In this document: positions 1 through 64,000 of the stretch, in pieces
Layout: the number at the start of each line of letters is the position of its first letter
How positions within the stretch are numbered: position 1 is the first letter of the stretch
NCBI RefSeq assembly: GCF_002198715.1
Contig: NZ_MWLK01000006.1
Coordinates: forward strand, 247,294 to 311,293
DNA length: 64,000 bases
Source: Rhodomicrobium sp. R_RK_3
GTDB lineage: Bacteria; Pseudomonadota; Alphaproteobacteria; Rhizobiales; Rhodomicrobiaceae
Direction: 5' to 3'
Program-made: the position numbers and the translations under genes
Notes under the pieces: generated by a model
What the model saw: the letters and a program-made list of their open reading frames with translations, nothing else
What the model was told of the DNA's origin: nothing
Databases searched by the model: none

Positions 1-97
1 CCCAATCATATTCAGCTATTGCTGCGGCAAGTGGAGAGGCGAGTGGGCCCCGGCTCTAACGGCCGGGGCGAAGGAATCGAAGTTTTGCAAAGGTCTT

Positions 98-204
98 CAT
101 GGGGAGAGGGTTAGGGTGAGGGGTAATCCCTATCGTTAAGGCAGGGCCTCGCCTCATCGATAGGCATTACCCCCTCACCCGGCGCGCGCCGCCCTCTCCC
201 CATG
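98..204. repeat. REP-like imperfect inverted repeat, copy 1
   Basis: Two arms (about 98-135 and 158-204) are near reverse complements. Each carries a CATGGGGAGAGGG block, a GGGTGAGGGG block and a CCTATCG block. The right arm has an extra GC-palindromic insert (GGCGCGCGCC). A diverged copy of the same family lies at about 3222-3330. It sits just past the 3' end of the GMC oxidoreductase gene, a typical position for alphaproteobacterial REP-type elements. The rest of positions 1-282 shows no gene. Confidence 0.6.
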
Positions 205-282
205 GGAGAGGGCAAGCCTGCGCCCTTTCGGAGGCTGCGAAAGATCGCGACCTGCTGGCCGGGTCTCTCATACGAACCCGGC

Positions 283-1881
283 CTAGATCCGGTGTTCCGC
301 CCGGATCATCTCGGCGGCCCGTTCGCCGATGACGACGCAAGGGGCCATGGTGTTGCCGCTGGTGACGTCGGGCATGATCGAGGCGTCGGCGATGCGCAGC
401 CGATCGATGCCGTAGACCTTCAGCCGGTGGTCGACCACCGACATCGCATCCCGCCCCATCTTGGCGGTGCAGCTTTGATGCCAATAGGTGACCGCCGCAT
501 TGCGGGCGTAAGCCTCCATGTCCGCCGCGCCCAGCTTGCCGGGAAGAGCCTCGCGCTTGACCAGCCCGGCGAAGGCGGCGTCGTTGCCGAGGTCGCGGCA
601 AAGCTCGATATTGGCGAAGGCGAGCCTCAGATCATCCGGGTGCGAGAGCGTGTTGGCCTCGATCCGGATCGGATCATCGACATCGCCCCCGGTCAGGTGC
701 AGCGAGCCCCGGCTCTTGGGATGGGCCAATCCGGCGAACATGGTCCAGCCATGCGCGGGCACGCCGAGCGATGCGGTCTCGGCGCTGGGCACGGGGAATT
801 CGACTTGGCAGTGGAACATGTCGGGCAGGTCGAGACTGGCGTCGCTCTTCCAATAGAGCGAGGCCTCGGAGCCGCCATGGCCGACCGGCTGCGGCTCGGT
901 ATATTCGAAGATGCAGCCGAACGAGACATGGTCCTGGTGGTTGCGGCCGACGCCCGGCAGATGCTGGATCAGCTCGATGCCATGCGGCTGAAGCTCGTCC
1001 TGCGGCCCGATGCCGGACTGCATCAGCAGCTTGGGCGTGTTGATCGCCCCGAGCGAGAGCACCACCTCCGACCCGGCCATGTAGCGGAAGCGCTCCATGC
1101 CCCTGACGACGTCGACGCCGATGACCGAGCGTCCCGAAAACAACAGCTTGCTCACCACGGCATGGGTGAGGACGGTGAGATTGGGCTGCCCGAGGCGCGG
1201 CTGCACATAGGAGCGGAATATCGAGGATCGCCGCCCGTCCCGGATGATGAGATCGGAGATCGCGGCGCCTCCGCGCCCTTCCATCATCGCGCCATTGGGC
1301 GACTCGAAGGCGGGCAGGCCTAGCGAGCGGGCGGCCTCGACCATGGCGAGGGCGATGGGCTGCGGATCGGCGGCGGATTGCACGTGAACGGGTCCGCCCA
1401 CGCCCCGGCGCAGCGGATCGCTTTCGCCCCGCCAATCCTCGATGCGGCGATAGATCCCGAGCACCGACTCATAGCCCCAGGCGGGATCACCGGATTCGGC
1501 GGCGAAATGCTCCCAATCGTTCTGATGCCCGCGCGCCCAGACCATCACATTGATGCTCGAGCCGCCGCCGAGCACCTTGCCCATGTTGAGCGGGATGGCC
1601 CGGCCGTTCAGATGCGGATTGGGCTCGGCGGCAAAGCCCCAGTCGCGCTCGGAGCCGAGATTGAGCGGCCATTGGCCGGGATTCATCACTTCCGGCACGT
1701 CGTCGCTGCCGCCCGCCTCGATCAGCAGGACGCTCACCTCGGGGTTCTCGGCCAGCCGCGCCGCGACGACCGACCCGCCGGGGCCGGCCCCGCAAACGAT
1801 GAAATCAAAATGGCCGTCGGCCTTCGCTCCGCCGATGCGGGCCGGGCCGGCAATGGATCCCGTGACGATATTCAAAACCAT
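283..1881 (-). CDS. GMC-family FAD oxidoreductase (choline/alcohol dehydrogenase-like)
   Basis: 532 aa flavoprotein that would oxidise an alcohol to an aldehyde with FAD. Visible features are an N-terminal Rossmann motif (GAGPGGSVVAARL), an ADP-ribose Glu at VLLIEAG, the GMC signature around GKVLGGGSSINVMVWARG, and a C-terminal active-site block with WHQSCTAKMG (catalytic His) and SGNTMAPCVVIGERAAEMI (second His/Asn position is Asn). Length fits the family. I chose the ATG at 1881 because GAAGG lies about 9 nt upstream; a GTG at 1890 is too close to it. No signal peptide is seen, so it is cytoplasmic. It is divergent from an HTH/GAF regulator that may control it. The substrate cannot be told from sequence; BetA itself is not implied. 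Confidence 0.88.
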   Translation of the reverse strand: MVLNIVTGSIAGPARIGGAKADGHFDFIVCGAGPGGSVVAARLAENPEVSVLLIEAGGSDDVPEVMNPGQWPLNLGSERDWGFAAEPNPHLNGRAIPLNMGKVLGGGSSINVMVWARGHQNDWEHFAAESGDPAWGYESVLGIYRRIEDWRGESDPLRRGVGGPVHVQSAADPQPIALAMVEAARSLGLPAFESPNGAMMEGRGGAAISDLIIRDGRRSSIFRSYVQPRLGQPNLTVLTHAVVSKLLFSGRSVIGVDVVRGMERFRYMAGSEVVLSLGAINTPKLLMQSGIGPQDELQPHGIELIQHLPGVGRNHQDHVSFGCIFEYTEPQPVGHGGSEASLYWKSDASLDLPDMFHCQVEFPVPSAETASLGVPAHGWTMFAGLAHPKSRGSLHLTGGDVDDPIRIEANTLSHPDDLRLAFANIELCRDLGNDAAFAGLVKREALPGKLGAADMEAYARNAAVTYWHQSCTAKMGRDAMSVVDHRLKVYGIDRLRIADASIMPDVTSGNTMAPCVVIGERAAEMIRAEHRI

Positions 1882-1939
1882 CTGGCACACCTTCGATTGA
1901 AATTATCAACGCCAAGCTCGGTATCATATTTAGCAATTT

Positions 1940-1956
1940 TATCAAATCTATCAAAT
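1940..1956. promoter_or_regulatory. tandem TATCAAAT direct repeats in divergent promoter
   Basis: The intergenic gap between the GMC gene and the HTH/GAF regulator is AT-rich. It contains two direct copies of TATCAAAT (1940-1947 and 1949-1956) with a 9-bp period, and a related TATCATAT at 1922. Closely spaced direct repeats in a divergent promoter suggest an operator for the adjacent regulator. This is inference only. Confidence 0.35.
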
Positions 1957-2101
1957 TTCTTGCGTTGCGGCAAAATGCGCCTAAATTGGTTGCAAGGCGA
2001 ACGGCGCGCACTGGATCGCGGCGGGCCGGGTGTATAGATGAAGGGCTGCGGCCAGTCCCCGCGGCGTGGAAAAAGGCGAGACAAGTTTGGATTCGGAGCG
2101 G

Positions 2102-3190
2102 ATGACGGACAGGGAGCGGGAGGTTTTGACCACCTCGCAGGCGGCGAAGCTGCTCGGCATTTCGGTGCGCACCGCCCAATTGCTGGTCGAAGGTGGAACG
2201 CTGCGCTCGTGGAAGACCCCCGGCGGACACCGCCGCATCGACCGGGCCGATGTGCTGGCGCTGATGGATCAGCCCGCGCCCGCCGAGGCTTCTGCATCGG
2301 CCCTCGTGCTCGTCCTCGCCTCGCCGGAACGGCTTTCCTCCTACGATGCGCTCTCGGCCGTCGGCGGATACAGCCTCGAGACGCATAGCGAGCTGTATTC
2401 GGCCTCCGTCGCCATCGGATCGGGCCTTCCGGCCGCCGTCATCATCGATCTGCGCGACGAGGGCGCGGAGCGCTTGGCTTTTGGCAGTCATTTGGCGGCC
2501 AATCCGGCGCTGGGGCATACGCGCGTAATTTTGGTCGGCGGCCCGGATGCGGCGGCGCGGGGGCTGACGCGCGTGCCGTCGCCGGAGGCGCTGCCCGCGC
2601 TCTTGCGCGGCATGCAGAAGCAGGACGCCGCCGCCTGGACCGGAGAACCGCCGCCCTATCCGCTGGCGGCGAATGAGGGCCAGCGGCTTGCGGCGCTGGA
2701 GCGCTCGGGCCTCGTCGATACGGCGCCGGAGAAAGCCTTCGACCGGCTCACCTGGCTCGCCGGCCACGTGCTGGAGGCGCCGGTCGCGCTGATGACGCTG
2801 CTGACGCCCACCCGCCAATGGTTCAAGTCGCGCCAGGGGCTGGAGCTGACGGAGACGCCGCGAAGCTGGGCCTTCTGCAACCGGACCATCCTGCAGCGCG
2901 ACATGTATGCGGTCGAGGATTTGGCGCGCGACCGGGAATTCGCGGACAATCCGGCGGTGGCCGGCGGGCCGAATTTCCGCTTCTATGCCGGCGCGCCGGT
3001 CGTCGACCCGGACGGCTTCGCGCTCGGCTCGATCTGCGTCCTCGACTACGCGCCGCGCCGGCTCGACGATGAGCGCGCGCAGACCCTGCTGGCGCTGGCG
3101 GCGCTCGCCTCCGACGAAGTCCGCCTGCGCGCCACCGACCGCCAATTGCGCTGGGCGCTCAAGGCGCTCAACCGGCAGCCGCGGCATTGA
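2102..3190 (+). CDS. excisionase/MerR-type HTH regulator with C-terminal GAF domain
   Basis: 362 aa. Residues about 8-45 form an excisionase-family helix-turn-helix (LTTSQAAKLLGISVRTAQ and the wing KTPGGHRRI). The middle (about 60-165) is a possible receiver-like fold without clear phospho-acceptor motifs. The C-terminal 160 residues match a GAF sensor of the kind opening with LxALxxxGLVDTxPExAFDRLT and containing a FYAGAPV segment. It is probably a one-component transcriptional regulator that senses a small ligand. A GTG at 2066 extends the frame by 12 codons, but the ATG at 2102 has a GGAG just upstream. It is divergent from the GMC oxidoreductase, which is the likely target. Confidence 0.78.
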   Translation: MTDREREVLTTSQAAKLLGISVRTAQLLVEGGTLRSWKTPGGHRRIDRADVLALMDQPAPAEASASALVLVLASPERLSSYDALSAVGGYSLETHSELYSASVAIGSGLPAAVIIDLRDEGAERLAFGSHLAANPALGHTRVILVGGPDAAARGLTRVPSPEALPALLRGMQKQDAAAWTGEPPPYPLAANEGQRLAALERSGLVDTAPEKAFDRLTWLAGHVLEAPVALMTLLTPTRQWFKSRQGLELTETPRSWAFCNRTILQRDMYAVEDLARDREFADNPAVAGGPNFRFYAGAPVVDPDGFALGSICVLDYAPRRLDDERAQTLLALAALASDEVRLRATDRQLRWALKALNRQPRH

Positions 3191-3221
3191 GTGCCGGTCC
3201 GGAAGCGCGCCGCTTCTTCCC

Positions 3222-3330
3222 GTCTCCCAGTGGGAGCGGGTGGCGCGCTGAAAGCGTGCCGGGTGAGGAGTTGCAAACTATCGGATAGGCATTCCCCCCT
3301 TCACCCTAACCGTCTGCCCATGGGAGAGGG
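3222..3330. repeat. REP-like inverted repeat, copy 2
   Basis: A diverged relative of the repeat at 98-204. It shares GATAGGCATT, a CACCCTAAC block and CCCATGGGAGAGGG on the right arm, with CTCCCAGTGGGAG and GGGTGAGG on the left. It lies between two convergent genes and could fold as a bidirectional transcription barrier. Confidence 0.5.
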
Positions 3331-3383
3331 AACGGCTGCGAATCGGGGCGGATGGCGTCGTTTGAGCACGCACCGCTCCCGGC

Positions 3384-4283
3384 TCAGACCCGCCGCACCG
3401 GCTGGCTGTATTTGTCGACCTTGGTCTTCCCGAAAAGCTGCTCGCGCTCGAGGAACGCCCGCTCGGCCGTATAGAAATCGCGCAGGAACATCGCCTCGCT
3501 CTCCAGCGGCACCGGCTCGCGCCAGCCGATCTTACGGCGGATCTTCTCGCCGACCTGGCGCAGCATGTCGGCGGAATAGGCCTCGGTCTGGGCGCCGCGC
3601 AAGATCTCCTCCAGCACCTGCAATTCATAGGCGCCATAGGCGGTCAGATGCTTGTCGGTGAAGCTGAACAGGGCGTCGCGCTGGGCAAGGTCCGACAAGA
3701 GCGCGCGGCGCGGCAGGGCGATCACCATCGTTCCGGCGATCAGGTCGCCGCCGCGCATGCGGTCGCGGTTGAGGAAGGGGATGGCGCCGATAGCGAGGAT
3801 CCAGGCGAAGGACAGCCATTGCGCGACATTGCCCGTCTCGACGCCGCCGATCGAGAGCAGCACGATCAGCGGCATGAAGATCTCGAATTCGCGGGTCAGG
3901 TTGCGGGCGATCACGGCGGAGGGCAAGAGCGGGCCGCCGCGCCGGTCGATGACGCGCAGGCCGGTGATGCGCTTGCCGGGCGTCGAGCCGCGCCAGGCCA
4001 GCTCGAAATGCAGGAAATAGGTGTTCCGCACCAGGAAGGCGACGAACATCATCACGCCGGTCAGGATGGCGCCGCCGAAATCCAGCAGCACCAGATAGGA
4101 GAGCGGCAGATAGAGCAGCAGGATCGCCGCGTTCAGCAGGATGAAATCGATGGTGAAGGCGACGGCGCGCTCGCCGAAATCGGCCAGCTCGACCGACAGC
4201 GGCACGCCTTCCGGGCTGATGATCTCGCGGTGATTGCGGCCGGCGGCGGGCAGGATGTCGGTGGGTTGAGCGGGAGACGCCAT
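3384..4283 (-). CDS. RDD family integral membrane protein
   Basis: 299 aa. Around residue 20 the sequence VELADFGERAVAFTIDFILLNAAILLL is the RDD-type start (conserved Arg and Asp in the first membrane helix). It is followed by several hydrophobic segments and a GKRITGLRVIDRRGG motif, also typical of RDD proteins. The C-terminal third is soluble and charged. Function in the family is poorly defined; some members are linked to transport or ion stress. It is the last gene of an overlapping operon: its ATG shares one base with the stop of the SpoIIM gene (TGATG). An upstream in-frame start at 4325 would overlap that gene by 43 bp and is less likely. Confidence 0.85.
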   Translation of the reverse strand: MASPAQPTDILPAAGRNHREIISPEGVPLSVELADFGERAVAFTIDFILLNAAILLLYLPLSYLVLLDFGGAILTGVMMFVAFLVRNTYFLHFELAWRGSTPGKRITGLRVIDRRGGPLLPSAVIARNLTREFEIFMPLIVLLSIGGVETGNVAQWLSFAWILAIGAIPFLNRDRMRGGDLIAGTMVIALPRRALLSDLAQRDALFSFTDKHLTAYGAYELQVLEEILRGAQTEAYSADMLRQVGEKIRRKIGWREPVPLESEAMFLRDFYTAERAFLEREQLFGKTKVDKYSQPVRRV

Positions 4284-5341
4284 CAGCCGCGCCTCCGTCC
4301 TGCGCGCAGGAAATAGCCCAGCCACAGGCCGCCGATGCCCCAGCCGATGGCGTAGCGCAATTCGGTGCTCTGCACGAACTGGCGGAAGCCGCCTTCCAGG
4401 ATCGCGGCGATGAAGAACAGCAGCACCGCGCCGATGACGATCTGGGCGGCGACGCGGCCGTGCACGGCAAGGCTCTGCAGCCGCGAAAAGCGGTCGGGGA
4501 ACAGCATCTTGTCGGCGATGACCAGGCCGCCCGCGCCGCAGAGCAGGATGGCGGTGAACTCGGTGACGCCGTGGATGGAGAGCCAGCCGATGATCTCGTA
4601 GGTCAGGCCGCGATTGTAATGCAGCGCGACGAAGGCGCCGAGGATCAGGCCGTTATAGACCATCAGCAGCACGGTCGGGATACCCGCCGCGAGGCCCAGG
4701 CTGAAGGACAGGATGCCGACCATCGTATTGTGCTGGAACAGCGTGTTGGCGAAGATGGCGAAGGCGTGCGCCGCTCCCTGCCAGGGCGCGAAGATCTCCT
4801 TGGTCAGCAGGTCCTCGCGCGTGCTTTCCGGCCCGCGATCCGCCGCCAGACCCGCGGGGACCAGGGCGGAAAACCAATCCTCGTCGCCGACCGTCAGGAT
4901 GAACCCGGCGGCGACGCCCGCGATCATGGCGAGGGTGACGATCAGCAGATGCGGGCCGGCCGAGCGCACGGCGCGCGGGAAGTCGCGGGCGAAGAAGCGC
5001 TTCAGCCCGTCGAGCAGCGAACTGCGCGGGCCGTAGACGACGAGGAAGGCGCGCAGGGATAGATTTTCAAGATAGGCCAGCATGTTGCGGTCGAGCGCGA
5101 TCGAGCGGGCGACCGACAGCGACGACACCGCCGAGCGGTAGAGCACCGGCAGGCGTTGCACATCGACCGCGCTCAGCGAGCGGATGCCGCGCCGCTCCGC
5201 CCGGTCGATCAGCACTTCCAGCGCGCGCCAATCCTCCTCGCGCTTCTTGCGGAACTCGCTCGAGCGCAGCACGACCTGCGGGCGCGGCGGCTCGGCGCTA
5301 ATCCGCGTCTCGTCCGGTTCGCTGCGGGCGGTGCCGTCCAT
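4283..5341 (-). CDS. stage II sporulation protein M (SpoIIM/DUF95) family membrane protein
   Basis: 352 aa. The N-terminal ~95 residues are soluble and arginine-rich. They are followed by about six hydrophobic segments, with the family signature near VGILSFSLGLAAGIPTVLLMVYNGLILGAF and a downstream HGVTEFTAILLCGAGGL segment. In non-spore-formers this family almost always sits with RDD, DUF58 and MoxR genes, as here, and its biochemical role is unknown. The ATG at 5341 overlaps the DUF58 stop by one base (TGATG), which suggests translational coupling. Confidence 0.85.
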   Translation of the reverse strand: MDGTARSEPDETRISAEPPRPQVVLRSSEFRKKREEDWRALEVLIDRAERRGIRSLSAVDVQRLPVLYRSAVSSLSVARSIALDRNMLAYLENLSLRAFLVVYGPRSSLLDGLKRFFARDFPRAVRSAGPHLLIVTLAMIAGVAAGFILTVGDEDWFSALVPAGLAADRGPESTREDLLTKEIFAPWQGAAHAFAIFANTLFQHNTMVGILSFSLGLAAGIPTVLLMVYNGLILGAFVALHYNRGLTYEIIGWLSIHGVTEFTAILLCGAGGLVIADKMLFPDRFSRLQSLAVHGRVAAQIVIGAVLLFFIAAILEGGFRQFVQSTELRYAIGWGIGGLWLGYFLRAGRRRG

Positions 5342-6647
5342 CAGATCAGACCCCGCTGCTTGATCTGCAGATAGCGGTTGATGAGGCCGACCGGCAGCGC
5401 ATGGCTCGGCACGTCGAGACATTGCACGCCGATGCGGGCCAGCCGTTCCAGCACGATGGTGCGGTCATTGAGAAAATCCTGCGCGATGACGGCCTTTGCC
5501 ACATCTTCGAAGCGGCTCGGCGCTTTGTCGACGGTTTCCTGCAAATAGCTGTCGCGCAGGGTGACGAAGACGGTGACATGCCGGTTGGCGACGCGCTGCA
5601 TGCTCTCGATCAGCAGTTCCGCCGTGGTGGTGTCGACAAAATCGGTGAAGATGATGACCAGCGCCCGCCGCTTCAGCCGGGCGTTCAGCTCGGCCAGCGC
5701 CAGAGTGAAATTGGTTTCCTGGGTGTGGTAGTCGAGCTGGGCGGTGGCGCGCTGGATGCGGGAGAAGCTGCGCGTGCCGCGCACCGGCTGCGAATAATGG
5801 CGGATGCCGGAATCGAAGCCGTAAATGCCGACGAGATCGCCGCTCCTGAGCGACAGCCAGGCGAGCCGAAGCGCGGCGTTGATGGCGTGGTCGAGGCGCG
5901 GGATGCCGTTCAGCGGCTCGAGCATCAGATGGCCGGTGTCGAAGGCCAGCACGACGGGATGGTTGCGCTCGGTGCGGAATTCCTTGCAGACGAGCTTCCG
6001 GTGCCGCGCGGAATGTTTCCAGTCGATGAAGCGGATGTCGAGGCCGGGGCGGTATTCGCGCAGCGCCTCGAATTCGGTGCCCTCGCCTTTCTGCTGCACC
6101 TTTTCGCCGAAGATGGCGTCATGGGCGATGAATTGCAGCTCGGCTTTTTGCACGCCGCGAATGTTCGGAACGACGTCGATGCTGCGGCCGATCTCGACGG
6201 TGGTCGAAAGCTGCGCGAGGCCGAGCGGTCCGCGCCAGCGCAGCCACAGCCGCTCCACATTGACGATGCCGCGCCGCCTGGGAATGACGGGCAGCTCGAT
6301 GACGCCGCCGCTTTTCGACGCGACATCGAGCGGCAGAATGCGGGCGAGCTGCACATCGCCGGTCTGCTCCAGCAGCAGCTCGAACCGGGCCGGCCATTGA
6401 TAGCCGGATGGCGCGACGGTCGCGGCGACGGCTCCCGCTTCGCCGATGAAAATCTTCTCCGGCGTGACGATGCCGACATTTAGCGCGCGCGTCGGATAGG
6501 CCAGCGCCGCGTCGGCCAGCACCGCCAGCAGCGCCAGCGCGCCGACATAGAGGCCGAGCTGCCAGAGCGCCGGATCGGTGGCGATGGCGATCAGCGCCAC
6601 GGGAATGCCGCAGGCGAAAAGGAGGACAGCGCGGCGCGTCGGCCGGA

Positions 6648-6651
<4 letters not shown>
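5341..6651 (-). CDS. DUF58 domain-containing protein (MoxR-associated, vWA-like)
   Basis: 436 aa. Two N-terminal hydrophobic segments (residues about 8-48) anchor it in the membrane. A soluble region follows, with the DUF58 hallmark [20 protein letters not shown] at about residue 195. The C-terminal part resembles a von Willebrand A fold ([10 protein letters not shown], then LVIIFTDF). DUF58 proteins act with MoxR AAA+ ATPases, which are thought to remodel or insert metal into client proteins at the envelope. Its start overlaps the MoxR stop by 4 bp. The order MoxR-DUF58-SpoIIM-RDD is conserved in many bacteria. Confidence 0.9.
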
Positions 6652-7604
<953 letters not shown>

Positions 7605-8822
7605 CCAAAATCTCCTGCTTCCATCGGTAAATATCCTGGGCCACGTCGACGAATGGCGACAGGTCGCCCGCCCCCCGGGCCTCGATCAGTTCGTCGGCGC
7701 GGCGGAAGATCGCCGTGCTGTCGCGGCCGACATTGCGCGCCTCGGCGGTGCGCCGCAACCAGGCGATCATCTCCGATTGCGGCAATCCCTTCGGCGCGTG
7801 CAACTGGCGCGCGGCGTCGCGGATGGTGACCTCGACATAGCGGCGCACCATCAGCTTTTCATGGCCGCCGAATTCCATCAGCCGCGCCACATTGTCGACC
7901 AGCCCTTGCTTGCCCGCGACCAGCGGAGCCGGCGGGGCTTCCGGCGGACCGAAGCGGCCCATGGTCGCCCAGAGCAGCAGCCCCGCGCCGAGGCCGGCGA
8001 GAATGGTCACAACGACATAAGGGAATTCGAAAAGCAGCTTCGCCGCCGCCGCCGGCCGCGAGACGAAGCCATGTACGGTCTCGTCGAAGACGATGGGGCC
8101 CGCGCCGCCGCGCAGCGCCTTCATCATCTCGACGCCGAACAGCGCGCCCTTGCCCTCGGCGCCGAAGCTCTGGTTGTTGAGCACATCGGGGTCGGACAGC
8201 ACCCAGATGCGGCGCCCGCCGTCGCGGATCTCGCCGAGCAGAATGCCCTCCTTGGCGGCGACCAGCGGGGTCAGCTTGTCGGACTTCATCAGATGCACGC
8301 CCGCGCTGATGCCGGGCGCCGGGCCGATGGTGTTGGTGGTCCAGCCCTCCACCTTCTCGACGCGGGCGACGTTCGGCGCGGCCAGCGCGAGGGCCAGGGT
8401 GCGCTCGGCTTCGAGGGCGGTACGCTCGATGACATGCTCGACCCAGCCGCCATTGGAGCGGTCGCGGATGCCGGACCATTTCGGCAGCACCAACAGGATC
8501 TTCTTGGCCTTCATCAGGGCCGGGAGGGCGGTCTCGGTGACGCCGGTGATGCGCGGCTCGGCGACGACCAAGAGGCCGTCTTCCGCCTTTTTTACCGAAT
8601 TGCTGCGGCTCTTGACGGCGGACAGGCCGAGGGTGTCCAGCACGGCGGCGATACCGGCATAGCCGATGGCCGACGAGGAATAACTGCTCGGGCCGAAGCG
8701 GTCGACGCCGTGATCCTCGCGAGTCATCAGATAGAGCGACAGCACGAAAGTGCCGATGGCGGCGGCGATGAAGCCGAGCAGCAATCGCCTGGCGAAGACG
8801 GGCGGGCCGTTGGTGGGCGCCG

Positions 8823-9518
8823 TCATGCGCGCGCGCCTCCGCCGAGCGCGCGCATCAGCGCCTCGAAGCTGGAGCGGCAGGCGGCATAATCGGGCTGCGC
8901 CGCCGGGTAGGCGCCGAAATAGGACAGCTCGACCCGGGTGATGAGGTCGCGCAGCGAGGCGCGGCCTTCGTCGGGCAGGCGGGCGCTGCGCAGGATTTCG
9001 CGGCTGGTCAGCGAATCGGCGAAGGGCTCGCCGAGGCGAAGGCGTATTTCGGCGATGGCGGCCAGAAGCAGCGCGTGCATGGCCTCGACATGGCGGCCCT
9101 CGGCGGCTAGCTGGTCGGGCGCGAGACCGCTTTGGCGGGCGGCGTCGACCTGGCCGGAGCCGCCGGCGTTCTGCCCCTGCTGCCACTTGCGCGAGCGGCC
9201 GAGCCCGGCCAGCACCGGCAGTTCGTCGCGGAAGGCGTAGAGCACGCAGGCGAGTGCGATGGCAAGGCCCGCCCAGAGCATCCAGGTGCTGAAATTGATA
9301 TAGGGCAGGTCGAGCGACCAGCCGGCGTCGCGGTCGATATTGGCGGGAAACGCCGTCTGCAAATCGAGTTCGGCGATGGCTTCGGCGGCGGCCTGCTGGA
9401 TCTGCGCGGCGGTCTGGGCGCAGGCGCGCCATGCCGGAGCCAGAGCGGCCAGCGCCGCCGCGCCTGAAATCGCCAGACCCTTCAACGCCTCATCTCCGTC
9501 CCGGTCCCCCGCCGGCAA
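8823..9518 (-). CDS. DUF4129 domain-containing membrane protein
   Basis: 231 aa. An N-terminal signal or anchor segment is rich in Ala (about residues 15-32), and a second membrane helix lies at about 79-95 (WMLWAGLAIALACVLYAF). The C-terminal half contains the DUF4129 core, including HALLLAAIAEIRLRLG, DSLTSREILR and ELSYFGAYPA. DUF4129 is associated with transglutaminase-like or MoxR loci. The start at 9518 is a TTG; a TTG at 9485 would give a cleaner signal sequence and has GAGG-type bases before it, so the 5' end is uncertain by about 11 codons. It ends in a 4-bp overlap with DUF4350. Confidence 0.78.
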   Translation of the reverse strand: MPAGDRDGDEALKGLAISGAAALAALAPAWRACAQTAAQIQQAAAEAIAELDLQTAFPANIDRDAGWSLDLPYINFSTWMLWAGLAIALACVLYAFRDELPVLAGLGRSRKWQQGQNAGGSGQVDAARQSGLAPDQLAAEGRHVEAMHALLLAAIAEIRLRLGEPFADSLTSREILRSARLPDEGRASLRDLITRVELSYFGAYPAAQPDYAACRSSFEALMRALGGGARA

Positions 9519-9554
9519 ATGCGGCGGCGGCGAAAGCGCCGCCGGCTTTCAGCC

Positions 9555-10301
9555 TCAATCGAAGACCACGGCGATCCGCTCGATGTCGATGCCTTCCTTG
9601 GCGACGCGCAGATCGTAATAGGCGACGACGATCAGCACGCTGCTGAAAGCCTGCGCCACGGCCTGCCACACCCATTGGGCGAGCAGCACGCCAACCGGGC
9701 CGCCGACCGCCCTGCCGGCGATCGGCAAGAGGCCGCCGACGATGCCGCTGATCAGCGCGACAAGGACATAGAGCCCGAACAGCTTCCAGCGGTGGCCCTT
9801 GGTCAAGATCCGGCTCCGGCGGAGGCTGGCGATCGGCCCGATGCGCTCGACCACGCAGGCCGGCACCGCGACATACCACATCACCAGCAAGATCAGGCCG
9901 GGGATGATGAAGAGGAGCGCGCCGAGCATGATCCCCAACAAGGCGAGCAGCATCACGCCGACCAGGGGCAGGAAGCGTGCGAGGCCCCGCGAGATCGACT
10001 CGCCGAGCCGGACGGGCCTGCCGCGCATATGCTGGAAGGCGCCGTAAAGGATGATGGCGGTGGAGAGCGGTTGCAGGAAGAGGATCGCGACGAAGGAGAT
10101 CAGCGCCTGCAGGCCCTGGGCATTCGGATCGGCGCTCTGGCTGAAATAGCCATAGAGCGCGATCGGCAGCCAAACGACGCCGGCGACGAGTGAGAATGTG
10201 CCGAAATGGGCGGCGAAGATGCTGAAGGATTTCGAGATCACCTTACCGATGCGGAACTCCCGCCCGGTCACTCCGCTGGCGCCTGCCGTCACGTCGACCA
10301 T
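9555..10301 (-). CDS. multi-pass membrane protein, glycerophosphodiester phosphodiesterase membrane-domain type
   Basis: 248 aa. After a short N-terminal segment (FRIGKVISKSFSIFAAHFG) there are about five or six hydrophobic helices. The region FLPLVGVMLLALLGIMLGALLFIIPGLILLVMWYVAVPACVVE is characteristic of the membrane domain found in GlpQ-like and DUF7847-type proteins. No catalytic domain is attached. It starts the MoxR/DUF58 operon, 36 bp before the DUF4129 gene, with a GGGAGGGA ribosome-binding site just upstream of the ATG. Function is unknown; a membrane-assembly role with the MoxR partners is inferred from position only. Confidence 0.8.
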   Translation of the reverse strand: MVDVTAGASGVTGREFRIGKVISKSFSIFAAHFGTFSLVAGVVWLPIALYGYFSQSADPNAQGLQALISFVAILFLQPLSTAIILYGAFQHMRGRPVRLGESISRGLARFLPLVGVMLLALLGIMLGALLFIIPGLILLVMWYVAVPACVVERIGPIASLRRSRILTKGHRWKLFGLYVLVALISGIVGGLLPIAGRAVGGPVGVLLAQWVWQAVAQAFSSVLIVVAYYDLRVAKEGIDIERIAVVFD

Positions 10302-10440
10302 CGCATCCCTCCCTCTCCCTCCCGCTCACGGGCCGCCGAGTCTACGGCGAGATCGTGAATGTCTCATGAGGAATGCCGGGGCCGGGCCCAGCATATCCCA
10401 GAGATTCCGGATGTGCCTGATGGCCCGGTAACGCTGCAAG

Positions 10441-10475
10441 AAAAAAACTGCTCTCCCTCGGGGGAGGAAGAGCAG
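10441..10475 (-). terminator. rho-independent terminator (minus strand)
   Basis: On the minus strand a CTGCTCT...AGAGCAG stem, extended by a GAGG/CCTC inner stem and closed by a 4-nt loop, runs straight into seven Ts (the A-run at 10441-10447 on the plus strand). The one imperfect pair (C55/A68 on the plus strand) becomes a G-U wobble on the minus strand, and the T-run is only on that side, so the orientation is clear. Confidence 0.8.
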
Positions 10476-10600
10476 ATTTAATCATTTCCGGTGCCGGGAG
10501 GCGAAAAGCCCGGGTTGGCGGAAAGCTCCGCCAGCCCGAGGCCGGAGGTTCTGCAGCACCGCGCGTGGCGCTGCAGAGGGGGCTGCTAGCAATTTTCGAT
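10447..10600 (-). ncRNA. candidate structured small RNA or long leader
   Basis: Upstream of the terminator at 10441-10475, two more hairpins lie in tandem within about 100 nt: 10511-10538 (10-bp stem GGGTTGGCGG/CCGCCAGCCC) and 10551-10576 (7-bp stem CTGCAGC/GCTGCAG). An AT-rich stretch that could hold a promoter begins at about 10590. No convincing reading frame occupies the segment. This would be a ~130-150 nt RNA. Alternatives are the 3' UTR of the Crp/Fnr gene (ends 10918) or an attenuating leader of the operon starting at 10301. The 10511-10538 stem pairs slightly better on the plus strand, which weakens the strand call. Confidence 0.4.
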
Positions 10601-10917
10601 CTAATATTCGGTCCTTATAAAGCGGACGCTTCAGTATTAATTGCTTTCGATCAAATCATCCGACCAAGCGGCCGGTCATTATGTATTACAAACGCCTCAA
10701 AAACATCGCGCTATGAAAGAAATATGCTCATAATCAACCCGCATTATATATCCCTTATTCATAATACGCTGGATAAGGGCTTTCGCTTTAAGCCGTGTTC
10801 TTGTTGTTAGGCGAGATTAACCAATTGGGCGGAGGTGTGAAGTGGCAATCTGCACAACCGAACCCATTCGAGCACGGTTGTGACATTTCGCCAACACAAT
10901 CGGAGCGCGCGGTCGGG
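10590..10917. other. AT-rich intergenic region downstream of the crp-like gene
   Basis: About 330 bp much poorer in GC than the surroundings (especially 10595-10800), with no credible gene. An 8-bp inverted repeat (CACAACCG/CGGTTGTG, 10853-10882) lies between it and the stop codon of the Crp/Fnr gene. It has no T-run, so I do not call it a terminator. Confidence 0.5.
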
Positions 10918-11628
10918 TTACTCGCCGCTCGCCTCGTGCACCATCCGCTCGAGCCGGGGGAAGTCCTTCACCGCCATCACCCGACCCCGCCGCTCGATGA
11001 TGCCGAGCGCCTTCAGCCGGCTGATCTCGCGCGACACCGCCTCCCGGTGCGTGCTGATGCGCCCGGCGATTTCCGAATGAGTCGGCGCCGGGCTGATCTG
11101 ATATTCGCCGCTGCCGTCATGGGTCAGCCGCGCCATGCGCAGGATTTCGCTGTGGATACGGTTCTTTACGGCGAGCGTGCTGAACTCGATGATGCGCCCG
11201 GTGAGCGACCGCAGCAGCCGGACGAGATGCCCCAGCACCGCATTCATGAAGGCCGGATCGCTTTCCATCAGATCACGGAACAGCGCCGAACCCATGCAGA
11301 GCACCACGCAGGGCGTCGCCGCCTCGACCGAGGCCGAGCGCTTCTCGCCGTCGATGGCGGAGAACTCGCCGAACAGATCGCCCGCGTCGATGCGCCGGAA
11401 GCCGACCGCCTTGCCGCTCGCCGAGAACACCATGACCCGCGCCATGCCCGACACCAGCAGGAAGACGTCGTTCATATCTTCCGAGCGCGCGATGATTTCC
11501 TTGCCCTTACCGAAGCTCATGCGCTTGGCGTGCTTTTCGATCTTGCGCAGGCTCTCGGCCGAAATCGTCGAAAGCAGCGGAATGGCGCTCAGCGGCGTCT
11601 TACCGGCGATTGTGAACTGACGGTTCAT
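10918..11628 (-). CDS. Crp/Fnr family transcriptional regulator
   Basis: 236 aa. Residues about 15-130 are a cyclic-nucleotide-binding jelly roll with the phosphate-binding cassette FGEFSAIDGEKRSASVEA, which keeps Gly-Glu and Arg-Ser, so cAMP or cGMP binding is plausible. The dimerisation helix follows. The C-terminal winged HTH (about 175-215) contains HSEIAGRISTHREAVSREISRLKALGIIERR. There is no N-terminal cysteine cluster, so it is not an Fnr-type oxygen sensor. The ATG at 11628 was chosen because the conserved domain begins there; the frame stays open to 11769. It is divergent from a nucleotide cyclase gene across a ~200 bp promoter region. Confidence 0.88.
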   Translation of the reverse strand: MNRQFTIAGKTPLSAIPLLSTISAESLRKIEKHAKRMSFGKGKEIIARSEDMNDVFLLVSGMARVMVFSASGKAVGFRRIDAGDLFGEFSAIDGEKRSASVEAATPCVVLCMGSALFRDLMESDPAFMNAVLGHLVRLLRSLTGRIIEFSTLAVKNRIHSEILRMARLTHDGSGEYQISPAPTHSEIAGRISTHREAVSREISRLKALGIIERRGRVMAVKDFPRLERMVHEASGE

Positions 11629-11825
11629 GATCTCTGCCCCCACCGAACCCTGCCGCATGTGATGTCCCCGCTTCAAAGTTAATGGAAAACTGCGCGTAGT
11701 CGGAGCCAGCCTTTCGAAGGGCCTGTCCGGACAAATACGGATTGAACGTAAAATAATCCCTGTATACAACCCATGGTTTATTCATCCTAAGTATCTCTCG
11801 CAAGAATTTCAAAATTTAAAATACA

Positions 11826-12863
11826 TTGAGTGAGGTCGCTATGGAGCGGAGGTTGACCGCCATCGTAGCCGCGGACGTTGTGAACTACAGTATCCTTATG
11901 GGTCAAAATGAGCTGGGCACACTGTCTAAGCTCAGCATTCTACAGCAGGAAGTGATTACCCCTGCGGTTACTAAGTATAAGGGCCGGGTGATCCGTCTAA
12001 TGGGGGACGGCTCGCTTTTGGCATTCAACAGCGCCTTGGACGCCATGGAATTTGCTGTGGATGTACAGCGCATCATGGCAGAACGCAAGACTGCTTCCCC
12101 GCTTGATATTCAAATCGACTTCAGAATGGGCGTTAATCTCGGTGACGTTATTCTGACGGAAAACGATTTTCATGGCGAGGGAATTAATGTTGCCGTGCGG
12201 CTAGAAGAGATTGCGCCGCCGGGTGGCATTTGCATCTCACATAGTATCCATATGCAAACGAAGAATGCACTAGGCGAAGAATTGCTGCCGATCGGAGAGC
12301 GGCAATTAAAGAACATTGCCGAGCCGGTGCTGGTCTGGCGCTGGCAGCCGCCGGGCGCCGCGGGAATCGTCCAGCGCAAGGCACAGCCGCCGGTGCATGG
12401 ACGGCAGATCCTTGATCCGAAAGTCACTTCGCTGCTGATGGACCTCTACATGAAGGCCGCCAAACTATCGGTCTCGGAAGGGTTCGACGAGCTGCTTGCA
12501 AGCCCCGATACGGGTCGCGATCTGCCGTTGGAGGCGATCTACGGGCATTTCTCGCGTAAGTTGAATGAAGCGCGGGCGCTGATGTTTCCGATCTCGGTCG
12601 AATGCGGCGCCGGCGAAAGCGGGCAAACGCCGCGCTTCTGGGCGCCCTCGCAATCGATGAGCGACTTCATCGCGCATGCCTTTGACAGCGGCGATATTTT
12701 CCTCGCCGTAAACATGCTTGTGAAGATCCGCGCGGTGCTGCAATCGGATCAGTCGACCTGCGCCAAGCGAGCGGAATTGCAGCGGCTCATCCGGCATGTG
12801 CTGCATGAGAGCCGGGTGCCGCAGATCAAGAGCCGGATCAAATTCGCCTTCGTCGAGCCTTAA
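11826..12863 (+). CDS. class III adenylate/guanylate cyclase
   Basis: 345 aa from a TTG, or 340 aa from the ATG at 11841. The catalytic domain (about 6-175) shows the first metal-binding Asp in AIVAADVVNYS, the second in LMGDGSLLAF, and the transition-state Asn/Arg pair in INVAVRLEEIAPPGG. It should therefore make cAMP (or cGMP) from the nucleotide triphosphate. The remaining ~165 C-terminal residues match no domain I recognise. No membrane segment is seen, so it is soluble. The TTG is preceded by AT-rich DNA with no clear ribosome-binding site, so the ATG may be the true start. Its cyclic nucleotide may act through the divergent Crp-like regulator. Confidence 0.88.
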   Translation: MSEVAMERRLTAIVAADVVNYSILMGQNELGTLSKLSILQQEVITPAVTKYKGRVIRLMGDGSLLAFNSALDAMEFAVDVQRIMAERKTASPLDIQIDFRMGVNLGDVILTENDFHGEGINVAVRLEEIAPPGGICISHSIHMQTKNALGEELLPIGERQLKNIAEPVLVWRWQPPGAAGIVQRKAQPPVHGRQILDPKVTSLLMDLYMKAAKLSVSEGFDELLASPDTGRDLPLEAIYGHFSRKLNEARALMFPISVECGAGESGQTPRFWAPSQSMSDFIAHAFDSGDIFLAVNMLVKIRAVLQSDQSTCAKRAELQRLIRHVLHESRVPQIKSRIKFAFVEP

Positions 12864-12963
12864 ACTTCTCGAATTCGGCCGTGACGGGCGCGATTTCCTT
12901 GAGGATTGCCGCGCACAGGTCTAAAACCGCGTCAAACCCCCTTCAACGCACCGATGGACCCCC

Positions 12964-14619
<1,656 letters not shown>

Positions 14620-14620
14620 A

Positions 14621-14647
14621 GGCGGCGCGCCCGAAAGGGCGCTCGCC
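14621..14647 (+). terminator. GC-rich hairpin after ettA
   Basis: Stem GCGCCC-GAAA-GGGCGC (14627-14642) with a stable GNRA-type tetraloop, extended by GGCG/CGCC outer pairs, starts two bases after the EttA stop codon. No run of Ts follows, so it may be only a 3'-end stabiliser or a weak terminator. Confidence 0.45.
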
Positions 14648-14676
14648 TCGCGCATTTAAGCGGTCGAGGACACAAA

Positions 14677-15492
14677 ATGATGCGATGTCGTGTTGCAGCC
14701 TTGACGGCGATCTGTTTGCTGTCGATCGCCATGTCGCCTGCAATGGCCGCCGACGCCTCGCTCGTCTCGATCAAGACCCCGCGCGGCGTCACCGAGAAAT
14801 TCATCCTCATCAAGCCGGAAAAGCCCGTCGCCGCCGTGGTCCTCTTCGCGGGCGGCAAGGGCGTGCTGGGGCTGAAAAGCGCCTCCGCCATGAATTGGGG
14901 CTCGGGCAATTTCCTGGTGCGCACGCGAGAGACATTCGCGGCGCACGGGCTGATGGTGGCGGTGATCGACGCGCCGTCCGATCAGAGGGAGCGCATGAAC
15001 GCCATCTTCCGCATGAGCAAGGCCCATGCCGAGGACATCGCCGCGGTCGCTGCCTATCTGAAGAAGGATGCCGATGTTCCGGTCTGGCTGATCGGCACCA
15101 GCATGGGCACGTTCTCGGCGGCGAACGGCGCCATCGGCGCGAGCAATATTGACGGCCTCGTGCTGACTTCGACGATCACCCGCTCCAAGCCGGATTGGAA
15201 AATCGCCGCCAGCCATCGCGACGGCGTCGCCAGCATGGCGCTGCAACAGGTCAGCGTGCCGGTGCTGATTGTCTCGCACAAGGACGACGCCTGCGCCATC
15301 ACGCCGGCGGCGGACATGCCGAAATTGCAGACCCGCCTCACCAAGGCCTCCAAGATCGAGACCCGCCTGCTGGAGGGCGGGAGCCCGCCAATCTCGGAGC
15401 CCTGCGAGGCGAAATCCCAACATGGCTTTCTCGGCATCGAAGACGAGGCGGTCGGCGTCGTGGCGCAATTCATCAAATCGAATCTGAAATGA
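14677..15492 (+). CDS. exported alpha/beta hydrolase
   Basis: 271 aa. A signal peptide covers about residues 1-24 (ALTAICLLSIAMSPAMAAD). The alpha/beta hydrolase nucleophile elbow is WLIGTSMGTFSA (Ser in GTSMG), the Asp is probably in SHKDDACAITP, and a C-terminal His lies in KSQHGFLGIE. Substrate is unknown; a periplasmic esterase or dienelactone-hydrolase-like role is possible. Its stop overlaps the start of the LOG gene (ATGA), so the two are co-translated. Confidence 0.8.
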   Translation: MMRCRVAALTAICLLSIAMSPAMAADASLVSIKTPRGVTEKFILIKPEKPVAAVVLFAGGKGVLGLKSASAMNWGSGNFLVRTRETFAAHGLMVAVIDAPSDQRERMNAIFRMSKAHAEDIAAVAAYLKKDADVPVWLIGTSMGTFSAANGAIGASNIDGLVLTSTITRSKPDWKIAASHRDGVASMALQQVSVPVLIVSHKDDACAITPAADMPKLQTRLTKASKIETRLLEGGSPPISEPCEAKSQHGFLGIEDEAVGVVAQFIKSNLK

Positions 15493-16076
15493 AGCGGATC
15501 TGCCTCTTCGCCGCATCGAGCATGGGCGCCCGCGCCTCCTACGCCCAAGCGGCAGCCGCTTTCGGGCAACTCGTCGCCTCCCGCGGCATCGGCCTCGTCT
15601 ATGGCGGAGCCCATGTCGGTCTGATGGGCGTTGCGGCAAATGCGGCGCTTGCCGCCGGCGGCGAGGTCATCGGCATCATCCCGCAATCGCTGGTCGACCG
15701 CGAGCTGGCGCATTACGAGCTCACCGCGCTCCACATCGTGGCGTCGATGCATGAGCGCAAAGCGATGATGTCGGAACTGTCCGACGGTTTCGCCGTGCTG
15801 CCGGGCGGCATCGGCACGATGGAGGAACTGTTCGAAGTGCTCACCTGGAGCCAGCTCGGCTTTCACCAAAAGCCTTGCGGCCTGATAAATATCGACGGCT
15901 ATTTCGACCGGCTACTCGGCTTTCTCGACCACGCCGTGGCCGAGCGCCTGCTGCCCCAGCTTGACCGCGACAGGCTGCTCGTCGCCGAGGACGCAAACGG
16001 GCTGCTCGAAAGGTTTCACGATTACCGGCCGCCGGCTGTCCGTGAGAAGTGGCTCGACAGCGAAGACGAGCTTTAG
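15489..16076 (+). CDS. LOG family protein (TIGR00730; nucleotide 5'-monophosphate phosphoribohydrolase)
   Basis: 195 aa. Lysine-decarboxylase-like Rossmann fold of the LOG family with GLVYGGAHVGLMG near residue 38 and the signature PGGIGTMEELFEV at about 97-109. Family members cleave adenosine (or other) 5'-monophosphates to free base plus ribose 5-phosphate, activating cytokinins in plant-associated organisms or acting in nucleotide salvage. The start codon lies inside the preceding hydrolase stop (ATGA). The frame is open upstream, but the conserved domain begins at this Met (KRICLFAASSMG). Confidence 0.9.
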   Translation: MKRICLFAASSMGARASYAQAAAAFGQLVASRGIGLVYGGAHVGLMGVAANAALAAGGEVIGIIPQSLVDRELAHYELTALHIVASMHERKAMMSELSDGFAVLPGGIGTMEELFEVLTWSQLGFHQKPCGLINIDGYFDRLLGFLDHAVAERLLPQLDRDRLLVAEDANGLLERFHDYRPPAVREKWLDSEDEL

Positions 16077-16151
16077 CCAGAAACGTTTCAGCGGCCTCGC
16101 AATTGGGTCCCCGATTGCGCGGGATGATGTCGCTGCGTCGACCGTCTCCAG

Positions 16152-17108
16152 CTATTCGCCGGCCGCAGCTTCCCCGGCGGCTGGCCGCGCCAGCTTGCCT
16201 TTGCGCGCCAGGTAGCGCTCGCGCAGCACGACGAAGACGCTGGAGGCGATGATGATCGTAGCGCCGATCAGGATGTTGCTCGACGGCCAGTCGTCGAAAA
16301 TCGCCCAGCCGAAAAAGGTCGCCCAGACGATCTGCGTATAGCTGAACACCGAGGCGAGGGCGGCAGGCGCATATTTGAACGCCGTCGACAAAAGCAGCTG
16401 CATGAAGACGCCCGATATGCCGAGGCCGATCAGCAGCCAGATCTCGTCGCGGCCGGGCATGGTGGCGACGAAGGGCATGATCGGGGCGAGGAGAATTGCA
16501 CCGATCAGCAGCAGGTAGAAGGTCAGCGTGGTCGGGTTCTCGGTGCGGCCGAGCAGCCGCAGCATGGTGCTGAGCGTCGCGTTCAGCACGGCGGCGCAGA
16601 GGCCGAAGATCATGCCGAGTAGGTTCCAGCCGCCGCCCGGCTGCGCCACGAACAGCACGCCGACGAAGCCGACGAGGATCGCGCTCCAGCGCCACAGGCC
16701 GACGCGCTCCCCGAGGAAGAAGAAACCCAGCATCGGCACGAACAGCGCGGCCGTGAACACGAGGGACGTCGCATCGGCCATCGGCAGCAGGGAGAATGCC
16801 GCGAACAGGAACAGAATGCTTGCCGTGGCCACCACCGACCGGGTGATGACGATCCCCGGCTTGCTCTGGATTCGCAGAAGCTGGCGCTGCCCAAAGAAGA
16901 CGATGGCGACCAGGAACGGCGTCAGCGCCAGCAGATTGCGCCAGAAGGCGATTTCGATGACATGGTGGTGCGCGCTGAGCAGCTTTGCAAACAGGCTCAT
17001 CACGCTCAGCATGAAAAAGGCGCCGACGGCGGCGGCCATGCCGATGAGCGGGGAATCCTGCGGAACAGGGACGTTCGGGGCGGCGCCGGCTGGACCAGCC
17101 TGGGACAT
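16152..17108 (-). CDS. EamA/DMT family transporter
   Basis: 318 aa, about ten hydrophobic helices arranged as two EamA repeats. The first begins near GMAAAVGAFFMLSVMSLFAKLL and the second near LGMIFGLCAAVLNATLSTML. Such proteins export metabolites or amino acids across the inner membrane; substrate cannot be predicted. The start at 17108 (MSQAGPAG) gives a short soluble N-terminus; the frame is open to 17201, which would add 31 residues with no family match. It is divergent from the SufA-type gene. Confidence 0.85.
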   Translation of the reverse strand: MSQAGPAGAAPNVPVPQDSPLIGMAAAVGAFFMLSVMSLFAKLLSAHHHVIEIAFWRNLLALTPFLVAIVFFGQRQLLRIQSKPGIVITRSVVATASILFLFAAFSLLPMADATSLVFTAALFVPMLGFFFLGERVGLWRWSAILVGFVGVLFVAQPGGGWNLLGMIFGLCAAVLNATLSTMLRLLGRTENPTTLTFYLLLIGAILLAPIMPFVATMPGRDEIWLLIGLGISGVFMQLLLSTAFKYAPAALASVFSYTQIVWATFFGWAIFDDWPSSNILIGATIIIASSVFVVLRERYLARKGKLARPAAGEAAAGE

Positions 17109-17330
17109 TATGCGGTGTCGCGGTTGAGCATAGGCGCGCGAAACGGCGCGGATGCGGGCGTCAATAAAGGCGGATGGCCAAACTAGCCGCGAATGGATCA
17201 TACTGCCAATAAATTAGCCATGCATATTTGGGATGGACCCTTTCACATCGCGCAAAGCTGGCCTGCGCGACGAGGAGACTTGCATTCATGCCGGCAGGGC
17301 GCACATATTAGGGGACGAAGAGGTGTGCGC

Positions 17331-17705
17331 ATGGCCAGAATGGAACGACCGAAGGTTTTGACCCTCACCGACGCCGCTGCGGCGCGCGTGAAGCAGATCA
17401 TGGCGAGCACGGATGAGCCGGTACTCGGCTTGCGCGTGGGCGTGAAAAAGGGCGGCTGCGCGGGCATGGAATATACGATGGAGTATGTCCAGTCGCAAAA
17501 GCCTCATGAAGACATGGTCGAGGATAAGGGCGTAAAAATCTTTATCGAGCCCAAGGCGATCCTGTTCCTGCTGGGCACCGAGATGGATTTCCGCACGGAA
17601 AAGCTCACCTCGGGCTTTGTCTTCAACAATCCCAACCAGACCAGCGCCTGCGGTTGCGGCGAGTCCGTCGCGATCACCCCGGCGCAGATGGATCTTACCA
17701 GCTAG
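17331..17705 (+). CDS. sufA: HesB/IscA/SufA-type Fe-S cluster assembly/carrier protein
   Basis: 124 aa. Family core with LTLTDAAAARVKQIM, KGGCAGMEYTMEYV and the C-terminal SACGCGESVAI, which together give the three conserved Cys that bind Fe-S or iron. A-type carriers pass clusters to apo-proteins. The suf operon genes are not in the window, although the closest alphaproteobacterial relatives end suf operons; the gene name rests on this general resemblance. The frame is open to 17193, but the ATG at 17331 begins the conserved region. Confidence 0.88.
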   Translation: MARMERPKVLTLTDAAAARVKQIMASTDEPVLGLRVGVKKGGCAGMEYTMEYVQSQKPHEDMVEDKGVKIFIEPKAILFLLGTEMDFRTEKLTSGFVFNNPNQTSACGCGESVAITPAQMDLTS

Positions 17706-17791
17706 CCGTTTAAGGGCTTCGCGCGTTGAAACGGCCGGGGTTTCTCCGGCCATTTGCATGTTTCCGGCCGTCGACGCTGCGCCGGGCCCGC

Positions 17792-17821
17792 GCAAAAAAT
17801 AGGCTGGCGCGCTGGCCAGCC
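17792..17821 (-). terminator. rho-independent terminator of the BA14K-family gene
   Basis: On the minus strand a 7-bp stem (GGCTGGC/GCCAGCC, 17802-17821) is followed at once by TATTTTTTGCG. It lies 27 bp past the stop codon of the BA14K-family gene. A second hairpin, GGCCGG/CCGGCC at 17733-17751, lies after the SufA-type gene but lacks a T-run. Confidence 0.7.
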
Positions 17822-17847
17822 GGAAGTCTCAGTCTTCTTCAGTCTTA

Positions 17848-18330
17848 TCAGTCGAGATAGGGGCAAACCCGCTTCTGGCCACCATAGGTGGTGTAAAGGC
17901 CGGTGTCCCACTCAAAGGATCTGAACGTCGCGGCGCAACGCTCGGCAGCGCCCGAAGACGGCCCCGCATCGGAATCGTAGTCATAATAGTCGCCGTCATA
18001 AAGGCCGTCTGCCAGCAACGCGCCGGCAACGCCGAGCCCGATCCAGGCGCCGTCATTGCGGAAGCCGCGATGATGGCGTCCGCGGAAATGCCCGCCATGC
18101 CCGCCGCCCCAATGCCCGCGTCCGCCCCAGTGACCGCCGCGACCGCCGCCGCCACCCTGCCAGCGGCCGCCGCCATCGCGGATCTGGAGCAAGGCCCCAT
18201 CCGTGGGGGCGGCCGGCCCTATGGCGATACCGGCAGCCGGAGCCGCACTTGCCGACGCCGATGCGCCCAATGCGAGGGCGGCGGCCATCAGGGCGGCCGC
18301 TCCCACCCGCTTCAATTCTCTCATTCCCAT
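17848..18330 (-). CDS. BA14K family exported protein
   Basis: About 160 aa. A signal peptide spans roughly residues 1-30 (VGAAALMAAALALGASASASA). A Gly/His-rich low-complexity region follows (GGGGGRGGHWGGRGHWGGG), then a short hydrophobic segment. The C-terminal domain contains CAATFRSFEWDTGLYTTYGG and a terminal CPYL, which is the BA14K pattern with its paired Cys. Brucella BA14K is an immunoreactive protein reported to bind mannose-type sugars. The start is one of several close ATGs (18342, 18330, 18324). It has its own terminator and is a single gene. Confidence 0.8.
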   Translation of the reverse strand: MGMRELKRVGAAALMAAALALGASASASAAPAAGIAIGPAAPTDGALLQIRDGGGRWQGGGGGRGGHWGGRGHWGGGHGGHFRGRHHRGFRNDGAWIGLGVAGALLADGLYDGDYYDYDSDAGPSSGAAERCAATFRSFEWDTGLYTTYGGQKRVCPYLD

Positions 18331-18603
18331 CTTCCTTTCCATCTCGTGTGCCAACGCAGGCAATATAATTGCTCGTGTATTGAAATAGAACGGAAAGGGA
18401 ATGTTATGGTTCCGGGAGCCGGTACGCGCCAACTGCGATTTGCCCATAAGACAGACCTTATCCCCGGGCTATCAAGGACTTGGCAGGCAGATCACGTTTA
18501 CGAGATAGGCGCAAAGCACCGGATGAATGGTACGGTTAAGGCCTAACATGCCTGGCACGCGCGAGCCACGAAGGCCACGCGCCAAGCCCATCTTGCGTCA
18601 CGT

Positions 18604-19674
18604 TCAGCCAAACCCGCTCACCAAAGATGCGGCCTCCTCTCCCGACACGGGCGCCAGTTTGAAGCCATGTCCCGAGCAGGCTGAGATGACTGTGCCGCGC
18701 GGGCCCATAGAGCGGATGATGAAGTGCTCATTTTCGGTGACCGTGTAATAGCAGGCCTTGCGTTCCAGCACCGTGTAGCTGTCGAAATCGGCAAAGGCCA
18801 GGCGACCGGCCGTGATCAACCGTTCCACATCTGCATCGGTGGCCGTCCGCGAGGCATCCGGATCGCCCTGGCGGGTAAACACATGATCGCCGATCTTCAG
18901 CCGCGTGCCGGGACGAGGCGGCAGCACGTAGCAACTGCTGTGCTCGCCGAGGTCGAGAATGAGCGGCGCCGCCCGCCAGAGCGGGGCGAGCGCGGGTGGC
19001 GGAGCCAGAAACATCACCGCCTGGCGCGATGGCACGAGGATCGGCGCCAATTCCGGCAATAGCCGCGTCACCCAAGCTCCGGCGGCGATCACGATGTGGT
19101 CGGCCGAATGGGATTTGCCATTGGCGACGAGGCGGCCGGCCTCCAGATCGACCGAGGTCACGTCCGTCCCCTGGCGGAAGACGACGCCGCGCGCGGCGAG
19201 GTGGACGACGAGATCGGTCAGGATGCGGATCGGGAACAGGGCGCCGCCGCCGCTGAATTCCAGGGCGCGCGTCAACCCGTCCGCGCGGATCATCGGATAG
19301 GCGCGGGCGATGCCCTCGAGGGGGATTTCGCGCCAAGCGATGTCGATGGTGTCGAGATGGGCGATCGAGGCGCTGACCCAGCCGGTGTCACCCCGCTCGA
19401 GCAGCAGTTGCGGCAGCGGATCGAAATGGCGCGCGCCGATATCGGCGAACATCTCGTCCCACAGGCGGAAAGCCTCGGGCATCCTGTCGGCGTAGAGTTG
19501 CAAGTCGCCATAGTGGCGCCGGATGATGCGGTGCTCGTCATAGGAGCTGGCAACGGGATTGGGAATGGCGCTCTTGTCGAAGACCTCGACCTGATAGCCG
19601 CGGCGGACGAGCGCCCACGCCGTGGCGAGCCCGTTGATGCCGGCGCCCACGATAATCACTTTCGCCTTGTTCAT
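18604..19674 (-). CDS. MSOX/SolA-like FAD-dependent amine oxidase (DAO family)
   Basis: 356 aa. FAD-binding Rossmann motif VGAGINGLATAWALVRRG at the N-terminus; the C-terminal block has KACYYTVTENEHFII and ACSGHGFKLAPVSGE. The Cys in KACYYT matches the covalent flavin attachment Cys of monomeric sarcosine oxidase and N-methyltryptophan oxidase. It should oxidise a secondary amine (N-methyl amino acid) to an imine, releasing formaldehyde and H2O2. It is the last of six overlapping genes; its ATG lies within the stop of the preceding DAO gene (ATGA). Together with the upstream Rieske oxygenase it fits stepwise N-demethylation. Confidence 0.88.
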   Translation of the reverse strand: MNKAKVIIVGAGINGLATAWALVRRGYQVEVFDKSAIPNPVASSYDEHRIIRRHYGDLQLYADRMPEAFRLWDEMFADIGARHFDPLPQLLLERGDTGWVSASIAHLDTIDIAWREIPLEGIARAYPMIRADGLTRALEFSGGGALFPIRILTDLVVHLAARGVVFRQGTDVTSVDLEAGRLVANGKSHSADHIVIAAGAWVTRLLPELAPILVPSRQAVMFLAPPPALAPLWRAAPLILDLGEHSSCYVLPPRPGTRLKIGDHVFTRQGDPDASRTATDADVERLITAGRLAFADFDSYTVLERKACYYTVTENEHFIIRSMGPRGTVISACSGHGFKLAPVSGEEAASLVSGFG

Positions 19675-20858
19675 GTCGCCGTCTCCAAAGGGCGCGCCTT
19701 CCAGCCTTTCTGTGCCGCCCAGTCGGCCGGAATGCCGGCGAAGCGAGCCAGATTGTATTTCGCGATATCGGTGAAGGAGCAGGCGCCGTCGATGACCAGA
19801 TCGCGGATGGCATGCCCAGTTGCCGGAGACAGGCCGAAGCCCACGCTCGACATGATGCATAAGGTCAGGTTGGAGGGCTCCGCGAGGCGTTCGACGATGG
19901 GCCGGCCGTCTGGCGTATTCTCGATGAGCCCGGCCCAGCTTCGGATCACGCGCACATGGCCAGCCTTCGGGAGTAGCTGCCGGAGCCGCCGAGCCAGATG
20001 GCCGAGGAGCGGGGTTGAAGGACGCGAGAGCATTTCGCCATCCTCCGGCAGCTCGATCCATTCATGCGGCCCGCCACCATAGGCGAGATTGCCGCGCAGC
20101 GTCTGCCGTCCGTAGATCCCCTCGCCGTCGACGCCGCCGATCGGCATCAGCGGCACCGGTTCCGTCACGATCATCTCGGCGCGCGCGACGGCGAGCGGAA
20201 CGTCGATGCCGATGGTCGCCATCAACCGTCCGGTTTGCGGTCCGGCCGCCAGGACGAGGTGATCGCAGCCAAGGACCCCGGCAGACGTCTCGATGCCGGT
20301 CACCTTGCCGCCGGCCATCCTTATGGCACGGACGGGCGTGTGCTGAAGGATGCGGCCACCGAGATCCTGGATCGCCCAGGCATAAGCCTGCACCGTGCGC
20401 TGAGGATTGGCGTGACCGCCGACTTTGAGGTGGATGCCGCCAAGGGCGCTGTCACCGGCCAGCGGCACCCGCTCGCGCACGGCGTCGCCGTCGAGGAGGT
20501 CCCACTCATAGCCGAGCCGGCCGATGGTCTCGCCGATCGACTGATAAATCCGGAGGAGCGGCTCCGTCGTCGCGAAGATGATCCGCTCGCGCCGATATTC
20601 GGTCGGATAGCCGAGCAGTTCGTCCATCAGCGGCCAGAGGCGCTGCTCTTCGTGGAAGAGCGCGCTTTGGTAGTGCGTGCAACCGCCGCCATTGCGCCCG
20701 GATGCCTCCCAGCCGACGATGCCCTTGTCGATGACGAGCACGTCGACCCCGGACCGCGCCAGCCACCAGGCGGAGGAAAGGCCGGTGACGCCGCCACCGA
20801 CCACGATGACGGATGCGCCGGGACGGCCCCGGGCGTCGGTGCCGATGCCTGGGTTCAT
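19671..20858 (-). CDS. DAO-family FAD oxidoreductase, opine-oxidase B / sarcosine-oxidase beta-like subunit
   Basis: 395 aa. Rossmann motif VVGGGVTGLSSAWWLARSG, then WEASGRNGGGC, a common flavin-contact segment in the DAO family, and a C-terminal NTPDGRPIVERL/SSVGFGLSPATGHAI flavin-contact region. Size and neighbour (a BFD-type FAD/[2Fe-2S] subunit 14 bp upstream) match heteromeric opine oxidases (OoxA/OoxB), D-hydroxyproline dehydrogenase and HcnBC, in which this subunit holds the amine-oxidising site. Substrate is likely an N-substituted amino acid. The ATG at 20858 begins the conserved fold. The end overlaps the next gene by 4 bp. Confidence 0.86.
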   Translation of the reverse strand: MNPGIGTDARGRPGASVIVVGGGVTGLSSAWWLARSGVDVLVIDKGIVGWEASGRNGGGCTHYQSALFHEEQRLWPLMDELLGYPTEYRRERIIFATTEPLLRIYQSIGETIGRLGYEWDLLDGDAVRERVPLAGDSALGGIHLKVGGHANPQRTVQAYAWAIQDLGGRILQHTPVRAIRMAGGKVTGIETSAGVLGCDHLVLAAGPQTGRLMATIGIDVPLAVARAEMIVTEPVPLMPIGGVDGEGIYGRQTLRGNLAYGGGPHEWIELPEDGEMLSRPSTPLLGHLARRLRQLLPKAGHVRVIRSWAGLIENTPDGRPIVERLAEPSNLTLCIMSSVGFGLSPATGHAIRDLVIDGACSFTDIAKYNLARFAGIPADWAAQKGWKARPLETAT

Positions 20859-20872
20859 TGCGGGGTCTCCGG

Positions 20873-22462
20873 TTACAGATGCGTGTGATCGTCGATGAAG
20901 GTCGCTTCGGCGTCGGTGCCGATCAGGTCGTAGGGGATCCATTGCGACGCGATGCTGAACCAGATCGGCCAGTTGGCGGCCATGGCGTCGGTCTCCTCGA
21001 GCGTTGCGAGCACGGCGAGCGGTAGCGGCCGGACCGGCGCGCGATATCCAGCGACGGGAATGGATTCGGGTGGGACGCCGCCGCCCATCGCCATCAGCAT
21101 CGCCACCTGCTCACGGCAGCGCCGTGCCTGGCATGGGCCCATCGAGACACGCGTCAGGCGCTTCATCTGGTCGTGGTTGAGGGGCCCGTCGGCGGCCAGC
21201 GTCGCGAGATCCCGGTGGACGGACCTGTCCGAGGGACTGGCGAGATAACGCGGCGCGCGAACGCCAAGGAGATCGGCGCGGGTGACGTCCTCGCACTGAC
21301 AGGCGAGCACGTTCAGGCCGCCCGTGGACAACAGCGCTTCCATCACCCGCCGCTGATAGGCGAGTTGGTCGGCGTTTCGTGGGGGCGGCGAAGTGTCAAG
21401 CGGATCGGCCCGGCCGAGCGATGCCAGCACCGCACGCGCCGCGCGCCGTCCATGCGCTTCCGTCTCGGATCGCGTGGCCAGGGCGGCGGAGACGGCCATG
21501 CAATCCCCGGCGCCGAAGACGAGAGGCGAGCCGGTCGAAACACCGTCAGTGCTGCCTGCCACGAAGCCACCGCGATCGGTGTCCAGTGCGAGCGGGACGC
21601 CGGCCGTGTCGAAAAGCTCGATCACCGGCACAAGTCCGATGGCAAGGCAAACGGTGTCGCACGCAATCGTGCGCGCCGGGCCGCCATCGAGGGACGCGAT
21701 CTCAACGCCGGTGACGCCGGTCGGACCGCGACCAGCCGACTTGATGACCTGTCCACAAAGCACGGGAACGCCGCGCTCCGCCAAGGCCGACACGCGCTGC
21801 GCGGGTCCCCGCGGGGTTGCGTCCACCTCGATCAGGGCGGCAATTTCGAGACCGCGCGCGAAGGCCAGTTCGGCGGTCGCCAGCGCCAGCTCGTCCGAGC
21901 CAAAAATAACGAGCCTGCGCCCGTCGAAGGCATCATAGCGCGCGGCGAGCGCGTGGAATGCCGCCGCGCCCATCACGCCGGGCTGATCGGCGCCGTCGAA
22001 ATAGACCACGAGATCGCGCGCGCCGATCGCCACCACGATGCGCCGAAAGCCGACGGTCCAGGCGCGGGCATCGTCCGTCAGCCCGGCGACCGCGCCGGGC
22101 AGTTCGCGCGTGGCAGGCCCGGGCAAGAACACGCCCCAGCAGGACGTCCCGAGCAGGATTTCGACGCCCGCCGCCAATGCGCCTTCCAGAGCCGGCTCGG
22201 AGGCAACGACCTGCTCCAGCATGCGGCCTTTGTTCTGCACCGCCGCTCCGGCTCTCCCGCCGAAATAATGCGGAACATCCATGCCGATCAGAGCGGCATC
22301 AACCGGATTTTCGTCGACCAGCATAACCGAGAGGCCCGCTTCGGCCAGTTCCGTCGCAGCCGCGACCCCAGCCGCGCCGGCGCCGACGACGAGAACGTCG
22401 ACCGTCGCTTCGGGGGCGGCCAGTTTGCCTGCGATGGAGTGGGCATCGATCACGGACATCAT
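20873..22462 (-). CDS. FAD/NAD(P)-binding oxidoreductase with BFD-like [2Fe-2S] domain (opine oxidase A-like)
   Basis: 529 aa. The N-terminal pyridine-nucleotide-disulfide-reductase fold has VVGAGAAGVAAATELAEAG, an ATP/NAD-type segment around VIFGSDELALATAELA, and the second FAD motif VFGAGDCMAVSAALATRSE. A BFD-like [2Fe-2S] site follows: Cys388 and Cys390 (CQCEDVTRADLL) and Cys444/Cys449 (GPCQARRC). This is the electron-transfer subunit of heteromeric amine/opine dehydrogenases. The last ~80 residues are a family-typical tail. The first ATG overlaps the PLP-lyase stop (ATGA). It could also feed electrons to the ferredoxin/Rieske pair, as no separate reductase gene is present. Confidence 0.86.
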   Translation of the reverse strand: MMSVIDAHSIAGKLAAPEATVDVLVVGAGAAGVAAATELAEAGLSVMLVDENPVDAALIGMDVPHYFGGRAGAAVQNKGRMLEQVVASEPALEGALAAGVEILLGTSCWGVFLPGPATRELPGAVAGLTDDARAWTVGFRRIVVAIGARDLVVYFDGADQPGVMGAAAFHALAARYDAFDGRRLVIFGSDELALATAELAFARGLEIAALIEVDATPRGPAQRVSALAERGVPVLCGQVIKSAGRGPTGVTGVEIASLDGGPARTIACDTVCLAIGLVPVIELFDTAGVPLALDTDRGGFVAGSTDGVSTGSPLVFGAGDCMAVSAALATRSETEAHGRRAARAVLASLGRADPLDTSPPPRNADQLAYQRRVMEALLSTGGLNVLACQCEDVTRADLLGVRAPRYLASPSDRSVHRDLATLAADGPLNHDQMKRLTRVSMGPCQARRCREQVAMLMAMGGGVPPESIPVAGYRAPVRPLPLAVLATLEETDAMAANWPIWFSIASQWIPYDLIGTDAEATFIDDHTHL

Positions 22463-23736
22463 ACGCGCTCCAGGGCCTGGAGGAGATCGGCGGCGAGATC
22501 CTCGGCATGCTCGATACCGACCGAAATCCGCAAAGTCGCGTCGTCGATCCCGACCGCCTCGCGCCGCTCGCGCGGGACGGCGTAATGGGTCGTCGAGGCC
22601 GGGTGGCAGATTAGCGTCTCGGTCCCGCCGAGACTGACCGCAAGACGCAGCACCTTGAGGGCGTCCAGCAAACGGAAAGCCGCCGCCTCGTCGCCGCGGA
22701 TGCGGAAGGAGAAGGTCGAACCCGCCCCGCGGCACTGGCGCGCGAAGACAGCTCCGGCGGGCGCCTCCGGCGGCGTGAAACCTAGATAGGTGACGGAGGA
22801 CACTTTTGGATGCTCGCGGAGCAAGCCCGCGATCCTGGCGGCATTCTCGGCGGCGCGCGCGGTGCGAAGATGCATCGTCTCGAAGGAGCGCGCCAGCAGC
22901 CATGCCGAATGGGCGTCGAGCGTCGAGCCGAATAATGTGCGCAGCATTTTCAGCCGTCCGGTCAGCGCCTTCGGGCCGCTGACGCCTCCAGCAAGAAAGT
23001 CGCTATGACCGCCGGCATATTTGGTCAGCGAGGTCATGCAGAGATCGGCACCGAGCGCCAGCGGGCTCTGCACGAAGGGGCCGAGGAAGGTGTTGTCGAC
23101 GCAGACGAGCGGCCGGCGGCCCTGAGCGGCCCCTATCTCCCCGGCGCTGGCTGCGACGAGCGCTATATCGACGATGGCGGCGGTGGGATTGGCCGGCGTC
23201 TCCACCCAGATCACGCCGACGCTGCCCTCGGCCATCGCGCGTTCGGCATCGGCGGCGAGCGTCTCCCGGTCGAGGCCGCTGCGCAGGCCGACAGGCTTGA
23301 TGCCGAGCCGCGTCAGCTCGCCATTCAGCAGCGCGTCGGTGCCGCCATAGATCGGGCCGGTATGCGCAAGCACGTCGCCCGGCGCGAGAAAGGCGAGCAT
23401 GATCGAAGTAATCGCCGCCATGCCGCTGGCGAAGCAGGCCGCATCCTCCCCGCCATCTAGCGCGGCAAGCCGGGCTTCGACGATATCCAGGCCGGGATGA
23501 CCGAGGCGGCCATAAATGTGCCCGGTGGCGCCATTCTCCGCGCCATCGAAAAACGCCTCGTGCAGGCGCTTCGCTTCGGCGGCGGAACCGTAGACGAAGG
23601 TCGAGGAGAGATAGACCGGGGGCTTCGCAGCACCGCTCGCGGCCTTCGGGTCGTAGCCATGCCCGACCGTCAGCGTCTCGGGATGCAAACCGGGGGCATC
23701 CGAGTCCATGTTGCTCACCCGCGCGCCTTCGCTCAT
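22459..23736 (-). CDS. Cys/Met-metabolism PLP-dependent lyase (cystathionine gamma-synthase/lyase fold)
   Basis: 425 aa. PLP lysine is K239 in SLTKYAGGHSD, with D214 (CVDNTF) against the pyridine nitrogen, Y75/R77 (YGRLGHP) reaching the neighbouring subunit, Y130 stacking on PLP (PIYGGT), and a C-terminal GGTETLICHPASTTH/RISVGIE substrate block. At the position of the catalytic Cys of methionine gamma-lyase there is Gly (YGGT). So it is closer to cystathionine gamma-lyase/synthase than to a true methionine gamma-lyase. It would do beta- or gamma-elimination or replacement on an amino acid. Being inside a demethylase operon, with 4-bp overlaps on both sides, it probably acts on the demethylated product. 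Confidence 0.88.
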   Translation of the reverse strand: MSEGARVSNMDSDAPGLHPETLTVGHGYDPKAASGAAKPPVYLSSTFVYGSAAEAKRLHEAFFDGAENGATGHIYGRLGHPGLDIVEARLAALDGGEDAACFASGMAAITSIMLAFLAPGDVLAHTGPIYGGTDALLNGELTRLGIKPVGLRSGLDRETLAADAERAMAEGSVGVIWVETPANPTAAIVDIALVAASAGEIGAAQGRRPLVCVDNTFLGPFVQSPLALGADLCMTSLTKYAGGHSDFLAGGVSGPKALTGRLKMLRTLFGSTLDAHSAWLLARSFETMHLRTARAAENAARIAGLLREHPKVSSVTYLGFTPPEAPAGAVFARQCRGAGSTFSFRIRGDEAAAFRLLDALKVLRLAVSLGGTETLICHPASTTHYAVPRERREAVGIDDATLRISVGIEHAEDLAADLLQALERV

Positions 23737-24047
23737 GCCCACTCCAAAACCAGCGGCGTCAGCGGATAGGAGCAGCAGGCGAGGATATCGCCATCCTCCA
23801 CCTCGTCCTCGAACAGGCCGCCATTCTGATGCATCTCGACCTCGCCGGAGAGCTTGTGCAGCCTGCAAGTGCCGCATACGCCCTGGCGGCACGAGCTTGC
23901 GAGCGCGACGCCGCAGCGCAGGCCAGCTTCGAGGATGGTCTCGCCCGGGCGCACGAAAACCTCCACATCATAGGGAAGGATGCGCACGGATATCCCGGCT
24001 TCCGTATGAGCGGCTGCGCTCTGCTGTAACATCACCTCTCCCGTCAT
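23733..24047 (-). CDS. plant-type [2Fe-2S] ferredoxin
   Basis: 104 aa. Cluster ligands are Cys53, Cys58 and Cys61 (SCRQGVCGTC) plus Cys91 or Cys92 (ACCSYP), the standard Cx4Cx2C...C pattern. The segment VFVRPGETILEAGLRCGV is the usual start of the fold. It is most likely the electron donor of the Rieske oxygenase; in glycine-betaine and carnitine systems such a domain is normally fused to a flavin reductase, which is absent here. It overlaps both neighbours by 4 bp (24044-24047 and 23733-23736). Confidence 0.9.
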   Translation of the reverse strand: MTGEVMLQQSAAAHTEAGISVRILPYDVEVFVRPGETILEAGLRCGVALASSCRQGVCGTCRLHKLSGEVEMHQNGGLFEDEVEDGDILACCSYPLTPLVLEWA

Positions 24048-25273
24048 GCGACCTCGGCGATCCTGGCCGAGGGCGCACCGATATGGGCGCGCATCCGCTC
24101 GCAATACCAGTCGATGAAGCGCAGCACGAGGCCCTCCGCTTTCGGTGAATAGGGGCCAGGCAGATAGCCAAGGCCGTTGACTCCCCGCTGGTTGTTCTCG
24201 GCCAGGTCGCGATCCTGGCGATTGGTCATGTCCCACGTGTTGATCAAGCTGGGCACGTCGTAATCCACGCCTTCGACGGCGTCCTCATGAACGAGCCACT
24301 TGGCCACGACATGCGTCTCCTCCGGCCCGACCGGCAAGACCGAGAACATGAAGGCATAATCGCCAAGCGCATGGCAGAAATTATGCGGCTCGATCGAAAA
24401 ACGCAGCGAACCGGTGTCGCCGCCGTCGAGGTCGAGCATCGGCTTCTTCACCAGCGGCGCGCCGTCGGGCGACATCGAGATCATCCCCTCATTGAGGGGG
24501 AAGCGGGCAATCTGCCACCATGAACCGTCGGTCGGTCCCACCTCAAGGCCGTGCGCCGCCATGCGCTGACAATAGCCCCGCATCCGCGTATCGTCCTCAA
24601 TGCTCATATTCGCCGAAATCCCGATCGGAAAGCTGATGCCGAGTTCGGGATGATTGGCGGCACAATGGTAGCACTCGCGGCCATTCTCCATGACCAGCTT
24701 CCAGTTCGCCTTTTCAACCAGCACATATTGGTGGGCGAGCTTGGCGTTCTCGAAGCCATGCGGCGCGAGCATCGGCTCCAGGGCGCGGCGGAAAGGTGCA
24801 AAGTCAGGCGGTGTCTGAGCTAGGCAGATATAGATCGCGCCCGCGACCACTTCGACGTGAATGGGCCGCAAGGGATGGTCGTTCGCGTCGAAATTCTCGG
24901 GCATCGCGCCGGCATGCAAGAGGCGTCCGTCGAGGCCGTAGGTCCATTGGTGGTACGGACAAACCAGCTTGGCGGCGCGCCCGGTGCCGTCCTGGCAGAT
25001 CTGCGCGCCGCGATGCCGGCAGCTATTGAAGAAACCACGGATGGCGCCGGCGCGGTCACGGATCACGACGACGGGCGTGCGGCCGATCGTCATGGCCAGA
25101 TAATTGCCCGGCTTAGGCAGTTCCACCGAGAAACCGATCATCAGCCAGCAGGCATTGAAGACGCCCTCGATATCGAGCGCGTAGATGTCTGGATCATTGT
25201 AGAATGGCTGCGGCAGCGAATATCCGGGGCGCCGCTCGTCGAGAAGGTCGCAAAGTTCGTGCCTGCGGCGCAT
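24044..25273 (-). CDS. Rieske non-heme iron oxygenase alpha subunit, quaternary-ammonium (betaine demethylase) type
   Basis: 409 aa. Rieske [2Fe-2S] ligands are C85, H87, C105 and H108 (SCRHRGAQIC, CPYHQWTYG). The catalytic iron site has H203 and H208 in ENGRECYHCAANHPEL. The residue two before CYH is Glu200, where aromatic dioxygenases have Asp; a bridging Glu is the hallmark described for carnitine oxygenase CntA and relatives. I infer oxidative N-demethylation or C-N cleavage of a quaternary or N-methyl substrate. The ATG at 25273 has ACGGAGG 7 nt upstream. It is the first gene of a six-gene overlapping operon, divergent from a LysR regulator. Confidence 0.92.
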   Translation of the reverse strand: MRRRHELCDLLDERRPGYSLPQPFYNDPDIYALDIEGVFNACWLMIGFSVELPKPGNYLAMTIGRTPVVVIRDRAGAIRGFFNSCRHRGAQICQDGTGRAAKLVCPYHQWTYGLDGRLLHAGAMPENFDANDHPLRPIHVEVVAGAIYICLAQTPPDFAPFRRALEPMLAPHGFENAKLAHQYVLVEKANWKLVMENGRECYHCAANHPELGISFPIGISANMSIEDDTRMRGYCQRMAAHGLEVGPTDGSWWQIARFPLNEGMISMSPDGAPLVKKPMLDLDGGDTGSLRFSIEPHNFCHALGDYAFMFSVLPVGPEETHVVAKWLVHEDAVEGVDYDVPSLINTWDMTNRQDRDLAENNQRGVNGLGYLPGPYSPKAEGLVLRFIDWYCERMRAHIGAPSARIAEVA

Positions 25274-25292
25274 TGAAATCCTCCGTAAATAA

Positions 25293-25307
25293 AATGAGCA
25301 TCTCATT
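25293..25307. promoter_or_regulatory. palindrome AATGAG-CAT-CTCATT upstream of the Rieske gene
   Basis: A perfect 6-bp inverted repeat with a 3-nt spacer, 20 bp before the Rieske start codon and about 5 nt outside its ribosome-binding site. A separate ATGAGCA/TGCTCAT pair (25294-25300 and 25335-25341) shares the same left arm. It could be an operator for the divergent LysR protein, though it is close to the start for an activator site; a leader hairpin masking translation is an alternative. Confidence 0.35.
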
Positions 25308-25478
25308 GCGGCCGAGGCACCGGCAATTTCAATTTGCTCATGCCTCCATCTGAAAAAAGCAATTGTCGCCGGCGTCCCGACCGGCGATGATACGCGGATA
25401 GGTGGTGTGGAAGGAGCATGGCCGCGGCGGGGTGCAAAAGCACGTTTCATGACAGCAAGACATGGCCGGTGAGGCGAG

Positions 25479-26447
25479 GTGATTGATCGGAAATGGCTCC
25501 CCCTCAATGCGCTCCGTGCATTCGAGGCTGTCGGCCGGCGTCTCAGCTTTACCGTCGGCGCGCAAAGCCTGAGCGTTACGCAGAGCGCCATAAGCCGGCA
25601 TGTCGGCAGTCTGGAAGACCTCCTCGGCAAACGTCTCTTCCACCGCAATCCCAATGGCCTGGTTCTGACGCATGCAGGCGCGAAGTTGCTGCCCGTCGTC
25701 GAGAAATCCTTCAGCCAGATCGAAAAAATCCTCAACGAGATCCAAAACGACGGCGCGGCTTACGAGCGGGTCTTGAGGGTGCACATGCCACCGACCTTCC
25801 TGCAGCGTTTCGGTCTGCAGATGCTGCACGAATTCCGCAGTGAGTTTCCCGGGATTGCTCTCGACGTCTCCAGCAGCTACGGCACCTGGCTGCCCACCAA
25901 GAAGGTCGATGTCGCGGTGCTCTACGACAAGCCGAAGGTCAGCGACGCGATCCTCGATCTGCTTTGGATGGAGCGGGCGACGCCCGTCTGTTCGCCGGAG
26001 CTTGCCGCCCGCTTCGCCGACCGGCCGCTGGCAGATCTGCTTGGCGCGACGGAGCTGCTGCATGTCCGTATCGAGGGACAGCCGGCCAACCACCTTTGGT
26101 CCCGTTTCGCGCAGCAGGTTAATGTCGAGCTCGATACCAGCCGCGGCATGACCTTCGACACACTGGCGCTCGCCGTTCAATATGCCCAGCGCGGCGATGG
26201 CATCGTCTTGTGCGATATCGACATGTTCATCGACGATATGCAAGAGGGGCGCCTCGGCGTGCCGAGCACGATCGAGATCAAGGATGGTTTTGGCTATTTC
26301 CTCTCGCTCCGGCCCGAGGATCTCGACGATCCGCTGATCTCGCTATTCCGGAACTGGATCATTACGCGGTTCGCCGGCATCGACCGCCGGCCCTGGCCGA
26401 TCGCGCGGCAGGCGGCGACGCCGGACGACATGGCCGAGCTTGAATAG
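25479..26447 (+). CDS. LysR family transcriptional regulator (GcvA-like)
   Basis: 322 aa. The N-terminal winged HTH (about 8-65) reads LNALRAFEAVGRRLSFTVGAQSLSVTQSAISRHVGSLEDLLGKRLFHR, very close to GcvA-type LysR proteins. The rest is a periplasmic-binding-protein-like effector domain. The start is a GTG at 25479 with GAGGCGAG just upstream. It is divergent from the Rieske operon and convergent with the ABC importer, so it is the obvious candidate activator of the catabolic genes, with a pathway amino acid or betaine as effector. Confidence 0.92.
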   Translation: MIDRKWLPLNALRAFEAVGRRLSFTVGAQSLSVTQSAISRHVGSLEDLLGKRLFHRNPNGLVLTHAGAKLLPVVEKSFSQIEKILNEIQNDGAAYERVLRVHMPPTFLQRFGLQMLHEFRSEFPGIALDVSSSYGTWLPTKKVDVAVLYDKPKVSDAILDLLWMERATPVCSPELAARFADRPLADLLGATELLHVRIEGQPANHLWSRFAQQVNVELDTSRGMTFDTLALAVQYAQRGDGIVLCDIDMFIDDMQEGRLGVPSTIEIKDGFGYFLSLRPEDLDDPLISLFRNWIITRFAGIDRRPWPIARQAATPDDMAELE

Positions 26448-26465
26448 AGCGGGCGCCTCCGATTG

Positions 26466-28517
26466 CTATTGCGGCTGCGGCCCAACGGTCTTCGCGGTCT
26501 GCAGCTCCGCCAGTTCGGCTGCCGGAATGTGGCAGCGGATCGCGTGGCCGGCCTGGTTGCGGGCGAGTGGCGGCTCCGCCTGTTCGCAGACGGGGCCGAT
26601 TTTGCGCGGACAGCGCGTATGAAAGACGCAGCCACTCGGTGGATTGACGGCGCTCGGGATTTCCCCCTGGAGGCGGATGCGCGCCATGCCAGGCCCGTCG
26701 AGGGTCGGCACCGCGGAAAGCAATGCTTCCGTATAGGGATGATGCGGCCCGGAAAACACCTGCTCGGCGGGACCTGTCTCCATAACGCGGCCGAGATAGA
26801 GCACGACGATCTTGTCGGACAGGTAGCGGACCACGCCCAGGTCGTGCGAGATGAAGATGTAGCTTACATGATGGCGGGCCTGGAGGTCGACGAGCAGGTT
26901 GAGGATCGCCGACTGCACGGACACGTCGAGCGCCGAGGTCGGCTCGTCGCAAACGACGATACGAGGATCGCCCGCAAAAGCCCGCGCGATCGCCACGCGC
27001 TGCTTGAGGCCGCCCGAGAGCTGTCGCGGCTTTGCCTGCAGGTGTCTTTCGGACAGCCGCACCGATTGCATGAGCGACAGCAGCCGCTGCTTCAGAGGCG
27101 CGCCGCTCAGTCCGGCGAGACGCCGCAGGGCGCGGCCGATGATGCGGCTGACCGGATGCGAGCGGTTGAGCGCCGAGTCAGGGTTCTGGAAAACGATCTG
27201 CATCGCCTTCACCTGCTGCCACGACCGGCGCTCCAGGCTTGGCTCGACGAGGTTTCCCTCCAGCATGATCCGTCCGCCCGGATCCGGCTCGATGACACCG
27301 AGGAGCATCCTCGCCAGGGTGGTTTTGCCGCTGCCGGATTCGCCCACCAGCCCGAGCGTCTCGCCGGGCAGCAGGCTGAGCGACACATCCGTCACCGCGT
27401 GTAAAGCATGGCTGCCGCTGCCGAAGGTCATGTTGAGGTTGTCCACCTTGAGCACCGGCGCGTCGTATTTCGCCGCGGCCGGACTTGCCGCTTCGGCAGG
27501 CAGCGTCCGTGGCAGGGTCAGCGCGCGGTCATGATAGTGGCAGCGTGACAGGCGCCCGCCCAGGTCGAACAGCGGCGGCAATTTCGTGCGGCAGAGGTCG
27601 TCCGCCAGGGCGCAGCGATCCGCGAACGCGCAGCCGGAGATCGTCGCGCCTGGAGCGGGAAGATTGCCCGGAATCGTGTCGAGCCGCCCCAGATCCTTTC
27701 GCTGACCGCCGCGCGGCAGGCAGCGCAGCAGCGCCACCGTGTACGGGTGGCGCGGGTTGTCGAACAGGTCTTTCGTCGGCCCTTCCTCGACCAGCATCCC
27801 GGCATAGAGCACACCCACCCGGTCGCACATGCGCGACACCACCGCGAGATTGTGGCTGATGAACAGTAAGGACGTCTGGAATTCCTGGCGAAGCTGGACG
27901 ATGAGGTCGAGCACTTCGGCCTCGACCGTGGCGTCGAGCCCGGTGGTCGGCTCATCGAGTATCAGCATGGTGGGATCGCTGGCGAGCGCCATGGCGATCC
28001 CGACCCGCTGCTGCATGCCTCCGGAAAGCTGATGCGGGTAGCGCTGCATGACGCGGACCGGATCGGATATGCGCACGCGCTTCAGCGTATCGATGGCGCG
28101 GTCCTTAGATGGGCCGGCGGCGAGACCGGCCAGCTCGAAGATCTCGGTGATCTGCCGGCCGATTCTCATCGACGGATTGAGCGCCTTGCCCGGATCCTGA
28201 TAGACCATCGAGATCGTCTTTGCCCGCATCCGGCGCAGGGAAACACTGTCGAGCGCGATCACGTCGGCGCCATCGACCAGGACATGCCCGCCGGTCACGC
28301 TGCCATTGCGCGGCAGATAGCGGACGGCCGTCAGGGCGACCGTCGACTTGCCGCAACCGGACTCTCCCACCAGCCCATAGGCTTCGCCCTTACCGATGCG
28401 CAGACTGAGGTCGCGCAGCACCGTCCTGTCGCGCCCCTGCGTCCGGTAGGCCACGGACAGCCCTGCAATCGTCAGCGCATCGCGGCCGATCTGCGCTACC
28501 TCGGGCTGGTCAAGCAT
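26466..28517 (-). CDS. fused dipeptide/opine-type ABC transporter ATPase (DppD-DppF fusion)
   Basis: 683 aa containing two complete ABC ATPases. The first has GLVGESGCGKST, LSGGMQQRVGIAMAL and LILDEPTTGLD; the second has GLVGESGSGKTT, LSGGLKQRVAIARAF and VVCDEPTSALD. Each is followed by the oligopeptide-type C-terminal domain with its conserved Cys (GCAFADRCALADDLC and GCVFHTRCPRKIGPVC). It powers uptake through the two permeases encoded upstream, whose gene it overlaps by 8 bp. Fused DppDF proteins are common in rhizobial peptide, opine and betaine importers. Confidence 0.93.
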   Translation of the reverse strand: MLDQPEVAQIGRDALTIAGLSVAYRTQGRDRTVLRDLSLRIGKGEAYGLVGESGCGKSTVALTAVRYLPRNGSVTGGHVLVDGADVIALDSVSLRRMRAKTISMVYQDPGKALNPSMRIGRQITEIFELAGLAAGPSKDRAIDTLKRVRISDPVRVMQRYPHQLSGGMQQRVGIAMALASDPTMLILDEPTTGLDATVEAEVLDLIVQLRQEFQTSLLFISHNLAVVSRMCDRVGVLYAGMLVEEGPTKDLFDNPRHPYTVALLRCLPRGGQRKDLGRLDTIPGNLPAPGATISGCAFADRCALADDLCRTKLPPLFDLGGRLSRCHYHDRALTLPRTLPAEAASPAAAKYDAPVLKVDNLNMTFGSGSHALHAVTDVSLSLLPGETLGLVGESGSGKTTLARMLLGVIEPDPGGRIMLEGNLVEPSLERRSWQQVKAMQIVFQNPDSALNRSHPVSRIIGRALRRLAGLSGAPLKQRLLSLMQSVRLSERHLQAKPRQLSGGLKQRVAIARAFAGDPRIVVCDEPTSALDVSVQSAILNLLVDLQARHHVSYIFISHDLGVVRYLSDKIVVLYLGRVMETGPAEQVFSGPHHPYTEALLSAVPTLDGPGMARIRLQGEIPSAVNPPSGCVFHTRCPRKIGPVCEQAEPPLARNQAGHAIRCHIPAAELAELQTAKTVGPQPQ

Positions 28518-29391
28518 CGAGCGCCCCCTGTACGCCGTCAGCGACGAGGTTCACTCCGATCACCAGCGTTGCGATCGCCAGCGCATCGAACAAAACGGTC
28601 CACCAATAGCCACCGCCGATCATGCCGTAATTGCTGGAGATGCTCAGTCCCCAGTCGGGCGATGGCGGTTGAATGCCGAAACCCACAAAGCTCAAGGTGG
28701 CAACGACGAATATGGCATAGCCGAGCCTGACGCTCGCCTCGACGAGGATCGAGGGGACGACATTCGGCAGGATCTCGACGAACAGAATGTAGAGCGTGTT
28801 TTCCCGGCGCAGTTTCGCCGCCGAGACGTAGTCCAGTTCGCGTTCCGCGATGACTGCGGAGCGCACGGTCCGGGCGATCAGCGGCGAGAAGCTGAGGCCG
28901 ATTACGCAGATCACTGTCGTGGTCGATGGCCCGAGCGCAACGACGACCAGCAGCGCGATGATGACCACGGGAACGGCCATGAAGGCTTCGAAGATGCGGC
29001 TGATGACCTCGTCCACGATGCCGCGAAAATAACCGGTCACCAGCCCAAGAGCCGTTCCCGCGACCGTGGCCAGAAGCGTCGCCAGCGGCGCGACCATCAA
29101 GATATCGCGTGAGCCGACGATGACGCGGGAGAAGACGTCGCGGCCGATCTGATCGGTGCCGAACCAGTGTTCGGCGGATGGCGGCTTCAGCGAATTGATG
29201 ATGTCGTCGGCAAGCGGATCGTAGGGCACGAAATGCCGGCCGAACAGAGCGCATACGACCCAAAATGCCACGATGCCGAACCCGATGACGAAAGACCCGG
29301 AACGGCCGAGCAGGGCGAGCGTTTGCGCCAGCCCGCCCCGCCGCTTCTCCTCATCGCCCGGAAGGCTGATGTCCGCCGGTTCCACACTCAT
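28510..29391 (-). CDS. ABC transporter permease, DppC/OppC type
   Basis: 293 aa. About six membrane helices with the OppC-type N-terminal domain (HFVPYDPLADDIINSLKPPS, then HWFGTDQIGRDVFSRVIVG). The ATPase-coupling EAA-type loop is near SAAKLRRENTLYILFVEILPNV. It pairs with the DppB-type permease whose stop codon overlaps its ATG (ATGA, 29388-29391). It is part of the complete importer running from 32078 down to 26466. Confidence 0.92.
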   Translation of the reverse strand: MSVEPADISLPGDEEKRRGGLAQTLALLGRSGSFVIGFGIVAFWVVCALFGRHFVPYDPLADDIINSLKPPSAEHWFGTDQIGRDVFSRVIVGSRDILMVAPLATLLATVAGTALGLVTGYFRGIVDEVISRIFEAFMAVPVVIIALLVVVALGPSTTTVICVIGLSFSPLIARTVRSAVIAERELDYVSAAKLRRENTLYILFVEILPNVVPSILVEASVRLGYAIFVVATLSFVGFGIQPPSPDWGLSISSNYGMIGGGYWWTVLFDALAIATLVIGVNLVADGVQGALDA

Positions 29392-30350
29392 CGTCCGCCT
29401 CCCAGCCTGATGCGCGGGTTGAGGACGGAATAAAGCAGGTCGGCGAGGAGTGTTGCGATCGACAGCACGATGCCGATCGTCAATATGCCGGCCTCGAGGA
29501 TTGGGAAATCCTTGCCGCGCGCGGCGGTGAAGATCAGCGACCCGATCCCCTGGTAGCGAAACAGCGTCTCGACGACGACGACGCCGCCCACCAGGTACGT
29601 GGTCTGCGAAGCGATCACGGTGATGGTCGGCAGAAGCGCGTTGCGCAGAGCATGCCGCCAGATCACCGTCCGCCACGGCAGCCCCTTCAGCACCGCCGTG
29701 CGGACATAATCGCTGTCGAGCGCCTCGATCATGCCGGACCGTGCCATACGGGCAATATAGCCGAACAGCACCAGAAACAGCGGCAGAGCTGGAAGGATGA
29801 GGTAATAGATCTGCGTGGTGAGGCCCGCGCCGGGCGGCCAGGCGGCGGAAATCGGAAGCCATTGCAGCCAGACGCCGAAAACGAGGATGAGAACGATACC
29901 GGTGACGAATTCAGGCAGCACGGTCGCCGAGAGCCCGCCGAGGCTGATGATGCGGTCCAGCGGCCGATTGACGTTCAAGGCCGCTACGACGCCAGCGGCT
30001 ATGCCGAGCGGCACGACAAGCACCAGGGCGACGGCGGCGAGCTTCAGCGTATGGCCCAGCGCCTCGAAGACGAAGGGTGCGACGGGCGCGCGGAAGATGT
30101 AGGACGTGCCCATATCGCCTTGGACGAAATTGCTGATCCAGTCCCAGTACTGCACGAGGATAGGCCGGTCGAGGCCGAGCTGCGTGTTGAGCAACTCGAC
30201 CGCACGCATGTCGGCCAGCGGTCCGAGGATGGCCCGCCCAACATTGCCCGGCAGCACCTGACCGGCGATGAACACCATCACGCTGAGCAGGAACAGGGTC
30301 ACGAGCGATAGCGAAACACGCTGGACGAGGAAGCTGAGGATGGCTCGCAC
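29388..30350 (-). CDS. ABC transporter permease, DppB/OppB type
   Basis: 320 aa. An N-terminal helix (VSLSLVTLFLLSVMVFIAGQVLPG) is typical of OppB proteins, and the permease core includes PILVQYWDWISNFVQGDMGTS and the coupling loop region RTAVLKGLPWRTVIWRHALRNALLPTITV. The start is a GTG at 30350. The gene lies 63 bp after the binding-protein gene and is translationally coupled to the DppC gene. Confidence 0.92.
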   Translation of the reverse strand: MRAILSFLVQRVSLSLVTLFLLSVMVFIAGQVLPGNVGRAILGPLADMRAVELLNTQLGLDRPILVQYWDWISNFVQGDMGTSYIFRAPVAPFVFEALGHTLKLAAVALVLVVPLGIAAGVVAALNVNRPLDRIISLGGLSATVLPEFVTGIVLILVFGVWLQWLPISAAWPPGAGLTTQIYYLILPALPLFLVLFGYIARMARSGMIEALDSDYVRTAVLKGLPWRTVIWRHALRNALLPTITVIASQTTYLVGGVVVVETLFRYQGIGSLIFTAARGKDFPILEAGILTIGIVLSIATLLADLLYSVLNPRIRLGGGR

Positions 30351-30413
30351 TCCTTCCGGAGACAGGCCAGTTAAAGCAAGCCCGCCAATGCAAAGATGGC
30401 ACGCGACCGCCCG

Positions 30414-32078
30414 TCAGGCCTTCGACGCCTTATCGAGATAGAGTTGGGACATCGCGGTCGGCTGAACGCCGGTCACGCCTTTCGCTGCCGCAGTCAGGAA
30501 GTCGAAGAAATAGCCGAAGATGACCGGCGTCTCATCCAGAAGCAGGCGCTGAATCTTGCCGGCGGACTGTTTCTGGCTTTCGAGGTCAAGTGCCGCGATG
30601 TAGCTTTTGGCCAGTCCGTCATAGCTGGCGTTCTTGAAATGCGAGGCGTTCCAGCTTCCCTCGCTCATCAAGGGGGCGGACAGATAGACGTTGGGCACGC
30701 CGCGATGGCCGTAATCGGTAATGCCCATCATCGAATCGAGCCAGTTGGACTTGCCGAAAACGGCGTCGCCATAATAGGTGCTCTGGTCGAGAATACTGAG
30801 CTCGAGCTCGATGCCGATCTCCTTCACCGCATTCTGGATCAGCACGGCATATTCGGGGATTTCGAGATATCGCTCGGTGGTCAGCTTTGCCTTGGCGCCC
30901 TTGCCGAGGCCCGCCGCCTCCATGAGCTGCTTGGCCTCGGCGATGTTCCGCTCGCGCTGCGCCACAGTCTTGTCCGCGGACGGATAGGCAGCGGCGAACG
31001 GGCTGTCATTGCCCACGACCGCGCGGCCTTTCATCAGCCCCTTGGCGAGCTTGTTGCGGTCGAGGCTGAGAGCCACGGCGCGGCGCACGCGGGCATCTGT
31101 GAACGGGTCCATGTCGCAGCGCATATGCACCTGCTGATGCGCCACGGACTTGAGGCTCATGATCTCGATATTGGGATCATTGAGCAGGGCCACGCCGGCG
31201 AGCGCCGGAAGCTGGTTGATGATGTCGATCTGCCGCCCCTGCAGCGCAAGAATCTGCGGCTGGAGGTCGGCGAAGAAGGTGAATTCGGTGCGCGCGGGCA
31301 GGGCCTTCTCTCCCCAATAGTCTTCGTTGCGCACGAAGCTCGCGCCGACTTTCGGCGTATATTTTTCCAGTTTGAACGGTCCGGTGCCGTTGAACGTCTT
31401 CTCGAAATCGCCGGCATAGGCCGCCGGGATGATGATGGCGTTGTAGTTGTCTGACGATACGAGGTAGGGGAAGTTGCCGCTCGGGCTGTCGAGGTGGAAC
31501 GCCACCGTGTAGTCGTCGACCTTCCTCGCCCCGCCCTTTTGCAATGTGCCCTTGAAGACGGATAAGGCGTTCGAGGAGTTCGCGGGATCGGCCAGCCGGT
31601 CGATGCTGGCGACGACGTCGTCGGCCTTCATCTCGCCACCGCCATGGAATTTCACGCCTTTCCGAAGCTTGAAAGTCCAAACTGTCCCATCGGCATTCGG
31701 GTTCCAGCTTTCCGCCAGCATCGGCCGCAGAACCAGATCGGGGCCGTCGAGGCAGAGAAATTCGCCCACCTGCTGCAGCATCAACAATCCGCCCGCATCC
31801 GCGACCGTGACCGGATCGATCGCGGCGGAGGGGATGCTGTTCCCGATGCGGATGGTCGCGCCTGCCGCACCGGCGGCGTAGGCGAGGCCCGGCATGACGC
31901 CGAACCCGGTCGCGGCGGCGACGCGTCCGAGCAGCGGCAGCGATAATCCAAGCAGACTGCCATGGCGGAGGAATTCGCGGCGGCTGATCCTCCCGTCGAC
32001 GACACCGTCGATCAGATGGTTTTCGATCTCCGTGCGGCCACGCCGGATTGCGTCGATGGTCCGATAGTCCTTACGCAT
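30414..32078 (-). CDS. ABC transporter substrate-binding protein, family 5 (peptide/opine type), Tat-exported
   Basis: 554 aa. A long n-region followed by SRREFLRHG and a hydrophobic stretch is a twin-arginine signal; cleavage is probably after LAYAAGA. The mature part is an SBP_bac_5 fold (LAESWNPNADGTVWTFKLRKGVKFHGG, then TGPFKLEKYTP and FTDARVRRAVALSLDR). It captures the substrate for the DppB/C/DF importer. The ATG at 32078 has GAAGAGG upstream. Tat export suggests folding in the cytoplasm before secretion. Its 212-bp upstream gap carries repeated TTGGAC-type motifs. Confidence 0.92.
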   Translation of the reverse strand: MRKDYRTIDAIRRGRTEIENHLIDGVVDGRISRREFLRHGSLLGLSLPLLGRVAAATGFGVMPGLAYAAGAAGATIRIGNSIPSAAIDPVTVADAGGLLMLQQVGEFLCLDGPDLVLRPMLAESWNPNADGTVWTFKLRKGVKFHGGGEMKADDVVASIDRLADPANSSNALSVFKGTLQKGGARKVDDYTVAFHLDSPSGNFPYLVSSDNYNAIIIPAAYAGDFEKTFNGTGPFKLEKYTPKVGASFVRNEDYWGEKALPARTEFTFFADLQPQILALQGRQIDIINQLPALAGVALLNDPNIEIMSLKSVAHQQVHMRCDMDPFTDARVRRAVALSLDRNKLAKGLMKGRAVVGNDSPFAAAYPSADKTVAQRERNIAEAKQLMEAAGLGKGAKAKLTTERYLEIPEYAVLIQNAVKEIGIELELSILDQSTYYGDAVFGKSNWLDSMMGITDYGHRGVPNVYLSAPLMSEGSWNASHFKNASYDGLAKSYIAALDLESQKQSAGKIQRLLLDETPVIFGYFFDFLTAAAKGVTGVQPTAMSQLYLDKASKA

Positions 32079-32121
32079 GGCTCTAACCTCTTCACCGGCG
32101 CGGCAGATTAGAAATGTCTCC

Positions 32122-32194
32122 GTTGGACTGTAACATGCGGTATTGCGGGTCCAACAAGCCTTTTCTGCTATCGATCGCAATACTTGCTGGACCC
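32122..32194. promoter_or_regulatory. clustered GTTGGAC/GTCCAAC inverted motifs upstream of the importer operon
   Basis: The promoter gap before the binding-protein gene holds GTTGGAC (32122-32128), its exact inverse GTCCAAC (32149-32155), and a longer inverted repeat GGGTCCAACAAG/CTTGCTGGACCC (32147-32158 and 32183-32194; 11 of 12 paired). A TATTGC/GCAATA pair is also present. Three related half-sites in 73 bp suggest a regulator-binding region. Confidence 0.4.
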
Positions 32195-32290
32195 CGCGAC
32201 ATCCAGGCGAAGCAACGCGGGGCTTTGGCACAGCGATGCAGCCGATTTGAGCAGTTGCCTCGGAGATTGCACGAAATAACGCCGTCGGCT

Positions 32291-33121
32291 TTAAATGAGG
32301 GGCGGCTCGTTATTGAAAAGAATAGGCCGCGAAGGCGTGAAAAGACGCGCCAGGCGCGGCGCGGTGATGAAAGGCAGGCCTTGGCGGCGCGACGTCCATC
32401 CGACGACGGCGAGCGTTTGTGCAGATGGCTCGAATCGCCGGGCCAGGTGCCAGGATCTGGCATCGATGGCGGCGACATCGGCGGCACCACCGGCGACGGC
32501 GCGGATCGAGGTCCGGTGCGAGCCGGTTTCCAAGGTCCCGGCAAAGAGCGAGAGACTGTTTCCCGCGCGCTCCACGTCCCGTTTCAATCCGATGTAGCCC
32601 GACATTGAATCCGGTCCATTGAAAGCGAAGCGGGCGCCGCGCCACGACCCGAGCGGGACCATTGCGCGTCCATCCTCGGGCGAGCGGCAATCGGCGCGCG
32701 CCCGGGCATCGCTCCGCCGCATCACGATGGCGCTCGAATAGAGCGATCCCTCGCCGCCCTCGATGCCGCTATAGTCCGGGAGGCCGATCACCGCGACATG
32801 CGGTTGCAGGCCGAGTTCCATCGGGCCCCAGCAGGTCTGTCCGAACAGCAGCGCCGGATGCCGCCACAAGGTGTGCAGATGAAGGTCATCGGCGGGCAGC
32901 GCCGCGGGATCCGAAGCGATCACAGCTCCCAGGGCGTCGCGGATACCGTCCGGTACCGCCGGCATATCGCCATTACGGCGCGTCAAATGCTCGGGAGCGT
33001 CGACGCCGCAGGCCCTCAGCCGGTCACGGATCGCCGCCCACTCGGCGTCGACCTCGCCGCACCGCTCGGGCCAGTCATACATTGGAAGTGAAGCGATATA
33101 CCGCATGGCGGCGGGTGCCAT
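32291..33121 (-). CDS. PhnD/SsuA/transferrin-like substrate-binding protein without signal peptide
   Basis: 276 aa. It starts directly with MRYIASLPMYDWPE-type sequence and has no signal peptide or lipobox, so it appears cytoplasmic. Features recalling PhnD-like binding domains are ADDLHLHTLWRHPALLFGQTCWGPM near residue 80, GPDSMSGYIGLKRDVE, and the end SAQTLAVVGWTSRRQGLPFITA. The ATG at 33121 has GGAG 8 nt upstream. It follows the desaturase gene by 34 bp. A signal-less member may be a cytosolic ligand sensor or chaperone rather than a transporter part. Confidence 0.75.
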   Translation of the reverse strand: MAPAAMRYIASLPMYDWPERCGEVDAEWAAIRDRLRACGVDAPEHLTRRNGDMPAVPDGIRDALGAVIASDPAALPADDLHLHTLWRHPALLFGQTCWGPMELGLQPHVAVIGLPDYSGIEGGEGSLYSSAIVMRRSDARARADCRSPEDGRAMVPLGSWRGARFAFNGPDSMSGYIGLKRDVERAGNSLSLFAGTLETGSHRTSIRAVAGGAADVAAIDARSWHLARRFEPSAQTLAVVGWTSRRQGLPFITAPRLARLFTPSRPILFNNEPPLI

Positions 33122-33155
33122 ATTCGATCTCCGTGCGCCGATCTCGCGACGGCTC

Positions 33156-34214
33156 TCAGCAACCCGAATGTGCCGCCGCGCGAGGCCGCTCCGAAGTCCT
33201 GCCCTCTCCGGGCGCCTTGGCAGGATCGGTATTTCCCAGTTCGACTGTAATGGCATGACCAGGTTTCGACGAGGGCACGGCACGGCGCAGAACCGGATGC
33301 ACGACAGGTTCCTTCGGCCGCAAAGCGAATGCCCGGAATATCTCGAAATAATTGCGGAACACGTAGCCTTCGTTCATCGCCCGCCACGCCTCGCTCTCTT
33401 CGGCATAGAGGGCCTTAAGCTTGTACCAAGGTGCGGTCGGTCGCTTGTGATGCACGAGATGCAGATTATTGTTGAGAAACAGCAGGGCCAGCCACGATTT
33501 CTCCACGATGACGGTTCGCCCCTCCGGCCGCTCCGACCACTGATGCTCGCAATAGGACCGGATGCAGATGATCGACATCCCGCCATAGGCCGAACTCACC
33601 GCATACAGCCAGAACGAGATGCCGAACGCACCTTCCAGAAGACCCGCGAGAACAGCGAGACCTGCGGCATGCAGCATCCATGCCTTCCGGATGCTTGGAC
33701 TGGAACCGAATTGCCCGACCTCGGTGACGAGGAACCCCGGCACAGCCAGGGCCGGGCCCAGGGTGACCCGGCCGACCAGCGTATTGTTCCAGCGGAGCAG
33801 CATCTTCAGCGCGCGAGGAAGCTTCTCCCAGTCATATTGTGCCCGGTAGTAGCATTCCGGATCGTCATAAGGATCCGTCAGCCGCTCGTCGGCATGATGC
33901 CGGAGGTGCACGGCCCTGTAGCGCCGATAGGGGTAGAAGACGCCAAGCGGCAGCCCGACCAGCCATTCATTGAGGTGGCGGTTGCGGGTCGGATGGCCAT
34001 GCAAAACCTCATGCTGCAAGGACGAATGCAGCGCGATCACCACCGCCAATACCGCCAGGGCGGCCGCCGGCATGAGCGGATAAAGATAAGACGCCGTCGC
34101 GAACCAAAGCCCGTAGCAAACGAGCAGCAAGCCGACCGTCGGCCATTCGACCGCACCGAGGCTCACGCGCCGAATTGGTGAATTCGGTCGTCCAATCTTT
34201 CGGCGTTTCCCCAA
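33156..34214 (-). CDS. membrane fatty-acid-desaturase/hydroxylase family di-iron protein
   Basis: 352 aa. The three histidine boxes of integral-membrane di-iron desaturases are present: HSSLQHEVLHGH, AVHLRHHAD and NNLHLVHHK. Hydrophobic pairs lie at about 25-60 and 165-205. The substrate need not be a fatty acid: the family includes carotenoid and small-molecule hydroxylases. The apparent start is TTG at 34214; a GTG at 34166 (SLGAVEWPTVG) is an alternative. Co-transcribed with the PhnD-like gene, divergent from an XRE regulator, and next to the betaine/opine importer, so a role in the same pathway is possible. Confidence 0.82.
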   Translation of the reverse strand: MGKRRKIGRPNSPIRRVSLGAVEWPTVGLLLVCYGLWFATASYLYPLMPAAALAVLAVVIALHSSLQHEVLHGHPTRNRHLNEWLVGLPLGVFYPYRRYRAVHLRHHADERLTDPYDDPECYYRAQYDWEKLPRALKMLLRWNNTLVGRVTLGPALAVPGFLVTEVGQFGSSPSIRKAWMLHAAGLAVLAGLLEGAFGISFWLYAVSSAYGGMSIICIRSYCEHQWSERPEGRTVIVEKSWLALLFLNNNLHLVHHKRPTAPWYKLKALYAEESEAWRAMNEGYVFRNYFEIFRAFALRPKEPVVHPVLRRAVPSSKPGHAITVELGNTDPAKAPGEGRTSERPRAAAHSGC

Positions 34215-34310
34215 GGCTCATCCGCTCCAGCAAGTTCGGAACTTTAAGACTCTCACCCTGAGGCAGCATGCGGCACTGCGAGAATTGTGATGATGTGTTA
34301 ATTCTGAACA

Positions 34311-34330
34311 GCAAACATGGCATCTGTTGC
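34311..34330. promoter_or_regulatory. imperfect dyad in the desaturase/XRE divergent promoter
   Basis: GCAAACATGGCATCTGTTGC is an imperfect inverted repeat (GCAA-ACA against TGT-TGC) about 25 bp before the XRE start codon. It could be an autoregulatory operator. Support is only the position and symmetry. Confidence 0.25.
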
Positions 34331-34355
34331 GTAAAGTCAGCAAAAGAGGACGAAA

Positions 34356-35207
34356 GTGGACAAGCGCGATCTAGCTGGTCTTTTTCAAGAGCGCCTCAAG
34401 ACGCTCTTGAGGCGGAGTGCGACGAGCCAGTCGGGTTTCGCAGCATCGGTGGGGATCGATCGCTCGGCCCTGTCTCAACTCCTCGCGGGGCAGTCCGCAC
34501 GCCTGCCGAGAGCGGAGACGTTGCTCAACATTGCGGAACGTTATGGCGTCTCGCTCGACTGGCTGTTGGGCCTCAGCCAGGATGAAGGCATCACCGGCGG
34601 ATTGCGGCCCAGTTTCGAGATCGAGGAGGAGCCGGCTGGAGCGCAGCGCCAGACGTTGCTGGCGCATTGGCACGCGGAAGCCGCCGGAACGAAAATCCGT
34701 TATGTGCCGATGCGCCTGCCGGACCTTGTGCGGACACAGGCCGTTATCGCTTACGAAACCGCGCATGTCCGGGTGAATCCCGAAATCCAGATCAGCGAGA
34801 CGGCGTTCCGACTGGATTACAATCGCCAGCCCGGCACCGATATGGAAGTGTGCATGCCGATGCAGGCGCTGGAGGATTTTGCGGCGGGGCATGGCGTCTG
34901 GCGCGACCTGCATCCCGATATTCGGCAGGAGCAGCTTCGGCATATGGCCTCGCTGCTGGACGAACTCTATCCTTCGTTCAGACTCTATCTCTTCGACGGG
35001 CGACAGCGTTTTTCGGTGCCTTACACCGTGTTCGGGCCGTACCGCGCCGCGATCTTCGTCGGCGAGATGTATCTGGTGCTCAATTCACGCGAGTCCGTCT
35101 TGTCGATGCAGCGGCATTTCGACAACCTCATTCGCGTTGCGCGGGTCAATGCCCACGCAGCATGCGACTTCGTCACCGCCTTGCCGGTGCATCGCAGCCC
35201 CCGCTAG
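34356..35207 (+). CDS. XRE family transcriptional regulator with uncharacterised C-terminal domain
   Basis: 283 aa. The N-terminal HTH (about 10-70) includes TSQSGFAASVGIDRSALSQLLAGQSARLPRAETLLNIAERYGVSLDWLLGL. The ~200-residue C-terminal part contains QISETAFRLDYNRQPGTDMEVCMPMQALEDFAAGHGVWRDL, which I cannot match to a known effector domain. The start is a GTG at 34356 with AGAGGA upstream. It is divergent from the desaturase/PhnD-like pair and probably controls it. Confidence 0.85.
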   Translation: MDKRDLAGLFQERLKTLLRRSATSQSGFAASVGIDRSALSQLLAGQSARLPRAETLLNIAERYGVSLDWLLGLSQDEGITGGLRPSFEIEEEPAGAQRQTLLAHWHAEAAGTKIRYVPMRLPDLVRTQAVIAYETAHVRVNPEIQISETAFRLDYNRQPGTDMEVCMPMQALEDFAAGHGVWRDLHPDIRQEQLRHMASLLDELYPSFRLYLFDGRQRFSVPYTVFGPYRAAIFVGEMYLVLNSRESVLSMQRHFDNLIRVARVNAHAACDFVTALPVHRSPR

Positions 35208-35308
35208 AGCCGATGGGTTTCGTCGAATGCAACACACCACCGCTGCTTGTCGATCTTGCCTCCCGGTGGCAGCGGCCGGCATGTCCGCCCATCTGGCCTC
35301 GACGGGCA

Positions 35309-36247
35309 TCACTTAGCCGGATTCTCCTCGATCCATTTAAGGACCTGGGCGGCCGTGTCGCCGTAGAAAACCCGGTAGACCTCCTCGGAGACATAACCAA
35401 TATGGGGCGTGGCCAGCAGGTTGGCGGCGGAGCGGTAGGGGTGATCGGCTGGCAGCGGCTCCACGTCGTACACATCGAGGGCAGCCCCCGCGATCCGGCC
35501 CTCCCGCAGCGCCTCGAGCAATGCCGGTTCCGAGACGATCGGACCGCGCGAGGTGTTGATCAAAAACGCCGTCGGCCGCATTAATCCGAGCGCACGCGCG
35601 TCGACCAGTCCGCGCGTCCGGTCGCTCAAGACGAGGTGGATAGTCAGAAAATCCGCCTTGGCGAAGAGTTCGTCCTTCGACACCAGCGCCGCTCCCGCGG
35701 CTTCGGCGCGTTCGGCCGTCAGGTTCTCGCTCCACGCGATTATCTCCATGCCGAACGCCTTGCCGATCCGCGCCACCTCCGACCCGATCCGGCCCAGTCC
35801 CAGGACCGCGAGCGTCTTGCCATTGACGCCGGTGCCGACCGATCGCTGCCACCCTCCCGTTCGCAGCGACGTTGCCTCATCGACGATGCTGCGGGCGCGG
35901 CCGAGGATCAGGGCCCAGGTCAGCTCGATGGTCGGTGTGGCGTTATAGCCGGTATTGGCGAAGGCGATGCCCCGCTCGGCTGCCGCCTCGAGATCGATGG
36001 AGGCGTTGCGCGCCCCGGTCGAGACGATCAGGCGCAGCCGTGGCAAGCGCTCGATGATGCTGCGCGGCAGCGGGGTGCGCTCGCGCATGACGCAGAGAAC
36101 GTCGAACGGCTCAAGCCGCGCCACCAGCGCATCGGGATCGCGAATGGTGTCGCGGAACACCGTGATCTCCGCGCGCGCCGCAACGGCCGACCAGTCCGCC
36201 ATGTCCAGCGCGACGCCCTGATAGTCGTCCAAGATCGCGATCCGCAT
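35309..36247 (-). CDS. D-2-hydroxyacid dehydrogenase (NAD-dependent)
   Basis: 312 aa. NAD-binding Rossmann motif LGLGRIGSEVARIGKAFGMEIIAW, catalytic Arg in LINTSRGPIV, Glu in LDVYDVEPLPADHP, and His in ATPHIGYVSEE. It belongs to the phosphoglycerate-dehydrogenase-like group and would interconvert a 2-oxoacid and a D-2-hydroxyacid. Its place between the XRE regulator and a Bug-type binding protein suggests carbon metabolism of an acquired acid. It is not serine-pathway SerA, since the regulatory ACT domains are absent. Confidence 0.9.
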   Translation of the reverse strand: MRIAILDDYQGVALDMADWSAVAARAEITVFRDTIRDPDALVARLEPFDVLCVMRERTPLPRSIIERLPRLRLIVSTGARNASIDLEAAAERGIAFANTGYNATPTIELTWALILGRARSIVDEATSLRTGGWQRSVGTGVNGKTLAVLGLGRIGSEVARIGKAFGMEIIAWSENLTAERAEAAGAALVSKDELFAKADFLTIHLVLSDRTRGLVDARALGLMRPTAFLINTSRGPIVSEPALLEALREGRIAGAALDVYDVEPLPADHPYRSAANLLATPHIGYVSEEVYRVFYGDTAAQVLKWIEENPAK

Positions 36248-36730
36248 GCCTGTCCTCCGATTGTTCTGTCACCTGCGGGCGTTGTATCGCGGCCGCTCGA
36301 GGCCCTTGAGCCTGAATCAGCAAGCCATGCCCGCATTCGGGACATAAAATCAACTCTGGCGACCCTGAGTCTATCACGCTGCCGACCTTCCAGGCGTCGG
36401 GCCGCCCCTTGTCATGTTCAAGCAGTGACGACGGCACCGCGCAAGCTGCCATCCTGATGGCCCAGACTTAAGACTCCGAGATGCTCAGGCAGAATTTAAT
36501 GGTGGGACCTCACTCCCGATAGTGCGACGATAATGCAGTGGTACCGCAAGGCCATCGAAATGCCATTGCGCGCAAACGTCGGGAGACGCTCGCCCAGCAA
36601 TAGGCTGCCCGCCGAAAACGCGGCACAAGACTTTCACAAAGTCGGCGTTTGTGTTCCACGGTGCCGCCCGCAGAGTTAAGCTGGGCCGGCATTCGCTTCC
36701 TCTGACGCACCCAAGGTAAAAGGACGACCC
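36248..36730. other. intergenic region without recognisable gene
   Basis: About 480 bp between divergent genes. Short frames exist on both strands but have no initiation site or family resemblance. The last ~20 bp before 36731 (CAAGGTAAAAGGACGACCC) hold the ribosome-binding site of the Bug-type gene. I see no repeat, hairpin or RNA signature. Confidence 0.5.
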
Positions 36731-37708
36731 ATGGCGCTCACAAGACGCATATTTGTGTCAGGACTCTCGACATTACCTTTCGCCAGTACATTGGCGCGCG
36801 CCGCGAATTGGCCTTCGGGTCCGATCCGCATCATTGTGCCGTTTCCGCCGGGCGGTTCCGTTGACGCGGTGGGCCGCGCGCTGTCCCCCGGTCTCCAGGG
36901 GCGTCTCGGCGCCAATGTCGTCATCGAGAATATCGGCGGCGCATCCGGCAGCATCGGCGCGGCAACAGCGGCCCGAGCGCAGCCGGACGGGAACACCTGG
37001 CTCCTGGTGTTCGATACGCACGCCATCAATCCGACTCTCATGCCCAACTTGCCGTTCGACACCAAGGCGGATCTGGTTCCGGTTTATCTGATCGGCACGG
37101 CGCCGAACCTTCTCGCGACGAGCCCGAGCAAGCCCTTCAAGACCTTCGCTGATGTGATCGAGGCCGCGAAAAAGGCACCGGACACCATCACCTATGGTTC
37201 CATCGGCATCGGCAGCCTCGGCCATCTCACCATGGTCAGGCTCGCCAACGCCGCCGGCGTGAAGCTGGTTCACGTGCCCTACAAGGGCGGCGGCCCTGCC
37301 GTGACGGATGCGATCGGCGGGCACATCGATCTGGTCGTCGGCAGCGCGGCGTTGGGCGCTCCGCATGTGAAAGCCGGCAAACTCCATCCCGTGGTGCAGA
37401 CCGGCAAGAGTCGCCTGCCCGCGCTGTCCGATACGCAGACGCTCGCCGAGGCCGGTTTCGGCGGGCTGGAATCCCATGCGTGGTGGGGCGTGTTTGCTCC
37501 CAAGGGGACGCCGCAGCCGACGGTCGACAGGTTCGCCGGGGAACTGCGTGCGGTGCTCGGGGATGAAAAGGTGGTTTCGCAGTTGGTCGACGGCCAGCAA
37601 ATGACGCTAGTGAACGGCGGAGCCGACGAGTTGCGGACCTTTTTGAACGATCAGATCCAAATCTGGGGCAAGATCATCAAGGACAACAACATCAAGCTGG
37701 ATTCCTGA
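36731..37708 (+). CDS. Bug/TctC family tripartite tricarboxylate transporter substrate-binding protein
   Basis: 325 aa. A Sec signal peptide covers about 1-25 (FVSGLSTLPFASTLARAA). Family signature WPSGPIRIIVPFPPGGSVDAVGRALSPGLQ, then VIENIGGASGSIGAA and HVPYKGGGPAVTDAIGGHIDL. Such proteins bind carboxylates or aromatic acids in the periplasm for TctA/TctB carriers. No TctA or TctB gene is present in the window, so it is an orphan. AGGA stands 8 nt before the ATG. Confidence 0.92.
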   Translation: MALTRRIFVSGLSTLPFASTLARAANWPSGPIRIIVPFPPGGSVDAVGRALSPGLQGRLGANVVIENIGGASGSIGAATAARAQPDGNTWLLVFDTHAINPTLMPNLPFDTKADLVPVYLIGTAPNLLATSPSKPFKTFADVIEAAKKAPDTITYGSIGIGSLGHLTMVRLANAAGVKLVHVPYKGGGPAVTDAIGGHIDLVVGSAALGAPHVKAGKLHPVVQTGKSRLPALSDTQTLAEAGFGGLESHAWWGVFAPKGTPQPTVDRFAGELRAVLGDEKVVSQLVDGQQMTLVNGGADELRTFLNDQIQIWGKIIKDNNIKLDS

Positions 37709-37745
37709 CCGCGCAATAGCTGCCGAACACCGGACCGTAATTCAA

Positions 37746-37769
37746 GGCCGCCGGTTCTAACCGGCGGCC
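37746..37769. terminator. strong hairpin after the Bug-type gene
   Basis: A perfect inverted repeat GGCCGCCGGTT/AACCGGCGGCC with a 2-nt centre, 38 bp past the stop codon and before the convergent HEAT-repeat gene's end. It lacks a T-run on either strand; it may act as a factor-dependent or bidirectional stop. Confidence 0.5.
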
Positions 37770-37895
37770 CGCCAACGCCTTAAAAGTCCTGCGAACTTCC
37801 GGCCGATCTCCAAGGCGACACGATTGTTTTCGACTTCCATCGCCGCGTGCGAGGACAGAGGTCAGCCGAACCTCCGCAACAGCCTGATACCCACG

Positions 37896-38870
37896 TCAAG
37901 CCTCGCGCGCGGCGGCGCGGCGATCGATCTGCCTCAAGGCCCAGCCTACGGTCTTGCGCACGTCGGGATCGGGATCGTCTCGAGCAGCTTCGAGATGCGG
38001 GCGGCTCGAGGCTGCCGCGATCTCGCCGAGGGCGGCGGCTTCCTTGCGCAGATTGACCTGCGGCGCAACCAGGCTGGCGGCGATGCGGGGGGCGGCGTTA
38101 ACGGCCCGCAGACGGCCGAGGCTACGCGCCGCCTTCAGCCTGACTTGCCAGAATGCATCGTCCAGCGCGGCAATCAGAGCCGGGGCGACCAGCGCACCCG
38201 CAGCGCCGTTCCCCAGCGTATCGGCGGCGACTTCGCGGACCATCCAGTCCTCGTCCCGGAGCGCCGCGTGGATCGCCTCGGTCGCGGCGGCGGACTGGGC
38301 AAAGGCGAGCGCGCTGACGGCCGCCCGCCGGATCTGGGGGTCGGCGTCCGCCGTCGCGATCCGCAAGGCCGGGATGGTCTCCTCGCGCTTGAGGAAGCCG
38401 AGCACGCCCACCGCCTGCACCCGAACCGATGGGTCTGGATCGCGCAAGGCCTCCAGCGCGGGTTTCAGCGCATCGCCGCGCCGCAATTCCTTGAGCGCCC
38501 TCAACGCGGCGGCGCGCACGGATGCCGATGCGTGGCCGGCGAGGGCGATGAACGGATCGGCGGCGGCGGGATCTCTCAGCTCGGCGGCGCTGTCAGCCGC
38601 CGCGGCGGCGACGTCCGGATCGGCATCGATGAGCGCGAGCGCGATGGCTTCCGCGGCTTCAAGGCCATCATATTCCCCGAGCGCGCGGGCCCCCTCCCGG
38701 CGCACCCCAGCGTCGGGATCGGCGAGCACACCGGCGAGCAGCGGGATCGCGTCCGGATCGCCCGCATGGCCGAGCTCCATCACGGCGACGCGGCGCTCTC
38801 CGGCGTCGGCGGCTTTGAGGCGCTCGGCGCTCTCGTCCAGATCGCTATAGGCTTCGAACGGTCCGCCCAT
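37896..38870 (-). CDS. HEAT-repeat (PBS-lyase type) protein
   Basis: 324 aa made almost entirely of about ten HEAT-like repeats of ~31 residues, with the recurring pattern DPDxxVRxxAxxALG (for example DPDPSVRVQAVGVLGFL and DADPQIRRAAVSALAFA). No signal peptide is seen. Such proteins are scaffolds or assembly factors. It follows the small ferredoxin by 9 bp in the order flavoprotein-ferredoxin-HEAT, which suggests a role in assembly or interaction of that redox pair. Confidence 0.9.
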   Translation of the reverse strand: MGGPFEAYSDLDESAERLKAADAGERRVAVMELGHAGDPDAIPLLAGVLADPDAGVRREGARALGEYDGLEAAEAIALALIDADPDVAAAAADSAAELRDPAAADPFIALAGHASASVRAAALRALKELRRGDALKPALEALRDPDPSVRVQAVGVLGFLKREETIPALRIATADADPQIRRAAVSALAFAQSAAATEAIHAALRDEDWMVREVAADTLGNGAAGALVAPALIAALDDAFWQVRLKAARSLGRLRAVNAAPRIAASLVAPQVNLRKEAAALGEIAAASSRPHLEAARDDPDPDVRKTVGWALRQIDRRAAAREA

Positions 38871-38879
38871 GTAACGCCT

Positions 38880-39113
38880 CTATTTCAGCAAATAGGGAAT
38901 GTTCACGGTGACGGCGCCGGTTGGGCAGTCGCAGGCGCAGGGCATGCAATACCAGCACTCGTCATAGGCCATGTAGGCCTTGCCGGTCATCTCGCTGATG
39001 CGCAGCACGTCGAGCGGACAGACGTCGACGCAGACCGTGCAGCCCTTATCGGCGATGCATTTGTCGTTATCGACGACGACGGGAACGGAGGTCTGGGTGG
39101 CGGCGAGCGGCAT
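38880..39113 (-). CDS. 2x[4Fe-4S] ferredoxin, AprB-like
   Basis: 77 aa. There are two cluster motifs: KCIADKGCTVCVDVCP (with a spacing longer than a standard ferredoxin at the first Cys) and ECWYCMPCACDCPTGAV. The stretched first motif recalls the adenylylsulfate reductase beta subunit, though this protein lacks the long C-terminal tail of true AprB. It would carry electrons to or from the flavoprotein whose gene ends 18 bp upstream. Confidence 0.88.
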   Translation of the reverse strand: MPLAATQTSVPVVVDNDKCIADKGCTVCVDVCPLDVLRISEMTGKAYMAYDECWYCMPCACDCPTGAVTVNIPYLLK

Positions 39114-39131
39114 GGTCGGTACTCCTCGGCC

Positions 39132-40869
39132 TCAGGCGCTGGCGCGCAGGCGCTGCTTGCCGTAAAGGGCTTTCTCATCGTCGGCGACGGGCACGATATA
39201 AGGATCGACGGCGCGCTTCTCGCCGGTCATGCGGCCATCCCGCTTGGACAGCAGCGTGTGGCAGAACCAATTGGCTTCGTCCTTGGCCGGATAGTCGGTG
39301 CGCAGGTGATAGAGGCCCCAGCGGCTCTCCTGGCGATAGAGCGAGGCGAAGGCCGCCATGTCGGCGCAGTCGAGGATCGAGGCCGCCTCCAGCGCCCGCA
39401 GCAGCTCGTGCGCATTGCGCGCCAGCATGCGATTTTCGAGATCGTCGCGGATCTCAGCGAAGCGGGCCTGCGCCAGCTCGTATTTGCGCCGGACTTTTGG
39501 CGGCTGCAGGTAGTCGTTCACCAGCCGCCTCGTCTTGTACTCGATCTGGTTCGGCGGAATGCCGTCCTCGCGCCGGGTCGGAGCCAGCACGCGCTCGCGC
39601 TCCCTGGCGATGTCCACGGGGTCGATCTCCGCGAAATCGAGCCCATACGCCTGTTCGGCTGCGTCCTCCCCGGCAATGGCGCCGTTGGTGAAGGCGCCGA
39701 GCATGTAATTATGCGGCACGCTGGCCATGTCTCCAGCGGCGTAGAGGCCGGGCACCGTGGTGCGCGCGAATTCGTCGACGAAGACGCCCGAGGCGCTGTG
39801 GCCCGAACAGAAGCCGATCTCGGAGATGTGCATCTCGATCATGTCGCGGCGGTAGTCGGTGCCGCGACCGGCATGGAATTCGCCGCGCGAGGGTCGCTCG
39901 ACCTTATGCAGGATGCTCTCGATCTCGGCGATGGTGTCCTCGTGCAGATGATTGAGTTTTAGGAAAACCGGCCCCTTGCCGGACTTCAGCTCGTTGAAGA
40001 ATTCCAGCATCATCTGGCCGGACCAGTAGTCGCATTCGATGAAGCGGGCGCCTTCGTTGTTGGCCGTGTAGGCGCCGAAAGGCCCCGCGACATAGGCGCA
40101 GGCCGGGCCGTTATAGTCCTTGATCAGCGGATTGATCTGAAAGCATTCGAGGTTCGCGAGCGCCGCGCCCGCATGATAGGCCATGGCATAGCCGTCGCCG
40201 GAATTGGCGGCGTTCTCGTAGGTGCCGAACAGATAGCCCGAGGCGGGCAGCCCCAGCCGCCCGGCCGCGCCCATGCACAGGATGACGGTCTTCGCCCGGA
40301 TGACCAGAAACTCGGCGCTGCGCGTGTTCACCGCGATGGCGCCGGCGATGCGGCCATCCGCGCCCGTCAGCAGCCGCGTCGCCATGTAGCGGTTGGAGAT
40401 CAGCAGGCGCGCCCGGCGCAACTGGCGATACAGCGCCTTCTTCACCGTGTCGCCATTGGGCATGGGCAGCACGTAGCTGCCGAGGTGATGCACCTTCTTC
40501 ACCGCGAAATCGCCGTTCTCGGTCTTGGCGAAGCGGATGCCGAAGCGGTCCAGCTCCTCGATGATGCCGTAGCAGCGCTGGGCATATTTTAGCACCGCCG
40601 CCTGGTTGACGATGCCGTCATTGGCGATGGTGATTTCCTTGGTGTACTGCTCGGGGGTCGCATGGCCGGGAATGACGGCATTGTTGAGCCCGTCCATGCC
40701 CATGGAGATGGCGCCGGAGCGCTTCACATTGGCCTTCTCCAGAAGGATGACGGTGCCGCCGGGGGTTTTTCAGCTTGGCCTTGAGCGCCGCCATCGGGCC
40801 CGCCGTGCCGCCGCCGATCACCAGCACGTTGCAGGAAACCTCGGACAGGCCGTCGACGATCTCGTCCAT
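39132..40869 (-). pseudogene. AprA-like (fumarate reductase/succinate dehydrogenase superfamily) flavoprotein, interrupted by a 1-bp frameshift
   Basis: The gene starts at ATG 40869 (MDEIVDGLSEV...), shows the FAD motif NVLVIGGGTAG, and runs through ALKAKLKNP. It then shifts frame at an A5C5 run (40761-40770). The other frame continues with VILLEKANVKRSGAISMGMDGL to the stop at 39132, for about 578 aa in total. One extra C (or A) restores the reading. Downstream features are GYAMAYHAGAAL, FCSGHSASGVFVDEF (a His at the place of the AprA active-site His) and the FAD motif GLYAAGDMASVPHNYMLGAFTNG. It probably oxidises or reduces a sulfur-containing substrate with the ferredoxin. The frameshift may be a homopolymer sequencing error. 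Confidence 0.82.
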
Positions 40870-41455
40870 TCGCGTCCCCTTTTCAAACTGTCTCGGCGAC
40901 AGCCGTGCATGGGCAGTTTGTCCGTGAAGAAGCATCGAGATTGCGAATGTCGAGGCTCACGTTGAGCTCCTTCCTGGCCGGGAAGCCTCCACGGCCCCAC
41001 TGTTTCGCGCGGGGGCTCAAGCCGGTCGCGCAACGGTCCTCCAGTATCGAACCGGCGCCCTGCCGCGGCGAACGAAGAATATCTGCAAAGCTTATCAGTT
41101 GCGGCGCGCGGTCGATCCGTGCCGGCGGCAATCGCCTAAAAAGGGCCGGCCTGCGCACGGCAAACCGGCCCAGGCCCATAGGATTGTCTGAGCGGGAGGT
41201 TCAGAGAATGTCAATGTCCGGCAATGATCCGCCGGTGACCACCAATCAAATCAGCTAAGCAAAGCAGCCTAAGTTCTAAACACTGGGCGACGTCGTGCCG
41301 GTCGCGGGGTGATAAGCTTATGAGAACTTCTTCGTTAGCCGCCCGGATGCTCGCCCGTAAGACTCGATGAAGCGCAATCCGGAACCCTGCTGGCAAAGCC
41401 TGCCGGACTTTGCCTCGTCGCGGGACAGCGGCGTTCATCGAAAAGGAGCATCCCA
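40870..41455. other. divergent promoter region between AprA-like gene and ssuA-like gene
   Basis: About 590 bp with no convincing gene. The right end carries AAAGGAGCATCCCA, the ribosome-binding site of the binding-protein gene. I looked for a SAM-type riboswitch fold because of the sulfur context and found no matching core. Regulatory sites are likely but cannot be placed. Confidence 0.45.
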
Positions 41456-42406
41456 ATGACAGGACGACTGAAGCGATTGGTGGGCGCGTTGGCGCTGGCG
41501 GGGCTTGCCGCCGGCTTCTCCCTCCCCGCGATGGCGCAGGACAAGACGATCCGCGTCGGCATCCAGAAATATGGCAAGCTGATCCTGCTGAAAAGCCGGG
41601 GGACGCTGGAGAAAAAGCTCGAGCCGTTCGGCTTCAAGGTCACCTGGACTGAGTTCCCGGCCGGACCGCAATTGCTGGAGGCCCTCAATGTCGGCGCCAT
41701 CGATTTCGGCAATACCGGCGAAGCGCCGCCGATCTTCGCGCAGGCGGCCGGCGCCCCGCTCCTCTATGTCGCGCATGAGCCGCCCGCCCCGCGCGGCGAG
41801 GCGATTCTGGTGCCCAAGGACAGCCCGATCAAATCGGTCGCCGGCCTCAAGGGCAAGAAGGTGGCGCTGAACAAGGGTTCGAACGTCCATTATCTGCTGG
41901 TCAAGGCCCTGGAAAAGGCCGGCGTCAAATATTCGGAGATCGAAACCAGCTACCTGCCCCCGGCCGACGCGCGCGCCGCATTCGAGAAAGGCGCGGTGGA
42001 TGCATGGGCGATCTGGGATCCGTTCCAGGCCGCCGCCGAAGTCGCGGTCGGCGCGCGCATCCTGGCCGATGGCGAGGGCACCGTCTCGAACCATCAGTTC
42101 TATCTCTCGTCCAAGACGTTCGCGGAAGCCAATCCGAAGATCATCGAGGCGCTGCTGGCCGAGTTGAGCGACGTCGACAAATGGGTGCAGACCGACCCGA
42201 AGGGCGCGGCCACCCAGCTCAGCGCCTCGACCGGCATTCCGGCGCCCGTCGTCGAATTGGCGTTGGCGCGGCAGTCCTACGGCATCAAGCCGATCGGCGA
42301 CCAGGTTGTCGCCGCTCAACAGGACATCGCCGACACGTTCCACGCGCTTGGCCTGCTGCCAAAGAAGATCTCCGTGGCCGAAGTCGTCTGGAAGGCAGGC
42401 TCTTAA
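41456..42406 (+). CDS. aliphatic sulfonate/nitrate-type ABC transporter substrate-binding protein (SsuA-like)
   Basis: 316 aa. Sec signal peptide about 1-27 (LVGALALAGLAAGFSLPAMAQ). SsuA-type core: IRVGIQKYGKLILLKSRGTLEKKLEP, FPAGPQLLEALNVGAIDFGNTGEAPPIFAQAAG, KGKKVALNKGSNVHYLL and AWAIWDPFQAAAE. It binds a sulfonate or similar sulfur compound in the periplasm. No matching permease or ATPase genes are in the window. AAGGAG lies 7 nt before the ATG and a clear terminator follows, so it is transcribed alone. Confidence 0.92.
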   Translation: MTGRLKRLVGALALAGLAAGFSLPAMAQDKTIRVGIQKYGKLILLKSRGTLEKKLEPFGFKVTWTEFPAGPQLLEALNVGAIDFGNTGEAPPIFAQAAGAPLLYVAHEPPAPRGEAILVPKDSPIKSVAGLKGKKVALNKGSNVHYLLVKALEKAGVKYSEIETSYLPPADARAAFEKGAVDAWAIWDPFQAAAEVAVGARILADGEGTVSNHQFYLSSKTFAEANPKIIEALLAELSDVDKWVQTDPKGAATQLSASTGIPAPVVELALARQSYGIKPIGDQVVAAQQDIADTFHALGLLPKKISVAEVVWKAGS

Positions 42407-42427
42407 TAGCCGGATAGGGGAAAAAGC

Positions 42428-42467
42428 TTGGGTGGCCGCGCGAGGGTGCGACCACCCAAACATTTTT
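42428..42467 (+). terminator. rho-independent terminator after the ssuA-like gene
   Basis: Stem TTGGGTGG/CCACCCAA (42428-42435 and 42452-42459) with an inner CGC/GCG pairing, followed by CATTTTTC. It is 21 bp after the stop codon. Confidence 0.85.
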
Positions 42468-42627
42468 CAATAATTACTGCTTACGTTCGCGATTTATTTC
42501 GATATATCAAATAACGGCCCAGCTTATCGAAATTTATTTGTTTGATTGGGCTCATTGGCTTCGTAAATTCGTCAGATCACTGTAAGCGCGCCAGCACATA
42601 GGCACCGCGCGATAAGGGAGCTGACAC

Positions 42628-42990
42628 ATGAGACTTGAACCCCCTGTAATATCGATCCAGCGCCCGAAGCGTCTCGCGGACCGCGACAAAAGAAAGCGCC
42701 TCGACCCAATGCGCTTCGTAAAGGCCCGTAAGGCGCCGCCGCCTTCCCTGAGCCAGGCCGTTGCCGAGATCACCCGCGGTCTGCCGGTCGCGGTTGCAAG
42801 GCCATCGGGCGGCCCCGTGGCAATCCATGTCGGGGGATATCTGGTTGGGCTCGCGCTGGGGGTCGATGGACGTTTCGTATTTTTCTCGGCCGGCCACCGG
42901 ACGGACGGCCTCGACCGAAACGTCTTCACCAGCCTGGCGGCAATTCGCGAGGCCGTCGGCGAGTTGGCAGGGTTTGCGGGATCAGTTTGA
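42628..42990 (+). CDS. small hypothetical protein
   Basis: 120 aa; not recognised. The N-terminal 40 residues are basic (RPKRLADRDKRKRLDP), and the rest looks like a compact alpha/beta fold (GGPVAIHVGGYLVGLALGVDGRFVFFSAG, then FTSLAAIREAVGEL). It lies alone between the terminator and a tRNA gene. The opposite strand also has an open frame over the same bases, but it is Arg/Ser-rich in the manner of a shadow frame. Coding status is moderately supported. Confidence 0.5.
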   Translation: MRLEPPVISIQRPKRLADRDKRKRLDPMRFVKARKAPPPSLSQAVAEITRGLPVAVARPSGGPVAIHVGGYLVGLALGVDGRFVFFSAGHRTDGLDRNVFTSLAAIREAVGELAGFAGSV

Positions 42991-43251
42991 GATCATCTTC
43001 CCCGCGCCTCGCCGGGTTGGCGGCTCTCCGCGAAGCGGGCAGCGAGCCCGAAGCTGCCCTCAACAGGCGTAATCCGCGTCTTCAGATCCTTGACATTCTT
43101 GCCGCCCGTTTCGGCGCGTCGTCGTGGGTCTGAAGCTTGCGGAGCAATTGAGGATCTCACTGCGCGGCATTGCTGCGCTGCGAACAGTTGCTAGGCCGCC
43201 TTCACCGCCTCCGCTGTAACAGCACTCAGCGAGCACCGGCGAGAAGCCTAA

Positions 43252-43336
43252 TGGTGCGGTCGAGAGGACTCGAACCTCCACGGGTTGCCCCACAGCGACC
43301 TCAACGCTGCGCGTCTACCAATTCCGCCACGACCGC
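43252..43336 (-). tRNA. tRNA-Leu (anticodon GAG)
   Basis: 85 nt with encoded CCA. Acceptor stem GCGGTCG/CGACCGC, D-arm GGCGGAATTGGTAGACGC, anticodon stem CAGCG/CGCTG around loop TTGAGGT (anticodon GAG, reading CUC/CUU), a long variable arm typical of class II tRNA-Leu, and T-arm GGTTCGAGTCC. It lies just before lipB on the opposite strand. Confidence 0.96.
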
Positions 43337-43573
43337 ACGATATTGCGCGTGGATAGCCTCGCCCTTAAAGCTTATGGCTTGAGATTAAGGGCGACCACGG
43401 CGCGTGCGAACGTTTAGCAAAGGGGCGGTCTTATTGCAAGCGGACCCTGAGGGTCTTGTGCCGAAAATGGGCTGGAATTAGGAGGGCGGCCGCAACGTAC
43501 GCGGGGCTTGATCGTCGCGGGCCGCACCATCCAACGCTTGACGAGTTCTAAGCTCGCACGAGGGAGTTTCGAT

Positions 43574-44326
43574 TTGGTAAAATTTGAAGGGTTTGGCGAA
43601 AATTTTGCGGATCGCGGTGACGATTTCCTGGCCTGGGCGACGAGCCGCGAGCCGGTGCCGTATGAGGATGCCGTCGCGGCGATGGAGCGCCGGGTGGACG
43701 CCATCCACAGGGGCGAAGAGGGGGAGTTGGTCTGGCTGCTGCAGCATCCGCCGCTCTACACCGCCGGCACCAGCGCCAAGCCCGAGGATCTGCTCGACGC
43801 CCAGGGGCTGCCCGTGTTCCAGACCGGGCGGGGCGGCCAGTTCACCTATCACGGGCCCGGCCAGCGCATCGCCTATCTGATGCTCGACCTGTCACGGCGG
43901 GGCAAGGATGTGCGCCGCTTCGTGCGCGACATCGAGCGCTGGGTGATAGACGCGCTCGGCGGCCTGGGCGTCGACGCGACCTGCCGCACGGGCCGCACCG
44001 GAATCTGGGTGCCGCGGCCGGAGAAGGGGCCGCTCGCCGAGGATAAGATCGCCGCCATCGGTATTCGCGTGCGACGCTGGGTGAGCTTCCACGGCGTCAG
44101 CATCAATGTCGATCCGGAACTTACGCATTATGACGGCATCGTCGCCTGCGGCATCCGCGATCAGGGTGTGACAAGTTTAACGGATCTGGGAAAAAATGCG
44201 TCGATGGACGATCTCGACACCGCCCTCGCCTCCGCCTTTTCGCGCCATTTCGGCTCACGCGCGGCGCCGGATCCCGAGCTCGACCTCAATTCCCCATCTT
44301 CCCATCCCGAAAACGTCCCGCTATAA
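43574..44326 (+). CDS. lipB: octanoyltransferase LipB
   Basis: 250 aa. It transfers octanoyl groups from acyl carrier protein to lipoyl domains, the first step of lipoate synthesis. Family blocks are LVWLLQHPPLYTAG, TGRGGQFTYHGPGQRIAYLMLDL, KIAAIGIRVRRWVSFHG (catalytic Lys) and YDGIVACGI (catalytic Cys). I chose the TTG at 43574 because AGGGAG stands 7 nt upstream; the frame opens at another TTG at 43508. The neighbouring tRNA is on the other strand. Confidence 0.93.
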   Translation: MVKFEGFGENFADRGDDFLAWATSREPVPYEDAVAAMERRVDAIHRGEEGELVWLLQHPPLYTAGTSAKPEDLLDAQGLPVFQTGRGGQFTYHGPGQRIAYLMLDLSRRGKDVRRFVRDIERWVIDALGGLGVDATCRTGRTGIWVPRPEKGPLAEDKIAAIGIRVRRWVSFHGVSINVDPELTHYDGIVACGIRDQGVTSLTDLGKNASMDDLDTALASAFSRHFGSRAAPDPELDLNSPSSHPENVPL

Positions 44327-44547
44327 AACAATGGAGGAAACTGCCGGCCGGTCTTTTCCTGCCGCTCAGTCAAATATTCGTCAAATTACCAAGCCAACCC
44401 TGCGTGTCGGGCATTTATCCTTCCATAAGAATTTGGGCAGGTGGGGCTTGACGGCCGGACCGGAGAGATGATGAGCCAGCGCGTCGGAATCTGACAGTTC
44501 GTCTGTTGCCGGGTCGCCTCTGTCATCAAGTGCGAAGCGTTACAGCG

Positions 44548-45408
44548 ATGGACCAAAGTTTACTCATGGATCAGGTCTCGGCGAGCGGCCAGAAAGACAA
44601 AATCAGACGTCTCCGCCGGCGTTTGCAACAATCCGAAACCTTCGTCATGCCGGAAGTCTGGGACGTGGCGAGTTCGCGCGTCATGGCGGATGCCGGTTTC
44701 GAATTCATCGGCACCTCCTCGACCTCGATCGGCTGGTGCCTCGGCTATACCGCCCAGGAGCGCATCGCGACGGACGATCTGCTCACCATGGCGGCACGCA
44801 TCACCAAAGGTTTCGAGACTCCGGTCAACGCCGATCTCGAAGGCGCGGCGGGCCGGTCGCTGGAAGAAATCAAATATGCTGTCAACGCGGCGATCGCGGC
44901 GGGCTGCGTCGGCATCACGCTTTCGGATGGCGGCCGCAACGGCTCGCACGGCATCCTGACCATCGAAGAGATGACCGAATGCGTGCGCGCGGTGAAGGCG
45001 GCGACGGCGGAGGCCAAGATGCCGGCCGTCATCACCATCAGCACCGAGGCGTTTCTGCTCGGGCCGAAAGTGCATTCGCCGTTCGAGACCACGGTCGAGC
45101 GCTCGGAGGCCTATTTCGCCGCCGGCGCCGATTGCGTGATGGTCCCCGGCGTGCAGCACCTGCAAATCCTGGAGCGGCTGGCGGGCGTCGTCGACGGGCC
45201 GCTGGCGATTACCGTCGGCTACAGCCCGGCGCCGGAGATCAAGGCCTTTGCCGGAATCGGCATCGCCTGCATCACTTTCGGCGGCAGCCTGTTGCGCTCG
45301 CTGCTCGGCAATATGCGGCTGAAGGGCGAGGAGCTGCTGGCGTTCGGGCATTTCAACCATCTCGACAAAGCCATTCCCGAAGACGCGCTCGAAACGCTGC
45401 TGCGCTAA
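44548..45408 (+). CDS. isocitrate lyase/PEP mutase superfamily protein
   Basis: 286 aa TIM-barrel protein. Recognisable parts are VMPEVWDVASSRVMADAGFEFIGTSSTSIGW (entry of the barrel), PVNADLEGAAGR (equivalent of TADxExG, supplying a metal-binding Asp) and GADCVMVPGVQ. In the family such proteins break or rearrange C-C or P-C bonds of 2-oxoacids or acylisocitrate-like substrates. The usual KKCGH-type loop of isocitrate lyase is absent, so it belongs to the lesser-known branch near 2,3-dimethylmalate lyase/oxaloacetate hydrolase. It lies 77 bp upstream of the thiolase gene, a possible operon. Confidence 0.82.
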   Translation: MDQSLLMDQVSASGQKDKIRRLRRRLQQSETFVMPEVWDVASSRVMADAGFEFIGTSSTSIGWCLGYTAQERIATDDLLTMAARITKGFETPVNADLEGAAGRSLEEIKYAVNAAIAAGCVGITLSDGGRNGSHGILTIEEMTECVRAVKAATAEAKMPAVITISTEAFLLGPKVHSPFETTVERSEAYFAAGADCVMVPGVQHLQILERLAGVVDGPLAITVGYSPAPEIKAFAGIGIACITFGGSLLRSLLGNMRLKGEELLAFGHFNHLDKAIPEDALETLLR

Positions 45409-45485
45409 CCGTCCTGGCGGTTTGAATGGCGCGGCGCGTCCTGCGGCGGTACTCTGTCCTCAAATCAGGCAGGTGAGGACGTTTC

Positions 45486-46679
45486 ATGAGCGGCAGGCAG
45501 AGCGATCCCATCGTTATCGTCGGTGCGGCGCGTACCGCAATGGGCGGCTTCCAGGGCAGCTTGTCGCTCCTCACCGCGCCGCAGCTCGGCAGCGAGGCGA
45601 TCAAGGCGGCGCTGGCCAAGAGCGGGCTGAAGCCCGGCGATATCAGCGAGGTGCTGATGGGCTGCGTGCTGCCCGCCGGACAGGGCCAGGCGCCCGCGCG
45701 GCAGGCGGCGCTCGGCGCGGGATTGCCGTTGTCGGTGCCCTGCTCCACCGTCAACAAGATGTGCGGCTCGGGCATGAAGACCGCCATCTCCGCTTACGAG
45801 GCGCTGCACGCACGCCCCGGCGACATCATCGTGGCGGGCGGCATGGAGAGCATGTCGAACGCGCCCTATCTGCTGCCGAAGGCGCGCGGCGGCATGCGGC
45901 TCGGCCACGGCCAGGTGCTCGACAGCATGTTCCTCGACGGCCTGGAGGACGCCTACGATAAGGGCCGCCTGATGGGCACCTTCGCCGAGGACACCGCCCA
46001 GCATTACCAGTTCACCCGCGCCGATCAGGACGCCTTTGCGATCACCTCGCTGGAACGCGCCAAGCGGGCCAATGAGGATGGCAGTTTTGCCGATGAGATC
46101 GCAGCAGTGACCGTGATCTCGGGCAAGACGCAGAGCGTGGTGGAACGCGACGAGCAGCCGTTTTCGGCCAGGCCGGAGAAAATCCAACAGCTCAAGCCTG
46201 CCTTCCGCGAGGGCGGCACGGTGACGGCGGCCAATTCCAGTTCGATCTCGGACGGCGCGGCGGCTCTCGTGCTGATGCGCGAAAGCGAGGCGGAGCGGCG
46301 CGGCGTCACGCCCATCGCGCGCATCATTGCGACGGCGAGTCATGCGCAGGAACCCGCTTGGTTCACGACGGCGCCGATACAGGCGGTGCGCAAGATTTAT
46401 GAGGCCACCGGCTGGCAGGCGGGCGACGCGGATCTGTATGAGATCAATGAGGCGTTCGCCGTCGTGGTGATGGCGGCGATGCGCGATCTCGGCCTGCCGC
46501 ATGACGTGGTCAACGTCAATGGCGGCGCCTGCGCGCTCGGCCATCCGATCGGCGCGTCGGGCGCGCGGATCGTGGTGACGCTGCTGAATGCGCTGAAGCG
46601 TGGCGGCGGCAAACGCGGCGTCGCCGCGATCTGCATCGGCGGCGGCGAAGCGACCGCGATCGCGGTGGAGATGGTTTAG
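45486..46679 (+). CDS. acetyl-CoA acetyltransferase (thiolase)
   Basis: 397 aa. Catalytic Cys in PCSTVNKMCGSGMK (first Cys region typical of biosynthetic thiolases), His in YEINEAFAVV/NGGACALGHPIGASGAR, and the terminal GGGEATAIAVEMV with the second Cys in AICIGGGEA. It condenses two acetyl-CoA or cleaves acetoacetyl-CoA. GGTGAGGA precedes the ATG. PhaB/PhaC partners are not in the window. Confidence 0.93.
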   Translation: MSGRQSDPIVIVGAARTAMGGFQGSLSLLTAPQLGSEAIKAALAKSGLKPGDISEVLMGCVLPAGQGQAPARQAALGAGLPLSVPCSTVNKMCGSGMKTAISAYEALHARPGDIIVAGGMESMSNAPYLLPKARGGMRLGHGQVLDSMFLDGLEDAYDKGRLMGTFAEDTAQHYQFTRADQDAFAITSLERAKRANEDGSFADEIAAVTVISGKTQSVVERDEQPFSARPEKIQQLKPAFREGGTVTAANSSSISDGAAALVLMRESEAERRGVTPIARIIATASHAQEPAWFTTAPIQAVRKIYEATGWQAGDADLYEINEAFAVVVMAAMRDLGLPHDVVNVNGGACALGHPIGASGARIVVTLLNALKRGGGKRGVAAICIGGGEATAIAVEMV

Positions 46680-46756
46680 GGCGGTGGGTGCCGCCTCCGT
46701 CTTCTTCGCTGCCCGACCTTCTCGATTCGAATAACCTCACATCCGTCGGCCCGGAG

Positions 46757-46823
46757 GTCAGAGCCGGGACCTACTCGCATTTCCGCTTGCAGCAGCGCTT
46801 GGGGATGCGGGATTGGTCCTGGC
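46757..46823. repeat. short dispersed repeat, copy A
   Basis: GTCAGAGCC, CTACTCGCAT and CCGCTTGCAGCAGCG occur in the same order and spacing as in the segment at 59064-59125 (GTCAGAGCC, CTATTCGCAT, CCGCTTGCCGCAGCG). Both lie in intergenic DNA, so this is probably a small dispersed element or a shared gene remnant. Confidence 0.35.
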
Positions 46824-46913
46824 TCGCCCTCGCGGGCGTCCGGGACGACGAGACTTAGCGGATGTCCCGTTTTGCCAGGTGAGGGGTAATGCCGACCGGC
46901 GGAGCAATGGGGC

Positions 46914-47309
46914 CTATTCAGCCCGCCAAGGCTCATAATCCGGGGCGGGTGCGCGGCGGCGACCGCTGTTCAGAATGCTGCCCGCAGGACGATACGCCTC
47001 AGCGGTCCCGGTTCGGTTCTCCAAATGCGGCTTCTGCCAGCTTTTGGCCTGATAATCATGGCCCGGCGGCTCATCCAGGCTATAATGCAGCCAGCCATGC
47101 CATTCCGCGGGCACCTTCGAGGCTTCGGCGTCGCCATTGTAGATCACCCAGCGTCGCGGCTTGCCGGCCGGGCCAATGCCGGTCTTGTCCTCAAAATATT
47201 TATTGCCGAAGCCATCTTCGCCGATGGCGCGGCCGTGGCGCGCCGTATAGAGCCGCGTCGAAAGCGTCGCGCCGTTCCACCAGGTAAAGAGATCGCTGAA
47301 GAGGCTCAT
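46914..47309 (-). CDS. NADH:ubiquinone oxidoreductase accessory subunit NDUFA12 (B17.2-like)
   Basis: 131 aa. Family signature: WWNGATLSTRLYTARHGRAIGEDGFGNKYFE, then RRWVIYNGDAEASKVPAEWHGWLHYSLDEPP. This supernumerary complex I subunit is shared by alphaproteobacteria and mitochondria. The frame stays open upstream to 47624, but the ATG at 47309 matches the family start. It is a single gene, away from the nuo operon. Confidence 0.93.
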   Translation of the reverse strand: MSLFSDLFTWWNGATLSTRLYTARHGRAIGEDGFGNKYFEDKTGIGPAGKPRRWVIYNGDAEASKVPAEWHGWLHYSLDEPPGHDYQAKSWQKPHLENRTGTAEAYRPAGSILNSGRRRAPAPDYEPWRAE

Positions 47310-47902
47310 ATCTATCTCGCCCACTGCTAAGTCGACGCGACTATCGCATCGGCGCCCGGCCGATGTCCAGATCACTATAGTGATGGGGTTCTTACGCTTG
47401 GCGCGGCATGCCGAGCGGAAGCGGATGGGCGCGCTTCCCGCATCCCCCTTCCGGCCCTGCGATTCGGCATCAGGCCAATACAGAATCAGCGAAATGCCCT
47501 GGCAAGCGCTTGCCTGTTGATGGCGGCGGGCGATCCCCGACTCCTTCGGGCTTGCCATGTGGGAATCGCCATATCCTGCCCCTGCGAGCTGGGGACGGGG
47601 AGCTCGGGACAGGCGCTGGTGCATCGAAGCAACTAGATTTGGTGGCCCAAAAATTTTTATGCGCTAGGGCTGGCCATAAGGGCGTGAATCAGTCAGCTTA
47701 TCAACTGTGAGCCTTCGGGCCCGCTCAGGGCCGAGAGCGGAGGCCATCAGCGTAAAAATTCCCGACGTCAGGCGCCGCGCTGTCGTGTGCGCCTTTGTGA
47801 AGTTGCGTTCGCTGCGAGACGGTCCTCCGCCTCCAGCGCGAGTTGCGTATGTGCGTTTTCTTAGAGTTGAACGGCGCGGCAAAGCTTCAGAGGGACAGGA
47901 CG
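47310..47902. other. divergent intergenic region upstream of nrdJ
   Basis: About 590 bp between the NDUFA12 and nrdJ starts. Short open frames occur but have biased, shadow-like composition. I found no cobalamin riboswitch core and no clear NrdR-box pair. The ribosome-binding site of nrdJ (GGGACAGGA) is at the right end. Confidence 0.45.
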
Positions 47903-50900
47903 ATGCGGATCGAGCGGCGGTTTACCAAGACGGGACAATCCCCCTATGCGGATATCGAATTTCACAACGCAACCAGCGAAATCCGCAATCCTGACGGGTC
48001 GATCGTGTTCCGGCTGGAAAACATCCAGGTCCCGGCGCAATGGAGCCAGGTCGCCAGCGACATCCTGGCGCAGAAATATTTCCGTAAGGCGGGCGTCCCG
48101 GCGCGGCTGAAGCGGTTCGAGGAAAATTCCATTCCGTCATGGCTGTGGCGCTCGGTGGCCGATGAAGCGGCCCTTGAGGAGCTGCCCGAGGCCGACCGCT
48201 ACACCTCCGAGACCGACGCGCGCCAAGTCTTCAACCGCCTCGCCGGCACCTGGACCTATTGGGGCTGGAAGGGCGGCTATTTCTCCACCGAGGAAGACGC
48301 GCACGCCTTCCATGATGAGCTTTGCTACATGCTCGCCATGCAGATGGCCGCGCCGAACAGCCCGCAATGGTTCAATACCGGCCTGCATTGGGCCTACGGC
48401 ATCGATGGGCCGAGCCAAGGCCATTATTATGTCGATTACGAAACCGGCGAACTGACCCGCGCCTCCACGGCCTATGAGCACCCTCAGCCGCACGCCTGCT
48501 TTATTCAGTCGGTCCAGGATGATCTCGTCAATGAGAGCGGCATCATGGATCTGTGGGTACGCGAGGCGCGGCTGTTTAAATATGGCTCCGGCACCGGCAC
48601 CAATTTCTCGATGGTCCGCTCCGAGGGCGAAAAACTGTCGGGCGGCGGCAAGTCGTCGGGACTGATGAGCTTCCTCAAGATCGGCGACCGGGCGGCCGGC
48701 GCGATCAAGTCGGGCGGCACCACGCGGCGCGCGGCCAAGATGGTCATCGTCGATGCCGATCACCCCGATATCGAGGAATTCGTCGACTGGAAGGTGAAGG
48801 AAGAGCAGAAGGTCGCCGCCATGGTGGCGGGCTCGAAAATCTGCGCCAAGCACCTGAACCTGATCATGCGCGCCTGCACCCATTGCGACGGCGATGGCGA
48901 TGATTGCTTCGACCCGGCCAAGAACCCGGCGCTAAAGCGCGAGATCCGTGCGGCCCGCAAGGCACATGTCTCGGACAGCTATATCCAGCGCGTGATCCAG
49001 TTCGCCAAGCAGGGTTATGACAAGATCGAATTCCCGGTCTTCGACACCGATTGGGAAGGCGAGGCCTATCGCACCGTCTCCGGCCAGAATTCAAACAACA
49101 CCATCCGCGTCGACGACGATTTCCTGGCCGCCGTTGAGAATGGCAGCCCGTGGGAGCTGAAGGCGCGCAAGAACGGCCGCACGGTCAAAACATTGAATGC
49201 CGCCGAGCTGTGGGACAAGGTCGCCCATGCCGCTTGGGCCTCGGCCGATCCGGGCGTGCAGTTCCACACCACCATCAATGACTGGCATACCTGCCCTGCC
49301 TCGGGGCCGATCCGGGCGTCAAATCCTTGCTCGGAATACATGTTCCTCGACGACACGGCCTGTAACCTCGCCTCGCTCAACCTAATGAGCTTCCGCGACG
49401 CCAGCAAGCGCTTCGACGTCGACGGCTACGCCCATGCCGTGCGGCTGTGGACCGTCGTGCTCGAAGTGTCGGTGACGATGGCGCAGTTCCCGTCGAAGGA
49501 AATCGCCGAGCTGTCCTACCGCTACCGCACGCTGGGCCTGGGCTTTGCCAATATCGGCGGGCTGCTGATGGTCTCCGGCCTGCCCTACGACAGCGATGAG
49601 GGCCGCGCCCTTGCCGCCAGCCTCTCCGCGCTGATGACCGGCGTCTCCTACGCCACCTCGGCGGAGATGGCGCAGCGCCTCGGCGCCTTCGCCGGCTATG
49701 AATCGAACGCCCCGCACATGCTGCGCGTCATCCGCAATCACCGCCGCGCGGCTTACGGCGAGACCTCATGCTATGAGGGCCTGCACACCCTGCCGGTGCC
49801 GCTCGACAAGCATTCCTGCCCGAATCAGCGCCTGATCCTGGCGGCCCGCCAGGCTTGGGACCGCGCCCTGGCGCTCGGCCAGCGGCACGGCTTCCGCAAT
49901 GCCCAGGCGACGGTGATCGCGCCGACCGGCACCATTGGCCTCGTCATGGATTGCGACACCACCGGCATCGAGCCCGATTTCGCCATCGTGAAGTTCAAGA
50001 AGCTGGCGGGCGGCGGCTACTTCAAGATCATCAACCGCGCGGTGCCGGAAGCGCTCGACTCGCTCGGCTATGACAAGAAGACCGTGCACGGCATCATCGA
50101 CTATGCCGTCGGGCATGGCACGCTGGACGGCGCGCCGCACGTCAACCACCAGAGCCTTTTGAAGAAGGGTTTGACCCAGGAAGTGATCGCCAAGGTCGAG
50201 ACCGGCCTCGCGAGCGCCTTCGACATCAAATTCGCCTTCAACAAATGGACGCTGGGCGAAGAGTTCTGCGTCAACACGCTCCGCATTTCCAAGGAGCAGC
50301 TCGACTCCCCCAAATTCGACCTGCTGGGCCATCTCGGCTTCACCAAGGCGCAGATCGAGGCGGCCAACGAATATTGCTGCGGCGCAATGACCCTTGAAGG
50401 CGCGCCGGGGCTGAAGGACGAGCATTTGCCGATCTTCGATTGCGCCAATCCGTGCGGCCGCAAGGGTAAGCGCTTCCTGTCGGCGGAGAGCCACATCCGC
50501 ATGCTGGCGGCGGCGCAGCCGTTCATCTCGGGCGCCATCTCCAAGACCATCAACATGCCGAACAACGCAACGGTCGAGGATTGCAAGAACGCCTATATGA
50601 TGTCCTGGCGGCTCGGGCTGAAGGCCAATGCGCTCTATCGCGATGGCTCCAAGCTCTCCCAGCCCTTGCAGGCTCAACTCCTCAGCGATGAGGAGAGCGA
50701 GGATGACGGCGAGCCGATCATCGCGGAGAAGCCGACCCAGAAGCATGTCGAGCTGGTGGCCGAGCGCATCGTCGAGCGGATCATCGAGCGCGAGCGCGAG
50801 CTGGCGACGCGGGCCAAGCTCCCCAACCGCCGCAAGGGCTATACCCAGAAGGCGGTGGTCGGCGGCCATAAGGTCTACCTGCGCACCGGCGAGTACGAGG

Positions 50901-51598
50901 ATGGGCGCCTCGGCGAGTTGTTCATAGATATGCACAAGGAAGGCGCGGCTTTCCGGTCACTTATGAACAATTTCGCCATCGCCATCAGCCTCGGCCTGCA
51001 ATACGGGGTGCCGCTGGAGGAATATGTCGACGCCTTTACCTTTACGCGCTTCGAGCCGGCCGGGCTTGTTCAAGGCAATGATACGATCAAGAATGCAACC
51101 TCCATTCTTGATTACATTTTCCGCGAACTCGCCGTCTCCTATCTCGGCCGCAACGACCTCGCCCATGTCGATCCATCCGAGATCGACAATATGACCGTGG
51201 GCGCGGGCGTCGCCGAAGATAAGGGCCATGCCGCCGTCTCCGCCGACCGCTATATGAGCCGCGGCATGATGCGCGGCGCTCTTAACCATAAAGTTGTCAT
51301 GGTTTCGAGCGAGGCTGTCTCTTCGGGCGAGGGAGACGGTCCCGTTGCAAAGATCCGGCAGGCGCTAGCGGCGTCGGTCGGCCATGTCCATGGCAACAAC
51401 GCAATGGCGATCACTCCGGCTGCCCATGTACACACTTATGTCGCGCCAGTTGAAAAATCCGAAAGCGCACTTCGCGTCGAGGCCCGAATCAAGGGCTATG
51501 AGGGCGAGGCCTGCGGCGATTGCGGAAATTTCACCCTGGTCCGGAACGGCACTTGTCTGAAATGCGACACTTGCGGTTCGACCAGCGGATGTTCCTGA
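47903..51598 (+). CDS. nrdJ: adenosylcobalamin-dependent (class II) ribonucleoside-diphosphate reductase
   Basis: 1231 aa, the usual length of alphaproteobacterial NrdJ. Visible parts are [17 protein letters not shown], the active-site Cys region [31 protein letters not shown], the [21 protein letters not shown] block, and [19 protein letters not shown]. The tail has a zinc- or redox-type Cys cluster ([11 protein letters not shown]...CLKCDTCG). It makes deoxyribonucleotides with coenzyme B12, independent of oxygen. The ATG at 47903 fits the family start ([14 protein letters not shown]); the frame is open to 47843. Confidence 0.95.
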
Positions 51599-51736
51599 GT
51601 ATCACATAAGTTGAATGCCGCCGGATCATCGGCTGGGCCGCGAGGAAAGTGGCCCGGCCGTCAATCCGGAGTTTGGCGCGTTTCGGCTCTTCCTGAAACA
51701 AAGCGGGGGGCGGCCTAGCGGCTGGCAACGGAGTAA

Positions 51737-52462
51737 ATGGGAATTCTTTCGACCAATGATGAAGGGCACCAGGAGTCCATCGTCTACTTTCTGAGCGAGG
51801 CGCTTCGCGCCGCCATCGAAGCCGGCGACCGGCTACAGCTCAGTGTCTGCGACATGCCGCAGCTTGCGCCCGGCATGGACTGCTCGGAAATCGCCAGCAA
51901 GCTGGCGAGCTTCCGGCAATACACGCACAGCCTGTGGAGCTGTGAAGTGATGATGCTCGCCAAAATCCTGCGCGCCCGCGATCTGGCCAAGGAACTGCGG
52001 CTGTACGAGCCCGAACTTAGACCCGAGATCGACACCTTCCGTCTGGCGACGGTGAACAGCTCGGACCTGCAAGACACGCTTTTGCCCGACGCCCAGAACG
52101 TCTTCAACGGCGCGGTGCAGCCGAAGCGGTTTCTGGAAGCGCGCGGCTTTCTCGGTTTTGACGGCGTCGGTAAGAACGATCCGCTGCTTGGCTATAAGGT
52201 TGCCGGTCGCGTCGATGTGCGGCTGCTGCTTGATGCTTGCGAAGCGCTGCATTTCGGCCTTGCCGCACGCTACGGCTTCGACGCGCTGCCCTCGCGTGTG
52301 CTGATCGGCCATGCCGGCGGCGAAGAGGTCAGCCTCTTGGGCGACGATACGGAAGAGCCGTTCCTGTTGACGGAACTCAGCGAGATTGTCGGCGAGGACG
52401 GATCAGCGCTGCCGTTCGACTGGAACAGCTTGCCGGTGAACGGTCAGGTGCTGCGGCATTAG
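51737..52462 (+). CDS. conserved-looking protein of unknown function
   Basis: 241 aa, soluble, with balanced composition and no signal peptide or membrane segment. Segments such as YFLSEALRAAIEAGDRLQLSVCDMP and LWSCEVMMLAKILRARDLAKELR look like helices. I cannot place it in a family. It lies after nrdJ and convergent with the cpdR gene. The good codon pattern and length favour a real gene. Confidence 0.75.
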   Translation: MGILSTNDEGHQESIVYFLSEALRAAIEAGDRLQLSVCDMPQLAPGMDCSEIASKLASFRQYTHSLWSCEVMMLAKILRARDLAKELRLYEPELRPEIDTFRLATVNSSDLQDTLLPDAQNVFNGAVQPKRFLEARGFLGFDGVGKNDPLLGYKVAGRVDVRLLLDACEALHFGLAARYGFDALPSRVLIGHAGGEEVSLLGDDTEEPFLLTELSEIVGEDGSALPFDWNSLPVNGQVLRH

Positions 52463-52556
52463 CCTATCGGCGCATTTTCACTTCTCCCGCGAGACCGTTC
52501 GGCGCTTTGCACCGCATAGTGTTAGCGAGAATCCGCGACCGGTGATGCGCAGAAGC

Positions 52557-52922
52557 CTAAGCGGCGATCAGCCGATCCACCTCATGCACGAGCTCGCGCA
52601 GATGGACGGGTTTGGAGAGGATGCGCGCCTCGCGCGGTGCCTTGGAATCGGGATGCAGGGCGACGGCCGCGAAGCCGGTAATGAACATGATCTTCATTTC
52701 GGGCTGCAACTCCGAGGCCCGCTTGGCCAGTTCGATGCCGTCCATTTCCGGCATCACGATGTCCGTGAGCAGCAGAGTGAACTGGCGATTTCGCAGACAC
52801 TCAAAGGCTTCCGCCCCGTTCGAAAACGACACGACGTCATAGCCCGCGCGCTGCAGCGCCTTCACCAGGAAGCGGCGCATCGACTCATCGTCTTCAGCGA
52901 GGAGAATACAGGGCATCGTCAT
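52557..52922 (-). CDS. cpdR: cell-cycle response regulator CpdR
   Basis: 121 aa single receiver domain. Acidic pocket LLAEDDESMRRFL, phospho-acceptor Asp in LLLTDIVMPEMDGIELAKRASEL, Thr in IMFITGFAAVAL and Lys in ILSKPVHLRELVHEVDRL. This is almost the CpdR consensus. CpdR, when unphosphorylated, brings ClpXP to the pole for timed proteolysis of CtrA and other substrates in alphaproteobacteria. ATGs at 52922 and 52916 are both possible. Confidence 0.93.
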   Translation of the reverse strand: MTMPCILLAEDDESMRRFLVKALQRAGYDVVSFSNGAEAFECLRNRQFTLLLTDIVMPEMDGIELAKRASELQPEMKIMFITGFAAVALHPDSKAPREARILSKPVHLRELVHEVDRLIAA

Positions 52923-53042
52923 GATAGGAGTTCTCACCTGGTGGAAATATACGCTACAACCCGGCGTTGACCAAAATTTAAATAAAGACCCGCCTTCCTC
53001 AAACTACTCGATCCGACGGCAAAATCGAGAGGTATCATCGGA

Positions 53043-53065
53043 TTAACCTTACTCGTAACGGTTAA
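53043..53065. promoter_or_regulatory. TTAACC...GGTTAA dyad upstream of cpdR (CtrA-like half-sites)
   Basis: TTAACC (53043-53048) and GGTTAA (53060-53065) face each other across 11 bp, about 120 bp upstream of the cpdR start. The half-site resembles TTAACCAT-type CtrA boxes, but spacing differs from TTAA-N7-TTAA. It is also about 35 bp from the end of the yjbQ gene. Confidence 0.3.
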
Positions 53066-53097
53066 TAAGCTGTGACGCTTTCGACAGAGTTGGGCTA

Positions 53098-53589
53098 CTA
53101 AGCGGCGGAAGTTTGGCGCGTTCCGATAAAATGCAACTCTACCTTGCGGGCATGAGCACGGGTTCTGTGCTCAATCACATAGATGCCCTGCCATGTGCCG
53201 AGCGCCGTGCGCCCGTCGATCACCGGGATCGAAAGGCTGACCGAGGTGAACATCGCCTTGATATGGGCCGGCATGTCGTCCGGCCCTTCGCTCGAATGCC
53301 GGTAGCCCGCGCCCTCCGGGGCTAGGCTATTCAGCGCCTGCTGCAGATCGTGCCGAACATCGGGATCGGCATTCTCCTGGATCGTCAGCGAGGCCGAGGT
53401 GTGAGCGATGAACAGTGTCAATAGCCCGTCCTGTGCGCCGATCTCATCGATCCAGCCGCGAACTTTTTCCGTAATCTCGGTAAAACCAGGCCCAGCCGTG
53501 CGCACTTGCAGCGCGTGGTTCGCCTGGGCGAAGACCCGCCCGCCGCCCGCACCGTCATCGCCGGGCGCCGATGGCAATTTGTCTGTCAT
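53098..53589 (-). CDS. YjbQ family protein (UPF0047; secondary thiamine-phosphate synthase-like enzyme)
   Basis: About 163 aa. Family signature HTSASLTIQENADPDVRHDL with conserved His and Asn, EGPDDMPAHIKAMFTSVSLSIPV, and GTWQGIYVIEHR at the end. YjbQ proteins are small conserved enzymes; some restore thiamine synthesis weakly, and the true reaction is uncertain. The start could be 53604 or later than 53589; the first ~25 residues are not conserved in the family. Confidence 0.88.
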   Translation of the reverse strand: MTDKLPSAPGDDGAGGGRVFAQANHALQVRTAGPGFTEITEKVRGWIDEIGAQDGLLTLFIAHTSASLTIQENADPDVRHDLQQALNSLAPEGAGYRHSSEGPDDMPAHIKAMFTSVSLSIPVIDGRTALGTWQGIYVIEHRTRAHARKVELHFIGTRQTSAA

Positions 53590-53947
53590 GCGATCAGCTT
53601 GCATCAAGCGCGTTAACGACCCCTGCCGGATCGGTCTTCCAGACTAACGCCGAACGCAGCGGCGCGGAGCCTAAAATCGCCATTTTCCACAAAATTGGCA
53701 GCGTCGCGATGCGGGCTTTTGCCGCTTTTCCAGTCCCATTCCGACACAGAAAATTCAAAAAAGATCCAATGCTTTACTGAATATTTACTCGCACGCGCAA
53801 CATTTGGGAAAGAGTTGTTTGCGTCGTGTCGCCAGTCACAGTTTCACGCCCCGCCAGGCAAGGCCGTCAATCGTCTCATCGCATCACCCGAGGCGTCTGC
53901 GCCGCTGACAGGGGCATCATTGCTCGCGAGAGCTTTCGGGACGTGCC
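53590..53947. other. intergenic region upstream of the PodJ-like gene
   Basis: About 360 bp. The centre (53685-53830) is AT-richer than the flanks and is the likely promoter zone for the plus-strand gene at 53948. A GTTAAC at 53611 is the only motif noted. No gene or hairpin is evident. Confidence 0.45.
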
Positions 53948-56500
53948 ATGACTTCAAATGCCAATGTGGGGGCGGATCGCCCTGTGCCATCGCCGCCGGC
54001 CGGTCCCTCCGCCGCCGGCCGAGCATCCCCTCCTGGCGCGCACCACCCGGAAGCGGAGGAATTGCTGCGGCGTTTCCTATCCGAAGTTCACGGCTACCGG
54101 CAATTGGGCAATGTGGCGCTGCGCGAGTTGGAGGATCGGCTCGCCGCCATCGCGTCGCCGCAGCCGGCCGAAGCTCAGCCGCTGCCTGCCCAGCGCGGCG
54201 TACCGGCCTCGGCGGCGCCCCTGAAGCAGCGCTCGCTGAAGCAGCCCGACGACCGCGGGCCGGCGCTGAAAGACAGGCTGCGCGAATTGTCGGCCTATCT
54301 GCATGCCGATCTCTCGCAGCAAGCCGCCGCCGCGCCGGCCGCAGCTCCCGCCGAGTCCGCCGACGCCCCCGCGCGCCAGATCCCGCTGACGCCCTTCAAA
54401 CCTGGCGAACGCTCGGCCCGCCCGACCCTGCACAGGACTACCCCAAACGCGCCCATACTCGACCGGATCTGGTTCGAGGACCGGTTCGCGACGATGCGCT
54501 CCTCCATCGACATGCTCGCGGAAAAGATCCCGACGCAGCGCCTCGACCTTTTGGAGCGGCAGTTTCACCTGCTGATGGAAAAGCTCGAATCCCGCGAGAC
54601 CGACCGATCGATGGTGCCGGTCGAGGCCGGGCTTAAGAAGCTCGCCGCCTATCTCGAGGACAATAAGCACTGGAGCGTCACCCAGGACGCGCGGGTGCGC
54701 GGCGTCGAGGAGCGGTTGAACCAGTTGAGCGGCCTCGTTGCGCAGTCGCATGCGGCGATCTCGGCGACGGCCAAAGGACTGGAGATCGTTGCGCGCGGCA
54801 CCGGACCGACCCTGGCGCGCGCCACTGCGGATCTGGTCGCCGGCAAGCTGGAGGCCAAGCTCGACACCCTGGCTCCAAAATCCTCGATCGCCGATCTCAG
54901 CCGCGAGGTCTCGCATCTGGCGATGCAGTCCGCGCACGGCACGCGCAGCACGGAAGAGCGCCTGAAGCAGCTTCAGAGCTGCCTCGACGAAAGCCTGGAC
55001 CGGCTCGAGGACGAAGCGCGCCGGCAGCCGCAAGCCGCGCCCGAGCCAGGCTGGAAGGCCGCCCCGGCCGATCACGGCGATTTCGACGATGAGGACGATT
55101 ATGACGGCAAGCTGATCGCGGCAGCGCAGCGGGCCGCCCGGCTCGCCGACGGTCCCGCCCGCCAACTCCCCCAGCACGGAGAGCCGGTGCGCTACCAAAT
55201 CCCTTATGGCGAGTTCCTCCCCGAGGATGAGCGCGGCAGTTCCCGCACCGGCCTCGTGGTCGCCGCCATCATCCTGCTGCTGGCCAGCGCCGCGATGCTC
55301 TATCTCAATCTGCGCGACAGGATCCCCCCGGGCGCGCAGGCCAGCGCCGCGCTGTCCGACAGTGCCGCTTCCGCCGCCGCGATGACGACGTCCTCGACGG
55401 GCAAGAGCGCCGAACGGATCGGTTCCACGCCGAGCCGGATCGCCCTGTCCCAGGACCACTGGGTGACCATTCCGGCCGAAAAGACCGCTGCCACGCTTCA
55501 CCCGAAGCAGACCGCCCCTGCCGCGCTGAGCGCCGCCGAGCCGGTCGACACCTCGGCGCCCGCCGCCACCATGTCCATCGGCAGCACCGGCAAGGGCGAC
55601 AGCCTGCGCAAGGCCGCCGTCGACGGCGACGCCAATGCGCAGTTCTCCGTCGGCCAAACCTATCTCGAAGGCAGCGACGCCGACCAGGCGATGCCGGTCG
55701 ATGAGAGGCTGTCGAAAGCGGCCCGCTGGTTCCGCCGCGCCGCCGAAAACGGCCATGCGCCCTCGCAATACCGGCTGGCGATCCTTTATGAAAAGGGCCG
55801 GGGCGCGCCAAAGAGTCTCGCCGAGGCGGCGCGCTGGTACGGCTTGGCCGCGGAGCAGGGCCATGTGGAGGCCATGTCCCGATTGGCGGGTCTGTTGAGC
55901 AATCGCAACAATCCGACCCTCAACTACGCCCTCGCCGCGAAATGGTACCGCAAGGCTGCCGAAGCCGGCGTTCACGATAGCCAGTACAATCTCGGGATCC
56001 TCTACGAGATCGGCCTGGGCGTGCCGAAAGACGCGGCGTTGGCCTATCAGTGGTTCGCGCTTGCAGCCCGCGACGGCGACGGCGACGCCGTGCAGAAGCG
56101 CGACAATTTGGCCCCGAAGCTGACGCAGATCCAGCGGGCGACGGCAGAGTTCAACATGTCCAACTGGAAAGCCGCCCGTATCGACCCTGCCATCAACGGT
56201 GTCGCGCCGGAGCCGCCCGTAGAGACGGCGCAACGCGTCCAGCCGGTCATCCAGCCGAAACTCCCCAGCACCCAACTGATCAATGCTGCCTGGAAGGCCG
56301 AAATCGCACCGCGTGAATCGATGGTGGCGGACGCACAGGCGCTGCTGACCCGGCTCGGCTACAAGCCCGGCCCGGTCGACGGCGTGCTCGGCCCGAAGAC
56401 CATCGCCGCGATCCACGAATTCGAACAACGGGTTGGCCAGCATGGTAGCGGGCAGCTCACCGAAGCTCTGGTTGCAAAAATGAAATTTGCCCAGCAATAG
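53948..56500 (+). CDS. PodJ-like SEL1-repeat and peptidoglycan-binding protein
   Basis: 850 aa. The first ~430 residues are cytoplasmic, with charged coiled-coil-like stretches (for example RLDLLERQFHLLMEKLESRETD). One membrane helix follows (TGLVVAAIILLLASAAMLYLNL), then a Pro/Ala/Ser-rich linker. The periplasmic part has several SEL1/TPR-like repeats (NAQFSVGQTYLEGS, APSQYRLAILYEKGRGAPK, DSQYNLGILYEIGLGVPKD). The C-terminal ~65 residues form a peptidoglycan_binding_1 domain (ALLTRLGYKPGPVDGVLGPKTIAAIHEFEQ). This architecture matches alphaproteobacterial polar localisation factors of the PodJ type. It likely anchors polar or septal machinery to the wall. Confidence 0.82.
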   Translation: MTSNANVGADRPVPSPPAGPSAAGRASPPGAHHPEAEELLRRFLSEVHGYRQLGNVALRELEDRLAAIASPQPAEAQPLPAQRGVPASAAPLKQRSLKQPDDRGPALKDRLRELSAYLHADLSQQAAAAPAAAPAESADAPARQIPLTPFKPGERSARPTLHRTTPNAPILDRIWFEDRFATMRSSIDMLAEKIPTQRLDLLERQFHLLMEKLESRETDRSMVPVEAGLKKLAAYLEDNKHWSVTQDARVRGVEERLNQLSGLVAQSHAAISATAKGLEIVARGTGPTLARATADLVAGKLEAKLDTLAPKSSIADLSREVSHLAMQSAHGTRSTEERLKQLQSCLDESLDRLEDEARRQPQAAPEPGWKAAPADHGDFDDEDDYDGKLIAAAQRAARLADGPARQLPQHGEPVRYQIPYGEFLPEDERGSSRTGLVVAAIILLLASAAMLYLNLRDRIPPGAQASAALSDSAASAAAMTTSSTGKSAERIGSTPSRIALSQDHWVTIPAEKTAATLHPKQTAPAALSAAEPVDTSAPAATMSIGSTGKGDSLRKAAVDGDANAQFSVGQTYLEGSDADQAMPVDERLSKAARWFRRAAENGHAPSQYRLAILYEKGRGAPKSLAEAARWYGLAAEQGHVEAMSRLAGLLSNRNNPTLNYALAAKWYRKAAEAGVHDSQYNLGILYEIGLGVPKDAALAYQWFALAARDGDGDAVQKRDNLAPKLTQIQRATAEFNMSNWKAARIDPAINGVAPEPPVETAQRVQPVIQPKLPSTQLINAAWKAEIAPRESMVADAQALLTRLGYKPGPVDGVLGPKTIAAIHEFEQRVGQHGSGQLTEALVAKMKFAQQ

Positions 56501-56678
56501 GACCACCGGGCGGGGCACCGACACAAGGGCTGGGGATCAAGGCGACGGAGCCGCGCATTGACGAAGCGGGCCTCCTTCTGCTTTATCGGCGGCAATCTCG
56601 TAAAGGCGCCCGGCCCGGCATCCTCACGCGGTGAGGCCGCTGGGGCATGGCGCAAGGCACCGACTGGATGCCGGTCAC

Positions 56679-57611
56679 ATGCATATCTATCTGCCGATTG
56701 CCGAAACCACGGTGAACATCTTCACCATTTTTGGCATGGGCACCGCAGTCGGATTTCTCTCGGGCATGTTCGGCGTCGGTGGCGGCTTCCTGATCACGCC
56801 ACTCCTGATCCTGACCGGCATCCCGGCGGCCGTGTCCGTCGCGACCGGCGCCAATCAGGTGGTCGCCAGCTCCGTCTCGGGCACGATGACGCAGTGGCGG
56901 CGCGGCAATGTCGACTTCAAGATGGGCACGATCATGCTGCTCGGCGGCGTTGTCGGGGCCTTCGGCGGCGTGCAGGCGGTCAAGGTCCTGCGTGAGGCGG
57001 GACAGGTCGAACTGGCGGTATCGCTGCTTTACTCGGTCTTCCTGTCCAGCATCGGCGTGCTAATGCTGAGCGAGAGCCTGCGCGCGATGCACCGCGCGCG
57101 TAATGGCGGCGCCCCCTCCGCGCGCCGCGCCGCGCAGCATCACTGGATCCACGGCCTGCCGCTGAAAATGCGTTTCCAGCGGTCGAAGCTTTACATCAGC
57201 GCGATTCCGCCCCTGGTGATCGGCGCGGCGGTCGGCTTTCTATCGGGCATTCTGGGCGTCGGCGGCGGCTTCATCATGGTGCCGGCGATGATCTATCTGC
57301 TGCGGATGCCGACCAAGGTCGTGATCGGCACCAGCCTGTTCCAAGTCATCTTTGTCGCCGGGGTCACCACCATTTTGCATGCCGCGACCAACCAGGCCGT
57401 CGACCTCCTCCTGGCGCTGATCCTGATGGTTGGCGGGGTGATCGGCGCGCAATTCGGCACGCAGGCGGGGCTCAAACTGCGCAGCGAACATTTGCGCGCT
57501 TTGTTGGCGCTGCTGGTGCTCGGCGTCTGCGTGCGGCTGATGGTCGATCTACTGACGACGCCGCCGGAGTTGTTCTCAATCCAAAACGTGCTGCCGAGAA
57601 GCTCGCTATGA
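56679..57611 (+). CDS. sulfite exporter TauE/SafE family protein
   Basis: 310 aa, about eight hydrophobic helices in two repeats. Each repeat begins with the family motif: GFLSGMFGVGGGFLITPLLI and GFLSGILGVGGGFIMVPAMI. The family exports sulfite, sulfoacetate or related organosulfur anions. The ATG at 56679 (MHIYLPIAE) is preferred to an upstream in-frame ATG at 56631. Its stop overlaps the TIGR02186 start (ATGA), a conserved pairing in alphaproteobacteria. Confidence 0.9.
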   Translation: MHIYLPIAETTVNIFTIFGMGTAVGFLSGMFGVGGGFLITPLLILTGIPAAVSVATGANQVVASSVSGTMTQWRRGNVDFKMGTIMLLGGVVGAFGGVQAVKVLREAGQVELAVSLLYSVFLSSIGVLMLSESLRAMHRARNGGAPSARRAAQHHWIHGLPLKMRFQRSKLYISAIPPLVIGAAVGFLSGILGVGGGFIMVPAMIYLLRMPTKVVIGTSLFQVIFVAGVTTILHAATNQAVDLLLALILMVGGVIGAQFGTQAGLKLRSEHLRALLALLVLGVCVRLMVDLLTTPPELFSIQNVLPRSSL

Positions 57612-58390
57612 TGCGCCGTCTCCGCCTCGCGATCCTCGTTGCCGCCGGCTTGGCGCTGCTCGCCTTCGCGCGACCGTCCTCCGCCCAGGACCGCGCCGAG
57701 GCCGTCGAGGCCGACATGTCCTCGCGCGAGATCTCGATCAAATCGGATTTCACCGGCGCCGAGATCGTGGTGTTCGGCTCGGTCGACGGCAGCAAACGGA
57801 CCGACAGCGATCCCGATTATTACGACGTCATCATCGTGATCCGAGGCCCCGCCGAAACCGTGATCGCGCGCAAGAAGGAGCGTTTTGCCGGGATCTGGGT
57901 CAATGGCCCCTCGGAGGGCGTCACCGAACTGCCCAGCTTTTACGCCGTGCTCTCGACGCGCCCGCTCACCGAGATCGCCGACATGGAGACGCTGCGCAAA
58001 TACGGCGTCGAATTCGATCCCAATCCGGCCTCCTGGGGCGGCGCCAAAATGGCGGAAGAATTCGCCGACGCCATCGTCCGCATCAAGAAGCGCGACGGGC
58101 TGTATATCGAGAAGCCGGACGCGGTGAAGTTCCTCGGCCGAAGCCTGTTCCGGGGCAACATCACTCTGCCGGTCAAGGTGATCGAGGGCGACTACACCGC
58201 GACCATCTACCTGTTGCAGGCGGGCAAGCTGCTCAGCCGCGACGACGTAACCCTGACGGTGAAGAAGGTTGGGCTGGAGCGGATCTTGGAAACCCTGGCC
58301 TTCGAGCGGCCCTGGCTCTACGGGTTCATGGCCGTGCTGATGGCCGTCGCCTGCGGTTTTACCGGTTGGATGCTGTTCGGGCGGAGTTAG
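57608..58390 (+). CDS. TIGR02186 family transmembrane protein
   Basis: 260 aa. Sec signal at about 1-28 (LAILVAAGLALLAFARPSSAQ), a periplasmic domain starting SSREISIKSDFTGAEIVVFGSVDG, and a C-terminal membrane helix (PWLYGFMAVLMAVACGFTGWMLFG). This uncharacterised family is found next to TauE/SafE genes, as here, and may be an accessory factor of the exporter. Confidence 0.88.
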   Translation: MMRRLRLAILVAAGLALLAFARPSSAQDRAEAVEADMSSREISIKSDFTGAEIVVFGSVDGSKRTDSDPDYYDVIIVIRGPAETVIARKKERFAGIWVNGPSEGVTELPSFYAVLSTRPLTEIADMETLRKYGVEFDPNPASWGGAKMAEEFADAIVRIKKRDGLYIEKPDAVKFLGRSLFRGNITLPVKVIEGDYTATIYLLQAGKLLSRDDVTLTVKKVGLERILETLAFERPWLYGFMAVLMAVACGFTGWMLFGRS

Positions 58391-58409
58391 GGCGGCCCGC
58401 AGACCGCCA

Positions 58410-58982
58410 TTAATCCGCCAGCACGTCCGCTGATGCAGTCACCGCGATCCGCCGCACGCCGGCCGCAAAGCCGTTCAGTGTCGCATTGTGGTGGGCGATG
58501 ATCTGGTCGAAGCGCAGGTCGCCCCAGTCGCCGGTCATGTGACAATCGGCCAGCAAGGTAACGTCGTAGCCGAGGCCGACGGCGCGGCGGCAGGTCGTGT
58601 CGATGCAGAACTGAGTGGAATTTCCACCGATGACGAGATGGCCGATCCGGGCGGCCTGGAGCCGGTCATGAAGATCCGTGTCGTGGAAGGCGTCCGGGCT
58701 CGACTTCTGCACGACCGATTCCCCGGATAGGGGCGCCACCTCCTCGCGGATCGGCCAGCCTGGGCTGTTCGTCTCGAGCGGTTCGCCCGGCCCCTCATTG
58801 TGCTGCACGAAAATGACCGGGACGCCAGTGCCCCGCGCCCGCGACAGGACCTTCTTCAGCCGCAGCACCATCTCCGTCTGCGCCTTCACGATGAGCGGCT
58901 GCCGTTCGCGCGAGCCCGAATAGTCAAGTACACCGTTCTGGACGTCGACGATGATAAGCGCGGTGGCCAAGGGCTTCTCCAT
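58410..58982 (-). CDS. isochorismatase-family cysteine hydrolase
   Basis: 190 aa. Catalytic triad typical of the family: Asp in LIIVDVQNGVLD, Lys in VVQKSSPDAF, and Cys in NSTQFCIDTTCRRAVGLG. A cis-peptide region GGNST precedes the Cys. Substrates in the family include nicotinamide, N-carbamoyl compounds and isochorismate; the specific one is not evident. It is convergent with the TIGR02186 gene and has no operon partner. Confidence 0.92.
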   Translation of the reverse strand: MEKPLATALIIVDVQNGVLDYSGSRERQPLIVKAQTEMVLRLKKVLSRARGTGVPVIFVQHNEGPGEPLETNSPGWPIREEVAPLSGESVVQKSSPDAFHDTDLHDRLQAARIGHLVIGGNSTQFCIDTTCRRAVGLGYDVTLLADCHMTGDWGDLRFDQIIAHHNATLNGFAAGVRRIAVTASADVLAD

Positions 58983-59063
58983 CGGTGGGTCGGGCGGCGC
59001 ATGTCATAGCATGTGATCGCGGCAAGCTTTTGTTAGCCTGCCGCCCTGCTAGTCGCCCAGGCC

Positions 59064-59125
59064 GTCAGAGCCTATTCGCATCGCCGCTTGCCGCAGCGTT
59101 TGCCGGTTCGGCATTGGGCCCCCGT
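59064..59125. repeat. short dispersed repeat, copy B
   Basis: Matches the order and spacing of blocks in the segment at 46757-46823. It lies in the gap between the isochorismatase-family gene and the LysE gene, which otherwise shows no feature. Confidence 0.35.
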
Positions 59126-59241
59126 TCTGTCGGCCGGGGCAACGGAGTATGGCATCGGAGAAGTCGACGCAGATCCGCGATCCATTGTAAACCTCCTGTA
59201 CCGGCGCCGCTTTCGTCACAACCATCGAATTGGAACACCCC

Positions 59242-59853
59242 ATGGAGCTATCGTCGCTGCTTATTTTCGCAGGCGCGCTGTTCGTCTCCGCCGGGTCGCC
59301 CGGGCCGAGCGTCGCCGCGCTCGTCGCCCGCGTTCTGGCGCGCGGCCATCGCGACGTGCTGCCGTTCCTGGCCGCGATGTGGATCGGCGAGGCGATCTGG
59401 TTGTCGCTGGCGGTCTGGGGCATGAGCACCGTGGCGCAGTCCTTCCACCTTATCTTCCTCGCCATCAAATGGCTCGGCGTCGCCTATCTTGCGTATCTCG
59501 CCTGGCGCATGTGGAATGCGCCGTCCCATCTGGATGAAGGCAGCGTCCCCGAGCGCCGCTCCGCCGCAAAAATGTTCGCCGCAGGCCTCGCCATCACGCT
59601 CGGCAATCCGAAGGTCATGCTGTTTTACATGGCGCTGGTGCCTTCGATCATCGACCTGACGCGCCTAACCATGCTCGGCTGGGCGGAACTCACCGCGACC
59701 CTGATCCTGGTTCTGATGGCCGTCGATATCATCTGGGTGGCGATGGCGGCCCGCGCCCGGCGCTACCTGCGCAGCCCGAGCGCCATACGTCTCGCAAATC
59801 GCTGCGGTGCGGGTATGATGGCGGGAGCCGCTGCTGCGATCGCGGCGCGATAG
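59242..59853 (+). CDS. LysE family translocator
   Basis: 203 aa with about five or six hydrophobic helices. The N-terminal motif ALFVSAGSPGPSVAALVARVLARG corresponds to the LysE/RhtB signature (TPGPN type), and GLAITLGNPKVMLFYMALVP is the second conserved block. It would export amino acids or homoserine lactone-like compounds. The ATG at 59242 is preferred; a TTG at 59230 is also in frame. Confidence 0.9.
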   Translation: MELSSLLIFAGALFVSAGSPGPSVAALVARVLARGHRDVLPFLAAMWIGEAIWLSLAVWGMSTVAQSFHLIFLAIKWLGVAYLAYLAWRMWNAPSHLDEGSVPERRSAAKMFAAGLAITLGNPKVMLFYMALVPSIIDLTRLTMLGWAELTATLILVLMAVDIIWVAMAARARRYLRSPSAIRLANRCGAGMMAGAAAAIAAR

Positions 59854-59857
59854 GAGG

Positions 59858-60331
59858 ATGTGGCGACGGCCCATGATGATCATCCCCGCTGACTTCGACG
59901 ACCTTCGGCTTAAGGCCTTGCTGCACCTGCATCTTGGTGGAATGCACGCGAGTTCGCCGCCCGGAAGCGTCTATGCGCTCGACTTGTCTGGTCTCAAGGC
60001 GCCCAGCATCAGCTTCTACGCGGCTTGGGAGGGCGAAACGCTGCTCGCCATGGGCGCGCTAAAGGAGCTCGATGCTCTATCCGGGGAAATCAAGTCGATG
60101 CGGACCGACCCGGCGCATCTGCGCCGGGGCATTGCTACGGCGATGCTCGATCACTTGCTCGCCGTTGCAAAATCGCGGGGCTATCGCCGCGTCAGCTTGG
60201 AAACCGGCTCAGGGCCCGCCTTCGAACCGGCCCTCGCCCTATACCGCCGGCGCGGCTTCCTGGATGGAAGCCCGTTCGGCGATTACGTTCCAACGGAATT
60301 CAACCAGTTCCTGCATCTCGATCTCGCGTGA
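59858..60331 (+). CDS. GNAT family N-acetyltransferase
   Basis: 157 aa from 59858 (152 aa from the ATG at 59873, which is better spaced from the TAGGAGG upstream). The acetyl-CoA-binding motif is MRTDPAHLRRGIATAMLDHLLAVAKSRGYRRVSLETG (Q/RxxGxG/A type) and the C-terminal part is FEPALALYRRRGFLDGSPFGDY. It resembles PhnO/ElaA-like acetyltransferases of unknown substrate. It is probably co-transcribed with the LysE gene 4 bp upstream. Confidence 0.9.
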   Translation: MWRRPMMIIPADFDDLRLKALLHLHLGGMHASSPPGSVYALDLSGLKAPSISFYAAWEGETLLAMGALKELDALSGEIKSMRTDPAHLRRGIATAMLDHLLAVAKSRGYRRVSLETGSGPAFEPALALYRRRGFLDGSPFGDYVPTEFNQFLHLDLA

Positions 60332-60346
60332 CCGGCGCAGGCAAAG

Positions 60347-61084
60347 TTAAGCGGCCATCTCTTCCAGCAACTGACCCGAGGCGACCTGGCTGACGCGGCC
60401 GGCATGGATCGACCAGACGAACAGCCCTTCATGGCCGAGCAGCGGGTCGAAAGCCGAGCCGAGCACGTTCGAGCCGGCCGAATAGGCACCCATCGACGGC
60501 AGAATCAGCCGGCTGCCGTTCGAAACGAAGCAGCGGCCGCGCATCAGATGGCCATATTCGGAGATCTGCGCGACGGGGTGCATCCGGCCCGCGATCTCGT
60601 GGCTGACGGGCGCCTTCACCGGCTCATAGCGGAATTTGATTCCGCCGACGGTCAGATGCGGAACGACCGTGCCGCCGAACATTTCCGGCACCTCGGCCTG
60701 ATCCGGGCCGCTGACCCAGAACCATTCGCGGTCTTCCATCAGGTCGAACAGCCAGTCGCCGTCATGAGCGGTCAGGCGCACGTCGCTGTCGCCGCAAAAG
60801 CTGTCGCCCAGCGCGATGACGCGGTGCGGATCGAAGCGGTCGAGCGCCTCTTCCAATTTTTCGAAGGACGAGCCCGTATCGTAAGGCGGCAACACGACGC
60901 CGTCCTCGGACAAATAAGAGCCTTTTTCGAGGTGGAGGTCGGAGACGATCAACGTTTTTTCGGCTGGCCAATAGAGGGCGCCGGTGCGATCGGCGATGAA
61001 GGATTTGCCGCAAAGCAGGACGCGGCACGAGCCGGTGTCGAGAGCGGTCTCGTCAACGGTTCGCAGATAGACTGCGCTATGCAT
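60347..61084 (-). CDS. PdeM-like metallophosphoesterase (ligase-associated DNA damage response type) with degenerate metal motifs
   Basis: 245 aa. Overall it fits the PdeM family: motif I SDLHLEKGS (D49, H51) and motif II ALGDSF (D94). But motif III, normally GNHD, reads GPDQ (126-129). The motif IV His of the FRHEP segment is Tyr (FRYEP, Tyr153), and motif V, normally GHxH, is GRMH (166-169). Three metal or catalytic positions are thus altered. Family members act with an ATP-dependent ligase, exonuclease and Lhr-type helicase in DNA repair; none of those genes is nearby. It may be inactive or have changed function. ATGs at 61084 and 61093 are both possible. Confidence 0.82.
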   Translation of the reverse strand: MHSAVYLRTVDETALDTGSCRVLLCGKSFIADRTGALYWPAEKTLIVSDLHLEKGSYLSEDGVVLPPYDTGSSFEKLEEALDRFDPHRVIALGDSFCGDSDVRLTAHDGDWLFDLMEDREWFWVSGPDQAEVPEMFGGTVVPHLTVGGIKFRYEPVKAPVSHEIAGRMHPVAQISEYGHLMRGRCFVSNGSRLILPSMGAYSAGSNVLGSAFDPLLGHEGLFVWSIHAGRVSQVASGQLLEEMAA

Positions 61085-61457
61085 GGATCTCAAAGCCCCT
61101 TAACTGCTGCAGTCGGTCAGGCAGCGGCCCGCAACGAATCTAGGGACTAAAGGCGGGCCTGGTAACATTATGCGTGAATTTATGACTGATTCGCGGCGGT
61201 TTGTGTTACGAAAAAGTCCCAAGGGAAGCGAATTATTGCGGGCGCTTCGCCGTTTCTGCCATCTTTGTGCCTAATTCGTTCGGGCCGGCTTGCGGCATAT
61301 TTGGCACGTTGGGAATCTTATCAGGCCGGAATATCCCGCGCAAATCACCGCAGCCGGAACGTCCCCGGCGCCGACGAAGCGGCGATTGACCGCGCGGCGG
61401 ATTCCGCCGAAAAGACTCCATTGGCTTCGGCTCGTCGGCACAGCGCTTGGGTGGATT

Positions 61458-61748
61458 ATGGAACGGTTTCTTGGCGGCAGTCCGCTTGCGGTCTTCGTGC
61501 GGCTCATCATCATCTCGACCATCACCGGCATCGCGCTGAGCGCGGCCGGCTTCAACCCGCGCGACCTCTTGTCCATCATCCCGGACCTCATCCACCGAAT
61601 CGCCAATTTCGGTTTCGAGTGGGTGGAGACGGCCTTCAACTGGTTCCTGCTCGGCGCGGTCATCGTCATCCCGGTGTGGCTGATCCTGCGCTTCCTGAAA
61701 TTCGTCGCCGGCGACACCGATAAGGGCGATGCCAAACCGCGTTCCTGA
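61458..61748 (+). CDS. DUF6460 domain-containing small membrane protein
   Basis: 96 aa. Begins ERFLGGSPLAVFVRLIIISTITGIALSAAGFNPRDLL, followed by an amphipathic region and a second helix NWFLLGAVIVIPVWLILRFLKFV. This two-helix pattern is DUF6460, an alphaproteobacterial family of unknown function. The frame is open to 61290, but the conserved part starts at the ATG at 61458. It lies 6 bp upstream of the MATE gene, so the two are probably co-transcribed. Confidence 0.8.
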   Translation: MERFLGGSPLAVFVRLIIISTITGIALSAAGFNPRDLLSIIPDLIHRIANFGFEWVETAFNWFLLGAVIVIPVWLILRFLKFVAGDTDKGDAKPRS

Positions 61749-61754
61749 CCGCTG

Positions 61755-63101
61755 ATGGATGCCGCGACCGAGCGAGGCGGCCCGGCGCCGCTGACCTATG
61801 CGCGCGTGCTGGCGATCAGCCTGCCGATCATCCTCTCCAACATCACCACGCCGCTGCTCGGCCTCACCAACACCGCCGTCATCGGCCAGTTGGGTGAGGC
61901 CTATCTGATCGGCGCGGTGGCGCTCGGAGCGACCATCTTCACGCTGCTGTTCTGGGCCTTCGGCTTCCTGCGCATGGGCACGACCGGCCTCACCGCCCAG
62001 GCCGACGGCGCGGGCGACCAGGCCGAGGTCAGCGTCAATCTCGCCCGCGCGCTGCTGCTGGCCGGGGGCGCGGGGACGTCGCTGCTGCTGCTGCAAGCGC
62101 CGCTCGACTGGCTGTCCTTCTCCCTGCTCGATGCGACGCAGGCGGTCGAAGCGGAGGCACAGACTTATTTCGCCATCCGCATCTGGAGCGCACCGTTCGC
62201 GCTGGCCAATTACGCATTTCTCGGCTGGTTCATCGGTCTCGGCCAGACGCGGACGGCGCTCGTTCTGCAGGTGGTGCTGAACGGGGCGAATGTGGCGCTG
62301 AACATCGCCTTCGTTTCCTGGCTCGGCTGGGGCGTGGCGGGCGTCGCCATCGGCACAGTCATCGCCGAGGCGATGGCGGCGGTGCTCGGCGCTGTCATCG
62401 CCGCCCGCGAATTGCGCCGCCGCGCCGCGCCGATCGACTGGCGCGCGGCGCTCCGGACCTCCGGCCTGATGCGGGTGCTGGCGGTCAATTCCGACCTGAT
62501 GGTGCGGACGCTCTGCCTGCTTTTCGCCTTCACCTTCTTCACCGCGCAGGCCGCGAAAGCCGGCGAGATCATCCTCGCGTCCAATGCCATCCTGTTGAAT
62601 TTCCTCAATGTTTCCTCCTACCTGCTCGACGGCTTCGCCTTCGCCACGGAGGTCCTGACGGGGCGCGCGATCGGGGCCGGCCAGCGCGCGGCGTTCCTGC
62701 GGGCGATCAGGCTGTCTTCGGTCTGGGCGGCGGGGGTGAGTTTGGTGGTAAGCGCCGGATTTCTCCTCGGCGGCGGCGCGATCATCGACGCGATGACGAC
62801 GAATGCGGAGGTGCGCGAGACGGCGCGGCTCTATCTGCCCTGGGCGGTCGCGGCGCCGGTCGCGGGCGTCGCCTGCTTCCAGCTCGACGGCATCTTCATC
62901 GGCGCAACCCGGACACGGGACATGCGCAACATGATGCTGGTGAGTTTGGCGCTATTCCTGGCGGCGTGGGCTCTGCTGACGCCTGCCTATGGCAATCACG
63001 GCCTGTGGGCGTCGATCATCGTGTTCTTCATCGCGCGGGCGCTGACGCTGGGGGCGTATTATCCGGCGCTGGAGCGGGCATCGTTCGGCCCGCGCCCTTG
63101 A
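61755..63101 (+). CDS. MATE family efflux transporter
   Basis: 448 aa, about twelve hydrophobic helices. Family features: LPIILSNITTPLLGLTNTAVIGQLGEAYLIGAVALG at the N-terminus and the second-half repeat near LLNFLNVSSYLLDGFAFATEVLTGRAIGAGQR. It exports drugs or metabolites by Na+ or H+ antiport; it belongs to the DinF-like branch. The ATG at 61755 follows the DUF6460 stop directly. Confidence 0.92.
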   Translation: MDAATERGGPAPLTYARVLAISLPIILSNITTPLLGLTNTAVIGQLGEAYLIGAVALGATIFTLLFWAFGFLRMGTTGLTAQADGAGDQAEVSVNLARALLLAGGAGTSLLLLQAPLDWLSFSLLDATQAVEAEAQTYFAIRIWSAPFALANYAFLGWFIGLGQTRTALVLQVVLNGANVALNIAFVSWLGWGVAGVAIGTVIAEAMAAVLGAVIAARELRRRAAPIDWRAALRTSGLMRVLAVNSDLMVRTLCLLFAFTFFTAQAAKAGEIILASNAILLNFLNVSSYLLDGFAFATEVLTGRAIGAGQRAAFLRAIRLSSVWAAGVSLVVSAGFLLGGGAIIDAMTTNAEVRETARLYLPWAVAAPVAGVACFQLDGIFIGATRTRDMRNMMLVSLALFLAAWALLTPAYGNHGLWASIIVFFIARALTLGAYYPALERASFGPRP

Positions 63102-63106
63102 CCCTC

Positions 63107-63195
63107 CTTGTCATTCCCGCGAAAGCGGGAATCCAGCATCCTTGAGGGGCCTGCCGTGGACCCGGCTGGATTCCCGCTTTCGCGGGAATGACAAG
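63107..63195. repeat. REP-type inverted repeat (31-bp arms)
   Basis: Two perfect 31-bp arms (63107-63137 and 63165-63195), each containing TCATTCCCGCGAAAGCGGGA, surround a 27-nt centre. When translated in some frames it gives the well-known VIPAKAGIQ/WIPAFAGMT peptides of dispersed bacterial repeats. It lies between the convergent MATE and pyrD genes and could end transcription from both sides. Confidence 0.9.
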
Positions 63196-63211
63196 GGAAG
63201 TGACGCGGCGC

Positions 63212-64000
63212 TCACAATTCAAGCGCGGCCCAGCGCTCGGCGTCCTGGCCTCTGAGCGGATCGAGACTCGCGGCGCCCGCCTGCTCCATCGCCGCGATCA
63301 GCCGCTGCTTGATCCCGCCGATCAGCCCGCCGCCTTCATAGATCATCCCCGTATAAAGCTGGACCAGCGACGCTCCGGCGCGGATCTTGGCCAGCGCCGC
63401 CTCGCCCGAATCCACCCCGCCGACTCCGATCAGCGGCACCCTGCCTTCGGTCAGCAGATGCACCTTGGCCAGCACTCGCGTCGCGCGCTGGAACAGCGGC
63501 CGTCCGGACAGGCCGCCCGCCTCGGCCCGATAGGACGCGCGGGGGATTTCGGCGCGTGAGATCGTGGTATTGGTGAGGATGATGCCGTCGACCCGATGCG
63601 CCATCAGGCAGGCGACGACCGGCGGCAGATCATCGTCATGGATATCGGGCGCGAGCTTGACCAGGATCGGACGGCGCGGCTTCCCGGCGGTCAGCGTCTC
63701 GCGCTCGCGCATCAGCCGGGTGAGCAGCGCGTCGAGACGGTCCGGCGCTTGCAAATCGCGCAGGCCGGGCGTGTTGGGCGAGGAGATGTTGACGGTGAAG
63801 TAGTCGGCAGCGCTGTAGAACACGGCAAGCCCGGCGGCAAAATCCTCGATCGGCTCGGCGCTGTCCTTGTTCGCCCCGATATTGACGCCGACAACGCCAG
63901 CCGGCCGGGTCGCCAGCCGCGCCATCGCCGCCGCATGGCCGCCGCTGTTGAAGCCGAGCCGGTTGATGACGCCGCGCTCGCGGATCAGGCGGAAGACGCG
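63212..64000 (-). CDS. pyrD: dihydroorotate dehydrogenase (quinone), 5' end beyond the window
   Basis: Partial: the C-terminal ~260 residues are present and the start lies past the right edge. Visible features are RLGFNSGGHAAA, VGVNIGANKDS, DYFTVNISSPNTPGLRDLQ (with the catalytic Ser of class 2 enzymes at NISSPNT), LVKLAPDI, TNTTISR, and LIGVGGVDSGE/GASLVQLYTG for phosphate and FMN binding. It oxidises dihydroorotate to orotate at the membrane with ubiquinone in pyrimidine synthesis. Confidence 0.94.
   Translation of the reverse strand, partial: RVFRLIRERGVINRLGFNSGGHAAAMARLATRPAGVVGVNIGANKDSAEPIEDFAAGLAVFYSAADYFTVNISSPNTPGLRDLQAPDRLDALLTRLMRERETLTAGKPRRPILVKLAPDIHDDDLPPVVACLMAHRVDGIILTNTTISRAEIPRASYRAEAGGLSGRPLFQRATRVLAKVHLLTEGRVPLIGVGGVDSGEAALAKIRAGASLVQLYTGMIYEGGGLIGGIKQRLIAAMEQAGAASLDPLRGQDAERWAALEL

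Follow-up and report, generated by a model that had tools for sequence, protein, structure and literature searches.

Gene organisation at the locus

Within the window, i.e. the whole stretch of 64,000 nucleotides of Rhodomicrobium sp. R_RK_3 DNA that was analysed, six genes occupy positions 18604-25273, all on the minus strand (Table 1). Specifically, four of the five junctions are 4-bp ATGA overlaps, while a 14-bp gap separates the FAD subunit gene from the DAO gene, an arrangement that confirms, on the minus strand, the ATGA-coupled six-gene set with a single gap claimed by the original prediction. The family assignments of the six genes are consistent with Pfam and NCBIfam.

Table 1. Features of the gene cluster and its flank (window coordinates)
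Feature	Position	Strand	Size	Remarks
Rieske oxygenase alpha subunit	25273-24044	-	409 aa	GGAGG upstream; Pfam Rieske and Ring_hydroxyl_A; predicted first demethylase
Stand-alone [2Fe-2S] ferredoxin	24047-23733	-	104 aa	Matches C-terminal domain of GbcB-type reductases
PLP-dependent lyase, Cys/Met family	23736-22459	-	425 aa	PF01053; predicted last step
FAD subunit with BFD-like 4-Cys motif	22462-20873	-	529 aa	Alpha partner of heteromeric amine oxidase/dehydrogenase
DAO-family FAD subunit	20858-19671	-	395 aa	PF01266; beta partner; predicted tertiary to secondary amine demethylation
MSOX-like FAD oxidase	19674-18604	-	356 aa	Predicted secondary to primary amine demethylation
LysR-type regulator, GcvA-like, divergent	25479-26447	+
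Opp/Dpp-type ABC transporter, two fused ATPase domains	26466-28517	-
Opp-type permease C (start inferred)	28510-29391	-
Opp-type permease B	29388-30350	-
SBP_bac_5 solute-binding protein (start inferred)	30414-32078	-

Conservation of the gene set

Loci were picked solely by similarity of the PLP lyase (at least 55% identity), and 59 were retained, the scan behind them having listed 80 of 145 confirmed loci, so that the true total is at least 59; related genomes were kept in, with no thinning for kinship. We left out L084 (49% lyase identity, no Rieske gene) and L088-L115 (35-39%), as well as the duplicates L155 (same contig as L049, judged by its length and the position on it) and L116 (same as L040). 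Neighbouring genes were named with identity thresholds set for each protein (35-55%), and their family names derive from the scan of one representative each or from record annotation (PurU, L127).

The core set of Rieske, PLP, FAD and DAO genes is kept in at least 59 loci from several alphaproteobacterial groups, which excludes a chance cluster of open reading frames; the original prediction had been made to depend on the lyase being conserved in the cluster elsewhere, as it indeed proved to be. Among the 59 loci listed, the Rieske gene is found in 58, the FAD subunit gene in 58 and the DAO gene in 55, and every missing core gene coincides with a contig end, the Rieske-less locus being a contig that starts inside the lyase gene. 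Conversely, contig ends excepted, the lyase clade was never encountered without the cluster among the loci listed.

In an order-level sample of 397 genomes, all eight with a PLP homologue of at least 56% identity (our genome included) carry the Rieske, FAD and DAO genes. A further 35 genomes have PLP homologues at 48-51%; these were ruled out as orthologues, since the loci inspected (22 of the 35, with flanks of about 1.5 kb, one shorter) contained no match to the Rieske, ferredoxin, FAD, DAO or MSOX proteins. In addition, pairwise distances of the four core proteins are correlated over 54 loci (r 0.91-0.945; none of 500 permutations as high), a measure that ignores species kinship and includes both L155 and L049 from the same contig.

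The Rieske oxygenase and its ferredoxin

The best PDB matches of the Rieske subunit are 3vca/4qup (372 bits), a type which we take to be the stachydrine demethylase Stc2; 4qup is recorded as a monooxygenase/demethylase. The [2Fe-2S] ligands (C85, H87, C105 and H108) and the mononuclear iron histidines (H203 and H208) are present in 57 of 57 aligned orthologues, in which D354, a candidate third iron ligand only, is invariant as well. Against the GbcA model NF058607 the protein scores 451.6 bits, below the equivalog cut-off of 670. Because a Paracoccus protein (528.5) and the second Rieske of the Rhodomicrobium genome (435.2) also miss this cut-off, it may not suit alphaproteobacterial enzymes, and it was discarded as a discriminator.

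The ferredoxin aligns to positions 268-361 of the 362 of NF058606 and represents only the Fer2 part of a GbcB-type reductase, a single protein that unites FAD, NAD and Fer2 domains. A full reductase takes its place in L036, L118 and L119, all three domains being found in L036. This is the least conserved member of the set, with no ferredoxin or reductase gene detected in 54 of the 59 stretches listed.

The FAD/DAO pair and the sarcosine-oxidase step

In the FAD subunit, Cys388, Cys390 and Cys449 are present in 55 of 55 orthologues and Cys444 in 54 of 55. The FAD/DAO pair is also found where the PLP enzyme is missing (five genomes, six places) and is thus not peculiar to this pathway. Among its matches are PDB 1y56 A and B, pointing to the architecture of heteromeric amino-acid dehydrogenases, which presumably resembles that of opine oxidases. 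The original prediction had called the dehydrogenase opine-type, a label supported here in architecture only: the DAO subunit is about 60% identical to Paracoccus proteins adjoining Rieske and glycine-betaine transporter genes, and the closest plasmid relatives found outside lyase clusters (Paracoccus and Ancylobacter, about 60%) lie in the same context, whereas the matches on Agrobacterium plasmids reach about 26-28% and are annotated only as FAD-dependent or FAD-binding oxidoreductases.

The enzyme encoded after DAO varies. Among the 55 loci listed (window included), an MSOX gene is found in 10, SoxB of the heterotetrameric sarcosine oxidase occupies the MSOX position in 38, and Sox genes lie elsewhere in the stretch in three; no sarcosine-oxidase gene was seen in the remaining four DAO-bearing loci (L039, with less than 3 kb left, L041, L043 and L119). 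The MSOX-like protein of the window aligns over nearly its full length with the structures 7exs, 1zov and 1el5, although it scores below the cut-offs of TIGR01377 (129 bits against 480) and NF008425. The MSOX Arg pair, Lys265, the flavin-binding Cys315 and Lys348 are matched in its motifs RIIRRHYG, LKIGDH, ACYYT and GHGFK, with residue roles and numbers that we assume for MSOX.

Neighbouring genes

Formaldehyde, formate or folate C1 genes occur in 18 of the 59 stretches listed, 17 of which are from sphingomonads, a count inflated by shared synteny because the loci were not thinned for kinship. Among the representatives scanned, SoxB and the class III formaldehyde dehydrogenase lie above the NCBIfam cut-offs; the SoxA representative scores 1003 bits, below its cut-off of 1164, yet has the folate-binding domain, and the SoxG representative has no Pfam match. 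FdsG and FdsB owe their names to the adjoining formate dehydrogenase alpha gene; the family scans of the two indicate [2Fe-2S] thioredoxin-like and NuoF-type proteins.

Genes of a ProXWV-type betaine transporter (ProV, ProW or ProX) are found in six of the 59 stretches listed and an Opp ATPase gene in four, neither type being universal; a ProV/ProW-like pair in L047 fell short of the thresholds and is not among the six. Orthologues of the window's fused Opp/Dpp ATPase (61-62%) adjoin the cluster in L120, L121 and L122, and those of its SBP_bac_5 protein (about 60%) are present in L121 and L122. The second Rieske gene of the Rhodomicrobium genome (L153) lies with reductase, GlxA-type regulator and ProX/ProV genes. 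A relative of the divergent LysR-type regulator occurs in 42 of the 59 stretches listed, and a TPR-sulfotransferase gene in 11. Fatty-acid-desaturase, HTH and PhnD-like genes were discarded as pathway-specific components, their relatives adjoining other operons in the eight regions viewed.

The PLP lyase forms a clade of its own

The cluster-linked lyases form their own clade of 58 proteins (support 0.945), next to a clade of stand-alone proteins about 48-53% identical to them, which are probably methionine-gamma-lyase-like enzymes. Eleven positions, each at least 90% conserved within both clades, distinguish the two. K239 (the Schiff-base lysine), Y75, R77, Y130, D214, T238, S368 and R403 are present in 58 of 58 cluster-linked proteins and S236 in 57 of 58, the roles of these PLP residues being those that we presume by alignment with methionine gamma-lyase. 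Against the PRK07049 cut-off of 504 bits, three cluster-linked lyases score 489-517 and two stand-alone relatives 762-815.

A predicted pathway of amino-acid betaine catabolism

All together, these data make it probable that the operon serves the catabolism of an N,N,N-trimethyl alpha-amino acid, i.e. an amino-acid betaine, with an eliminable side chain. We infer the reactions, their order and the substrate from gene order, core conservation, residues, the MSOX/Sox exchange, and the C1 and betaine-transport genes. The betaine would enter the cell through an ABC transporter of the Opp or ProXWV type, and the Rieske oxygenase, receiving electrons from the ferredoxin and from a reductase provided in trans, would oxidise one N-methyl group, yielding formaldehyde and the N,N-dimethyl amino acid. 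The second methyl group would be taken off by the FAD/BFD and DAO heteromer and the third by the MSOX-like oxidase, or by SoxBDAG in most sphingomonads. The free primary amine could then form an aldimine with the PLP lyase, which would eliminate the gamma (or beta) substituent as the leaving group, with a 2-oxo acid and ammonia as the other products. The lyase is placed last because it needs a free amine, such as stepwise N-demethylation would leave. The order proposed originally, of betaine demethylation, amine oxidation and then PLP lyase, is thus retained, except that the secondary-amine oxidation becomes one of three predicted demethylations.

Candidate substrates and alternative explanations

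As the substrate we tentatively prefer an O-substituted homoserine betaine, first and foremost glyceryl-N,N,N-trimethylhomoserine, the head group of DGTS; methionine betaine is a possible candidate that ranks after it. A betaine-lipid head-group pathway is conceivable, in which deacylated DGTS would be imported and three demethylations would lead to O-glyceryl-homoserine, from which the gamma-lyase, cutting at the carbon that carries the ether, would form glycerol, ammonia and 2-oxobutyrate (or homoserine). Self-recycling of DGTS was rejected, since no association with the DGTS synthesis protein BtaA (PF11899) was found (3 of 10 cluster genomes compared to 37 of 121 in the order sample, the two samples overlapping).

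In the strongest alternative, the substrate would be methionine betaine or some other betaine of a thioether amino acid, and the lyase a methionine gamma-lyase freeing methanethiol. Members of the sister clade are annotated as methionine gamma-lyases, one of them adjoining a methionine ABC transporter, and the methionine gamma-lyase model TIGR01328 is the second-best NCBIfam model for the lyase, at 331.5 bits against an equivalog cut-off of 549.7. However, the cluster-linked lyases stand apart in their clade and at the eleven discriminating positions, and a dedicated lyase would seem unneeded for free methionine. Moreover, the sulfur substrate of the original prediction went back to the name of the PLP family, and no sulfur-assimilation or methanethiol gene was seen by eye among the recurrent neighbours listed, the TPR-sulfotransferase gene of 11 stretches apart. 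We regard a thioether substrate as unlikely.

The cluster could also serve the ordinary demethylation of glycine betaine (or proline betaine), with the PLP enzyme acting in an unrelated step and placed there by chance or to provide sulfur. Its oxidative parts do resemble the known glycine betaine route, and PLP-free sister clusters with glycine-betaine-type transporters occur, but the position of the PLP gene between the ferredoxin and FAD subunit genes, with ATGA overlaps, and the finding of its clade outside the cluster only at contig ends, among the loci listed, render this quite improbable; a better glycine betaine candidate is the second Rieske of the same genome, though it too scores under the GbcA cut-off. 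Least probable of all is an opine pathway, in which the Rieske enzyme would remove a methyl group, the FAD/DAO pair would cleave a secondary-amine opine into a keto acid plus an amino acid, the latter then being degraded by the lyase: the FAD/DAO architecture and the Opp-type transporter in the window are in its favour, but the closest plasmid DAO relatives found outside lyase clusters have betaine-type surroundings, and both the MSOX/SoxB exchange and the formaldehyde/formate genes close by suggest N-methyl groups.

In conclusion, the gene set points to a pool of amino-acid betaines used by a range of Alphaproteobacteria. Were the DGTS head group the substrate, the pathway would account for how algal, fungal and bacterial membrane lipids that lack phosphorus give back their carbon and nitrogen, and the key step of betaine-lipid turnover would be the cleavage of an ether bond by a PLP lyase of the Cys/Met type.

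Comparison with known systems

Stepwise betaine demethylation is already known; among the best matches listed in the open-licence literature, there is no description of this gene set or of a conserved variant that terminates in a side-chain lyase. Glycine betaine catabolism proceeds through GbcAB, dimethylglycine demethylation and SoxBDAG, ends at glycine and is not known to involve a PLP lyase. The two systems would share a Rieske enzyme at the first step, flavoenzymes that take off the second and third methyl groups and the transfer of C1 units to formaldehyde/THF, while the cluster described here differs in its PLP lyase and in the FAD/BFD and DAO heteromer predicted for the second step. 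Among solved structures, the 3vca/4qup (Stc2) type is nearest to the Rieske subunit, but the operon differs; the stachydrine route would end at proline, which is no lyase substrate. With the heteromeric opine/L-proline dehydrogenases the cluster shares FAD/BFD-type and DAO subunits, here in a betaine-type context and with the low DAO identity to Agrobacterium plasmid proteins given above.

Canavanine is, by its structure, an O-substituted homoserine analogue. A PLP-dependent canavanine gamma-lyase converting it to homoserine and hydroxyguanidine has been described, with no demethylases mentioned in the passages on it (PMC10018355); the likeness is that of a PLP-dependent gamma-lyase acting on such an analogue. 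Finally, the methionine gamma-lyase/PRK07049 enzymes of the sister clade belong to the same family and share its PLP residues, whereas the lyases described here form a separate clade tied to demethylases.

Gene organisation and conservation

The six-gene set originally predicted, with its ATGA junctions, is present as claimed and lies on the minus strand according to coordinates, Pfam and NCBIfam, the genes being joined by ATGA overlaps at four of the five junctions and separated by a 14-bp gap at the remaining one. High G+C codon use probably accounts for the open frame on the strand opposite the FAD subunit gene. Members of the PhnD-like/desaturase-like/HTH trio again adjoin the operon in the comparison loci L040, L050 and L120-L122, and on plasmids of Rhizobium, Sinorhizobium, Agrobacterium, Pantoea, Klebsiella and Terrarubrum, desaturase relatives adjoin other uptake operons.

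Features of the operon and its surroundings in the window
Feature	Position	Strand	Remarks
Six-gene operon: Rieske oxygenase, [2Fe-2S] ferredoxin, Cys/Met-family PLP enzyme, FAD/BFD-type subunit, DAO subunit, MSOX-like oxidase	18604-25273	-	Pfam and NCBIfam agree
470-aa open frame	21173-22585	+	Antisense to FAD subunit gene
[2Fe-2S] ferredoxin	23733-24047		
GcvA-like LysR regulator	25479-26447		Divergent from operon
Opp/Dpp-type ABC transporter	26466-32078		Past LysR gene as seen from operon
PhnD-like protein	32291-33121	-	By eye without signal peptide
Membrane fatty-acid-desaturase-like protein	33156-34163	-	
HTH regulator	34356-35207	+	

Genomes were searched with the PLP enzyme (lyase) alone, so linkage with the rest of the set played no part in the selection. 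With a threshold of at least 55% lyase identity, at least 59 loci were recovered; the listed 59 comprise the window, loci L036-L087 without L084 (51 in all), L117-L122 and L154. The lyase is kept elsewhere with the Rieske (58/59), FAD (58/59) and DAO (55/59) genes, the gaps falling at contig ends. By record titles, the carriers belong to Hyphomicrobiales, Sphingomonadales, Acetobacteraceae and Caulobacteraceae. Of 397 genomes sampled from the order, 8 encode a lyase of at least 56% identity, all with Rieske, FAD and DAO genes, while 35 further genomes encode homologues of 48-51% identity, near which the three genes were absent in the 22 fetched (flanks of about 1.5 kb). Across 54 loci, the distance matrices of the four core proteins (Rieske, lyase, FAD and DAO) correlate at 0.91-0.945, species relatedness not being corrected for, and exceed 500 of 500 permutations.

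Transporter type differs among lineages: a ProXWV-type transporter, as expected for a quaternary amine, lies in 6/59 stretches (family assignment checked on representatives), an Opp ATPase in 4/59 and an MFS gene in 19/59.

Evidence for a predicted demethylation

Three observations at sequence level, namely Rieske relatives, exchangeable oxidases and C1 genes, support a putative demethylation function. Among solved structures, the Rieske subunit is closest to 3vca and 4qup; 4qup has the record name monooxygenase/demethylase. Among the 55 loci with DAO, 10 have an MSOX-like gene next and 38 the SoxB gene of a heterotetrameric sarcosine oxidase; three (L038, L044, L154) have Sox genes at another point of the stretch, and in four no sarcosine-oxidase gene was seen. 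The SoxB representative scores above its NCBIfam cut-off; that of SoxA falls below (1003 of 1164 bits), yet has a folate-binding domain. This alternation at one place suggests that the task is N-methyl removal from a secondary amine. Genes for class III formaldehyde dehydrogenase (FrmA), formate dehydrogenase or PurU occur in 18/59 stretches, limited to sphingomonads and L154, and all three in six (L059, L061, L063, L064, L070, L072). In these six, from sphingomonads, PurU, FrmA, formate dehydrogenase (alpha subunit and smaller partners) and FdhD lie immediately upstream of the LysR gene of the cluster.

In 54/59 stretches neither a ferredoxin nor a reductase gene was detected, so the Rieske electrons would usually come from elsewhere. 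The window ferredoxin seems to retain only the last domain of a GbcB-type reductase equivalent; at its place L036, L118 and L119 have the reductase gene in full length, and a ferredoxin match occurs in L117.

The FAD/DAO pair is also present with no lyase, at six places in 5/397 genomes of the order, and the six 19.9-kb stretches around these pairs gave no Rieske match. The lyase-free pair on Paracoccus and Ancylobacter plasmids is accompanied by a Rieske gene, a transporter of the glycine-betaine type and enzymes such as carbon-nitrogen hydrolase, with MmgE/PrpD in two of three viewed. The PLP-free clusters with this pair (L127, L128, L129, L147-L152) probably serve another betaine; some of them carry MmgE/PrpD, carbon-nitrogen hydrolase or a GlxA-type regulator. 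The pair's occurrence with and without lyase points to a demethylation module extended by different tail enzymes in different lineages, the lyase being the defining part of the version studied here.

The lyase and its candidate substrate

In a FastTree phylogeny of 94 sequences, the 58 cluster-linked lyases form a single clade (support 0.945) and 29 relatives its sister (0.989), with 11 positions setting the two apart. Eight of nine checked PLP-binding and Schiff-base positions are kept in 58/58 lyases, and S236 in 57/58. The sister clade, which includes a protein adjoining a methionine ABC transporter, may act on methionine, judging from annotation and this one neighbourhood.

Aldimine formation by a PLP enzyme requires a primary amine, hence the lyase cannot act on a quaternary or tertiary compound. 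It is predicted to act last, after demethylation has left a primary amine, and the expected substrate of the pathway would be an alpha-amino acid that is trimethylated and has a leaving group on the gamma or beta carbon. The order of events originally proposed is strengthened; the opine and sulfur parts of that proposal were not supported.

Glyceryl-N,N,N-trimethylhomoserine, a betaine bearing an ether at the gamma carbon, fits as a candidate. According to PMC11711679, a Chlamydomonas alpha/beta hydrolase frees it from lyso-DGTS. Canavanine is an O-substituted homoserine analogue. A PLP gamma-lyase for canavanine is described in PMC10018355. Predicted ester hydrolases near the clusters (PETase/PAF-acetylhydrolase-like in 16/59 stretches, CocE-like in 2/59) weakly favour this substrate. 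Genomes with the cluster show no enrichment of the DGTS synthesis gene (3/10 cluster genomes versus 37/121 in the order sample, the two samples overlapping), which is neutral or counts against this substrate. The main alternative is methionine betaine. The window's own genome encodes a BtaA-like protein (PF11899; contig C22, 35987-37114), so the host may itself make betaine lipids.

The interest of the pathway hinges on its substrate. Serial betaine demethylation is of an already known kind; as far as our searches of open-licence papers reach, a version with a lyase at its end is new.
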